A DNA stretch of 64,000 nt from Hydractinia symbiolongicarpus. Its lineage: Eukaryota > Cnidaria > Hydrozoa > Anthoathecata > Hydractiniidae. The notes beneath the pieces are model-generated. The model ran no database searches, was not told where the DNA came from, and was given only the letters and a program-made list of their open reading frames with translations. Numbering within the stretch: position 1 is the stretch's first letter; each line of letters opens with the position of its first letter. The stretch is from assembly GCF_029227915.1 (NCBI RefSeq), contig NC_079875.1, positions 31,067,501 to 31,131,500 of the forward strand, in the 5' to 3' direction. Below are positions 1-64,000 of the stretch, in pieces. The position numbers and the translations under genes are program-made.

Positions 1-182
1 AATGAAATATCTGAGGGTATTGCGATCGCAAATGTAGCAAAGTAAGATCTATCGGTCGAGATGTGTTTTAACACAGGACTTTTATGTTTGAAAGGATGAA
101 TAATAGTAACTTTGAACGAAGTATCTTTTTCAATTGCATACCAGACTACCAACACACATGTAAGTATCACGCCAAATATGAT

Positions 183-540
183 AGATAGATAGATGTGCAT
201 ATTTGACATGGCCAGCCTCACAAATATTGAGGGATATGCCCTGTCTATTATTTCCAGGAGGGACCATGGCTTAGATGGAGAGTCATAGGGTATTTAATGC
301 TCATTTTGAGCTACGCAGACCCAATTAGAGCCCGTGTTCTACTAGAAAACTTCCGGCAACATCCAACAACCCACACAGTGTGCAATCTTCCCAATTTCCC
401 TTACATGGCTTCGGTTAACCCGGGGCTATGGTAACATTCACTCCCCCATTTTGAATCGCCGTCAAGAGGAATCGAACCCCCGTCTCTCGCACAGAGTACG
501 AGAGCTATAACCACTAATCTACGGCACCACAACACCGTAA
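183..540 (-). repeat. tRNA-derived SINE
   Basis: Read on the minus strand, the head at about 470-535 resembles a tRNA gene. It has an A-box-like stretch with TAGATTAGTGG, an anticodon-like stem-loop with CTCTCG paired to CGAGAG, and a B-box-like GGTTCGATTCC. About 270 bases of unrelated body follow. The element ends at 183-198 in a short TCTA-type simple repeat. Head, body and simple tail are the usual SINE layout. No clear target-site duplication was found, so the exact ends are approximate. A lone tRNA pseudogene is the alternative. Confidence 0.6.
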
Positions 541-544
541 CCTT

Positions 545-2050
545 GCTGATGTATGTATGAGATGTTCATGTTGTATTTGGATTGCAAGAACTTCAAGTGA
601 AGGGAATCAAGATGGATTTATCTCCATTTTCTCCACACCAACGGTGCTTGATTCCTCCAAAAACAAAAACCTTGCCACAGAAACAAAAAGAACTTACTGT
701 AAGAGCAACCTGTCTGAAAAGCCTTTCCCATATTTGCCTACCAACAAGACTGCATCAATAACTCTGGGTAATACGTGCTACACCATTTCTATTTTTGCAA
801 GCATTAAGTGTTACTCCTACTCAGTTACAATGTGCATCTGAGTCCTCTGATGTTCCTTTTCTCTCCAAGTAGGTTTTAGTGTCATATATCGTGAAGTTTA
901 AGTAATAAGTATTTTCTTTTCAAAAACAGAAAACAATTGTGTCAATTTAGAAACTAAATTATTTTTTACCTCTTATTTTTACAAAACAAAAATAAAGAGT
1001 TCAGCTCACTCTTCTCTGGTAACTTAAAAGTTTGCAAGAGGGCTTGCTTTACGACCCCGCTTATTACCCCAGTTCAGTAAGGTGCCCAAGTTCAATAACT
1101 TGCCATGCAGGCATGACAACCCTGGTGTCCTTAGTCAAAATATTTACAGTCTGCTCCTGTCATGACAACCTCCTGTGTAAGGCTGAGTGTTGGGGCCCTG
1201 TAACACATGTGAAAAGCTACCTCCTGTGCGCTAGAGTCACAAGTTCTGGCGCAACGGAGTTTTATTGAATTCTTTTTTATATTACATATTTTTGAGATAT
1301 ACGTTTTTTCTATTTGTGTTTGTTTTGTAACCAGTCCGTTTATGTTGTTAGCTCTGTCTTCTGTCGAATCGTTTGTGATTGAAGGATTGTTTTTTCTCTT
1401 CAGGATTTTCTAAGAGAATAGTTATAGGTCCAAGTTGGGCAGTACTGATGCTTGTAATAAGCAAGAAAGTGTATTCATCATCTTCTGGGAGCCTAATCGC
1501 AATTTTATTTACATCCACTGTCCGTAAAGACAAGATACTTCAGTGCAGCCTACTGTATTGTAAACCTTTTTATTTCACGCATACATATCATTACTGTTAC
1601 TATTACCTATTATTACCTATTATTACCTAATTACCTATTCAGGTTCTAATGATACTGTTATCAATGAGGGTCCTATGAAAAGTGTCTAGTACATTCATGG
1701 TATTCTGGGTTGCCTTTGCTGGGTTCTAAGTCTGCCTTTATAAGGGGTGGTTTTTTGGTCAGCGCAAGCATTACGATACGATTTTTTAAGTGTCCATGTC
1801 TAAGGACGGGAAGCTTTTTTGTTTCCAGTTTTGCTGCTTTTCAGTCTTAGTCACAACCTTTCTAAGGGCTGGGTGCCAAGTCTACCTTTCTTAGCCCTGG
1901 GCTCTGTGTCAGTAGGTATAAGCAACAACAATATGATTTGTCGTTGTCTACTCTTCTTTTTCCAACGTTTAACGAAAGTTATTGGTTTTGGCGGCTGGTC
2001 TCAATGAATGTGGCTGGTGTCTTGCAGGAGGCAGGGGATGCTTACTTAAA
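545..2050. other. Intergenic stretch, mostly unassigned
   Basis: No gene could be recognised. A GC-richer block of about 250 bases at 1020-1270 stands out from the AT-rich surroundings and may be an old repeat. On the minus strand 1348-1533 is open and reads like a coding exon (acidic, Ile/Leu-rich, with a possible acceptor near 1520), but it matches no family I know. The short TTACCTA runs at 1600-1640 are simple sequence. Confidence 0.3.
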
Positions 2051-2056
2051 AAGTGT

Positions 2057-5000
2057 TTAAAAAGTAAACGCTTTTCGAATGCTCTTGATATATTGCTGAA
2101 ATGGTTGTATGTTGCCCCTCAATAGCTGCTTACTATCTGAAAATATAGTTATTATTTAAAAAAGTATTATACTAACTCAGATAAACGCTGCTTGAGGTTA
2201 TTTAAAGGTGGGACTTATTTGTTAGAAATAATTTAATCGGAAAGAAAGTTTTAAGAAACTACCTGTCTCAATATCTATTAAGTTTTTTCCAACATTTGTA
2301 ACACTAAGCAATGCCAATGGTGATTGGTACACTTCCTTGTTCATCTGGGCGGAGTGGCCCATGTGCTTGTAAAACAGCTCTCTATCAGTCTCTGCAATAT
2401 CCAAACTAGCGTAAATGGTGCTGACTCTATGGCGATTGTTGGTCCAATTTATAAGCTCTGGTTTTTTCAATGCTGTTACTTTAGAACATACACCTTTGAG
2501 AGCATGCCACCCAGAAAATTGTACGTCTGAGAGCTGTGTACTTGCAAATAAAAAATCATTATCCTTAGCAACTCCAGCACTTTTTCTAAAATTGACTCTG
2601 GAGAGATGCTGCATGGCTTTAACTGTGTCATTTGGAACTATCATTGACACAATGTGTTTATTTCCTTTTCCAGCTAAATAGGCAATTTTTAATGATTTGA
2701 CAAGCATTCGGTCCGATAGAGTTAACGTTTGTAGCCTTTGTTGATCAATCCATCCATCCTTTTCTGCTTCATCCCACTCACTGAGTAAAAGACGACCTAC
2801 CTCTCCTCCCTGTCTTGCATTTAGAAGAGTCAGACGTACCATGGTGACATTACGAAGTTCTATAAAGGTTGATGGTGTCATCAGAGTGTACTCATTTGTT
2901 AAATGTTTGATGCGGTTTGACGTGAAAGCATGGAGTTTCTTTATATCTTCTTCTAGTGGTAACTGGCATGGTTTTCTTGTCTTCCTCAGCTTTTCGTTCT
3001 CCAATAAATATTGCGCACTAGTGAGAAATGTATCCTCGCTCGACTTAACTGATTTTAAAAATGAATCAATCTCATTTGATAGATTCTCTTTCTTCTCAAT
3101 AAAAAAGCGGTCACGTAGCCTTTTACAAGATTTAATTATAAGATAATAGGCTTTATGCCTAAGACCAGCCTTCATCTTTCCAGTCTCACGTTGAGTTATC
3201 ATCTCCACCACATCACACAAATGGTGAAAGTTCTCGCGGCAAAATAAATCGATAACGTTACCATTAGTGCCCATAAAGCCTGCAAACGATATTGCAGCCT
3301 TATACATTTGGGCTAACAGCCCCATTTCACTTCTAGCAGTTTTTCTTACAGTCGCAATTTTGCTTTTCTTGTGTCCTTTCGTACAATCCCTCCCAATTCG
3401 TCATCCCTGACCTTGCCCAAAACGTCAATTATAAATTCATCGCTTAACCTTGTTGATGTTAATAGGCAGTCTTCAAGCAACGGTATCGGCACAGCAGTAG
3501 AGTCGAACTTCTTAGAGCAACGGTGTTTGTGGGTCGAGAAAAATCGTTTTGATATAAAAGCAGAACAAATACTACATCTAACCAATTTTTGATGCTTTCT
3601 TCTTTTTTTCTCACCCTGATATATCGGATTTTTTTTAACAGCTTCTTTTTCATTAAATTCTTTGATCCCCAATCTTTTCATCTGCTGAAAAGCATTCACA
3701 CGCTCTCTTTTTTTCAGCATTAGTGTTTTTTTTTACTACCTCTAGTTCTTTATGGCAATTTTTAATGTGATCAGTAAGTTTGGAGCACATCTTCTTACAA
3801 AAAACACAAAAACGGTAAGGTTTCTTATATGGAACCTAAAATATAAAAGGGTTATGGTTTTAAGGGTAAAATAATTTAACAATAATTTGGATAAAAAACT
3901 GAAATTTGTTTATTTTGCTATATTTTACTATCATTTTACTGCTGAAATTTCAGCAGAGAACAGGTATGATTTTCAAAACGGTTTCAATGATAAGCCAACC
4001 TCATTTTGTTATGTGTTAAGATAAAAACTTATCTAAAGCGTGTTTTGTGTTAATTTAATAAACAATTCATCGCAGGGGAATTTTAGACTAAAGCGAAAAG
4101 AGAGAGAAAATAAAATAGAATAATAAAAAAACGAATTTTTCGGAAATCTTACTTTTTTTGCTCCCTTTGAATTTTTTTTTAATTTTTGTTTTTTTTCCTA
4201 AGTAAAAATATGATTATTTATCAAAATAAAACAAAAAAAATTCCATTTATAAATAAATTTTCCGCAATTTCTTGTATTTAAAGAAAGGGTTTTTTAAAAA
4301 ACACTCTTGATACAAAAAATTCCTTAAAACTTAAGTAGCAGAGGTATATTGGGGAATACTTTGTTTAATTTTGTACAACAATTAAAAACACAAACAACAG
4401 AGGTTTACGCTGTAAGAAAGAAAATGTAAACAACAAAAATATAAGACTGTTAGTGTCTGAAGTGTCATAAGCATGCTGTTAATCCGCTGTCCGATATAGT
4501 ATATATTTTTCATTCCTTAGGTTCTTTATTATTATTCCGACTTTTACAAAGTCTGCATCTTACGGAAGTTTTTTAACCTGAAGGTACTCAGTTTTGATAC
4601 GTTATATACATTAATTTCTTTCCGAATTAAAATGCCCCAAAGACTTAGATTCAAAAGTTACAAAATTCTAACCATTTCTTCTTCTTTTTTATCTTCATTT
4701 TTCTTTTTCTCATTTTTCATTTCTTTAAATTCATTTGTTTTTTTCCATTCTATTCCTGTACCTTCTTTTGTTTCTGCTATACTTTCCTTCATTCTCTTTT
4801 CTCCGTCTTTCTCTTTTCCATTTGGTTTTTCCAAAACTTTCCTGTTTTCATTACTTTTACTTTGTTCTGTTTCTTTTCTACTTTTCCCATTTTTTCTTCT
4901 GGGATCGTCCTTTTTGTCTTTCCCAATTTCTTTTTTTCTTTGTTCCTTTCCCTAAAACAAAAGCAGTATTTTCTGAATTTATTAAGGAACTTTAATAATT

Positions 5001-8000
5001 CCAAAAATGGCTTCAAATTACAATAAAGAAGATTTGAATAATTTAAGCATTAACTTTATATTGGACACCACAAAAACTATAAGTATCAGCTATAAAGAGG
5101 TGTCTGCTATGTATAAGCTCTTATCAAATTGGCTTATACTTCTCTAAAAACTTGCTTTTGGGTGTTTAGGTACAGTATAATTGACTGCAGAATATTTCCA
5201 TTGGCTGGTTTGGGGATAAGGAGCATAGTAATTGCGTAGGCTATTTTTTTTATAAAATTCACACATTTGGACTTAATTTCTTAGGCTATTTGGTTAACTA
5301 CAAACTTTTCAGCGCTGTCTGTCTGGTCTATGTGTGTACAAAAGTAGCGACTTTGCAGCCTGCCTACTGCAGTGCATTGACTGTTTGACACTTTTGTCCA
5401 TATTTGGAAAATGAGGAAAAAACTGTCTTTCTCTCAATATTTTTGTCCAAGATTGTGGGTGGTAATGTAATTTGAGAATTTGATTAAGAACTGCATGCGA
5501 CATAAATGTTCTGTTGTGGGAAAGAAAAGTTTTTATTGTCAAGATGTCAAAAGGATGACAGTTGAATGGAATTAACATCAATAAAAAAATTACCTTTATG
5601 CACTTTTCTGAATGCAGCTGATACATCAACTTGGTAATAAATGGTCGCTTACATCCACAAATGAACGGCCCTGCAATTTTCTAGTGAAAGTTAAAATAAA
5701 AGGGAATAACACTAACTTGTTTCAATTAAAAATTCTAATGTTTTTTTGTTTTTATCATAAATTAAAAAAGCTGAACCAATATTTCCATGATTTAAAACCA
5801 AAAAACAACAATAAGAGATGGTCAGTAGTTTAACCTACTAAAATTAAGGTGGAAGAAATGTTTCACTTACCGGTGCAACAAGTTCCATACTTGGCAAGTG
5901 AATATTGTAAATAGTTTCATTATCAGAGTTAGAGTCATCTATGTCACTAAAGTATAAATCTTGAGGCTAAAAAAAGACTTTTAGAATGCAATCTACTAAA
6001 AATATTTTAGTTATTATATTCAAGCCTAAACGTATAACACATAGTTTCTTTAATGATTGTGTAATCTCTGGATAGGATCCCTTTTCAGAACTTTTTTTCT
6101 CAAAAGTTATGTATGGTAGTTTGATACCACCACAAGGAATTAAGACTTCTCTTCAGGTTTAGAACTAGATTTTGCTGCATATAAAATTATTATTATCAAT
6201 AAAGAAACACACAATTTCATAAAATGAAGTTGTTAATCTTCCTATCCTTTTTCCTACCTACAAGTAAACTCACTTTTTTGGACATATCAGGTGAATAAGT
6301 TTAAATAACGAATCATTTAATTTTGCACTACAACTTTTCAGATGATCTTAAGAATAATGTAAGGTGTTTCCTTTTGGGTAGAGATCTTACACATTTTGTG
6401 AATCCTATAAAGCCTATATTTTATTTCTAAAGAAGGACACATTTTTTTCACTTTTCTGCCAAAGACTAAGAAAATTAAGCTATAGAAGTAAGCGAAAGGG
6501 AAAGAAGAAATTACCATAACATTTCTTGAACCACTAAGTGTGCTGCTAACAAAATTGGGAATCTCATCCTCGCTTGGCCCTTTACTTTCCATACCATTTA
6601 TCTCATTTTCCACACTGGTATCAAGGATAGTTACAGAATGGTCTATCAAGAAGCCAGAATCGTTGGTTATAGATACCTAATTCGGAAATGAAACAAATAC
6701 AACAAGTTGAATTAAAATATTGATGAGCTGCTTTGTTCCTTTTTTTTCATTATTAACTAAATTTTTCATTGGTGAAACCAAATTCTATTTTAGCCAACTG
6801 CCAGATTAAATACAAGTTTAAATTTGTTTAATAAAGGTACCGAAACTTTAGAAGTGACGAAAATCATCCCTTGATGTAAATTAATTAAAAACTGATAAAA
6901 CATAACAAAAAGCAAAACAATACGATAACTAAAATATTAATTAGAAATTAGTTTAATGGTTGAACACTTCTTTGGTCAGTTCTATTGTAAGAAAATAATT
7001 GAATACCTGTGAAGGTAGGTTTATACTTGCAACATCTCCAGCGACAAGTTTACTTTCCTATATAAAAAGGAACACTTGCAAAACCTATGCCTTTCGCATT
7101 ACTTTTGAAAGTCTCAGTAATTTTTTCTTATTGTTACATTGTGGAGTACATTTATTACATTGCATACTTAAATATCTCATGCTGATTAGTGTCTACACAA
7201 GAAAGCTTTTTTGACATGTTTTCAGTTTTGTGATCTTTTAATGTACTTTACCTTGGCAATTTCCAATTGAAAGTCAATACTTTCAGTAAATGGATTTTGG
7301 ATTTTTGAATTCCACATTACCTAGAAATTTAAAAAATGAAGCTCATATGGAGTGTCATTGAATGTTCAATCATTTTCAAGCAGAGGATGCATATGTTACT
7401 TTTTTACAGGGCAAAAATTTATGAAAACAGAGTTTTACAGTCATATTTTAGTGGTGAAATATTTTTTTCGTTTTTATTTATCAAGCTTATAATCATAACC
7501 AAAGTTTTTGTCTTGGATGTATTATTTCCACATGAAACGAATCAGATGTAACTATTAAGCTTTAAAGTTTGTTAAAACTCCTAAATATTTAATATTACAA
7601 AAATAAAGCCGTGTTTTATTCCTAATATTGAAAAAAGTATATAAATTCATAAAAATGTATTTATTGTGAAGCATTTCATACTTCTAGTACATCATCAGGC
7701 AATAAAAACATCTATCAAAACTTATACAGGTAAAAACAATCAAACAAATAATTAAAAATAATGACATCCTGTAGAAATTTACGTTATAACATTTTTAAAA
7801 AGCTTCACAAATTAAATCTTAAATATTTGTATGCTGCCAATCAAAGTGAATAAAATTTGAATTCTATATGAAAAAGAATAAAGCAAACGTTACCACTTTT
7901 GCATTTAAAGACAAATTTTACTGTCTTTTTTAAAATTATTGGTAGGAAGTTAAACTAAAGAAGTTAAACTTACCGTAGCACTACATTCAGCATTAGTTTC

Positions 8001-11000
8001 TTTTTTTTCTTTTTTTTTATCTTCAATGTCCTGTTCACCATTCTCCTTTTTATTTTTAATTTTCATGTTGTTTTCTTCTTCTATTGTTTTCTCTTTGCTT
8101 TCTTTATTATCTCCATTAGCCTCTTCTTTCTCATTTTTTTCTTTAACTTCTTTCTTATCCTCTTGTCTTTTTTTTGTCTCACTTTTTTCTTCAGCTTCTT
8201 TTTTATATTCTTTCTTTGTTTTCTCTTTCTCTTCTTTCTTCTTCTTTGTTTCTGTTTTTATATCTTCATTACCTACTTTCTTATCTTCTTTTCCTTCTTC
8301 TTTCTCGTATTTTATACTTTCCTTCAGTTTTTTTGTTTCTTTTTTTATATTTTCTATTTCATTTTTATCAGCATATTTGTCACTGCCTTTATTCTCTTTT
8401 TGACCTTTTTTTCCCTTTGTTTGTTCCATTTCCTAAACAAGCCATTTTTTACACTTGACTTAGAAGCATAAACTTTTACTATACTTCAACTAATTCTTAA
8501 TTTTAAGAATCACTTAATGGATCAACAAAAACATTTTAGTAGTGAGGTGTTATTTTAGAGTAAATTTGAAAATGAGTGGTATTATTTTAGGAACCACTTT
8601 ACTTTCTTTAAAGTTTGTTGATGGTTTAGAAAGAAAATAATTAGGGCAGTATATAAACAGGTGTGCAAAAGATGTTCCTTAAACAAAGTAAATGTGGACA
8701 GTTTAGGTTAATGCCACCTGGTAAAGATGTAACTAGCCAAATGTTTAAACTATAAATTTGAAAAACACTTATCATTCTTTTTAAGAGCAGGGGAAATCAC
8801 ACAAGAGAAAGTAAAATTAAGAAAGTTCCAGTCATTTATTTTTTTAATTTTTAGGTTGGATACTGGTATTCCACTATCAAATCACCGTTGTCATTCCCTC
8901 ACCCTTAATCAACGAAAAACTAATGGAAAACTTGATTTCATCTCTAAATCAAATTATGCTTATCATGTTAAAATGTTAAAAGATAATTTAAAACATAGAA
9001 CCCATTATTTCAAAATAACTTACAGAAACATCTTTGCTTTTTAAAGGATGACATTTCCATTTCTAAAATGCAATTAACTTAATATGCATAAAATAGAAAG
9101 TGATTTGTCCCTACAAAGGATCCAAATCTGTTACCAAAATTGTTGACTAAGGAATCATTCATAATACACAATTGTTTGCTCTTTTAAAACTTTGGGATTT
9201 AAAAGAAGGAATAAAGCTACACAACATGATAAGGAGGTGTGATATTCATACTCTAATGGAAATATGGCATTCCCATAAAGTTCAAATTTAGAATAATTTA
9301 AATGCACACACCTCTTTACGCCAAGGTAATTGTGCACGATCCTCACCATAGTCATATCTATATAAAATATAGTAAAATAAAGAATAATTTGTTTTAAGCT
9401 GTGAAACCTTCCTGGTTTGCAATAACACTTAAAACTTCTAAGTGACATTTTTTAAACATAGCATTGACAAAAATTAAAGCATATACCTAACTTCAGTGCC
9501 GGCGGTAATATGACGTGTAGCAAAAAGACAAAGGTGAACACTATTGCCTACAATCACTCTGCGCATTTTGGAATTGGCCAATCGTGATGGAGAATCGTTG
9601 ACAAGTTTACCAATGCCATCCACATTAGTTGCATCAATACTAAAAAAGTAAAAAACAAAATATCATAGTTATACATTTCTGTGTGTGCAATAAAACATTA
9701 CTAATGTTGCTGTTCATTAGTATAACAATTAAAATTGCTTTATGTGAGTCGTATTGAGAATATGAGTAGATACATTTTTATAATTTTTTCCTTACACCGT
9801 TGTGTAGTGTTGTTGATTTTTTAACAAAAAAAGATTTTATGAATATCTTCCTTTCTAAGTAAAAAATGGTCTTTTTTCAACTTTGGACTGCTTCTTTATC
9901 TTTGTTTATGCCAAAAACTTCATATTTGTGCAGTTTTTTGTTTGCCATAGGAAATAGATATTTTTAAAAGTTTTTCTTAAACATAACAAAAGACTTTATT
10001 AACTTCTAGACTTGTTACATATAAAATTAATGAGCAGCTGTTATCCATTAAAACTTGGCAACACAAAAACTATCTATAAGCAGGCAGCACATTAGAAATA
10101 AAAGTGGGATATTATTATATTGTTTTGCAATTAAAAACAATAATAAATAACATATTCAATTAACTTACCACTTTTTTTTCCAAAAATATCAACAACGTCA
10201 AAATAAATGTAACTTCCTATATTTTCGTTTTCATACTTTCTTTGCAAAGTAAGAACATCACATTGACTAATCCAATTTCCTAAAAATATTCTAACAAATT
10301 GTAAAGTTAATTCGATAAACTCCTTTTTGCAGCATCAATCAGAAATTTCTTTGTAGCATAAAGAAAATGATCTTATTTTTGCATAAGTTATTCATAACTT
10401 ATTAACCAAATCCTTATTTCAAGTGGTTTGTTTTTAAATCTTTTTTAAAGTCAATCTCAATCAATTAAAAAATTTTGATTTAGAAACCCACCATGTTTAA
10501 CCATACACATTTAAAATGCTAACCTCTGTACTCCATCAAGAACTCTCCCATGGAAAAATCTGTTAGAGCAAACACTCCAAAACCTATTGCAAAGTAAAAC
10601 ATGCTTAATTTAACGTTTTAACTATACTTTTTTCTAAAAAACATTTTTTCAGTTTTAAAGCCTGATAGCTTTTATAAAAAAATACATAAAATTCAAGCAA
10701 CTAAAATTTTGGAAAATGGATTGTCATTATGACACATTCTTAGAATTTTGTTTTTCATTGAAACCAAATTAAGCACCTGAGAATTTACAATGCAGACTGT
10801 AAAAAAAATTGAATTTGTGGACTTCTTGATTGTAAAATTAACACAGATCAATGCACTTTAAAAGATATTTAATCTAGGAATGTCCCTTGTCACTAATTTG
10901 CAAAATTCTCAGCACCTGAGAATTTACAATGCAGACTGTAAAAAAAATTGAATTTGTGGACTTCTTGATTGTAAAATTAACACAGATCAATACACTTTGA

Positions 11001-11782
11001 AAGATATTTAACCTAGGAATGTTCTTTGTCACTAATTTGCAAATGTTTTCCCAGGTCTAATGCAAACATATCGTGATTTGTATAAGTTTTTCACACAGAA
11101 TTATTAAGACTTAAATCGCTTAATAATTGCTTAAATCGTTTAATAATGTAACTTAAACTTCCTACCTATCTCCTCATTGATCTTTAGAACTTGAAATTTG
11201 GAAAGATCATCGCCTTTGCAAAGAAGATTACTGAGGCTGGGTTTATTTCTTCCCTTGTCTGTGAAAAAAAATATAAATTCATTTAAGATCGTATAAAAAC
11301 ATTTTTGTCAACTTAATCCACACAGCTTCATTTCCAGTTTTAGTACATTCCAGTTCTTCCAATGTAACCTCAGGTATAACAAGACAATTTGATTATATAT
11401 ATTGTTTTGTGCTAGGAAAATAAGTGGGTTTATATTTTTGCAGGTGGTCTCTTGATTGATTTTGTTTTTTAATTAGTCCTTCTAAAGTTTTTCTTGTTTC
11501 CACTTGCCTATGACATTTGTCTTTTACCAAATTTGTCTGTAAATGTTATCACAAGTTATAATAATAATTTACCAAATCCTAGACAACTAAATGTCAGGTA
11601 AGCTATAATGTTTTTTCTTTGTTCTTTTAGAGCAAAATACAAAAATATTTTGCATTAGCATCAAAAGAAAAAAAAGCATTGCTGTTCGAGTAGTAAAATC
11701 TGAAGTCAATTCAATTACCGTATAAATGTAAATATTTACCTCTCAGTTTTCTATCCATTACCTCCTTTATAATTGTTGTCAT
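2057..11782 (-). CDS. SET domain / zinc finger / tyrosine-recombinase-like fusion protein, 16 exons
   Basis: Exons, in transcript order: 11782-11740, 11258-11166, 10583-10524, 10279-10169, 9639-9487, 9357-9312, 9062-9024, 8432-7974, 7320-7252, 7057-7007, 6676-6515, 5966-5871, 5680-5594, 4951-4673, 3835-2263, 2136-2057. All have GT-AG borders and compatible phases; from exon 6 to exon 14 every junction is phase 0. They total 3,401 bases, about 1,133 codons once one base missing from an A run in exon 4 is allowed for. Order of domains: SET (about residues 41-168), Lys/Glu-rich linker (183-335), acidic linkers, finger CGCKRPF (exon 13), second Lys/Glu-rich block (491-583), C2H2-like fingers, then a recombinase fold. 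Start is the ATG at 11782, which opens the phase-1 first exon. Exon 15 has two compensating frame breaks. Function is inferred: a chromatin-modifying, DNA-binding protein, either an active element's recombinase or a domesticated one. No transcript is available. Confidence 0.7.
2263..3835 (-). other. Zinc-finger plus tyrosine-recombinase-like exon (exon 15)
   Basis: The exon opens with a C2H2-like finger (FCVFCKKM followed by DHIKNCH). Next comes a second Cys/His cluster, CSICSAF with STHKHRC, at about 3530-3590. Then follows a helical region and a recombinase-like core in 2222-3325. Candidate catalytic residues of that core, numbered from the Met at 3325, are Arg171 (NARQGGE), Arg298 (NNRHRVST), His324 (YKHMGHS) and Tyr333 (NKEVYQ). 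This is the Arg-Arg-His-Tyr order of tyrosine recombinases; the His of the HxxR box is Thr. The finger segment 3346-3720 lies in a different frame from both flanks. The shifts are near an A9 run at 3726-3734 and near 3350. They cancel, so the exon length still fits its splice phases. Confidence 0.65.
4673..4951 (-). other. Lys/Glu-rich cassette exon (exon 14)
   Basis: On the minus strand this is an acceptor (TTTTAG) followed by 93 open codons, mostly Lys and Glu, and a GT donor after ATG. It is phase 0 on both sides, so it can be included or skipped without changing frame. A second possible donor lies inside (GAAG/GTACAG). The composition resembles exon 8 (7974-8432). On the plus strand the block appears as a 300-base polypyrimidine tract. 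Inclusion in the mature message is inferred. Confidence 0.45.
9312..11258 (-). other. SET methyltransferase domain (exons 2-6 of the fusion gene)
   Basis: The joined exons give the SET landmarks in order: GFGVFA followed by FLMEYRG, then YIYFD, then CIDATN, IGKLVNDS, a C-terminal RHITAGTEV, and finally RYDYGED with LPWRK after it. The order and spacing resemble the KMT5A (PR-Set7) group of histone lysine methyltransferases. The family uses this domain to transfer methyl from S-adenosylmethionine to lysine. In the conserved Asn-His-Ser segment the His is Asp here (VNDS), which may weaken cofactor binding. The CIDAT join requires one more A than the eight in the run at about 10172-10179. The assignment as a SET domain is firm; the substrate is unknown. 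Confidence 0.75.
10772..11045. repeat. Two-copy tandem repeat, unit about 139 bp, in an intron
   Basis: The sequence beginning AGCACCTGAGAATTTACAA at 10772 starts again at 10911 and runs nearly identically for about 135 bases. It lies in the intron between exons 2 and 3 of the SET fusion gene. It is a simple recent tandem duplication with no coding content. Confidence 0.85.
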
Positions 11783-12941
11783 GTATATTTTAATCTATAA
11801 TTTCTTTTGACTTCTATAATCAGAAATATAAGATGATATTGCGACATACAATAATAACCAGAATGTCAATTAATATTATATATATAACAACATTACAAAG
11901 TTTTGGAGTGATAGAAGTTAAGCTACTCATACAAGAATAACAATAGAAAGTATATGCACATTCGACCATGACATAATGTCCAAAAGACAATAAAACATCC
12001 TTTTGCTTTATTGAAAACTCTATACTATATAGTATAAAGTCATAGTTTCTTAGTTTTTTTCAGCTGTTTCAGGACACAGAACCATTTTTGAAAGTATAAC
12101 ATTTTTGACAACAATACATTAAATGCAATAAAAACTTCCTCAATCAATTCCTATCATTGCACAATATAGGAATTACGTTACCATCAATAATTTTCTATTG
12201 CAGTGGGGCACATTGGTATTTAAACCCATGTTCTTTGTAGCAAAGCAACAAGTGCTAGAATGTATACAGAGGCTCTATTGAGAGTAATTCTTTTGATTAT
12301 GGTTAATATCCTTTGTAACCAGAAAATTAATGAAGTGGATCTCACATTGAAAAAAACAATAAACCACTAAATTCAGACATAAATCATGCAACTGGGACAT
12401 TTCAGTCAATTAATTTTTTGCTAGACCCTGAACAAAAATCCACCCAGCACACCATCATTTGTGCAAAATTGTTTTAAGGGAAAGCTTAAAGTCAAAACCA
12501 TAAACTTATGTAACAAGCAGAGTTGCTAGATCACAGTAACACGTATAATATCGGCAATTATGCTATATAGCTGGCAAAGCCGTCCATATTACGTGATTAC
12601 GTCTTAATTACACAATTTCAATTTTCTTGCTTACTTTTTCTTTCTACTGGAAACACTGGATATGGCTATGAAATGTTATCCTGAACCTTATGTCTAGGAT
12701 CTATTGTATTATATACCAATTTCACAAGTATAACTGAAATTTGTGCACATTACAAAACAGACAGCCAAAAAATCACTGGGGTAGCTCACCAATAAAAATC
12801 ATGGAATTAGGAAGTTTCAGATTCTTTTTTCTAATTGACCTTGGAGAAACCATATTGTTCACTGGCATTTTTGAAAATGTGTTTCAGGGGCTTAATTACA
12901 GTTAGAACGAAGAAGTTATGTCACAAGCAGATAAATTATAA
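11783..12941. other. Upstream region of the SET fusion gene, nothing recognised
   Basis: AT-rich sequence without long open frames on either strand. It should contain the promoter and any 5' untranslated exon of the gene starting at 11782. I see no convincing core promoter motif. A short palindrome, CTATACTATATAGTATA, lies near 12020. Confidence 0.3.
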
Positions 12942-12946
12942 ATAGA

Positions 12947-13539
12947 CAGTCAGGGCATACCACCTATTTAGGCGACTCATTGTAGCCTAGTTAGGCCATA
13001 TGTAACCTAGTTAAGACATTACAATATTTAATGGCTCTTCACACATTCCTAAGAAAAATCGCAAAAAATCTTTGTTCTGAATGGATAGTCTACGCGACCA
13101 TGATTCCAAAAATGTCACTCGTGCCTCGATATGTTCGCACAACTAAGAATTATGTTAAAATGAAATATATAACCTAATTAGGTTAAGTGTCGCCTATTTA
13201 GGTGACATCTTCGTCCGCCATATTTATTTTTTCCCTGCGGCGTGAACGGCTGAAATCCATTATTTAAAACAACAAATAGTGCCACACGAGGTTTGGGCCA
13301 TAATTTACAATGCGCGATGCACATAACATGACAAATGGTCGAAATTATCTGCAAAGTGGACAGATTTGATTCACATAAAAATTGTAGTGCGAAACGCAAT
13401 GATTTCGACGTATTTACAACAGAAAGTTTTCGTTCGCCTAGTTAGACTACGGGTAGCCTAATTAAACTACATCACGTCGCCTAACTAAACGACACGCCTA
13501 ATTAGGTCATGCTGCCTAATTAGGTATTTACCCTGACTG
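12947..13539. mobile_element. MITE-like DNA transposon, 593 bp, with TIRs and 5-bp TSD
   Basis: Both ends start with CAGTCAGGG when read inward, followed by a related AYACCTAATTAGGC-type stretch. The element is flanked directly by ATAGA at 12942-12946 and 13540-13544. Subterminal regions at both ends carry several more palindromic CCTAATTAGG-like motifs, the arrangement seen where a transposase binds repeatedly. The interior has no convincing transposase, so it is probably non-autonomous. The superfamily is not assigned. Confidence 0.75.
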
Positions 13540-13544
13540 ATAGA

Positions 13545-15300
13545 TATGCTTGGATATGGTTGGATTGGTTGTTGGGCACAAGCTGAAAAGTCTTTAGCTA
13601 AACATTTAAAGAACAAATTTTATTGTAGTGGTTAACTTAGACTGTGATTACTTTGATAATTTTACCTTAAAATTGTTGCAACTAAAAATCGGGTATTCAC
13701 CCAGTGATATTTGTAGGTAGCTAGTAAAGTAGTAGCTAGCTAGCTAAGTAGCTGCCAGCTAGAGCAAGCAAATTTACTGAGGACTGTCTAATTTACAGGA
13801 AAAGTACTTAGCCAGGCAGATAATAGAAATATAATAAGGTAATAGAAAATATATATAAATACATCTATGTTTGGTGGCAGTCTTCTTTTTGCGCAGCTGA
13901 CTTTTACTTGCATCCATTTTTTTTCTAGATTTCCCGCTTATTTGTTCCACCCATGGTAGGGAATTAGCTCAAAGTCAGCTATCCCAAGTAGGGCAAAATA
14001 TAAGACAAGCTGGGTCGGTTGTAAGAATGATCTTATAATGCGGAACTTGTGTTTTTGCTAAAAATATTTATCTTAAGTAGGGCTTTAAACACTGAAACAA
14101 CGAATGGATAAACTTCAAAATCTTATTTAGGGCAGGAAAAAAATTTTCATAGGGCCCCTTATTTACTCCACTTTGTCGGATCTCGTCAAGGAGGTTGACT
14201 GACTCGCTTCTCACATATATAATAAACACGATTGATTAATCAGATATCTTGGCTTCGTGAATTTTTTTTTAGTTCGGAAACTCAATTACCCAACAACGTT
14301 GACAATTGCTTTCGTATACACGGGTATATGATAAATATCTTAAGCTTATACTCTTTTTACTGTTTTCTTCTTAAAATGGTATAGGTGCGTACTTTTCAAA
14401 TTCGTTACAGGGCTCATGGTGAACTCGCCTACAGTTTTTTCTGGTCTGCGAGAAATGAGTCGTTGTATAGGCGAACAAAATAGCGTGGAATAAGGGCTGA
14501 GCGTGCCCGTTGACTCTTTTATGGGGTAAGATTTAAACGTGTTATATACGGAACTTAGAAAGTCCTGGGGTCGAGGTTAAAATTTGATATCTTTTCAGCG
14601 ATGGGAACGGTGGTCCTTTTTCACTTATTCATGAAACTTTATCGCGAGAGAAAAAGTCGTGTTACACTAAGTAGTAGTAATAATTTTTATAATAAGTTTT
14701 ATTAAAACTGTGTATTTAGGCTCCTCATTATCAAACCCGGAAAAGATATTTGCGAATAGTTTTAATCTTCTCCGATAAGTCCTATACTTTCTGTCATCTG
14801 AGAAACCATATATCTAGCTTCTTCCTTTTTCTTGTTTTCTCCAAATTTGTTACAGAGCTTAATTATAAATCACGTTTTAAAACGTTATGTGATAGCTTAA
14901 TTACAAGCTCGTGAGCTTGTATTAAAACGCAAATGTGTGCTACAAGAATGGAAATTTTTGCCTCTCTGAGCACCGACACGGAGTCGTCGCGTGTTCGAAT
15001 CTCATCTTGGTAACTATTTTTTCTTTTTTTTTCTTTTTTCTTTTTTAAAAAGATAAGACAAGTGTTCAAAACACTTGTTTAAAGGTGTTTCCACCAAACT
15101 TTTTAAAAGTGAATGTAGGCAGAATTAAGTGAATTAATGAATTTCGCAAATTTTGGGGTTTGTGGGTTTGTGGTCTTTCTCCTTCCTGTCAGTCGGTTCA
15201 CCCATGACGGACCCATCGAAAATTAAAAGTTCGAGGAATTTTCCGTTCAGGAAGGTCTCACAAATCAATTTTGAAAAATAAGTGTGTAACAAATATTATT
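13545..15300. other. Intergenic stretch, nothing recognised
   Basis: No gene is seen. Contents are low-complexity TAGCTAGC runs near 13720-13760, a T/C-rich tract at 15015-15045, and a short tRNA-T-arm-like motif (GTTCGAATC) near 14995 that does not extend to a full tRNA. Confidence 0.3.
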
Positions 15301-16040
15301 GCATATCTGAATAGTAAAATATGTCGTGTCTAACTTCGCAACAAAAATCCCAATTTGATAGACAGCCTTTGGTAAACTTTATTCGCGAGGTTGTTTGCGT
15401 ATATCATACGTCTTGTTTACTTTTTTTTACATTTTTGACAAAATATAAAATACCAGCTAAAGTTCAATGAATTTTCTTCGTAAAACAATGTATTTTTATG
15501 GATGTTTGATTATAGAGGACATTTCTTATAAGATACTTTAGTAAATTTTAAGTGTATTCAAAGTGTATTCAGTGCAAAAGAACATTTTTCCAACAGAAAA
15601 TCGATTTATAGGCTCTCAGTGCAATAAATGTTTAATTTATTTACTCTTCCACAATTAAAATATTTATTTAAGAGCACGATTTATAGAGCATTTCGTACGA
15701 GAACTATTCAGCACATTCGACGTCAAACTCTCCCAAAAAATAATTGATCTTGGTAGATATTTTACACCAGAAAACGATTCGTAGGCTGATGTAAAGTGAA
15801 AGAAATGCCCTATCACATTTTTCCAAACACTATATTTTAATAAATATTTCGCTTAAGAAAAAAAATATTCAGTTTGTTCAGTACATGAAATGTGGAGAAA
15901 TTTGCCACAAATTCTGCATATATGCGCTTGAATTCTTTTAGAGCATAGAGTTTTAGTAAATGTTTTGTTTAAGGAAGCTTTCTAAGTAGTGTTCAATGGA
16001 AGAAATAGGCGGCCAGGTATGATAAACTAAATTTAGCATA
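15300..16040. repeat. Decayed edge of satellite A
   Basis: Weak copies of the satellite A monomer can be followed here: motifs such as CTCCCAAAAAATA, GAGCACGATTTATAG and repeated ATATTT/TTAAG blocks recur at roughly monomer spacing, but with heavy divergence. They grade into the clean array that starts at about 16040. Confidence 0.5.
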
Positions 16041-18360
16041 TGTGGCCTTAGATTCTACAAGTGTCCCAAAAATTTTCCGTAATTTTCACATCTTTGTTTC
16101 TGATTCTCCAAAAAAAAACATATTCTATTGAACAATTTGCACAAAACATCCGATTTAGTGTCAAGGAAAGTCCAATTGCATTCGGGAGAGCGAATAAAAG
16201 AGTTTTAAGAACAACATATAATGTGGTAATTCTTGATTATTTTGGCATATTTGTTACTAGATTCTCCCAAAACAACATAATATAGTAATTACATTGGTTT
16301 TCTTTAAGAGACGATTTCAAGAGTTTTTTAGGTATACGAGATATATGTGGTGAATCTTGATAATTTTCGCATGTTTGTTGTTAGATTCTCCCAAAACAAC
16401 ATATTATAGTCATCATATTTGTTTTCTTTATGAGAGGATTAAAAGATCTTTTTAGGTATACGAGATATAGGTGGTGAATCTTGATAATTTTTGCATATTT
16501 GTTGTTAGATTCTCCCAAAACAACATATTATAGTAATTATATTTGTTTTCTTTAAGAGATAATTACAAGAGTTTTTAAATATACAAAATATATGTGATGA
16601 ACCTTAATAATTTTCACATATTTGTTGTTAGATTCTCCCAAAACAACGTATTTTAATAATTATATTTGTTTTCTTTAGGGGACGATTACAAGAGTTTTTT
16701 AATTATACAAAATATATGCTGTGAATCTTGATATTTTCCCATCTTTGTTGTTAGATTCTACAAAAACAACCTATTGTAGTAATTATATTTGTTTTCTTTA
16801 AGAGACAATTAAAAGAGTTTTTTAAATATACGAGATATATGTGGCGAATCTTGATAACTTTCGCATATTTGTTGTTAGATTCTCCCAAAACAACATATTA
16901 TAGTCATCATATTTGTTTTCTTTATGAGAGGATTACAAGAGTTTTTTAAGTATACGAGATATGTGTGGTGAATCTTCATAATTTTCGCATACTTGTTGTT
17001 AGATTCTCCCAAAACAACATATTATAGTCATCATATTTGTTTTCTTTATGAGAGGATTAAAAGATTTTTTTAGGTATACGAGATATATATGGCGAATCTT
17101 GATAATTTTCGCTTATTTGTTGCTAGATTCTCCCAAAACAACATATTATAGTAGTTATATTTGTTTTCTTTAAGAGACGATTACAAGAGTTTTTTAAGTA
17201 TACGAGATATATGTTGTGAATCTTGATAACTTTCGCATATTTGTTGTTAGATTCTCCCAAAACAACGTATTATAGTAATTATATTTGTTTTCTTTCGGAG
17301 ACGATTACAAGAGTTTTAAGTAAACGAGATATATTTGGTGAATCTTGATAATTTTCGCATATTTGTTGCCGGATTCTCTCAAAACAACGTATTTTAATAA
17401 TTATATTTGTTTTCTTTAGGGGACGATTACAAGAGTTTTTTAATTATACGAAATATATGTTGTGAATCTTGATATTTTCCCATCTTTGTTGTTAGATTCT
17501 ACAAAAACAACCTATTGTAGTAATTATATTTGTTTTCTTTAAGAGACAATTAGAAGAGTTTTTTAAATATACGAGATATATGTGGCGAATCTTGATAATT
17601 TTCGCATACTTGTTGTTAGATTCTCCCAAAACAACATATTATAGTAATTATATTTGTTTTCTTTAAGAGACGATTACAAGAGTTTTTTAAATATACGAGA
17701 TATATTTGGCGAATCTTGATAATTTTTGCATATTTGTTGTTAGATTCTCCCAAAACAACATATTATAGTAATTATATTTGTTTTCTTTAAGAGATAATTA
17801 CAAGAGTTTTTAAATATACAAAATATATGTGATGAACCTTAATAATTTTCGCATATTTGTTGTTAGATTCTCCCAAAACAACATAATATAGTAATTATAT
17901 TGGTTTTCTTTAAGAGACGATTTCAAGAGTTTTTTAAGTATACGAGATATATGTGGTGAATCTTGATAATTTTCGCATGTTTGTTGTTAGATTCTCCCAA
18001 AACAACATATTATAGTCATCACATTTGTTTTCTTTATGAGAGGATTGAAAGATTTTTTTAGGTAAACGAGATATATTTGGCGAATCTTGATAATTTTCGC
18101 ATATTTGTTGTTAGATTCTCCCAAGACAACATATTATAGTAGTTATATTTGTTTTCTTTAAAAGACGATTACAAGAGTGTTAAGTAAACGAGATATATTT
18201 GGCGAATCTTGATAACTTTCGCATATTTGTTGCCGGATTCTTCCAAAACAACGTATTTTAATAATTATATTTGTTTTTAAACAATCGGGTAAAAGAGTTG
18301 TAAGAATACGAGATATATGTTGTGATTTTTGTTTTAAGTGCGAGCTATGTGTGGCGATTC
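16040..18360. repeat. Satellite A tandem array, about 124-bp monomers, about 17 copies
   Basis: A monomer containing GATTCTCCCAAAACAAC, TTTGTTTTCTTTAAGAGACG and ACGAGATATATGTGG recurs about every 123-126 bases. A variant with GATTCTACAAAAACAAC occurs at about 16757 and 17496, and a distinctive ACAAAATATATGTGATGAACC variant at about 16580 and 17820. These spacings equal about 6 and 10 monomers, so blocks of monomers have been copied together. There is no coding function. Confidence 0.9.
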
Positions 18361-18364
18361 TCGA

Positions 18365-21120
18365 CATATTTTATATAATTTTTGTTACATTGTGGTCTTT
18401 GCAGCTATATATCTTCAAACTTAACGCAAATTTTATTGTTTTTGTTAATAATTTCCTCAGGACAGTCAAATATGGTGTCTAAGCCGTGGAATGCTAAAAA
18501 GTATTTAATTCTATTCTTCATAAACGGCATGTTTTATTAATTGTATTTAGGAGAACGTTTTAAATAGTATAAAAGATATATGTTGCAAATCCCCATAATT
18601 TTGACATTTTTCTTAAAAGATGCTTTAAAAACAACACATTCTAGTGAATATTTTGTCAAGAAGACGATTTATATTTTTTAGGAAAACAATCTAGAAATAT
18701 ACATTATAATGTTCACATCTTCATATGCCGATCTGTGCAAAATATATCTATATATTAATACGCCTTGTGTGTGTGTGCGCACGGTGAGGCCACGTCACAC
18801 AAATCACAGGTCATTTTCTTACGACGTGGCGTTACGCTAAAATTTACCAAGTTAAAGAAAACGCAAATCAGGGGGTTACTATATAAATATTTAATTCTCT
18901 TTTCTTATTTTTTTTTTTAAATAAAACTCTTTTTCCTTACTCATTAAAACTAATTTTTATTTTAATTTCAAATGGTTTATTTGTTATTTTGTTGTAAAAG
19001 CCCCGCTGGTCGTTTAAGATAGAATAATTAAATTTTACCCCCGGTTTACCATGTGCGCGCCGTATCTCACGGAAACAAAGTTTATTAACTGAAAAATGAA
19101 AACCGAAGCGAAGAAAGTTGTCTCTTTTTCAAAGTAATCCTGAAAAAAGTTATTTCAAACAAGGTTTACTCATCACGAGGTTAGATTAAAGCTTATTTGT
19201 TTCTTCTATCTTTTTTGTGTTCTGGGACCGAAGTTGCTTTCTTTTAAAAAAACTATCGAATTCGAATGATAATTCGAATCTAAGAAGTAAATAACAAAAC
19301 TGTTGTCATTGTAGAGCGACTGTTGATGTCGAGCGAGAATAAAAAAGTTTATGTTGTTGCCAGAAATATTTGTTATAAAGAAGAAAAACGTACGATAATA
19401 TAACGTCGAAAAGAGAACTGATTAGAAATGTATCAGACAATTGTAGCTAGCTATACATTTTAATTTGTTTTCTTTGGGATGAAGCGAAGTTTAATAATTG
19501 AAGTAAAAAACTGATTGGTCTTTTATCCAGAGACGCTAGCTAACTGAGAAAGCCAAAAAAAGGCAGGTGTGTTGTTTAGTTTATCTGGTAAAGAGATAAG
19601 TTTAGGTGTGTAACGTTTTTTTTTAACCGTTTTAACTTTCAGAGCTCAGCTTTTCCTTTAAATTTTTAGTTCCTTGTTGAGTCTTAAATGCGTTTTCTTT
19701 TGACACAATTTTTATAAGAATCTAAAATGTAAAGCGACGTTTTTAAGCCGTTTACACGCTTCCAGCTAAACTTTCCCTTTAATATAAAGTTAAATATGTT
19801 TTGTCTTTAGCCTGAACATATTTAACATTTTTTGTAAGAATATACTCTAAACAATGGGTCAGAATATCCTAAGAATGTCTAAGCTTGGTTGTTTCTTTTG
19901 ATATAAAAATTTGTATGACTGAACTTTTTTCTCTCCAAAACAATGGGCAAGTACACCAGGGAAAGCTAAGAACATGAAGGCCGAAACGAAAAAAACAAAC
20001 ACTATTCTTATAAAATACAGCGTGTATATAATAGAGAAGAGTTTATATAAAATGTAGAAAGTATTTTTTCGTTGTTACTGTTTTTAACGCTACGAAGTGG
20101 TTGATGTCGTTATAATAAACCTTAATGTAAACAAAGTTAAATCAATGTTTACATTTGTTACGTTACCGTTTAAAATAATATTCGATTCTTCAATTCGAAA
20201 ACACTGCATTGTTATCATGCACTGCACGTTTGCGCATTGGGAAGGTTGCTATATGCAATAGACTAAATAGCTAATTTGGTATGATGCATTAGAATCTGTA
20301 CGTTGTGGAAACTTTGCAATAACCTTATTTGTGTGACTTATCGATTTTTTCTAATGTCTGGTATACCATTTTCCCTTTTATATTTCGGGTATGACAAAGC
20401 AAGTATATAGTTTTAACAGATTTGTTAGCCACCTTCGATTTTGTTAAACTTTTTGCATTTTTATTTGTTGCTGGACATGCTTATATTTTTAAGCGTTCTG
20501 CTTCAGCGGGTACAAATATAACGCAGATTGTGAGCAACTTCAATCCCAGGGTTTTTTTCTCTTTTATTGTTATTTTTTTATTGCTGCACATATTTATATT
20601 TTTGGACGTTTTGTTCTAGTGGTTATAAACTAGAATAATACAAATTGTGACTTTTAAAGATTCATATTACTGTGTTGTATGTTTTTGTTTGGTATCCCTT
20701 ACATCGGTTTAATGAGAGATTCAGTGGATTCCCCCACGGGTATTCAGCTAGTATCATTATATTCTCCCAAAACAACATTAGTATGTTATACAAGAAAACG
20801 CTTCATCGGTCGCTTCGTTTAAAGTATCTAACAACACATTATTGTATTTCTTCACCACTAGTTAAAGAGAACCATTTATAAACTGGTTAGTGCGATAAAT
20901 ACTCCATTATAGTATCCAAAATTGTGTACAGACTTGCCATAATTTGCATCACTATAAGCTTTAGATCTTCCAAAAGCATATTCTGTTTAGAGGAATACTT
21001 GCATATTGTTTCTACATACTTTGCCTTTTTTTCACCACGGAAGGAGTTTTTCAAAGCACTTAGTGTTGTGTGCTTTGATTTGCGTTATAAGAAGTCGAAT
21101 GCTTTGGAGGAGGTAGTGTA
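18365..21120. other. Gene-poor stretch with scattered satellite A remnants
   Basis: Degenerate satellite A pieces are visible at about 18550-18720 and 20745-20850 (TATTCTCCCAAAACAACATT). At 20440-20640 a segment of about 125 bases seems to be present twice in diverged form (TTATATTTTTAAGCG / TTATATTTTTGGACG). A short GTGTGTGTGTGCGCAC run lies near 18770. No gene was recognised. Confidence 0.4.
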
Positions 21121-21124
21121 TAAC

Positions 21125-21361
21125 ATGCCAAGTGAATCCGACATAAATTACAATAAGGACGCCGGAAAGAAAGTTCTAGAAGTAGTGTTTGAAGAGGCAC
21201 ACGATGAAATCATCGGTGCGAATGTTGTTGACGATTTGCTTGGCGCAAAACATATGCGGAATGCTCACAGCGAAAACTTTGACGGAGAAGTCATGTTCCA
21301 ACGCTTGAGCAAATACACAGATTTCATTGTGAACATTTATGAACGTCTGTGTTTTAGATGA
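21125..21361 (+). CDS. Hypothetical small protein or exon, 78 residues
   Basis: An open frame from ATG at 21125 to TGA at 21359 is noticeably more balanced in composition than its surroundings: acidic, with KKVLEVVFEEAHDE and GANVVDDLLGAKH, and no low-complexity runs. It is open upstream to about 20924, so it could be the last part of a longer exon. No family is recognised. No splice acceptor is convincing, and it could be a fossil of a mobile element. Confidence 0.25.
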   Translation: MPSESDINYNKDAGKKVLEVVFEEAHDEIIGANVVDDLLGAKHMRNAHSENFDGEVMFQRLSKYTDFIVNIYERLCFR

Positions 21362-21635
21362 ACTGATTATTTTTGTCGCACTTTTTCAGGCTCGATTGTT
21401 TTTATTTGTCTTCTTCTGACAAAGTTTAGATAGGACATATTTTGACAAAAAAATGGAAGTTGTTGAAATTTGAAATACTGTTCGGAAACGGATACGAGAT
21501 TTTGAATCATTGTAGCCGCTCGCGAGCACAGCCAAGCTGATCTACGGGAATTACTCTCTAAAATTTTATGACGTCGTATCACAACACTTTGTAACAAGTC
21601 ATTCTTACATAATTTCTCACAAGTGTAGGACGAAG

Positions 21636-21902
21636 ATGAAGCGCTATGTACTTATCGTTATTTTTTTCTATGGCTTGGTGCGTTTCGCTGCAAATACATA
21701 TTTCGTCTTTGTAAACTCACATGGGATAACTTATGACATTAGTAGCAAGGATGGCTTCAATGAATCTTAAACCCTGACATATGGTATGTTTGAACATTGC
21801 CACCGACACGCATGCAAATGCGTTACTTTACTCGATTATTTGTTGAAACGGCGAAGACAAGAAAATAATGATGACCAAATTGAAAACGGTATTGAGTTGT
21901 AG
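21636..21902 (+). pseudogene. Possible secreted peptide gene with one in-frame stop
   Basis: The ATG at 21636 starts MKRYVLIVIFFYGLVRFA, which looks like a signal peptide. The frame meets TAA at 21768 after 44 codons, but then stays open in the same frame to TAG at 21900. The second part contains Cys/His-rich EHCHRHACKC and an acidic C-terminus. This is either a short secreted peptide followed by chance, or a secreted protein gene with a nonsense mutation. No family is recognised. Confidence 0.25.
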
Positions 21903-23585
<1,683 letters not shown>

Positions 23586-23591
23586 TTACAG

Positions 23592-25825
23592 ACAATTACT
23601 GGACCAGCTGGTTGTAAAAAAAAAGCTGTTTCCCCATTTCATCAACTTAACATTGAAGATTTGAGTTTGGAAGTCAACTATCGTAACCTTGACCGACATA
23701 CGTCTATTCATGAAAAAATGCTCAAAAAGAATTTAGGTTTAATATTAAAGGATGATTTGGCAGGTTAACACAAAATTTATAAAAGAAAATTGATTCATTA
23801 TATAAAAAACCATTTATAAAACTAGTGTTTGAATGTCTTTTCACAACAGGTATTGCTCGTGTTCCAGCTCTTAGCTTTGGTAACGAACACACAGAAATGG
23901 CTGCCCTTAATCTTGGAAAACATGAAGTAATGGCAATCGAACCATTGCATGATTGCAAAGGACATATAAAAAATATTTGGGATGTTCTATACGAAGTTCT
24001 CAGTACTGACGAAAATAAGATTTTTCAACAATCCTTGGAAGCAACATATGGATACAAAGATCAAGTAAGAGGATCGGACTACCGCTTATCAACAATAGTT
24101 GCATACCAAGCAATGAAAAATAAGTGTCATGAAGCAGTTGAAGATCTCCTATACACTTTAATGGAGATTGTACGGTTAGCGTATGGGAAATCTCTGAAAC
24201 GATCGACAAAATATATTTTACGCTTGCACAATATCTGCTTCCGTCACATGATACTATGCCAATCAGTACTGGGTACAAAGTTGAAAAGTATCTCAAAAGA
24301 AAAGTTGTATGGTATATACTATCATTCACTTACAACACATTTGCCAGAAGTTTTGCGAATCGTTGCTCCAAGTTCCTTACACACAGAGAACGAAGAACAG
24401 CTGTTCAGCAAAATCAAATCAATAAGCTTACGAACATCGTCAAGAACTTTGGAGGCAATACGTGATAACAGCATCATACGTATCCAGGAGGAGCAAAAGT
24501 TCAATGCTAAAGAAAAGCTTGTAAAGTCAACCTCTTCCAAGATATCTGCATTTTCAAAAGTGGTTGGTAAGTTAAGTTATTGTATGACAGCTTTGATGAC
24601 AAAAATCACAAAAACCTGTGCATTAATAATATTGAATTTTATTTAAAAACTATATATTGCTTACTATTATTGAAACATTTCCATGTTAAAGAACAAAGTA
24701 AAGTATTTCTCTAAATGCGAAATGGTATTTTAGATGGGCATGAACGCAGCTGTTTTGACATAGATATGCCATTGAGAGATTACCAGGCTCACTTAGAAAG
24801 GATAGGTGACTTTCTGGTATGTGGCATTGGTGTTTGGTGGCATGGGGAGAATGGAAAATTTGTATTCCATGATGGCGAGAAGGACGATGATTTTAAAAGG
24901 GAGGGTCCTGAAATGACAAATTTTAAAACACACAACTTTCAATTAGTCGCGAATGAAGTGCAAGCCTGTTGGAAAAGGTGTATTACAGAAGACATTGATT
25001 TGCCTATCACAAAAATAAATATTTATAACAGGGACGGTGATTTTGAAAATTGCAAGGTTTAATTTTAATTTGTTAGTTATTCTCCTTCAATTTTTCTCCA
25101 TTTCTGAGCCAATTTTTTACTGGCTTACGTTGTTTTATATATGTCTCTCAATTTGCTGACAAGTGAAACAAAACCTATATATACATTTAACAATGAAAAG
25201 TTTTTAGTCGTGTAGTCGATTATGTATATAAATATATACCAATTTGCAAAAATTCATGGCTAAGATTTTAACTTTAATTTAAATTCAGGTCATTCATAAT
25301 GATGAGTTAACACTACTTAATACTGATGATAATATTCAAACTGAAGAGGATGAAAACACTGTGATTGATATATCAATGGAGCAGCAACCTGGTTTTCTGA
25401 ATATGGCAGATGAAAAAAATGATTTTGACAGCAAAGGTCATCACATGGAAAAGAAAGTTGACAAGCAAGTCATGCAGGTTGAACAAGAAATTCCGTTGGA
25501 ATCAGAAATTGCACGAAAGTTAAAGTTTGTCATTGGATATTGTGATAAATTGAAAGAATTCGACTATCATCATAGTGTATGCAAAGACACGAAACGTGAA
25601 TATTCTAGAAAAAAGTGTAAAGTGTTGATTACACATTTTCGAAAGTTAGTTTTAGATGCCGAAAGTGAAGCAGAAACCTTTATAAAACAATGGGAGAAAG
25701 AATTTGTTATAAAGAATTCCAGAGTACCAAACATCAAAGACTTAAAGACAAATGATAATTATATGAAAAAGTATAAAGTTGCATATGTTGGTAAAAAAAT
25801 ACTTTGCCAGTGGAAAGATACTTAA
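23592..25825 (+). CDS. Four-exon gene of a transposase-like, uncharacterised family (5' end missing)
   Basis: Exons 23592-23763, 23850-24566, 24734-25056 and 25289-25825 join in phase (1, 1, 0) to 582 codons plus TAA. The 5' part, with the start codon, was not found; it would lie before the (TA)n tract. Landmarks: [14 protein letters not shown] near the start of exon 2, [38 protein letters not shown] and [13 protein letters not shown] in exon 2, and [14 protein letters not shown] in exon 3. Exon 4 is charged and ends in a basic tail. From memory, similar proteins are numerous in cnidarian genomes and unnamed. The PLHDxKGH box recalls the DxxHD-type motif of some cut-and-paste transposases, so a mobile-element origin is likely. 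That is inference. No disabling change is seen in these exons. Confidence 0.55.
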
Positions 25826-26034
25826 TGATAATAAACTTTCACATTAGAAGTTTTCTCAAACTTTTTTAGACACATTTTTTGAAATAATATATAGCTAAGA
25901 ATTTTTGAGTCTTTTGAAAATTTCTAATATAAAATATAGCTTTTTCAAACATATATAGCTTTAATGTATTTACTTACTGGCTATACTTAATCTAAGAGAA
26001 TACTAGCTAAATTGCTTTTCTAATTAAGCTTCTC

Positions 26035-26112
26035 TTTTTGTACAGAGGTGGGACTTGCACCCACAACTATTTTAGCTAGCTAATCCGCTGTGATCTACGA
26101 CATTTCCAGGTA
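26035..26112 (-). other. tRNA-like segment (also at 30386-30463 and 35232-35309)
   Basis: On the minus strand there is a perfect T-arm-like stem-loop, GTGGG TGCAAGT CCCAC, with a B-box-like GGTGCAAGTCC. It is preceded by an A-box-like TAGATCACAGCGG. There is no good acceptor stem or anticodon arm, so this is probably a degenerate tRNA or SINE head rather than a working tRNA. It is carried unchanged in all three duplicated units. Confidence 0.35.
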
Positions 26113-26419
26113 TTCTTAATTAAATATATACATAATTTTAATTATGCTTTTACTAGTAGTTTAAATATATATTAGTAATAATTTAACAAACCTTGATTTT
26201 CCGTGTAATCACTACGGGTACCTTTGTCAACGTTACGTTCCTGAAGATGGCGGTGCCTTCCTTGACAAACTTAAAAAAATGGTTTATCATCGATGTAGTC
26301 ATACACAAAAACACCACGTCAAAACAAACACGTCAGATAGCAAAACGCGGTATAAAATTGTGAAAAACGCGGTATATACGTGCTTTACCCGAAATAATTC
26401 CAGACGTTCCGTAAGTTGC

Positions 26420-29110
26420 CCGAGGACGAGTGTTTCATATATTTGCGATTTTTGTATTGATGCAGGATAATTGTAATTTAGGGTCAACAATCTCGTCTCA
26501 TGTTGTATATATTTCGGCCGTAGAATTGATAAACGAGGGATTTAAAAGAGACGAGTGTCATGTATTTGCGATTTTTCGTATTGATACAGGATATTTGTAC
26601 TTTAGGGTCAACAACATCGTCTCAGGTTCTATATACTTTAGTCGTAAAATTGATAAACGAGGCATTTAAAAGAGACAAGTGTCATGTATTTGCAATTTTT
26701 CGTGTTGATGCAAGATAATTGTCATTTAGGGACGACAACCTCGTCTCAGGTTCTACACATTTTAGTCGTAAAATTGATAAACGAGGCATTTCAAAGTGAC
26801 CAGTGTCATGTATTTGCGATTTTTCGTATTGATACAGGATAATTGCATTTTAGGGTCAACAACCTCGTTTCAGGTTCTTATCCTGTAAAATTGATAAACG
26901 AGGGATTTAAAGGAGACGAGTGTCATGTATTTGCGATTTTTCGTATTGATGCAGGATATTTGTCATTTAGGGACGACAACCTCGTCTCAGGTTCTTATCC
27001 TGTAAAATTGATAAACGAGGGATTTAAAAGAGACGAGTGTCATGTATTTGCGATTTTTCGTATTGATGCAGGATATTTGTCATTTAGGGACGACAACCTC
27101 GTCTCAGGTTCTACACATTTTAGTCGTAAAATTGAAAAATGAGGCATTTCAAAGGGACTAGTGTCATATATTTGCTATATTTCGCATTGATACAAGATAA
27201 CTGTCATTTAGGGACGACAACCTCGTCTCAGGTTCTATATATTTTAGTCGTAAAATTGATAAACGAGGGATTTAAAAGAGACGTGTGTCATGTATTTGCG
27301 ATTTTTCGTATTGATACAGGATATTTGTACTTTAGGGTCAACAACCTCGTCTCAGGTTCTGTATATTTTAGTCGTAAAATTGATAAACGAGGCATTTAAA
27401 AGAGACAAGTGTTATATATTTGCAATTTTTCGTGTTGATGCAAGATAATTGTCATTTAGGGACGACAACCTCGTCTCAGGTTCTACACATTTTAGTCGTA
27501 AAATTGATAAATGAGGCATTTCAAAGTGACTAGTGTCATATATTTGTGATTTTTCGTATTGATAAAGGATAATTGTCATTTAGGGTCGACAACCTTGTCT
27601 CAGGTTCTATATGTTTCAGTCGTAGAATTGATAAACGAGGCATTTCAAAGTGACCAGTGTCATGTATTTGCGATTTTTCGTATTGATACAGGATAATTGC
27701 ATTTTAGGGTCAACAACCTCGTTTCAGGTTCTTATCCTGTAAAATTGATAAACGAGGGATTTAAAGGAGACGAGTGTCATGTATTTGCGATTTTTCGTAT
27801 TGATGCAGGATATTTGTCATTTAGGGACGACAACCTCGTCTCAGGTTCTTATCCTGTAAAATTGATAAACGAGGGATTTAAAAGAGACGAGTGTCATGTA
27901 TTTGCGATTTTTCGTATTGATGCAGGATATTTGTCATTTAGGGACGACAACCTCGTCTCAGGTTCTACACATTTTAGTCGTAAAATTGAAAAATGAGGCA
28001 TTTCAAAGTGACTAGTGTCATATATTTGCTATATTTCGCATTGATACAAGATAACTGTCATTTAGGGACGACAACCTCGTCTCAGGTTCTATATATTTTA
28101 GTCGTAAAATTGATAAACGAGGGATTTAAAAGAGACGTGTGTCATGTATTTGCGATTTTTCGTATTGATACAGGATATTTGTACTTTAGGGTCAACAACC
28201 TCGTCTCAGGTTCTGTATATTTTAGTCGTAAAATTGATAAACGAGGCATTTAAAAGAGACAAGTGTTATATATTTGCAATTTTTCGTGTTGATACAAGAT
28301 AATTGTCATTTAGGGACGACAACCTCGTCCCAGGTTCTATATATTTTAGTCGTAAAATTGATAAACGAGGCATTTCAAAGAGACAAGTGTCTCACATATT
28401 AGCGAATTTTTGTATTAATACTGGATAATTGTAACTTAGGGTCAAGAATCTCGTCTCAGGTTCCATATAATTCGGCCTTAGAATTGATAAACGAGGCATT
28501 TCCTAGTGACGAGTGTCATGTATTTGCGATTTTTCGTATTGATACAGGATGATTGTATTTTAGGGTCAACAACCTGGTTTCAGGTTTTTATATTTTCCCT
28601 GTAAAATTGATAAACGAGGGATTTGAAAGAGAGGAGTGTCTCACATACTAGCGATTTTTTGGATTAATACTGGATAATTGTAATTTAGGGCCAACAATCT
28701 CGTCTCAGGTTCCATATATTTCTGCCTTAGAATTGATAAACGAGGAATTTCAAAGTGACAAGTGTCATCTATTTGCGATTTTTCGTATTGATACAGGATA
28801 TTTGAACTTTATGGTCAACAACCTCGTCTCTGGTTCTAAATATTTTAGTCGTAAAGTTGATAAACTAGGCATTTAAAAGAAACAAGTGTTATACAGTTGC
28901 AATTTTCCGTGTTGATGCAAGATAATTGTCATTTAGGGACGACAACCTCGTCTCAGGTTCTACACATATTAGTCGTAAAATTGATAAATGAGGCATTTCA
29001 AAGTGACTAGTGTCATATATTTGTGATTTTTCGTATTGATAAAGGATAATTGTCATTTAGGGTCGACAACCTCGTCTCAGGTTCTATATATTTTAGTCGT
29101 AAAATTGATA
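26420..29110. repeat. Satellite B array, unit 1
   Basis: Monomers of about 124 bp contain AATTGATAAACGAGG, GTCATGTATTTGCGATTTTTC, ATTGATACAGGATA and CAACCTCGTCTCAGGTTCTA. A higher-order repeat of 854 bp (about seven monomers) is present twice, with matching landmarks at 26843 and 27697. Shortened monomers with CTTATCCTGTAAAATTG occur inside it. Open frames running through the array are by-products of repeat length, not genes. Confidence 0.93.
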
Positions 29111-29407
29111 ATAGATATGCCATTGAGAGATTACCAGGCTCACTTAGAAAGGATAGGTGACTTTCTGGTATGTGGCATTGGTGTTTGGTGGCATGGGGAG
29201 AATGGAAAATTTGTATTCCATGATGGCGAGAAGGACGATGATTTTAAAAGGGAGGGTCCTGAAATGACAAATTTTAAAACACACAACTTTCAATTAGTCG
29301 CGAATGAAGTGCAAGCCTGTTGGAAAAGGTGTATTACAGAAGACATTGATTTGCCTATCACAAAAATAAATATTTATAACAGGGACGGTGATTTTGAAAA
29401 TTGCAAG
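29111..29407 (+). pseudogene. Duplicated exon 3 fragment, copy 2
   Basis: Identical to the 3' part of exon 3 of the 23.6-25.8 kb gene, but its upstream half has been replaced by satellite B. The frame remains open from inside the satellite, so a short chimeric product starting in the satellite is possible on paper. The donor at 29407 is retained. With no promoter or upstream exons, I treat it as a truncated duplicate. Confidence 0.8.
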
Positions 29408-29639
29408 GTTTAATTTTAATTTGTTAGTTATTCTCCTTCAATTTTTCTCCATTTCTGAGCCAATTTTTTACTGGCTTACGTTGTTTTATATATGTCTCTC
29501 AATTTGCTGACAAGTGAAACAAAACCTATATATACATTTAACAATGAAAAGTTTTTAGTCGTGTAGTCGATTATGTATATAAATATATACCAATTTGCAA
29601 AAATTCATGGCTAAGATTTTAACTTTAATTTAAATTCAG

Positions 29640-30176
29640 GTCATTCATAATGATGAGTTAACACTACTTAATACTGATGATAATATTCAAACTGAAGAGG
29701 ATGAAAACACTGTGATTGATATATCAATGGAGCAGCAACCTGGTTTTCTGAATATGGCAGATGAAAAAAATGATTTTGACAGCAAAGGTCATCACATGGA
29801 AAAGAAAGTTGACAAGCAAGTCATGCAGGTTGAACAAGAAATTCCGTTGGAATCAGAAATTGCACGAAAGTTAAAGTTTGTCATTGGATATTGTGATAAA
29901 TTGAAAGAATTCGACTATCATCATAGTGTATGCAAAGACACGAAACGTGAATATTCTAGAAAAAAGTGTAAAGTGTTGATTACACATTTTCGAAAGTTAG
30001 TTTTAGATGCCGAAAGTGAAGCAGAAACCTTTATAAAACAATGGGAGAAAGAATTTGTTATAAAGAATTCCAGAGTACCAAACATCAAAGACTTAAAGAC
30101 AAATGATAATTATATGAAAAAGTATAAAGTTGCATATGTTGGTAAAAAAATACTTTGCCAGTGGAAAGATACTTAA
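29640..30176 (+). pseudogene. Duplicated exon 4, copy 2
   Basis: Same 179-codon exon as 25289-25825, with intact acceptor and stop. It is linked only to the truncated exon 3 copy at 29111-29407. Its sequence looks identical to copy 1, which points to a recent duplication or to an assembly repeat. Confidence 0.8.
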
Positions 30177-30769
30177 TGATAATAAACTTTCACATTAGAA
30201 GTTTTCTCAAACTTTTTTAGACACATTTTTTGAAATAATATATAGCTAAGAATTTTTGAGTCTTTTGAAAATTTCTAATATAAAATATAGCTTTTTCAAA
30301 CATATATAGCTTTAATGTATTTACTTACTGGCTATACTTAATCTAAGAGAATACTAGCTAAATTGCTTTTCTAATTAAGCTTCTCTTTTTGTACAGAGGT
30401 GGGACTTGCACCCACAACTATTTTAGCTAGCTAATCCGCTGTGATCTACGACATTTCCAGGTATTCTTAATTAAATATATACATAATTTTAATTATGCTT
30501 TTACTAGTAGTTTAAATATATATTAGTAATAATTTAACAAACCTTGATTTTCCGTGTAATCACTACGGGTACCTTTGTCAACGTTACGTTCCTGAAGATG
30601 GCGGTGCCTTCCTTGACAAACTTAAAAAAATGGTTTATCATCGATGTAGTCATACACAAAAACACCACGTCAAAACAAACACGTCAGATAGCAAAACGCG
30701 GTATAAAATTGTGAAAAACGCGGTATATACGTGCTTTACCCGAAATAATTCCAGACGTTCCGTAAGTTG

Positions 30770-33700
30770 CCCGAGGACGAGTGTTTCATATATTTGCGAT
30801 TTTTGTATTGATGCAGGATAATTGTAATTTAGGGTCAACAATCTCGTCTCATGTTGTATATATTTCGGCCGTAGAATTGATAAACGAGGGATTTAAAAGA
30901 GACGAGTGTCATGTATTTGCGATTTTTCGTATTGATACAGGATATTTGTACTTTAGGGTCAACAACATCGTCTCAGGTTCTATATACTTTAGTCGTAAAA
31001 TTGATAAACGAGGCATTTAAAAGAGACAAGTGTCATGTATTTGCAATTTTTCGTGTTGATGCAAGATAATTGTCATTTAGGGACGACAACCTCGTCTCAG
31101 GTTCTACACATTTTAGTCGTAAAATTGATAAATGAGGCATTTCAAAGTGACTAGTGTCATATATTTGTGATTTTTGTATTGATGCAGAATAATTGTAATT
31201 TAGGGTCAACAATCTCGTCTCATGTTGTATATATTTCGGCCGTAGAATTGATAAACGAGGGATTTAAAAGAGACGAGTGTCATGTATTTGAGATTTTTTG
31301 TATTGATACAGGATATTTGTACTTTAGGGTCAACAACATCGTCTCAGGTTCTATATACTTTAGTCGTAAAATTGATAAACGAGGCATTTAAAAGAGACAA
31401 GTGTCATGTATTTGCAATTTTTCGTGTTGATGCAAGATAATTGTCATTTAGGGACGACAACCTCGTCTCAGGTTCTACACATTTTAGTCGTAAAATTGAT
31501 AAATGAGGCATTTCAAAGTGACTAGTGTCATATATTTGTGATTTTTCGTATTGATAAAGGATAATTGTCATTTAGGGTCGACAACCTTGTCTCAGGTTCT
31601 ATATGTTTCAGTCGTAGAATTGATAAACGAGGCATTTCAAAGTGACCAGTGTCATGTATTTGCGATTTTTCGTATTGATACAGGATAATTGCATTTTAGG
31701 GTCAACAACCTCGTTTCAGGTTCTTATCCTGTAAAATTGATAAACGAGGGATTTAAAGGAGACGAGTGTCATGTATTTGCGATTTTTCGTATTGATGCAG
31801 GATATTTGTCATTTAGGGACGACAACCTCGTCTCAGGTTCTTATCCTGTAAAATTGATAAACGAGGGATTTAAAAGAGACGAGTGTCATGTATTTGCGAT
31901 TTTTCGTATTGATGCAGGATATTTGTCATTTAGGGACGACAACCTCGTCTCAGGTTCTACACATTTTAGTCGTAAAATTGAAAAATGAGGCATTTCAAAG
32001 TGACTAGTGTCATATATTTGCTATATTTCGCATTGATACAAGATAACTGTCATTTAGGGACGACAACCTCGTCTCAGGTTCTATATATTTTAGTCGTAAA
32101 ATTGATAAACGAGGGATTTAAAAGAGACGTGTGTCATGTATTTGCGATTTTTCGTATTGATACAGGATATTTGTACTTTAGGGTCAACAACCTCGTCTCA
32201 GGTTCTGTATATTTTAGTCGTAAAATTGATAAACGAGGCATTTAAAAGAGACAAGTGTTATATATTTGCAATTTTTCGTGTTGATGCAAGATAATTGTCA
32301 TTTAGGGACGACAACCTCGTCTCAGGTTCTACACATTTTAGTCGTAAAATTGATAAATGAGGCATTTCAAAGTGACTAGTGTCATATATTTGTGATTTTT
32401 CGTATTGATAAAGGATAATTGTCATTTAGGATCGACAACCTTGTCTCAGGTTCTATATGTTTCAGTCGTAGAATTGATAAACGAGGCATTTCAAAGTGAC
32501 CAGTGTCATGTATTTGCGATTTTTCGTATTGATACAGGATAATTGCATTTTAGGGTCAACAACCTCGTTTCAGGTTCTTATCCTGTAAAATTGATAAACG
32601 AGGGATTTAAAGGAGACGAGTGTCATGTATTTGCGATTTTTCGTATTGATGCAGGATATTTGTCATTTAGGGACGACAACCTCGTCTCAGGTTCTTATCC
32701 TGTAAAATTGATAAACGAGGGATTTAAAAGAGACGAGTGTCATGTATTTGCGATTTTTCGTATTGATGCAGGATATTTGTCATTTAGGGACGACAACCTC
32801 GTCTCAGGTTCTACACATTTTAGTCGTAAAATTGAAAAATGAGGCATTTCAAAGTGACTAGTGTCATATATTTGCTATATTTCGCATTGATACAAGATAA
32901 CTGTCATTTAGGGACGACAACCTCGTCTCAGGTTCTATATATTTTAGTCGTAAAATTGATAAACGAGGGATTTAAAAGAGACGTGTGTCATGTATTTGCG
33001 ATTTTTCGTATTGATACAGGATATTTGTACTTTAGGGTCAACAACCTCGTCTCAGGTTCTGTATATTTTAGTCGTAAAATTGATAAACGAGGCATTTAAA
33101 AGAGACAAGTGTTATATATTTGCAATTTTTCGTGTTGATACAAGATAATTGTCATTTAGGGACGACAACCTCGTCCCAGGTTCTATATATTTTAGTCGTA
33201 AAATTGATAAACGAGGCATTTCAAAGAGACAAGTGTCTCACATATTAGCGAATTTTTGTATTAATACTGGATAATTGTAACTTAGGGTCAAGAATCTCGT
33301 CTCAGGTTCCATATAATTCGGCCTTAGAATTGATAAACGAGGCATTTCCTAGTGACGAGTGTCATGTATTTGCGATTTTTCGTATTGATACAGGATGATT
33401 GTATTTTAGGGTCAACAACCTGGTTTCAGGTTTTTATATTTTCCCTGTAAAATTGATAAACGAGGGATTTGAAAGAGAGGAGTGTCTCACATACTAGCGA
33501 TTTTTTGGATTAATACTGGATAATTGTAATTTAGGGCCAACAATCTCGTCTCAGGTTCCATATATTTCTGCCTTAGAATTGATAAACGAGGAATTTCAAA
33601 GTGACAAGTGTCATCTATTTGCGATTTTTCGTATTGATACAGGATATTTGAACTTTATGGTCAACAACCTCGTCTCTGGTTCTAAATATTTTAGTCGTAA

Positions 33701-33956
33701 AGTTGATAAACTAGGCATTTAAAAGAAACAAGTGTTATACAGTTGCAATTTTCCGTGTTGATGCAAGATAATTGTCATTTAGGGACGACAACCTCGTCTC
33801 AGGTTCTACACATATTAGTCGTAAAATTGATAAATGAGGCATTTCAAAGTGACTAGTGTCATATATTTGTGATTTTTCGTATTGATAAAGGATAATTGTC
33901 ATTTAGGGTCGACAACCTCGTCTCAGGTTCTATATATTTTAGTCGTAAAATTGATA
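30770..33956. repeat. Satellite B array, unit 2
   Basis: Same monomers as unit 1. It contains two 854-bp higher-order repeats (landmarks 31689 and 32543) plus an extra 386-bp block, visible as the repeat of the 30781 segment at 31167. That accounts for most of the 495-base excess of this unit over unit 1. Confidence 0.92.
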
Positions 33957-34253
33957 ATAGATATGCCATTGAGAGATTACCAGGCTCACTTAGAAAGGAT
34001 AGGTGACTTTCTGGTATGTGGCATTGGTGTTTGGTGGCATGGGGAGAATGGAAAATTTGTATTCCATGATGGCGAGAAGGACGATGATTTTAAAAGGGAG
34101 GGTCCTGAAATGACAAATTTTAAAACACACAACTTTCAATTAGTCGCGAATGAAGTGCAAGCCTGTTGGAAAAGGTGTATTACAGAAGACATTGATTTGC
34201 CTATCACAAAAATAAATATTTATAACAGGGACGGTGATTTTGAAAATTGCAAG
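33957..34253 (+). pseudogene. Duplicated exon 3 fragment, copy 3
   Basis: Third copy of the truncated exon 3, joined to satellite B at exactly the same base as copy 2. The shared junction shows that both copies descend from one illegitimate joining event that was later amplified. Confidence 0.8.
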
Positions 34254-34485
34254 GTTTAATTTTAATTTGTTAGTTATTCTCCTTCAATTTTTCTCCATTT
34301 CTGAGCCAATTTTTTACTGGCTTACGTTGTTTTATATATGTCTCTCAATTTGCTGACAAGTGAAACAAAACCTATATATACATTTAACAATGAAAAGTTT
34401 TTAGTCGTGTAGTCGATTATGTATATAAATATATACCAATTTGCAAAAATTCATGGCTAAGATTTTAACTTTAATTTAAATTCAG

Positions 34486-35022
34486 GTCATTCATAATGAT
34501 GAGTTAACACTACTTAATACTGATGATAATATTCAAACTGAAGAGGATGAAAACACTGTGATTGATATATCAATGGAGCAGCAACCTGGTTTTCTGAATA
34601 TGGCAGATGAAAAAAATGATTTTGACAGCAAAGGTCATCACATGGAAAAGAAAGTTGACAAGCAAGTCATGCAGGTTGAACAAGAAATTCCGTTGGAATC
34701 AGAAATTGCACGAAAGTTAAAGTTTGTCATTGGATATTGTGATAAATTGAAAGAATTCGACTATCATCATAGTGTATGCAAAGACACGAAACGTGATTAT
34801 TCTAGAAAAAAGTGTAAAGTGTTGATTACACATTTTCGAAAGTTAGTTTTAGATGCCGAAAGTGAAGCAGAAACCTTTATAAAACAATGGGAGAAAGAAT
34901 TTGTTATAAAGAATTCCAGAGTACCAAACATCAAAGACTTAAAGACAAATGATAATTATATGAAAAAGTATAAAGTTGCATATGTTGGTAAAAAAATACT
35001 TTGCCAGTGGAAAGATACTTAA
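34486..35022 (+). pseudogene. Duplicated exon 4, copy 3
   Basis: Third copy of the 179-codon terminal exon. It differs from the others by one noted substitution (GAA to GAT, Glu to Asp, at about 34797), so at least this copy is not a verbatim assembly echo. Confidence 0.8.
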
Positions 35023-35615
35023 TGATAATAAACTTTCACATTAGAAGTTTTCTCAAACTTTTTTAGACACATTTTTTGAAATAATATATAGCTAAGAATT
35101 TTTGAGTCTTTTGAAAATTTCTAATATAAAATATAGCTTTTTCAAACATATATAGCTTTAATGTATTTACTTACTGGCTATACTTAATCTAAGAGAATAC
35201 TAGCTAAATTGCTTTTCTAATTAAGCTTCTCTTTTTGTACAGAGGTGGGACTTGCACCCACAACTATTTTAGCTAGCTAATCCGCTGTGATCTACGACAT
35301 TTCCAGGTATTCTTAATTAAATATATACATAATTTTAATTATGCTTTTACTAGTAGTTTAAATATATATTAGTAATAATTTAACAAACCTTGATTTTCCG
35401 TGTAATCACTACGGGTACCTTTGTCAACGTTACGTTCCTGAAGATGGCGGTGCCTTCCTTGACAAACTTAAAAAAATGGTTTATCATCGATGTAGTCATA
35501 CACAAAAACACCACGTCAAAACAAACACGTCAGATAGCAAAACGCGGTATAAAATTGTGAAAAACGCGGTATATACGTGCTTTACCCGAAATAATTCCAG
35601 ACGTTCCGTAAGTTG

Positions 35616-38600
35616 CCCGAGGACGAGTGTTTCATATATTTGCGATTTTTGTATTGATGCAGGATAATTGTAATTTAGGGTCAACAATCTCGTCTCATGT
35701 TGTATATATTTCGGCCGTAGAATTGATAAACGAGGGATTTAAAAGAGACGAGTGTCATGTATTTGCGATTTTTCGTATTGATACAGGATATTTGTACTTT
35801 AGGGTCAACAACATCGTCTCAGGTTCTATATACTTTAGTCGTAAAATTGATAAACGAGGCATTTAAAAGAGACAAGTGTCATGTATTTGCAATTTTTCGT
35901 GTTGATGCAAGATAATTGTCATTTAGGGACGACAACCTCGTCTCAGGTTCTACACATTTTAGTCGTAAAATTGATAAATGAGGCATTTCAAAGTGACTAG
36001 TGTCATATATTTGTGATTTTTGTATTGATGCAGAATAATTGTAATTTAGGGTCAACAATCTCGTCTCATGTTGTATATATTTCGGCCGTAGAATTGATAA
36101 ACGAGGGATTTAAAAGAGACGAGTGTCATGTATTTGAGATTTTTTGTATTGATACAGGATATTTGTACTTTAGGGTCAACAACATCGTCTCAGGTTCTAT
36201 ATACTTTAGTCGTAAAATTGATAAACGAGGCATTTAAAAGAGACAAGTGTCATGTATTTGCAATTTTTCGTGTTGATGCAAGATAATTGTCATTTAGGGA
36301 CGACAACCTCGTCTCAGGTTCTACACATTTTAGTCGTAAAATTGATAAATGAGGCATTTCAAAGTGACTAGTGTCATATATTTGTGATTTTTCGTATTGA
36401 TAAAGGATAATTGTCATTTAGGGTCGACAACCTTGTCTCAGGTTCTATATGTTTCAGTCGTAGAATTGATAAACGAGGCATTTCAAAGTGACCAGTGTCA
36501 TGTATTTGCGATTTTTCGTATTGATACAGGATAATTGCATTTTAGGGTCAACAACCTCGTTTCAGGTTCTTATCCTGTAAAATTGATAAACGAGGGATTT
36601 AAAGGAGACGAGTGTCATGTATTTGCGATTTTTCGTATTGATGCAGGATATTTGTCATTTAGGGACGACAACCTCGTCTCAGGTTCTTATCCTGTAAAAT
36701 TGATAAACGAGGGATTTAAAAGAGACGAGTGTCATGTATTTGCGATTTTTCGTATTGATGCAGGATATTTGTCATTTAGGGACGACAACCTCGTCTCAGG
36801 TTCTACACATTTTAGTCGTAAAATTGAAAAATGAGGCATTTCAAAGTGACTAGTGTCATATATTTGCTATATTTCGCATTGATACAAGATAACTGTCATT
36901 TAGGGACGACAACCTCGTCTCAGGTTCTATATATTTTAGTCGTAAAATTGATAAACGAGGGATTTAAAAGAGACGTGTGTCATGTATTTGCGATTTTTCG
37001 TATTGATACAGGATATTTGTACTTTAGGGTCAACAACCTCGTCTCAGGTTCTGTATATTTTAGTCGTAAAATTGATAAACGAGGCATTTAAAAGAGACAA
37101 GTGTTATATATTTGCAATTTTTCGTGTTGATGCAAGATAATTGTCATTTAGGGACGACAACCTCGTCTCAGGTTCTACACATTTTAGTCGTAAAATTGAT
37201 AAATGAGGCATTTCAAAGTGACTAGTGTCATATATTTGTGATTTTTCGTATTGATAAAGGATAATTGTCATTTAGGGACGACAACCTCGTCCCAGGTTCT
37301 ATATATTTTAGTCGTAAAATTGATAAACGAGGCATTTCAAAGAGACAAGTGTCTCACATATTAGCGAATTTTTGTATTAATACTGGATAATTGTAACTTA
37401 GGGTCAAGAATCTCGTCTCAGGTTCCATATAATTCGGCCTTAGAATTGATAAACGAGGCATTTCCTAGTGACGAGTGTCATGTATTTGCGATTTTTCGTA
37501 TTGATACAGGATGATTGTATTTTAGGGTCAACAACCTGGTTTCAGGTTTTTATATTTTCCCTGTAAAATTGATAAACGAGGGATTTGAAAGAGAGGAGTG
37601 TCTCACATACTAGCGATTTTTTGGATTAATACTGGATAATTGTAATTTAGGGCCAACAATCTCGTCTCAGGTTCCATATATTTCTGCCTTAGAATTGATA
37701 AACGAGGAATTTCAAAGTGACAAGTGTCATCTATTTGCGATTTTTCGTATTGATACAGGATATTTGAACTTTATGGTCAACAACCTCGTCTCTGGTTCTA
37801 AATATTTTAGTCGTAAAGTTGATAAACTAGGCATTTAAAAGAAACAAGTGTTATACAGTTGCAATTTTCCGTGTTGATGCAAGATAATTGTCATTTAGGG
37901 ACGACAACCTCGTCTCAGGTTCTACACATATTAGTCGTAAAATTGATAAATGAGGCATTTCAAAGTGACTAGTGTCATATATTTGTGATTTTTCGTATTG
38001 ATAAAGGATAATTGTCATTTAGGGTCGACAACCTCGTCTCAGGTTCTATATATTTTAGTCGTAAAATTGATAAACGACGCATTTAATAGAGACGAGTGTT
38101 TCATATATTTGCGATTTTTGTATTGATACAGGATAATTGTAATTTAGGGACAACAATCTCGTCTCAGGTTGTATATATTTCGGCCGTAGCATTGATAAAC
38201 GAGGCATTTCAAAGTGACGAGTGACATGTATTTGCGATTTTTCGTATTGATACAGGATAATTGCATTTTAGGATCAACTACCTCGTTCAGGTTCTTATCC
38301 TGAAAAATTGATAAACGAGGGATTTAGAAGAGACGAGTGTTTCATATATTTGCGATTTTTGTATTGATACAGGATAATTGTAATTTAGGGACAACAATCT
38401 CGTCTCAGGTTGTATATATTTCGGCCGTAGCATTGATAAACGAGGCCTTTCAAAGTGACGAGTGACATGTATTTGCGATTTTTCGTATTGATACAGGATA
38501 ATTGCATTTTAGGATCAACTACCTCGTTCAGGTTCTTATCCTGAAAAATTGATAAACGAGGGATTTAGAAGAGACGAGTATCATGTATTTGCGATTTTTC

Positions 38601-38835
38601 GTATTGATACAGGAAATTTGTACTTTAGGGTCAACAACCTCGTCTCAGGTTCTATATATTTTAGTCGTAAAATTGATAAACGAGGCATTTAATACACACG
38701 AGTGTTTCATGTATTTGCGATTTTTTGTGTTAATACAGGATAATTGTAATTTAGGGTCAACAACTGCGTGTTAAGTTCTTATATCTTAGCCGTAGAATTG
38801 ATAAACGAGGCATTTAAAAGAGAGAAGTGTTCTTG
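35616..38835. repeat. Satellite B array, unit 3 and its natural right end
   Basis: The 386-bp block recurs (35627 and 36013) but only one 854-bp higher-order repeat is present (36535). Past 38069 the array continues with somewhat different monomers, including a further pair of about 247 bp repeats at 38090 and 38335, and stops at about 38835 against a PiggyBac fragment. This right end was probably the original end before the triplication. Confidence 0.9.
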
Positions 38836-38840
38836 TCCAC

Positions 38841-39002
38841 GAATACTGGGCAACTGGTATCACAGCCGTGTCTTGGTTTTCATCTGTAATGTCTCGTGAT
38901 AGATTCAAAGATATACTACAAGATCCTTATCTCCTGGATAGAACCAAGGAAGTAAAGAAAGGTGAACCAGCGTATGATAAATGATACAAGATTAAAAAAT
39001 TC
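38841..39002 (+). pseudogene. PiggyBac-type transposase fragment
   Basis: The plus-strand frame reads EYWATGI, SSVMSRDRFKDIL, then GEPAYDK followed by a TGA and YKIKKF. The MSRxRFxxIL motif and the following PxYDKxYKI are hallmarks of the N-terminal part of PiggyBac-like (DDE_Tnp_1_7) transposases. Only about 53 codons survive, with one internal stop. The fragment directly abuts the satellite B array. Confidence 0.7.
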
Positions 39003-39866
39003 ATACTTAGCTAAGCCACAATCTCAAAAAATCGCATGTTTTAGGTACCTTTTTAAGCCTTAAACTCTTGTGCCAATAACGGTCCGTAGAGGGTCGCATC
39101 GTTGACTTTAATAGTCCTATTTCAATGGCTCTCGTTTCAACTTCTGCAGGCTTTGCAAAACAGAATTTAGTCTGACCTACAGTTAACATCAAAAATCCTA
39201 TTTACATAGCTCTCGTTTTGATTTCCTGCAGGCTTCTTCATTTGACTTCAACAGCCGTTAAAAAAACCCACCAAATCAATATAAGTTAATAAATAAGTTA
39301 ATAAATTTAAACTGAAAGAACCAACTTTTTAAACTGTGTAATAGTCACGCCGTTCCAATTAAGCAAGAACTCATACCACTATTCAATATTCTTTCGTGAT
39401 TTAGAAGTGATAGTAATGTGGTGAGACAAACTACTAACAGATGTGTGAAAAGATTAATCCAATCGAGAACATGCATCACATTGAACGACTGTGCAAGCAA
39501 AGGACAGCGGGATATATTGTCTAACTTTTTTTATAAAGGGAAGATAGTAAAGAATCCAACAGGTCTGCATGTATTAAAGATAAGCGGTAAAAAACGACCT
39601 CCTGAGGCGAGAAAAATATCAAAGAAATACCGTTACATAAGTCGAAAACTGACAGTCAGCACTTTTCCGCCTTTTTTCTAACTGGTTCAAATTCGACATA
39701 ATAATGATGCAGTAGTCATACTTTGAGACACAGCAAGAAAAGTGCTAATAAGAATATTCAACATTCATTTTAAAAAAGAAAAAAAACTTTATTAGCTACA
39801 TACACGCTAACTATAAAATGATTTCAGGAAATACAGATGTTTGAACTTGAATCTGATTACTGAAAC
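39003..39866. other. Unassigned stretch with short duplications
   Basis: A segment of about 40 bases (CTATTT-CA/AC-ATGGCTCTCGTTT and GCAGGCTT) is present twice at 39115-39235. An open frame at 39418-39681 on the plus strand has basic, coding-like composition but no recognised family. Confidence 0.3.
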
Positions 39867-39870
39867 TCAC

Positions 39871-40031
39871 CATAATGTGATATCACTCAGGTCAACAGGG
39901 ACTGGTTCTTTCCAATCTGGCAGGAAATTAATATCAAATCTGTACTTCTCTTCCAGATTGACAGCGAAATCCTGCAACTCTTGCCATCGTTCACTGTTCA
40001 AAAGTACTTCAGATTCAGAGCATGTGTGTTT
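39871..40031 (-). CDS. Orphan internal exon, unknown protein
   Basis: On the minus strand an acceptor (TTCATAG) is followed by 161 bases open in one frame and a strong donor TG/GTGAGT. The product is coding-like: SERWQELQDFAVNLEEKY, then DINFLPDWKEPVPVDL. No neighbouring exon could be linked and I do not recognise the family. It could be an exon of a gene extending elsewhere or a relic of a mobile element. Confidence 0.4.
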
Positions 40032-40033
40032 CT

Positions 40034-40480
40034 ATGAATAAATTAACTATAACTTGAAAAGAGTAAACAAAATTAGACAACAAAGGTGGCAGGCAAGTCC
40101 ATATTATTTGTTACTTTGATGAAATCAGAAGTCTCCTGGCAAGAAACGGCCTGGATGTTTAAAAAAAAACTGTATTGGAATAATAGTAAGGAAGATCCTC
40201 AAGCGATGGATATATGCTTGGTCGATCATTCTTTTGGTTTGGTGATCGGAATGTTGCGTTAACTGGTCACCATGATAGTTTAAGGTTGTCATTTTTCCGA
40301 TTAACATTTAGAACTGAATCTACGAGTATTTAAATATAAATGCATTTAGCATTATGAGCTTTAACATAGAAATTAAGCAAATATTTCGTGGAGAGGGTTG
40401 ACCGCACGTTACGTTGTCTGGTATGGGTGAGGTGCGTGTATTTACTGTAATTGTAATTCAATTTGATTTAATTTGGATTG
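40034..40480. other. Unassigned stretch
   Basis: Nothing recognised. A short open frame on the minus strand (40125-40307) is not coding-like. Confidence 0.25.
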
Positions 40481-40962
40481 TATGTGCGTGATGTTTTCAT
40501 TGACTTCTTCCAGAAGAATATGCTGAAGGGCGATGGCTGTATGTTGACATATCTGCTTCCAGTGGGTAGTTCGGTCTTTTCTAAGGGAAATGGTGGGGAT
40601 GATATTTATGCATGGCCCAAAATTCTCGATTTCTGTTTTTTTTTAAATTTTTTTTTAGGAGCATTTCCAAGCTTTGTTCTTTTTCTTTTTCGAGGTGTCT
40701 TTGGTGTACGAAGGCAGGGGAGTCTTCTGGAACGCCAGTACTGATTTGATATCACAGTTCATGATTAAAGACTAAAATTTTAAAGTGAAAATAGCGAACA
40801 ACACTTTATCATTTATTTTGTCACGGTTAAAAAGGGGGTAACTAAAAGGGAGGTGCATGTGAAAAAGTGTTTTGTCGCGATCCCTTGGGTATCCCACTCA
40901 AGGAGAGCATTTTGTTATCAAATATGTCAAAATAATACCATGTGCTTAATTTGTGTTCTACT

Positions 40963-41680
40963 TCAATGAGGAGTTTCGTCCCATAAAATATTATTGTCTA
41001 ATAGGAGCTTTGACTTAAAGACAACTAGGCTGTTGAAGAAAACCACAATAATGTTATACCTAAAAGATATACGTAGACAGAAGAAAATGGCCAATTTAAC
41101 GAAAGTGTCTCTTAGGCTTGTGCGCTGTGTGTATGCAGTTAAGGGGCGGGACGGCCAGATCCATTTTAAAGTCTCATTTTTTCGATAACCGACCAATGTT
41201 TGTGAATAAGTCTACTTTGCGCCATACCAACAGGGGAAAATGGAGTGATGAGTGGCATGATTTCTTCTACATGTGTGTGCATACCGGGTTCGAGGAGTTC
41301 ACTTCTCAAAAAATTCAGAGCCTTTGCAAATTTATCAATTATGAGATTTAGGGCGTATCCTCTAGCCAGGAATGTGCGTGCAAGAGTATATAATTCCTTT
41401 TCTAAATTTTGGTCATTAGATATGATTGTGCAATATCTCATTGCCTGGGTATATACGAGGCTAGCTTTAAAAGCATCACTCTATCAATAGGTTTATGGAA
41501 TAGGGTTGTTTGTAATTTGCGAGACTGTTCAATATATATGCGTGTGTCAAGGAAGGGAATATCTGATTTTGAGTATTCAAAAGGAATTTTTATGGAAGGG
41601 TGAATTTTGTTCATGTGTGTGAATAATGTCATCGGTTTATATGGATCCTTACATCTAACAAACGTGAAGTATGATAGCAC
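40963..41680 (-). pseudogene. Penelope-like reverse transcriptase fragment
   Basis: Minus-strand frames read HMNKIHPSIKIPFEYSKSD, FLDTRIYI, KLQTTLFHKPIDRVMLL, then in another frame RYCTIISNDQNLEKEL, ARTFLARGYALNLI, LITPFSPVG and IHKHWSVIE. This order matches the region following the catalytic YxDD in reverse transcriptases of Penelope-like elements or close relatives. The catalytic part (beyond 41680) is missing and there is a frameshift near 41440. After WPSRPLTAYTQRTSLRDTF the similarity fades. It is a dead, 5'-truncated copy; assignment to Penelope rather than another non-LTR group is tentative. Confidence 0.6.
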
Positions 41681-41689
41681 ATACTATTT

Positions 41690-42060
41690 TCTGCTACTCC
41701 AAAAGATGAAAACACTACCAGTAGGGGAGCTTCTTATGTTTTCAACAGTTGTACCATACCATAACTCATCACCCAGCCCTATTACTCTTGAAAGTAGAAA
41801 CATTGCCAAAGTTAAATTACAGGGAAGCAAGCTGGAAAAGCTATATTAGAAACAAAGAGGTGGCTTCATTATTTGCCCGAACCATGAACCATGAACCTCT
41901 TCTGCGATATATCAGCATTTGCCAATTAAGAAGAAACTACCCGTGTTGAGATTATATATAGGAGATTATATATAGGAGAAAATAGACTTTCCCATGCTCT
42001 TGCCCTTCTTCAAAATTCGCATTTTTTGCGAAACTTCCCTGTTGCTTTTCTTCTTTGTCA
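41690..42060. other. Unassigned stretch between mobile-element fragments
   Basis: A plus-strand frame at 41790-41949 is coding-like (KLNYREASWKSYIRNKEV) but unrecognised. A 16-base GAGATTATATATAG direct repeat occurs at about 41950-41975. Confidence 0.25.
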
Positions 42061-42093
42061 AAAATTATCCATAAGTAACGATGATGAAATTTT

Positions 42094-42564
42094 TTAGACA
42101 AGCTCAGTTAACTTATCCTTCTTCATTTTTCTGATTACAAACTCTTTCAAATCTAAACTAGCCTTCTTAGGGTAGATCAGCAGTTCTGACTGATTCATTA
42201 GGTTTTCCTGTTCGCAACGTTTCATATCTTTAAAAGTACTGTTTTGGCAGTGCCCTGACAATTGTACTTGGTGCAAAAAAGCAAAGCAATATTTACATGG
42301 CAAATATTCACTTGGTATGGATTTTACTCCGTTGGGGGAACGTCGAGCCACTATCATTTCACTACTGGTCCTTAGGACTTTTACGCTGTGGTAAAAGTCC
42401 CCCTTTAAGCGTAGTGCTTTAAGAAGATGTTTTCGCTCCTTATCATTTTTTACATTTTCCACAATATGTGTCAACAGACGGCGACTAACTTTTGGCTGCA
42501 CGAGACCACAATAAAGGTAAGCATGCCTGCAGTTTTTCAGTGATAGGGGAAGGAAAGTTGTCAT
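42094..42564 (-). pseudogene. Zinc-finger N-terminal fragment related to the SET-recombinase gene
   Basis: The minus-strand frame includes YLYCGLVQPKVSRRLLTHI, ERKHLLKALRLKGDFYHSV, MIVARRS and YLPCKYCFAFLHQVQLSGH. The layout (finger, then a basic helical segment, then a second CxxC finger) parallels the N-terminal half of exon 15 of the SET fusion gene (3346-3835). The recombinase core that normally follows is absent on this strand downstream. It is therefore probably a broken or isolated copy of the same family. The identity of the family rests on my recollection of similar proteins and on the shared layout. Confidence 0.5.
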
Positions 42565-42599
42565 TTATTCATGGTGCTAAAGTTGCAGCCCTTCACACA

Positions 42600-43634
42600 T
42601 TAACTTTCTACTTTACATCCATTTGGAGAAAAATGTCAAGTTTCATAATTTTTCTTTTCCCCTAGAATATAATTGCGGGGAACTAACTAAACATCATATA
42701 TTAATGTCTCTTTCCATAACCCTTCAAAATTTAATAATGCCGTAATGCTTCAAATAAACGCCCCCTCGAATGGACGCCCCTCTCATAAAGGGGGTTTATT
42801 CGAGGCGATAGTAAAAGCACTTTTTTCCAAAATCTAAGGTTTAAAATTGGAAATTTAGTTTTTCGCTTTTAGAGAATGAATTATTAAGTAAATATATTAA
42901 GTAAAACAGTTTTCTTGAAAAAGTTGAAAAACTTTACGATGAAATTACTAAAAAATATAATGTCAAGGAAATGGAATCAATTCCACAAGTGATTTAATGA
43001 CAAAAATAAAATTTCCTAAATTAGAAATTTCTATTTTTAGTCTTCGATACAGTTAAACAAACTTATAAACAAGTTCAGCTATTTGTATTCCTTTCTTTGC
43101 TAAAAACTTCATTTCAGGATTATCATCTACGTCAGCAACGGAATCCACTATTCGTTATCTAGACTCACCAAATGTTTAGCTTCGTTTCTTTTAGTTTAAA
43201 AAAGTATATTTGAGCCCGAAGTAGCTCTAGCCAATAAATTTTCTTCAATTTTTTCTAAATTTGTCCATAACTGGTTGCGATCGCTTCTTTTTACCTACAA
43301 TAGCTGCGTTTTAAAAATCACTGTTTAAGAAATGTTTTAAACTTTCGAGTTTGAAAAAATCTTGAGGGTCAAAAAAAATAAAAATGTATGGAAGCAACCT
43401 CGTTCTCGCTACCATCGCGCCACAGAATCCGTAACTGTACCTCTCCGGAATCCAAAGGGCACGTTAGGAATGTTAGGCGCATGTGATAAAACTTACAATA
43501 AGGAAGCACTCTTAACTTCAGGGCAAAACTTACGTTTCAGTCGAGTTTGGTTTGTTCTCTGCAGTAAACAGCATTAGGCGCGTGCTATTACGATTATCTT
43601 TGTAAACAATCCAACAAGCGGAAATTGCACTGAC
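42600..43634. other. Intergenic stretch with a GC-rich inverted motif
   Basis: At 42755-42810 the AT-rich sequence is interrupted by a GC-rich inverted motif: AAACGCCCCCTCGAA and CGCCCCTCTCATAAAG against GGGGGTTTATTCGAGGCG. It resembles a fold-back repeat. No gene was recognised; an open frame at 43362-43577 is not convincing. Confidence 0.35.
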
Positions 43635-43654
43635 AATAGTTACACTTCAACAAT

Positions 43655-43710
43655 GGGCTCAACCGGGATTTGAACCTAAAGCAAGAATCATGCCACTAGA
43701 CCATTGAGAC
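43655..43710 (-). pseudogene. tRNA-Pro pseudogene
   Basis: A copy of the neighbouring tRNA-Pro (43792-43863) with about 16 bases missing across the variable region and anticodon arm. It shares the flanking AGTTACACTTCAACAATGGG and the GCCACTAGACCATTGAG side. It is evidently a tandem duplicate of about 140 bases that lost the anticodon. Confidence 0.85.
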
Positions 43711-43791
43711 TCTATGTCACGTGCGTTTTATTATATCCTTAGATACGACGAAGACAGTCCCTATCTTTAACATTAGTTACACTTCAACAAT

Positions 43792-43863
43792 GGGCTCAAC
43801 CGGGATTTGAACCTGGGACCTCTCGCTCCCAAAGCGAGAATCATGCCACTAGACCATTGAGCC
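43792..43863 (-). tRNA. tRNA-Pro (TGG)
   Basis: The minus strand gives a 72-base cloverleaf. The acceptor stem GGCTCAA pairs with TTGAGCC. An A-box TGGTCTAGTGG lies in the D arm. The anticodon stem CTCGC/GCGAG carries loop TTTGGGA with anticodon TGG. The T arm CCAGG TTCAAAT CCCGG follows, with one weak pair. It is a typical eukaryotic proline tRNA with intact promoter boxes. Confidence 0.95.
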
Positions 43864-43955
43864 TCTATGCCACGTGCAACATGTCACAATGATGAAAGAC
43901 CTATTAAGAATGGATTTGGAAAGATAGGGACTTGAAGTCACAGCCGGGAGCATGA

Positions 43956-45535
43956 CTTTCATTCTTTCAAAAAGACAACATGACAGCATTGTCTTACCTC
44001 CTCAAAATAGGAGGATCAAAAAATTTAACTATGATAAAAATAGCCAAGGAAATTTGGGATTTCCTATTATTCCACAAGATCACGATTACTGCAGAGTACC
44101 TCCCAGGTTGTCTAAATATCAAGGCAAACTGAGAGTCTCGAAATACCCAGGACTCAGCAGAATGGAAGCTTCGTCCTGTGGTTTTCAAAACAATTTGTCA
44201 GAGGATAGGATATCCCAAATTGGACCTGTTTGCCTCCCGTCTATCACATCAACTTCCAATGTATTATTCTTGGAAGCCAGATCCTCACAGTCAGGGTACG
44301 GATGCATTTCACCAAAAGTGGCATCAACAGTGTCTTTATGCATTTCCTCCTTTTGCTCTCATACACAAAGTACTGAAAAAAGTGGAAGAGGAACAAGTTC
44401 CTTTTCTGATTTTGATCACACCAGCATGGCAGTCACAAACATGGTATCCAGAAGTGTTACGTCTGTCACTGAAAAGACCGTTTCTTCTTCCTATGAAGAA
44501 AAATCTTTTGAAAAATCCAAAAATGGAAAACCATCCCATGGTGGTGACAGGGGCGCTACGGTTAGCTGCTTAGATAGTTTCAGGGGAAAACTCCTTGAGG
44601 AAGGAATTTCACCGGAGGCTTCCAATCTCATCATTGATTCCAGAAGAACGGGTACTAATGCAAATTATTCATCATCCTGGAATAAGTGGGCTAGCTGGTG
44701 TGGCCGACAACAGGTTGATCCATTTCAATGCCCTATAAATTTTGTGATAAATTATTTGGGGGATTTATTCAAAAAGGGTTATGAATATAGAACTATTTGT
44801 TCCCATAGATCAGCCATTTCAGCCTTTCACGATAAGATTCAAGGAAGGCCTATAGGAGAACATCCTAAAGTTAGTTCACTTATATCAGGTGTTCTAAATG
44901 AAAAACCTCCTCAACCAAAGCATACTTTTATTTGCGATGTTCAGGTTGTCATGGATTACATTAAACGAACATTTAAAGATATCAGACAAGTCTCTATAAT
45001 GTCATTGTCCTTAAAACTCACAATACTATTAGCTTTAACTTCAGCGTCTAGGGTGTTAAGTATTCATTATCTGGATATAAATTTATGACTAAAACTAATG
45101 ATCAATATACGTTTACTTTTAATAAACTCCATAATTCGTGGAGACAAGGACAGCCAAAACCATCTATTGTTTTTGTCATTTATCCCGATGATGAGAATCT
45201 TTCTGTGATTAATGCATTGAATGTTTACTTAGAACGCACCAGTGAATGGAGGAAAGCAAGTAGTGCTTCACAGTTGCTAATTCGTACTCTTAGTCCTCAT
45301 AAGGGTGTGGCCAGCTCCACAATAGCTGATTGGGTTAAAACTGTGCTCAGGGAGGCAGGGATTGTAAAGGAGCCCTGTCAGGGCTTTCTGTAAAGGATAT
45401 TTTAGAGAGGCGCTCATGGTCTAAGGAATCCACATGGCAACGTTAGGAAATTTGCTCTAATGCCAAATACAAAAAATTTCAGAATTCTGTGTTTAGGAAA
45501 GGTCATAACGCTACGAACTGAGGAAGGAGGTCCGG
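43956..45535 (+). pseudogene. DIRS-like retrotransposon remnant: RNase H end and tyrosine recombinase
   Basis: The first frame reads MTALSYLLKIGGS, IAKEIWDFLL, ITITAEYLPG, a TGA at 44130-44132 where the family has Trp, then PKLDLFASRL, YAFPPFALI and TPAWQSQTWYP. That is the RNase H region of DIRS elements. The recombinase follows in another frame from about 44580 (GKLLEEGISPEA, SSSWNKWASWC, SASRVLSIHYLD). It shifts frame at about 45088 and continues (YTFTFNKLHNSW, LSPHKGVASSTIADW). The segment that should hold the catalytic HxxR is missing after GIVK at about 45370. The last part, DILERRSWSKESTWQR, is followed by TAG at 45444-45446, where the nucleophilic Tyr would be expected nearby. The reverse transcriptase is absent upstream. 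The copy is inactive. Confidence 0.8.
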
Positions 45536-45574
45536 GCTCCATTAGCTTTGCGTAGTGGAGCCGGTTGGGTTGGA

Positions 45575-45695
45575 AGAATCCAGTATTAGATCGATTGAGA
45601 TTTTATGTAATAAAATTCAAGAATTACGTAAGGGCGCGAAGCGCCCGCAATGTAATTCTGATTTTATGAATAAAATCGAAAGAAGATCTAATACT
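45575..45695. repeat. DIRS terminal palindrome, copy 1
   Basis: Two arms face each other: GTATTAGATC and AGAATTACGTAAGGGCG on the left, GCGCCCGCAATGTAATTCT and GATCTAATAC on the right, around a CGAA loop. The arms are about 55 bases and pair imperfectly. The palindrome follows the recombinase end and fits the inverted terminal or internal complementary regions of DIRS elements. Confidence 0.65.
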
Positions 45696-46042
45696 GCCCA
45701 CTTACCCACTCCTTACATTAAACTGTTTTCGTTTATATTTTAGATACGTATTATTTGAAACCCCGCCGTGGGACAGATTGGCATCGCTAAATTGTTTTAA
45801 GTTTCATGTATATCAAAAATATATATATATGCTTTGTTATCACAATGATGACTTGTCTCTGTGTTTTATCCAACAATCCGCCTTTGAGACCGCGTGGACA
45901 AATACTACGTTGGATCTTTAAGATGTTACTTCAGTTTTAGGCACAGACCTAAGTTTAAGTGTAAAGTACGTGCGCAACATGCAGCAATAGGTGTTCCGCG
46001 TTGCAGCGTATTAAGCTTCTTCGGTCGCCGATTGGGTTGTAA

Positions 46043-46135
46043 GATTCCAGTATTAGATCTTCTTTCGATTTTATTCATAAAATCAGAACTACATTGCAGG
46101 CGCTTCACGCCCTTACGTAATTCTTGAATTTTTCG
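46043..46135. repeat. DIRS terminal palindrome, copy 2 (inverted)
   Basis: The same palindrome as at 45575-45695 in opposite orientation (GTATTAGATCTTCTTTCGA, then CGCCCTTACGTAATTCTTG), cut off at 46135 by satellite B. The intervening 350 bases hold no gene. Together the two copies form an inverted pair, as expected for a DIRS element's end. Confidence 0.65.
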
Positions 46136-47390
46136 TATTGATACAAGATGAATGTACTTTAGGGTCAACAACGTCTAGGTTCTTATTATTTTAGCTGTGG
46201 AATTGATAAACTAGGCATTTAGAAGTGACAAATGTTATATACTTGCGACTTTTCGTATTGATACAAGGTAATTGTCATTTGGGGACGACAACCTCCTCTT
46301 AGGTTCTATACATTTTAGTCTTAAAACTGATGACAACCTCGTCTGGGGTTCTATATATTTTAGTTGTAAAATTGATAAACAAGGCACTTAAAATTATTTG
46401 CAATTTTTTGTATTCATACAAGATAATTGTAATTTAGGGACGACAACCTCGTCTCAGTTTCTATATATATTAATCGTAGAATTAAATGTCATCTGGGGAG
46501 GACAACCTCGTCTAGGTGTCTATATATTATAGCCGTAACATTGATAAACGAAGCATTTAAAAAGGACAAATGTCTCATATATTGGCAATTTTTTGTGTTA
46601 ATACAGGATAATTGTACTTTAGGGTCAACAACTTCGTCTCAGGTTTCTTGTCTTAGCCGTGGAATCATAAGCGAGGCATTTCAAAGTGACGAGTGTTTTA
46701 TATTTGCGATTTTTCATATTGATACAAGATAATTGTCATTTAGGGATGACAACCTCGTCTCATGTTTTATATCTCTTAACCGTAAAATTGATAAACGAGG
46801 CATTTAAAATTGACGAGTGTCCTAAATATTTGCGATTTTTTGTATTAATACAGGATAATTGTAATGTGGACTCAACAACTTCGTCTCAGGTTTTTATATC
46901 TCAGCCGTGGAATTGATAAAGGAGGCATTTCAGAGTGACGAGTGTTATATATTATTATATTAATTTTTCGTATTGATAAGGATAATTCTCATTTAGGGTC
47001 AACAATCTCGTTGCAGGTTCTTTTATTAAAAAGTAAAATTAATAAACAAGGCATTTTAAAATGACGAGTGTCATGTATTTGCGATTGATTTGTAAAATTG
47101 ATAAACGAGGTATTTAAAAGAGACGAGTGTTACATATTTGCAATGTTGCGTATTGATACAAGATAATTGTCAATTAGGGACGACAACCTCGTCTCAGGTT
47201 CTTTGTCTTAGCCGTAAAATTGATAAACGAGGCATTTAAAGAAGAAGTGTCTCATGTATTATTGATTTTTCGTATTCATACAAGATAATTGTCATTTAGG
47301 GACGACAACCTCGTCCCAGGTTCTATATGTTTTAGCCGTGGAATTGATAAACGAGGTACTTCAATGTGACTAGTGTCATATATTTGCGAT
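46136..47390. repeat. Diverged satellite B array
   Basis: About ten monomers with recognisable GATAAACGAGGCATTT, ATTGATACAAGATAA and GACAACCTCGTC motifs, but with many substitutions and deletions. They are clearly older or less homogenised than the arrays at 26-38 kb. The array starts exactly where DIRS sequence stops. Confidence 0.85.
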
Positions 47391-47598
47391 ATATACATGT
47401 CAAGAGAACTTGTTTACTTTTTACGTTCTTGATTAAAGAAAAAGATTTGATGAGTCTAGAAAGGGCTAGTGGTGTTTCATAAAACAAATTCTGCTTGAAT
47501 CGTTTTTCTAAGTGTTTATTATGAAACAAGTCACAAACTTTTTCTGAAACTAGTGAGGTAAGATCTGTCTTACTCACCTCTGTTGATGAAGATGACAC
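47391..47598 (-). CDS. Possible coding exon, unknown protein
   Basis: A minus-strand open frame that is coding-like before it runs into satellite B (TDLTSLVSEKVCDLFHN, KRFKQNLFYETPLALSRLI). No family was recognised and neither end has a clear splice site. It may be a 3' exon remnant overrun by the satellite. Confidence 0.25.
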
Positions 47599-47806
47599 AG
47601 CCCAGCTAAATTTTTTGTATTTGATGAATTATACCTTCTTCTTCTTAAGGAACAAATTTTGAAGTTCGTGAACGTAAATTTATTAAATAAATAAGAAACC
47701 TATTCTACTATAACCTATAGTTCTAATAAAAAAGACGATATGTGCCTTTAATAATTTGCTTAGGTAAATTAAAAAATATAATTTTCTGAAAATGTTCTTA
47801 ATTTTT

Positions 47807-48267
47807 CTAATGTTCTTGTAATAAACGTTTGATAGTGTTATTACAAGTAACATCATAAGCAGTTTTGTTCCATATGTTTCGTATATTGACATCAATATGT
47901 GGTATAGACAACAACAACTTAACACAATCAGTATGACCACCACAAGATGCAAAATGTAATGGTGTGTTATTGTCTCTGCTTACATTGTTAATGTTTGTGA
48001 CGTCATGATTAATTAAAACTTTCAAAACATCATGGCAACCATAACATGCACTGTAGTGATATGCATTCGTTTTACATTCATTCACAGCATACACATCACT
48101 ATCAGCATCAATCAAACATTTCACTATTGATGGTTTATTGAAACGTGCTGCTTCCATCAACAATGTTGTTCCATAATAACCACTTCTCATTTTAACGATA
48201 CTTGGATGATCAATAAGAATTGATTGAAATGTCTTGACATCACCATTTATAATGATATTTTCGAGTT
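47807..48267 (-). CDS. Ankyrin-repeat protein, last exon
   Basis: The minus-strand exon starts after an acceptor TTTGTCTTTAG with two bases of a split codon and runs 153 codons to a TAG stop. It contains three to four ankyrin repeats: GTTLLMEAARFNKPSIVKCL, a degenerate one with AYHYSACYGCHDVLKVLI, and NTPLHFASCGGHTDCVKLLL followed by NKTAYDV. Ankyrin repeats bind other proteins; no catalytic domain is present. An upstream exon with the start codon must exist, because the frame has no ATG at its beginning, but I could not identify it. It shares strand with the TRIM gene 2 kb upstream, but there is no evidence that they are one gene. Confidence 0.8.
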
Positions 48268-48279
48268 CTAAAGACAAAT

Positions 48280-48700
48280 TATGTGGTAATAATTAGGAAC
48301 AAAAATGACAACACATTTCTGACCGGTGAAATAAATTTGCACTAACTGAAATAGGGCCCAAGTCTACAGACGGCACACTAGAAAATTTAGCTAGGAATCT
48401 CGATTTCTAACCTCTTAAGTTTTAGGAACATTTACATAATTGTCTAAAAACTAAAACTTTAAGAACATTGCGAGTTGCAAGTTACTACGTGTAAAAATTT
48501 AAAGTGCGTGTTTGATATTCTGTTACATTATTGGTATAAATTCCCTGGAGACGAAGTTGCAGCGGGTCTACGTGGTTGACTGGGATCACGTGACATCTTC
48601 GTTCAGTGCTTACATTTTATGCACGCTTTAGTTTTCTTTACAGTCCTCTGAAAGAAATACAACGCTGTTAGTTTTTATCCTCGATTTTGTTTAGGCGCCA
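48280..48700. other. Upstream region of the ankyrin exon
   Basis: No exon could be linked to the ankyrin gene here with confidence. A candidate acceptor (TTTCTTTCAG) near 48650 on the minus strand precedes a short segment without ATG. Confidence 0.25.
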
Positions 48701-48712
48701 ATTTACGGAAAT

Positions 48713-48892
48713 GCAAATTTTAAACTGTGAGTTTATCATATCTAGTGCGAGTTACAAATTTTAAAGTACGAATTTATCATATCTTAGTGTGAGTCACAAA
48801 TTTTAAACTGCGAGTTTATCATATCTCGTGCGAGTTACAAATTTTAAAGTGCGAGTTTATCATATCTCGTGCGAGTTACAAATTTTAAACTA
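48713..48892. repeat. Minisatellite, about 41-43 bp unit, four copies
   Basis: The unit ACAAATTTTAAA followed by GTGCGAGTTTATCATATCTC is repeated about four times with a few substitutions. It has no coding potential. A possible ancestral single copy lies near 48470-48515. Confidence 0.9.
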
Positions 48893-50412
48893 AAAAAGGA
48901 AAACAAGAAAAAAAAATCACATAAATAAAACGAACTGTTTTTATGATATCTAAAAAACTTCAAAAGAACTTGAAAAAAAAAACTTCCATCACGTTAAAAA
49001 TTATATATCTTATTGTAAATAAAAAGAACATCCACATGCTTGTTCAAGCTACTTTCTTTTAAAAGAAGTACAGGAGATCTTAATTTGTCAAAATATTAGA
49101 TCTTAAGGTTCTACTTGTGACGTAGATAGAGGTTATGTAGGGTCCAATTATTAAAGAAAAAATGTTCTGGGTGAAAGTTATTGGGGTTCAAGAGAATTTA
49201 CATTCTGTATTGTTCTTACTTTACGACAAAAATGAGGTTGTTTTTAGTTTTAGAAACAACGATTTGAACCTAAAGTTGTTCTTTTGTTATTCAAATTTGC
49301 CAGAAAGGAAAGGCTCGTGTTCTTATCAAATTATTATTTAGTCGAAATTAGCAATTGTACGGGAGGGAAGGGATGGATTGTTCAGTGAGAAATTATCATT
49401 AGTAGGAGTTATCTAGGGGGGAGTTTTATGTAGATTCTCAAATAGTTTTTAATTATTTTTTTTACTTTTTAAACTGACGAGTCACATAACAGTGATACGG
49501 TGATTTGTTAAGGATCAAAATGGAAGTAGAAATACTGACTTTGATTGGATCAGCGAGTATGAATATTTAGCGGACTATGTGGGAAGAAGTGGAAAAAGAA
49601 CATTTATTTTGCTACGATGAAAATTGGAGTAATAGTACTACAGTAAACTACAAGTGGTTAAAAATGGGATTGAAACTACTGTTAATCATCAAAAACTACA
49701 TATAGGGACGAATAAATTAAGTCTAATTTTTGCGTAACGCAAAAGAACAAACCTCAGTCTTTGTCGCCTAAAATCTCTCTTAAAATATTGGTTTATCTTA
49801 AAATAATTTAAAATAATAATAAACTTTGGTGGGAAAGTTTTTTCCAAAGCCTAGCGTACAGAAATGAACAGTACTATGCACAGTACACAGCAACAAGAAA
49901 AACTTTCAAAGTTGATGAGTATTTGGAATTGATAGTATTGGAATAATACTTGTGCAAGTATGAAGTAGTCACGTTATTACGGCCAAACGGAAGTTTAACT
50001 GTGTTCTTAGCAGAAACTTGAGAGAATCAAAGCCTCTATGATTTAACCCTGAAGCTTAACAGGTTGAGTATTTCATTGTACTTTGCTGCAATGTTTAAAA
50101 TTTTTTTAGCAATACCACATGTAATCTGGATCGAGAAAAATAATGTTATGGCCTAGCTCCACCACATAAAAATCTTCATACCTTCGAAAGAGTAACTCTT
50201 CTTAGCAAGCTGGAAACCTTTTGGCTTTACATCACTAAATAAAAACACTGTTCAATTATAGTGCTGCTATATTTTAATAATATTGAAGCAGTTGTAATGA
50301 TATTTCAATCATTTAAAATAGTTCAATGACAACAAAGTCTGATTCTGATCAATATGGTGATGAGTAGTGAAAATGACAATGACAAGTAACACTATGAGGA
50401 TTTAAAATATAC
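48893..50412. other. Intergenic stretch, nothing recognised
   Basis: AT-rich, no long open frames, no recognisable repeats or RNA genes. It would contain the 3' untranslated region of the TRIM gene ending at 50413. Confidence 0.3.
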
Positions 50413-52833
50413 CTACTTCTGCTGTTGTTTTCCAGAATGAGGATTTACATTTGGTTTCTCGTACTCTATAAAATACAATAAATGTTTTAAAATTCACACA
50501 ATTTATGTTAAAACTTTAATTAATAAAAATGAAAAACTCACTTTTCAGACTTTCAACTAAATTCATTAAATCAGTTGTTAATTGTGAATAGTTGGGTTGG
50601 GTTTCATCTTCATCAATCAAGTTTCTATAAACAGAACATTCATTGGGATCTACACCAACAGTGGTGATTTCATCAATTGAAATTTTCATTTCGCCCAATG
50701 GATTTGACAAAATATCTGCTTTGTTCATTTGATGAAGATGTGAATTGAATGTTGGGATAGTTCTTGGAAACGAGGATATCTTGCGAAGTTGTCGTTCAAT
50801 TTCCAACTTTTCTGTAACTAACTCAAAATGAGATTTTAAATTGAAAGCTTTAACGTAATCTGCAAATTCTTGTACTTTCTTATTGTCGACAAAACCATCA
50901 CAAATCAATTTTGCTTTAAATTCTTCAGATTTCTCATCGAATATCCGCAATAGATCTTCTTCTTCTTTATTTAACATTTTGAGATATTCTTCTAGTCGTT
51001 TTAACTTTCTTTCTTTTAATTTTTGAACAAATACTTCTCTTTCTTTCTCTAAATTTGTTAGAGCGTCACTGTACTTTCTTGTTAACTTTTCCAACACCAC
51101 TTTTGTTTCATCGAATGAGCTGATAAACGATTGAAACCACTTTTTGGCTTCAAGACCAAAATCATCAATCTTTTTTATTCTGTGATTCTTATGTTGTCTG
51201 TGTGTGCAATATGCACATGTTAACAAATTTTCACAATCAATACAGACAAATCTTGCAAGCGAGTCGTGTTGCTTACACAATGGTTGAAGTTCTTTCAATT
51301 TTTGATTGAAAATGACATTGATATATGATTTGTTGGAACAAGAATGAAGATTTTGACATTTTTCACAGATCTTTAAACTGCATGTTGTACAGGAATAGCT
51401 GATTATCTGGTTACACTCTTTACTTTGCTGACATAAAGATTTTACATTTTCTCTAGGTGACCTATGGATAAAAAAATATCATTTGCTTTAAGTAAAAATT
51501 CTATATAACCAAATTCCAATTTAGTGAGTTTCTTGACATATGCTATACACATTTTATAAAGACCATGAGCTGCCATTATTCTTAATTTGTTCCTATATCA
51601 TTAACACTTGTTACTTACGTTAAATTATAAATATTTGATGTAAAATTTCTGCTTTAAAATATCATTTTCCTATGTTTTTTTTTTATGAAGAACTTTCAGC
51701 TTTGTAATTTTATTTTTTCTTTGTTCACATCCAAACCACATTTGTGTATAGGTAACTCGAACTGAAATGTTAAGAACCAAAAGAACTGTTTTCTGCAGCC
51801 ACATCTTGTTTTTGTTGAGATGCTGTTTTAAAGTAGGAGAAAATGACAACATGGTTAGCTCACGATACATACCTGATGATGGTATGAAAGCGTTGTTTAA
51901 CAACCATCCAAGCAATACTATCGATGCAAACTACTTACATAAATTTGCTAAAAAATTATCCCGCAAAAGGAGTGATCCTCAAAGCATTTTATCCGCACAT
52001 CCTCTGTTTTTAACAGAAATGAGGCTGTTGAACAAGACTTCTATATTTGCCCACAGAAATGCTGCATAACGTCTCTGGAATTTTGGTCGAATGTCATCTT
52101 TCCAAAAAGCGTTATTGCAGATGTAGGCATTGGGGACAATGACAAAGATGATGTTGCTAAAAATCTTGATGTTTCAGTTTCGTGAAGTTTAAGAAGCCAT
52201 AAAATTTGATTTTATAAAAATTTTAACGTTAAAACATTTACATTGTATTCATGTCAATTTTAGGTGTGGACGTATTGCTTATCGTTGGATTTTTTGTTTT
52301 ACTTTTGTATGAATAGTGAGAGTAGAGTCAAATTTTGAAAACGTTTCTTCAGACAAAACATGTAGTGACTTCTGTTTATTTTTAATTATATTCTTACTCA
52401 TATAAAACTATACTATGAACTATATCATAAAAAATAGTGATTTTCATTATTTACGTCAGTTTCATTGGTTTTGAAAAGCACGTAAAGCACGCAAGCACAT
52501 GAGGACGTAAAGCAGGTAAAACACATGAGCACGTAAGCACGTCGAGCACGTAATTTAGCATACTTAATTAACTTACACTTTGTCCAAAATGCCAGTTAAT
52601 GTAAACACAGTCATTAACGAGGATGTTGTTTGTTCGTGAGTAATTGTTGTCTTTTTAGTACATCTTACTGGACAAGGTAGTTCAGCACTCCCATCTTCCA
52701 TAAACACTAAAATACCTTCTAGACAATCTTGGCAATAAGTGTGTCCGCAGTTTAGATGTTTAGGCTGATGATAAGTGTCCAAACAAATCTTGCATTCCAA
52801 CATTGCAGCAAGCTCAACTTTTGATAAAGCCAT
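50413..52833 (-). CDS. TRIM-family protein (RING, two B-boxes, coiled coil)
   Basis: Three exons, 52833-52577, 51461-50542 and 50465-50413, join in phase (2, 1) to 410 codons including TAG. Residues 14-60 form a RING finger (CKICLDTYHQ, LNCGHTYCQDC, then CPVRC). A first B-box-like Cys/His region follows (CQQSKECNQ to SCSNK), then a clear B-box 2 (LCKQHDSLARFVC, ENLLTCAYCTHRQHKNH). Residues from about 195 to 300 are a long charged coiled coil. There is no SPRY, NHL or filamin domain; the protein ends in a polar tail (NPHSGKQQQK). TRIM proteins are typically E3 ubiquitin ligases acting in signalling and defence. The RING suggests ligase activity here. Start: the ATG at 52833 immediately precedes the RING, and an acceptor-like TTTTTAG lies 30 bases upstream. 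That site could join a 5' untranslated exon or a trans-spliced leader. Confidence 0.88.
51767..52192 (+). pseudogene. Coding-like fragment inside the TRIM intron, opposite strand
   Basis: A plus-strand frame (SSRYIPDDGMKALFNNHPS, KFAKKLSRKRSDPQSIL) runs to about 52020. A second frame then takes over (VEQDFYICPQKCC, SNVIFPKSVIADVGIG) up to TGA at about 52187. Both parts are coding-like, so this looks like one exon or retrocopy with a frameshift near 52020. The family is not recognised. Confidence 0.35.
52478..52555. repeat. Short AGCACGTAA-type minisatellite
   Basis: About eight imperfect copies of a nine- to ten-base AGCACGTAA/GAGCACGTA unit, inside the first TRIM intron. Confidence 0.7.
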
Positions 52834-53392
52834 TTTATTGAGAAACTTGCAAAAAATTCTAAAAATAAAAGTATTTCAAGTATCTTTTTTATTCCACACG
52901 AGTGAGATTGTTTATTATTATTAGTAGATTTCCACTTAAAGATATTTACGTCATACACGTCTCAGTGCATACGGTAGGAATTAAAGTTTTGTTAAGATCG
53001 AACCTCACCACGCATTCTGATAAGAAGAGACTTTTACAGTGATTTCACACAGTTAAGTAAGGTTTAAAAATATACAAGTAATTTACAAAATGAACAAAAA
53101 ATGAATTTCGTGTGAATCAGCATAAAATTTAAAATATTATCTGCATTCCCATGCATAGATATTCATGTCAATGACATGATTATTTATGCACAGGGATGCA
53201 TAGCTTTTGAATTTAGCGTTTGTGCAATTTCTCAATTTGTTTAGATTGATGCTTACATTACGATGCATGACATTACTTGGTATGTCGCATGGAGGAGAAC
53301 TACTAGTATAGCATAGTATTAAAGATCCATATATTTCAATTTTTCAAAATGAGACAAAAATATGCCAAGTAGCAGTTATCATATGTGACAGA
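52834..53392. other. Upstream region of the TRIM gene
   Basis: It should hold the promoter and any leader exon of the TRIM gene. An acceptor-like TTTTTAG on the minus strand lies at about 52860. No clear TATA box is seen. Confidence 0.3.
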
Positions 53393-54022
53393 GTGATAAA
53401 AAGTGAGAAATTGCAAATAAAGTGTACTTTGTGTCATATCACTACGAGCCAATAAAATGAATTAAACTAATATTTTGTGAAAAAAGAAATTAAGAATCGA
53501 GATTATGAATCTAAAAATATACCCTTCCAAAATTCAGCTTAATCACAAAACATTTAAAACCTAGAATACACGCAATTGCATCACACCCACAATAACAGAT
53601 AAGCTTTTGGAATTAACAGCCTTTATTTTAGCAAATGCAATATATAGCTTTCTGTCAACCAATGAATTTACATTTCCAAACCAAGTATGTAGTAAACGGT
53701 TAAAGTTTATTGATATTTTAAGTCGTAACATATTCCCCTTTACGTAAAAATTCAAATTATTTTTTAAAATTATTTACCAAAAATATACAAACTCTCTCTT
53801 CTAACTTGTGTTTTCAAAAATATCTTTCACAATACTCAAACAACAAATGACACGCCAGCGTTTGTCCAGTAATAAAACTGATTAAACAGTGGAATAATAG
53901 ACCTCTCTTGTTGCCATAGCTCGTATCTTCTTTTAGAAGCTCTTCATCGTAGAAGCTTTAAGACACTCCGTTATTTGTTGTCATTAAAAGCTTATAGTTA
54001 TCATATAATTTTAAGTATAATC
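53393..54022. repeat. Diverged duplicated segment, copy A
   Basis: Shares long collinear stretches with 54503-55297: CACTACGAGC with AATAAAATG, AATCGAGATTATGAATCTAAAA, CAGCCTTTATTT with AGCAAATGCAATATAT, AAACAGTG with AATAGACCTCT, and GTTGCCATAGCTCG followed by GACACTCCGTTATTTGTTG. Divergence is substantial, with several indels. No coding frame spans it. Confidence 0.8.
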
Positions 54023-54502
54023 ACGATAGTCTGTTATTCGCTATATTTGTATTCTTGATTTTCCTATCATTGAAAATCTTGTAATTCATAATATATGTAA
54101 CGTATGTACCCTTACGACCACTGATTTCAAATTTAATTGAAAATCAGAAATCCAAAATTTTAGTTGAAATACATTTTTTAATACTTTCTTATTTTGAAAT
54201 TCAAAATTGAGTGCAGGGTTTACCAGATTCCGGGTTGAACTAACGCTGCAACGACTTTCGAGCATTCGTGGACCGAGTCTAACATTAAAAAAATTCGAAA
54301 TAGCAATTTTCTTTCGTTGTATATTAAAAAAATTCTTTTTACTTCATTATCATTTTTAAGATCAAAAAATTGAAAAAATAATATAACTTCGTATAAAGTT
54401 CAATTTCTTTTTTATCACGTCGCGGGTAGTTAGATCTAATACTCGTCTATACATGTAAATTTTCAGCCTGAGATATAACTAGATGACCTGAAAAGATATA
54501 AG

Positions 54503-55297
54503 TGATGAAAAGTGAAATATTGCAAATAAGGTGTTGAAGAAAAGTCGATAGATAATGTGAAATGGTATTCTGTGACATGTCACTACGAGCTAATAAAATG
54601 TATTCAACTGTTATTTTGTGAAAAAAAAATAAAGAATCGAGATTATGAATCTAAAAGTATACCCCTCTAATAATCAGCACAATCACCAAACAATAAACTT
54701 AGAATAAACAAAATTTTAACAGTAATCAATTAATAAGAAAAGAAAATTTATTTTTTGCTCAGCAAAAGTGATTCGATCAACTTACGAAGGAAGTAATAAT
54801 AAGCCAAAATAATATTTTACTTACAGCACAATCAATCGAGTATTTTCCAGACCGAAATTTTTCGGTGTTATGTTTTTTTCTGCAACGCTATCCTTCTTAT
54901 CAGACAGCCTTTATTTAAAGCAAATGCAATATATGGCTTTCTGTTCTGTAAAACAATGAATTTACTTTTCCAAACCAAGTATAACGTGAACGGTTAAATT
55001 TAATTGATACTTAACGTCGTAAGATCTGTACTGGAAATATTTTTAAAACTATTTAACAGAAATATACAAAATGTTTTAACTTGTGCTTTTGAAAAAAACT
55101 TTCACAATACTCAAACAACTTACCACAAATGACACACGCCAAAAATATTTAATTAAACAGTGAAGCAATAGACCTCTTTTGTTGCCATAGCTCGCATTTG
55201 CTTTTAGACGCTCTTCATCGTAGGAGTTAAGAGACACTCCGTTATTTGTTGTTTTTTAAAATGTTGGTTATCCTATAGTTTTTGAGTAAAATCACAG
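54503..55297. repeat. Diverged duplicated segment, copy B
   Basis: Collinear with copy A (53393-54022) but about 165 bases longer owing to insertions, for example around 54740-54890. About 480 bases of unshared sequence separate the copies. The duplicate may be a mobile element of unknown type or a duplicated upstream exon region. Confidence 0.8.
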
Positions 55298-55519
55298 AAT
55301 TCCTGACACTTCCAGGCAGACATATTGTTTTTGTTACCAGTATTACTTTAATTGACTTTTGTTTAATACGCCTTAATCTAAGAATTTTTCTGTTGGTCCA
55401 GAAAATTTGTTGACACTCTTCGACAGTCCATTATAGAACACATTAAAAGGATTTATAATTGGTATAATATTTTAAATTCTCGATTAACATTCGGTTGTAA
55501 TAAAGTTGGATCTAGAGGG

Positions 55520-55990
55520 GCAGGTTTGAGGGTCAACAACGTGTCATGTTCTATATATTTTAGCCATATATCTTGTAAACGAGGCATTTAAAAGAGACAA
55601 CTGTCCAATATACTTTCGAATTTTCGTGTTGATACAGGGTAATTGCACTTTGGGGTCATATATATTTTAGCCGTAGAATTGATAAACGAGCACTTTATAC
55701 TGACGAGTGTCGTATATTTGCAATTTTTCATATGGATGCAGGACAATATTTATTCAGGGACGACAACCTTGTCTCAGGTTCTATATATTTTATTCGCAGA
55801 AATGATAAATTGGCATTTCAAAATGACGAGTGTCATATATTTGCCATTTTACGCATTGATGTAGGAAATTGTATTCTAGGGTCAACAACTTCGTCCCTGG
55901 TTCTATATACTTTAGTGGTAGAATTGATAAACAGACATTCCAAAGTGACGAGTGTCACATATTTGCAATTTTTCGTATTGATACAGGACT
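55520..55990. repeat. Diverged satellite B remnant, about four monomers
   Basis: Monomers with GATAAACGAGCA, GACGAGTGTC, TTGCAATTTTTC and GGGACGACAACCTTGTCTCAG are recognisable but degraded. The block ends in CAGGACTAGCC at 55992, directly before a hairpin-bearing repeat. Confidence 0.8.
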
Positions 55991-55996
55991 AGCCAG

Positions 55997-56190
55997 GAGA
56001 CTAAACCCGACGTCGAAACGCCGGGTTTAGAAACGCCGTTGAACACCCAAGCGCCTAATAAAAACTGCAAACAGTGTCACATATTCTGGTTGAGCGTTTT
56101 AATACAGGTATGTAGCATGTCGTGAATCCAGTAAAGCGGCCACAGTTTCAGTTGCAATGTATTGTTTAAAATGTAACTTTATTTGAAACA
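55997..56190. repeat. Hairpin-headed repeat, copy 1
   Basis: Starts with a perfect 9-bp stem, CTAAACCCG/CGGGTTTAG, at 56001-56030. This encloses an inner CGT-CGAA-ACG. About 150 bases follow that are similar to 61066-61230 (TTGAACAC, GCCTAATAA, TGAGCG or GGAGCG with TTTTAATACAGGTAT, ATGTCGTGAAT). See the covariation with copy 2. Confidence 0.8.
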
Positions 56191-58070
56191 AAAACACAGT
56201 TTGCAACTCATTCGTCATAGCAGAAGCAGTCGCCCAATCTTTTTGATTTTACAGAGAATGTTCGCGGTGAAAGTTCAAAAATGAATTTTACTTCAGACAT
56301 TTACCTTCACCTGGCAATTCCACATGTTGAGGACTATGAGGAATTTGGCCCAGAAGGAGACCTGCCTTAAACCAGGCACAGGGTTGTTTTGTTATTACTA
56401 CTCTCTAATTGGTTTGACATTGGAGAAAATTACACAACCCTGTAGCTAGTTATCATAAATTCTGAAAATAAAGAAAAAAAACACGTTAACTTTGCCAAGC
56501 ACTTATTACAGAACTTCATATTTTGTGAATTAAAAAGGAAACAAGCAGAGTGAATTTCATTTCACCAAAAAAATACTTCACTTTTCATCACGATCACAGC
56601 CCTCTTAATTCACAACAGTTTATCTCCTTTTTAAATACTTAATAAGAGCTTTGTAATAAAAAAAGCAAAGCTGCGAACTCGTGTATTCTCCCAAAAACTT
56701 AAGCGGTTTACAAGGTTTGACTTATTGTTTCCTCGATAATGAAATTCGTCAATTAAGTCAAAGCCAGCCTCCTTTTTCTCTTTCTCTAATCTTGAAATAG
56801 GTTGCTTGCTATATATACATTTGCAAATGTATTTATAGCAAGCAATCTAATTTCTGCTTTGGTCGTCGAAGAAACTCAAAATTTCAAGATAAATGTAAAT
56901 TTGACAAATTTCATGACGTAAGTAAAAAAAATAGTGACATCACCAACGTCATCAATCAATCGACCCAACTGTTTATATTCCTTTAATTCAAAGTTTTAAA
57001 CCAAAATCTTCTATCATATTTTAAGGAATTACTCCGTTAAAAAGTTATACGGCATTACCAAGAAAGTTTTTTTGGAATTATTTGAAGAAATAATAACAAA
57101 ACAAATCCGGTTTCCAACGGTTGAGAGCATATAAAAGTCCAGTTGGAAAAGACTTATCTACCTGCAAAAATTTATACCATGTATGAATGGACACAACCTA
57201 TTATTCACGCTAAAAGTGAAGCACCGACTCATTGGTTGCAATTCCAATTCCATTTGAGAATGCATTTTTCTACTGTAGCTGTCAAAGGAAAAAAGGACAG
57301 TATATGCATGCATAATATTTACGCCATTAAGAAGTTTTAATGAGTTACCTGAACTAATTAAGAGTTTCTAAGTCCTGGCGTTGGAAAATTAACGCGTGCA
57401 ATGAGACAATAAAGAACTTCTTGTTAGAAAAACCTTTGACTGAATATTTTAATTGCATAATTCCTTCAAAATAGATTTGACTATTCCAATCAAAATTAAT
57501 ATTCAGAACGACATAATACATGTTTGAGCAAACAGACACTTACTAATTTAATCAGACATGGAACTTATGCGTAACCCTTATTACTCATTTAATAACGAAT
57601 GCTTAAAATTTGAACGCCAACAACATGTTGCTATTTATTTTCTGACTGACGACATTGTAAGGGATCGGCGACAAGTAGAGGGTAACTAGAGGAAAGATGT
57701 CCTTACCAAACTTGCCACGCTTGTCGGCTATTCACTTGTATGGTAACCTTCATACATAAGACGTGGCAGTTTTACATATATAAAATTTCAAATGTTAAAT
57801 GTAGAATACGACATTCGACATTTTCTTTTTGTTTTTAAACATCGTTGCTAAGGTAGTATGTATATATGTATCTATGACTAAAAATTGTAGGGGTATTAGG
57901 GGAAGATAAAAAATGCTTAGTTATGCTTTTGAGGGTTAAGTTCGCTCGGTCGGGTGGCCATAAAAAAAAGCATTTTTTTAAAAAATGTTAAACTATTTGA
58001 ATAATAAGCATCTCGCGTAGTCGGAGTCAGCTGTCGTCACATTTTATCATTCAGTAAAATTACCTACTAT
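56191..58070. other. Intergenic stretch with two inverted repeats
   Basis: Contains ACAGGGTTGT and ACAACCCTGT facing each other at about 56380-56450. It also has a near-perfect 46-base palindrome at 56801-56846 with arms of 23 bases (TTGCTTGCTAT to ATAGCAAGCAA) and no loop. No gene was recognised apart from the weak small frame at 57179. Confidence 0.5.
57179..57340 (+). CDS. Candidate 53-residue small protein behind a TATA box
   Basis: ATG at 57179 starts MYEWTQPIIHAKSE and continues to TAA at 57338. A good TATAAAA lies at 57130-57136, about 49 bases before the ATG, a plausible core promoter spacing for a very short leader. No signal peptide or family is recognised. In AT-rich DNA both features can occur by chance. 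Confidence 0.25.
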   Translation: MYEWTQPIIHAKSEAPTHWLQFQFHLRMHFSTVAVKGKKDSICMHNIYAIKKF

Positions 58071-58101
58071 ACTTAGCGGGACGCAGCGTGTCCCGCTAAG
58101 T
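58071..58101. repeat. Perfect 12-bp-stem hairpin
   Basis: ACTTAGCGGGAC pairs perfectly with GTCCCGCTAAGT across a 7-base loop, GCAGCGT. A second CCCGCTA follows at about 58112. The GC-rich stem stands out from the AT-rich flanks. It could be the tip of a fold-back or Helitron-like element. Confidence 0.75.
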
Positions 58102-60840
58102 ATTCGCATCCCGCTATGTGTTCAAAAAAACAACAACAACAACAAGAAGAATATATGTAAAGCTGAAAAAGTATTAAAACAATAAGCACATCTGGCCTCT
58201 GCTAAACTTTTGTCGTTCTTATAAAGAACATTTATTGACTCAACATATCACTATATTAGATTACATTACTATGACGACTTTTTACACAAAAAAATGAAAA
58301 TTTTGACTTTGATAATGATGATTGTCCTCAACTGTCTTTTTCAGACAGTATTAGCTACAATATTAACATCGCATGCTTTCCGTAATTAAAAAGTTCTTAT
58401 TTCTATATCTTATAAAAACATATTTCCCAAGCGTAAGTTTAATGGTTTTTCGCTTCATATATAACTACCCATTAAGGATTTAATAATGACATTGTATCTT
58501 GCTCATGTAGGGAATTCATACCACGGTTACTGATGTCCCATGACTTTTTAGGAAAAGAAATTAATTAACCAGAATGATTTTATTTTTTTTCCACGCCTAG
58601 TCGAGATAAGCCATGTTGAGCGAGAGGAAAGAGTTTCTGACGATGAGAAAAAGTAACATGACTGGGTAAAAAGTTTCTAGTAGTCGATGGTAAGTTGCGT
58701 TTTTACTGATTTATTATCTATTTTTTCATTTACCTGATCCAAAGAACGGTGCATCTGTTTTTAATTTATTTATAGAGTGACAAAAGAAACTTCAGAAGCA
58801 AGAAAAAAAGTTTTGTCACACTGAAGGATGGGAAGTCGAATTTTTACATTTCGAACAATCTTTGTAAGTTATAACTTGCGATCACTTTTTTAGTTTGGTT
58901 TACCAGCATTTTATCGAAAGGCGAAAAAAGCAATTGTGGGAGCCCAGAAAAGGTTGGAATCGACAATCTGGATTGCTGTATATGATTTTTTTTACTTTTT
59001 AATATATTTCGTTTTGTGTGCTATAAAGCCGTGCACGCCCGCTAAACAGCAAACTGCAATACACTCAAACATATAATTACCCGCGTATTTATTTTCCAGC
59101 AACAAGCCTTTAGGACAGATTTAAGTATTGTGCGCTCCTTGCAGGCTATGTAGAATTATAATTACCGAAAGTATCCCGCTTTTCTTAACGATATCGACGC
59201 ACTGGTAGAACTCCTCTAATAATTTTTTTACTATTTTCAACCTTGCGGAAGCTTAAGTGTGTCTTAAAAATTTCCACTATATATCTTGTTACGACAAACA
59301 ATGCTTGATAAACCGTTTTATCGACTTTGTTTGTTCTATGTTTGTTCACAGTGCATCTTTTTCAAAGAATCACTGAACAAACACAGTATCTTACTCAGGT
59401 ACAATAGGAAATGTTGCAGCTAGACACGAACAAAGCTGTTTTTTATCTTAAAACAGACACATAAAAAAATTTTTCGAACAATTCTTTAAGCAATTGATTT
59501 CTGTTCAACGAATTTCTATCTTTACCAATATTGCTAATGCGAACGCGCATGTTCGTTTGCATTTTCTGGAGCTATATGTCACACATTTTATTACTTTCTT
59601 CGTCAGGCGCGCATCTAGCCAATTTTTTTACGATGTCAGGGTGTCGAATATAAAAAACAATCGTGGGGGTCTTGGCGTGTCCTACGCCATTGCTTCAGAA
59701 GCTTAGCTACTAAAACGATAGGATTTATCAAAAACATTTTGTTGGGTAAGGAAATGCGCTAAAAAAATAAAGAAATGCCACAACTCAAACGAAGCAGTAA
59801 TTATTTTTAAAAAGCCAGTTAGATTTTGAACAAGTTTTCTGTTTTTGTATATTGTTAGTGCTTTTTTATGGAACTCGTTTTGTCACTGAGTGCACTATTG
59901 AAGCTTGCAGTTAGGTTAAAATCTGAAACAAAAGTAAAGTCGTGCCTTCATGTCCAAGTCATATTTCGTAAGGTTTCATAAAACGTAAAAAAATGCGCAA
60001 CTTAATATATACTTATCCTTTGAGAAAATATGCTCTTCGTTTTCGTAACGTAACTGGTGAGATATGACAACAACATATTCCGTCATTGCATAATTACACA
60101 TCCGTTTTGCAGCGGAATTGATCTGACGTGAAAACGTTTGATGTTAACATTTAAAAATCTTTTACCCAAATCAACATGTGAATATGTGAAGTCGACTGTT
60201 TCTGGAGCTGGAATTAGTAAATTATCAAATTCACATTTGGTTGGCCTGCATGAAAAAGACCACGAACCTTCTTTCGTCATTTAATTATTGATTCCTGACA
60301 ATATTTCTCTAGCGACTTGCGAGAGGACATGGACAATGTTTTCTTACAACGTGACTTGAGTTTATACACACTGACGTACTGGGCAATTCTATAAAAAGCA
60401 TTTCTAATGCTATAACATGATATCAAACGTTACATAAGAACAAAATCACTTACACTTGTTTTTTTTGTCACTCCGTTAAAGAAATATTAGATAGCGTCAG
60501 GTCTTTCAGATTCTATGGCACCCAATTTTTCGAAACGACTATGTTAAAACAAATATTTATACAGATCGATTGGTTAATCTACACGAAAGAAATAATACAT
60601 TTTTAATTTCTACTAAGAGACGGGTGCAAGTTGTTGTTGGTTTGGAATTCTAAAGGTAATTTTCCCGTTGAAAAGAATCTTCCAGCTTGGTTTGACCCCA
60701 ATCTAGTAGGGTCTAAAAATTTAGGCGAGCACATAATTGTTGACGTCTATTGCTAAAAATAAAATCATTGCATTGCACATTAACATTTCAGACTAAATAT
60801 CATGGAACGAATGAAAATAACAACGACTTAAATTAATATT
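58102..60840. other. Intergenic stretch, nothing firm
   Basis: No gene could be supported. A minus-strand segment around 60165-60245 has an acceptor, an open frame (FDNLLIPAPETVDFTYSHVD) and a GT donor. It could be a single exon, but nothing links to it. Confidence 0.25.
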
Positions 60841-60845
60841 TTAAA

Positions 60846-61020
60846 ACTAGTTGTTAGCCCGTGGAAAAATCCACGGGTTCGCCCGTCGCAGCTAACCTAC
60901 CATCTGGCATGACACACAGACGGACGGACAGACGTATACAGGCATTATAATGTAGATAATCGATGGCCCGGAGAAAAATCCACGGGTCTGCCCATCCTTT
61001 TTATACCACTTAAGCGTGTC
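60846..61020. repeat. CCCGTGGA/TCCACGGG hairpin repeat
   Basis: A perfect 8-bp stem with AAAA loop at 60858-60877 (CCCGTGGA/TCCACGGG). It is followed by GGACGGACAGACG and TATAATGTAGATA, then a second, imperfect version at about 60967-60985. A related GACAGACAGACG with ATTATTATAGAGA tail occurs near 62645-62675. This pattern suggests a short dispersed mobile element; its class is not assigned. Confidence 0.6.
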
Positions 61021-61025
61021 TCCCG

Positions 61026-61260
61026 TTTGGCTTACCCCAGTGTCGAAACGTCGGGGTAAGCCAAAGTCAAGGTGTGACCTGACATTGAACACTCTGTGGA
61101 ACGCTTAATAAGAGCCGTAAACTGTGCCACACGATCAGGTGGAGCGCTTTAGTACAGGTATACAGTATGTCGTAAATTAAGTGAAGCGCATACACCATTA
61201 TAGTCTTGCGACTGTAACATATTTTTCAAAAAATATTTCCGCAACGATAGCTGAAATAAA
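61026..61260. repeat. Hairpin-headed repeat, copy 2
   Basis: A 13-bp perfect stem TTTGGCTTACCCC/GGGGTAAGCCAAA (61026-61065) encloses TGT-CGAA-ACG, the same loop as copy 1 at 56001. The body after it (TTGAACAC, CGCTTAATAA, GGAGCGCTTTAGTACAGGTA, ATGTCGTAAAT) is homologous to copy 1. Confidence 0.8.
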
Positions 61261-61369
61261 AACACAGTTTACAAACAACAGTCGGTACCCCATCATAGCA
61301 AAAACAATCAGTCAATATTATTTTATTTTGCAGAATAAGTTTTTGTGAAGTTAAAAAATTTATCGTGAC

Positions 61370-61715
61370 ACTGGGCTAAGCGCTTACTACAGTTAAACCA
61401 TGTCGCACATGCGTATAGGAATAATACACCTTTGGAAAAAACTTTCTCACAGACTCTGTTTAAAAAAAAACACAACAGGGCTGATCAGTTAGTCCAGGTA
61501 AACATTGTTGCACATCCGTACAGACAGAGAAAGTTTAAAAATGAATTGTCACATTGGGTTGACCCCTTAAGTCAGGTAAACCACGTTGTACATGGTGCAT
61601 AGGCGTAACAGCCTTTACCAAAAACAACAGTCTGTTGTTAACACTGGGCTAACCGCTTAGTATAGTTAAACTGAGTTGAACAGGCGTATAGGCGTAATAC
61701 CCCTTTTCCAAAAAA
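61370..61715. repeat. Loose tandem repeats, about 85-110 bp
   Basis: Four segments each contain a GGGCTAA/GGGTTGA-type start, CGCTTA or CCTTAAGTC, AGTTAAAC or AGGTAAAC, then GTTGNACA with a GCGTATAGGCGTAATA-like end (61375, about 61485, 61555, 61645). They are diverged tandem copies following the hairpin-headed repeat. Confidence 0.6.
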
Positions 61716-64000
61716 AATTCATTGCAACTTCGGCCTGTCATTACCGGTTCAGCTAAAATAATCTGTCAGTCATTTTATTTGCACAAAAAGCTTTCAGGAA
61801 AAAATAATAAAAGATGTAGCTACCTAGCTAACTGCATTTAGCATAACACTTTTTGTTTAAGAATTGTTGTAGCCAAACTGCATTTTCATACTCTCAATTT
61901 TTGCCAAAGATAGGAGCTAACTAAATGGCTACAGTCACAACACAAAAATAAATGGTGGGTAAGATAAAAAGATGTTATACCATACAGAATAGTAATAAGT
62001 AAGGTTCTAGTTAGCTAGCTAGCCTTCAAAATCTTCGTTCCTAGCCAAAAATCCTAAAACTGTTGCGTTTAAGATGTGTACGTGACTAAAAACGTGACAA
62101 TATATTTATCTTAACATTTTTTAGAACATACATAAAAACAATATTACGAAAATAAAAAGCTTATAGAAGACGAAACAGACTTACAAACAGCACTGACCAC
62201 CATTACTTTAATAACTAAAATGGCCATCATGTTTCGGTCCTCATGTTTCTTCGTTGGCATGCCCAGGCCGCGAAAGTTTTGGATTGGTTTTTTAAACAAT
62301 TAAGCGTTTTGATTGGTGTATTATGTGCGAGCGGTCAAAACAAAGTCAGTAAAACTATCAGTAAACTGTCCCATTTGTTTTCTGTAGGTTCTGAGCGAAA
62401 ACGGCGATTGAGGTCACGGGGGTAATTATTATTAAAAATGGCGTATTAAAATAATGCATTCATTTTTATCACTAAATTTATTTCTCTTACTTATGGCAAT
62501 AAATTAAAGTAATTCAATTAATTAAAGAAATAAATTAATTTTTAGAATTTATTTTAATCAATAATAAGATTTGCGATTAAACAACCCCCTGTTTTCTAAA
62601 AATTCGCGGAAAGATCAAAGGAATATCGGTAACCCTTTTAAACAGACAGACAGACGACGGCTATTATTATAGAGACTGGGATAACCGGGTTAATACATCC
62701 GTTTTAAAAAGACATGTGTTCCGTTATCAAAGATACACTTGAACTTTCTCTGCAACCACTCGTTTAAAACGTGTGATCCTATACATTTTTTGATCAGCGT
62801 TTCAACAATGGAATCGGGTAATTTTTGAAAAATTAAAAATAACAAATAGCTGATAAATTAATTTCTTTGGATATTAGAAAACCTATAGTATTGAAACCAG
62901 GCCTTTTGCTTGTGTAACCGAGACGTAGTTTTGTTTTACAAAAGAGAACTAGTATACAACATATATGAAGAAAGTTTTTGAAATGCAGTCCGCGCGTCTT
63001 GTGTTTGTTTTAAACACACAAATCTTCTTAATATAAAACAGATTGGTTTTCAGTTCATGGATGCTTCACTTTTTTAAAGCATTTTTAGGTGAGAAGAAAT
63101 TATTGTTTGTTTTTAAAATGTGAAAATGTGTTTTTTCTTCTAAAAAAAAATTTTTTTTTTCTGTGTAATATTTGTGCAATTCTTAATCTGTAAACTTTAT
63201 TTATCTTGTATTTATTTAGATAAAAATATGAAACAAACGAAATGTCGTGACATCAAAGATCCGATCATATGGTCAATAAGTGTATCTGCAAGTATAAGAT
63301 GTTACGATTACAATTTTACCTCAAGAAGTATGGGTACAAGAAACTAGATGTCAACCAGTAAGGAAATTTGTGCAAGCGTTACATTACGACGGAGTTCTTT
63401 AATGCAAGAGCAATTAATGGCGCATTAAACAGCGACCAATCTGTTAAGCTGTTTCAGAGTCTTTACGTTACGTTTAAAACCTGATTTGATGGAAGTGCTC
63501 TGTGTTGTTTGATGCAAACACGTTTATCAAAAGCAAAGCAATTTCAAGTCCTGCTTGCCAAATGATAATTGTGCGAAATAATTCAGATTCAAGTCATGAT
63601 TGCTTCGCTTGCACCATATCTTTCATGACTATATTTAAATAGTGTTTTGGTGTTAGATAAACAGTTCTCGGGTATTCTGATGACACTGAAACATTTTACC
63701 ATGACAAATTGTTTGGTCACGCTTTGTAATAAACATCAGCAAGGGAGAAAAAAGTGAATGTGTTTATTTGTTCGAAACGAAGTTTTTGTCCCAAACCAAA
63801 TAAAAATTAGTATAATAATTCTTTATTAGGAGAGCACTTCGTGTTTTTGTTTACTATGCTCTTCAAACTTATTTTGCAAACATATTTTTTAAAAGACTTC
63901 TTTGTTTACAAAATTGGTAAATCTTGTTTGAGCATTAACTAACTAATTATTATATGTTATAAGTCATAAGCATATTTGTCCACGTGACATACAACTAGTA
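61716..64000. other. Terminal stretch, nothing recognised
   Basis: AT-rich sequence without a supportable gene on either strand. A run of GACAGACAGACG followed by ATTATTATAGAGA near 62645-62675 recalls the repeat at 60890-60955. Confidence 0.3.

Follow-up and report, generated by a model that had tools for sequence, protein, structure and literature searches.

At positions 11758-2057 (minus strand) of a 64,000-nucleotide stretch of the Hydractinia symbiolongicarpus genome (C1:31067501-31131500, referred to here as the window), a SET domain resembling that of KMT5A/SET8 is followed by zinc-finger-like motifs and a tyrosine recombinase (YR), which raises the question of whether they form one gene and what kind of genetic unit carries it. 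The preliminary description had treated the locus as one unusual gene; searches of the whole genome (480.9 Mb in 76 contigs) instead place it in a multi-copy element, of which the window holds a broken copy. Very probably, this copy is the decayed remnant of an animal YR DNA transposon whose large gene runs from the SET domain through a disordered linker and zinc-finger-like motifs to the recombinase and a Myb-like C-terminus, a judgment that includes the mechanism proposed below.

All of the exons lie on the minus strand. The start exon (11740..11758, MDRKLR, ending in phase 1), also conserved in the copy on contig C7, is followed by an exon with an N-terminal C.G.D..F.. motif that leads into the SET domain (11166..11258). 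The SET domain of the window's family (F0) is split across small exons, as confirmed by alignment in four F0 copies: the first carries GFGVF..EYRG (10524..10583), the second lies at 10169..10279, the third carries IDAT..LVNDS (9487..9639), and the fourth, YDYGEDRAQLPWRKE, contains the YxY motif (9312..9357). A post-SET exon, KWKCHPLKSKDVS (9024..9062), leads to a Lys/Glu-rich linker exon (7974..8432), two further linker exons (7252..7320 and 7007..7057) and an acidic one (5871..5966), all present in the splice of the C7 copy too; between the last two lies a linker exon with the motif VSITNDSG (6515..6676), and by eye families F1 and F2 show a similar motif. Next come an exon with a degenerate zinc-finger-like C..C..H..C, recognized by eye (5594..5680), and a second Lys/Glu-rich exon (4673..4951), which the predicted protein P0001 joins straight to the recombinase exon. 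A short basic exon at 4153..4197, present in the C7 splice and not in P0001, is perhaps optional. The zinc-finger-like motifs and the recombinase share a single exon (2263..3835). The exon at 2057..2136, with which the gene had first been drawn to end, is probably not a true terminal exon, judging from where the copies part: sister-copy homology ends just past it, and the match to the C7 and C14 copies stops at 2048..2049, while the second C1 copy resembles the window on both sides.

The window copy is damaged, with three frame breaks and missing 3' exons. A run of A in SET exon 2 is one base shorter than in three sister copies, and the frame to the following exon is therefore broken. The recombinase exon has a run-length change near 3735 and a 46-nt deletion near 3370, and Gln replaces the first catalytic Arg (NARQGGE). 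The locus is a broken, decayed pseudogene, and this copy itself probably no longer performs the movement discussed below. The exon chain as first proposed does hold in the C7 copy, on another contig, where the same 16 exons splice to 1150 residues with no stop, from the SET domain through the recombinase, though the frame breaks interrupt it in the window.

The open C7 splice bears directly on whether one gene or two are involved, as does the placement of SET sequences across the genome. At least 112 SET matches are present (from the best 150 of 232 candidates scored), and at least 16 of 30 near-full-length YR loci have one upstream, on the same strand and within 15 kb; among the SET matches listed, none lies downstream or on the opposite strand at any of the 30. 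The 14 loci that have no SET among the matches listed comprise the four F0 copies, where alignment confirms the domain, six F1 loci and four others. Chance chaining of unrelated exons was dropped on the strength of the open C7 splice and this upstream placement. Within Hydractinia, two single predicted proteins, P0041 (F2, 1105 aa) and P0044 (F1, 1431 aa), combine a Pfam SET domain with the YR; both are database predictions. It could be argued that SET and recombinase are two adjacent genes inside one mobile element, fused only by gene predictors, as predicted SET-less proteins stand beside SET relatives (P0045, P0001 and Hydra P0075, the last beside P0054) and the P0045 locus has a SET match 6.4 kb upstream. 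We consider this quite improbable, given that the linker exons of C7 splice phase-consistently, that the stretch between SET and YR holds, by eye, the linker motifs VPDFS and VSVKNDSG or ISVKNDSG in both F1 and F2, with the second of them present in F0 as well, and that fusions are predicted both in Cnidaria (Hydractinia, Hydra) and in a second phylum, Echinodermata (Anneissia). The comparisons support SET, zinc-finger-like motifs and YR as one predicted gene, as originally claimed. Several of the SET-less proteins may be incomplete gene models.

The SET domain is most similar to KMT5A among PDB sequences, both for the window (E 2.2e-14) and for the predicted protein P0047 (E 2.2e-19), and the best fold match of its structural model is SET8 (TM 0.70 by target length). 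Sequence and modeled fold both place it as KMT5A-type. All eight complete SET domains aligned retain the GxG motif, the first Tyr and the closing YxY, and with them the key tyrosines of KMT5A. In most members the Asn-His-Ser of KMT5A is replaced by Asn-Asp-Ser, a substitution that may weaken activity; the His is kept in F2 and in Anneissia P0061. Divergence within the window family is 0.4% in the SET exons versus 1.3% in the introns, a difference that reaches significance in only one of three comparisons (p 0.046 for C7-C14, against 0.09 and 0.13 for the window pairs). The setting of the domain differs from that in host KMT5A, which the accessible text of PMC10368294 gives as a short protein with a C-terminal SET; here the proteins are ~1000-1500 aa long, with the SET at the N-terminus or following a kinase.

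The recombinase was identified through its predicted structure and conserved residues. The modeled fold corresponds to that of XerH, Cre and topoisomerase IB, and, with residues assigned by motif, most catalytic positions are retained across the two sets of family rows: box I Arg in 27/28 and 42/42, the catalytic Lys in 28/28 and 41/42, box II Arg in 28/28 and 39/39 rows with letters, box III His in 26/27 and 38/38, and Tyr in 25/27 and 37/38. The box II His of recombinases is replaced by Thr in 28/28 and 37/39 family rows. No integrase profile of Pfam or PHROGs was matched, and a YR profile search against PDB sequences gave a best E of 0.54. On the model, the domain has the catalytic fold of the tyrosine recombinase superfamily. 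In the full P0041 model, the ordered parts are the SET domain (~22-180), the zinc-finger-like and YR region (~388-930) and a helical C-terminus (1038-1101), joined by low-confidence linkers. A C-terminal pattern, W..F..VR.K..NER, is visible by eye in P0044, P0047 and others; "Myb-like" is our own label for this part, which has no Pfam match in the 42 proteins scanned.

The recombinase protein finds 114 matches in its own genome. F0 has two full copies on C1 and one each on C14 and C7, four in all. Over >21 kb, in inverted orientation and including 7 kb outside the window, the window agrees with its C1 partner at 99.8% identity, and the window copy sits within a large inverted duplication on this contig; for the copies on C7 and C14, identity to the window is 96.3-96.5%. 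On the SET side lies a 124-bp tandem array (16216..18325), longer in the C7 copy (about 8 kb within the slice read), and past it a stretch common to the other three F0 copies at 98-100% (20752..23312, with a gap of ~240 bases in C7 and C14). The F0 repeated unit therefore extends beyond the tandem array, at least to 23312, and homology to the sister copies reaches up to a (TA)132 tract at 23313, a possible left end of the unit. One dispersed repeat lies inside the unit (12952..13539), and another, missing from the C7 copy, is inserted into it (14897..15423). The other two families are more distant and their members often nearly identical. F1, whose YR is 49% identical to that of F0, has 10 near-full-length YR matches, and identity between its C4 and C3 copies is 98.6-99.0% across their three long pieces. 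F2, at 38% YR identity, has nine near-full-length YR matches plus one split and one partial; across 13.3-13.6 kb, identity is 99.985% among its C6, C9 and C8 copies and 99.2% for the one on C4. An array of 114-bp units occupies the same place in F2 as the 124-bp array in F0; no tandem array was found in the F1 slice.

The right ends of F1 and F2 copies coincide with TA repeats. All 10 other F2 copies at >=99% identity stop at query positions 1920-1978, around the (TA)n tract at 1888-1975, and one further copy, 85% identical, stops at 1682. For F1, the tract lies at 1135-1186, and eight of nine other copies end at 1187, where it finishes; the ninth stops at 712. The queries reach only 26 bases (F2) and 14 bases (F1) beyond the tract, so the end counts by themselves fit differences in tract length too, and the flanks read directly decide. 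Past the (TA)n, the flanks of four F2 copies (C4, C6, C8, C9) are mutually different, as are those of three F1 copies (two on C7, one on C4), with a usable flank of only 15 bases in F1 C4 and 26 bases in F2 C6. Two more F2 pieces (C6, C12) consist of TA all through 130 bases. The C9 and C8 flanks of F2, both A-rich, reach a local alignment score of 23, slightly above the top score of 21 among 200 shuffled versions of another pair. A shared right end at (TA)n with differing readable flanks speaks for insertion into TA repeats. Segmental duplication in place of transposition does account for the window and its C1 partner, with the identity between them extending into the 7 kb beyond the window, and the copies were compared at their right borders only; as a general source of the copies it is nonetheless very improbable, since copies of both F1 and F2 are spread over many contigs and have a fixed right border at (TA)n, beyond which the flanks differ where read. 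The dispersed near-identical copies, common right border and differing flanks support a mobile element, apparently one that has spread recently, as far as comparison within one genome can tell. Of the two possibilities raised in the preliminary description, a mobile element or a domesticated protein, the first is supported, and the second, a single domesticated fusion gene, was dropped in view of several families, many dispersed near-identical copies and a shared end. A DIRS-type retroelement was also dropped, as the F1 and F2 slices, which do not include the left parts, show no ORF of >=150 aa beyond the gene itself.

A homologue carrying both domains, which had been named as the test of the fusion, is found in the other Hydractinia families and in other animals. 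Protein searches gave at least three matches with an 854-aa query and at least 40 proteins in the last search, for which the best-scoring candidates are listed. Among the 42 long proteins scanned (the 40 listed plus P0041 and P0043), Pfam SET is present in 10 and a protein kinase in four. SET-YR fusions occur in Hydra vulgaris (P0048, P0049, P0054) and in the crinoid Anneissia japonica (P0055, P0061), and a SET remnant is visible by eye in Diadema P0073 and in Clytia P0082, which is named SET domain-containing. The domain order is SET-kinase-YR in Hydractinia P0047, kinase-SET-YR in Hydra P0048 and P0049, and kinase-YR in the metagenome protein P0050; the P0047 kinase resembles those of B-raf, RIPK1 and IRAK4. 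In a tree of 38 YR domains, SET members fall on either side of the midpoint root, in hydrozoan and echinoderm clades, and SET-less proteins nest beside SET relatives; no SET member is known from one clade of nine rows, made up of Apostichopus P0043 and metagenome proteins. The SET and SET-less labels require at least five changes on this tree, no better than when shuffled (mean 4.5). SET and YR similarities do not co-vary across eight proteins (Mantel r 0.08, a value reached in 14337 of 40320 permutations), and the Mantel test thus does not show long joint inheritance.

In the mechanism that we propose, the zinc-finger-like and Myb-like parts would hold the protein on the element, and the recombinase would cut and rejoin it by way of a covalent link between tyrosine and DNA; its putative targets are TA dinucleotide repeats. 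The SET domain would methylate a histone at donor or target chromatin, H4K20 being the leading candidate by likeness to KMT5A, and this methylation could ease access or couple the move to replication. We regard YR-driven movement of the element as likely and lean towards an active SET domain; H4K20 as its target is a tentative proposal, and more doubtful than the other two.

These genes have probably been described before. As far as the accessible text of PMC10368294 (2023) goes, Hydractinia has 65 KMT5A-like genes, most with an N-terminal SET, Hydra has 24 and S. purpuratus 61; they are given as H4K20 methyltransferases, 13 of the Hydractinia genes are activated by 4 h, their expression is under developmental control, with a similar picture in sea urchin, and the N- and C-terminal parts are conserved between Hydractinia and urchin. 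The word recombinase is absent from the main text. The N-terminal KMT5A-type SET, length, many copies and conserved C-terminal part match our SET-YR genes, by description rather than gene by gene; the difference lies in their being taken there as H4K20 methyltransferases. A host gene family, in which expanded, domesticated H4K20 methyltransferases acquired a DNA-binding part from a recombinase and multiplied by ordinary duplication, would fit the regulated expression and the termini conserved between animals (PMC10368294), and host genes derived from recombinases exist (KCTD1, ZMYM; PMC3212892, in the text available). This is near the reading of PMC10368294. We find it unlikely, as copies of >13 kb are 99.985% identical across contigs, one end lies at a TA repeat with differing flanks, and several families share one genome with decayed copies like the window's. 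The recombinase also keeps most of its catalytic residues, unlike DUF3504, which is without most of them in the available text of PMC3212892 and is absent from the five Pfam families matched by the 42 proteins.

Our results instead suggest that genes earlier taken as a large histone methyltransferase set are largely mobile elements. We incline slightly towards a broader form of the transposon reading, in which an old class of animal YR transposon encodes its own histone methyltransferase (in some lineages with a protein kinase) within its recombinase, prepares chromatin for moves into TA repeats, and makes up most of the expanded embryonic "H4K20 methyltransferase" genes of hydrozoans and sea urchin; the reported wave of activation of these genes would then be largely transposon expression. 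If true, a transposon would here directly edit the chromatin in which it moves, and the published Hydractinia "H4K20 methyltransferases" switched on at genome activation would gain a new reading. It makes testable whether H4K20 methylation in Hydractinia serves the host or the element.

Among the matches listed in a search of mostly open, non-preprint literature, no title or abstract opening has a SET-YR fusion as its subject. In primates, SETMAR (Metnase) joins a SET domain to a mariner transposase. The likeness is that of a DNA transposon enzyme fused with a SET methyltransferase; SETMAR, however, is one host gene with a DDE-type transposase, whereas here the fusion lies inside a multi-copy element and involves a tyrosine recombinase. 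The Cryptons are tyrosine recombinase DNA transposons, of which CryptonA occurs in cnidarians and echinoderms and is described without a C-terminal domain in the text available of PMC3212892, whose main text contains neither SET domain nor methyltransferase. Both would use a tyrosine recombinase as the transposition enzyme, and no reverse transcriptase ORF is seen in the F1 and F2 slices, which are without left parts. Relative to CryptonA, the SET-YR element has an N-terminal SET and a Myb-like C-terminus, ordered and helical in the P0041 model, and its units reach at least 13.9 kb in F2 and at least 16.8 kb in F1, with tandem arrays in two families and a right end at (TA)n.

The F0 unit, the repeated stretch that includes the SET-YR gene, has a dispersed repeat of ~2 kb (window 18746-20752) inserted into it, which is present in >30 copies with identities of 92-100%. 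Two plus-strand ORFs adjoin the tandem array (window 20891-21361 and 23783-24646), and Pfam gave no significant match for either. The former falls inside the stretch common to all four F0 copies and may form part of a divergent second gene within the unit.

Elsewhere in the window, a 180-aa ORF occurs in three copies (25283-25825, 29634-30176, and 34480-35022) that are 99-100% identical to each other. Long 124-bp tandem arrays stand between them (26425-38830), with a 124-bp unit that differs from that of the array at 16216. On the minus strand, a 156-aa ORF (42094-42564), for which Pfam gave no match, looks by eye like the zinc-finger N-terminus of a different recombinase-like family.

The SET domain is also found in a second multi-copy gene type, seen at loci L004 (C1:30388925), L005 (C7:9286797), and L006 (C8:15973111). 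At L004, a SET domain of the same kind as in the SET-YR genes shares one 518-aa frame with a zinc finger of the DBF4 type (Pfam zf-DBF, E 3.4e-12), and no recombinase is present in the stretch of the locus examined. The 517-aa frames of L005 and L006 each contain a SET match scoring similarly to that of L004.

Finally, a protein kinase domain is also present in the recombinase proteins P0047 (Hydractinia), P0048 and P0049 (Hydra vulgaris), and P0050 (metagenome), among which two domain arrangements occur, SET-kinase-YR and kinase-SET-YR.
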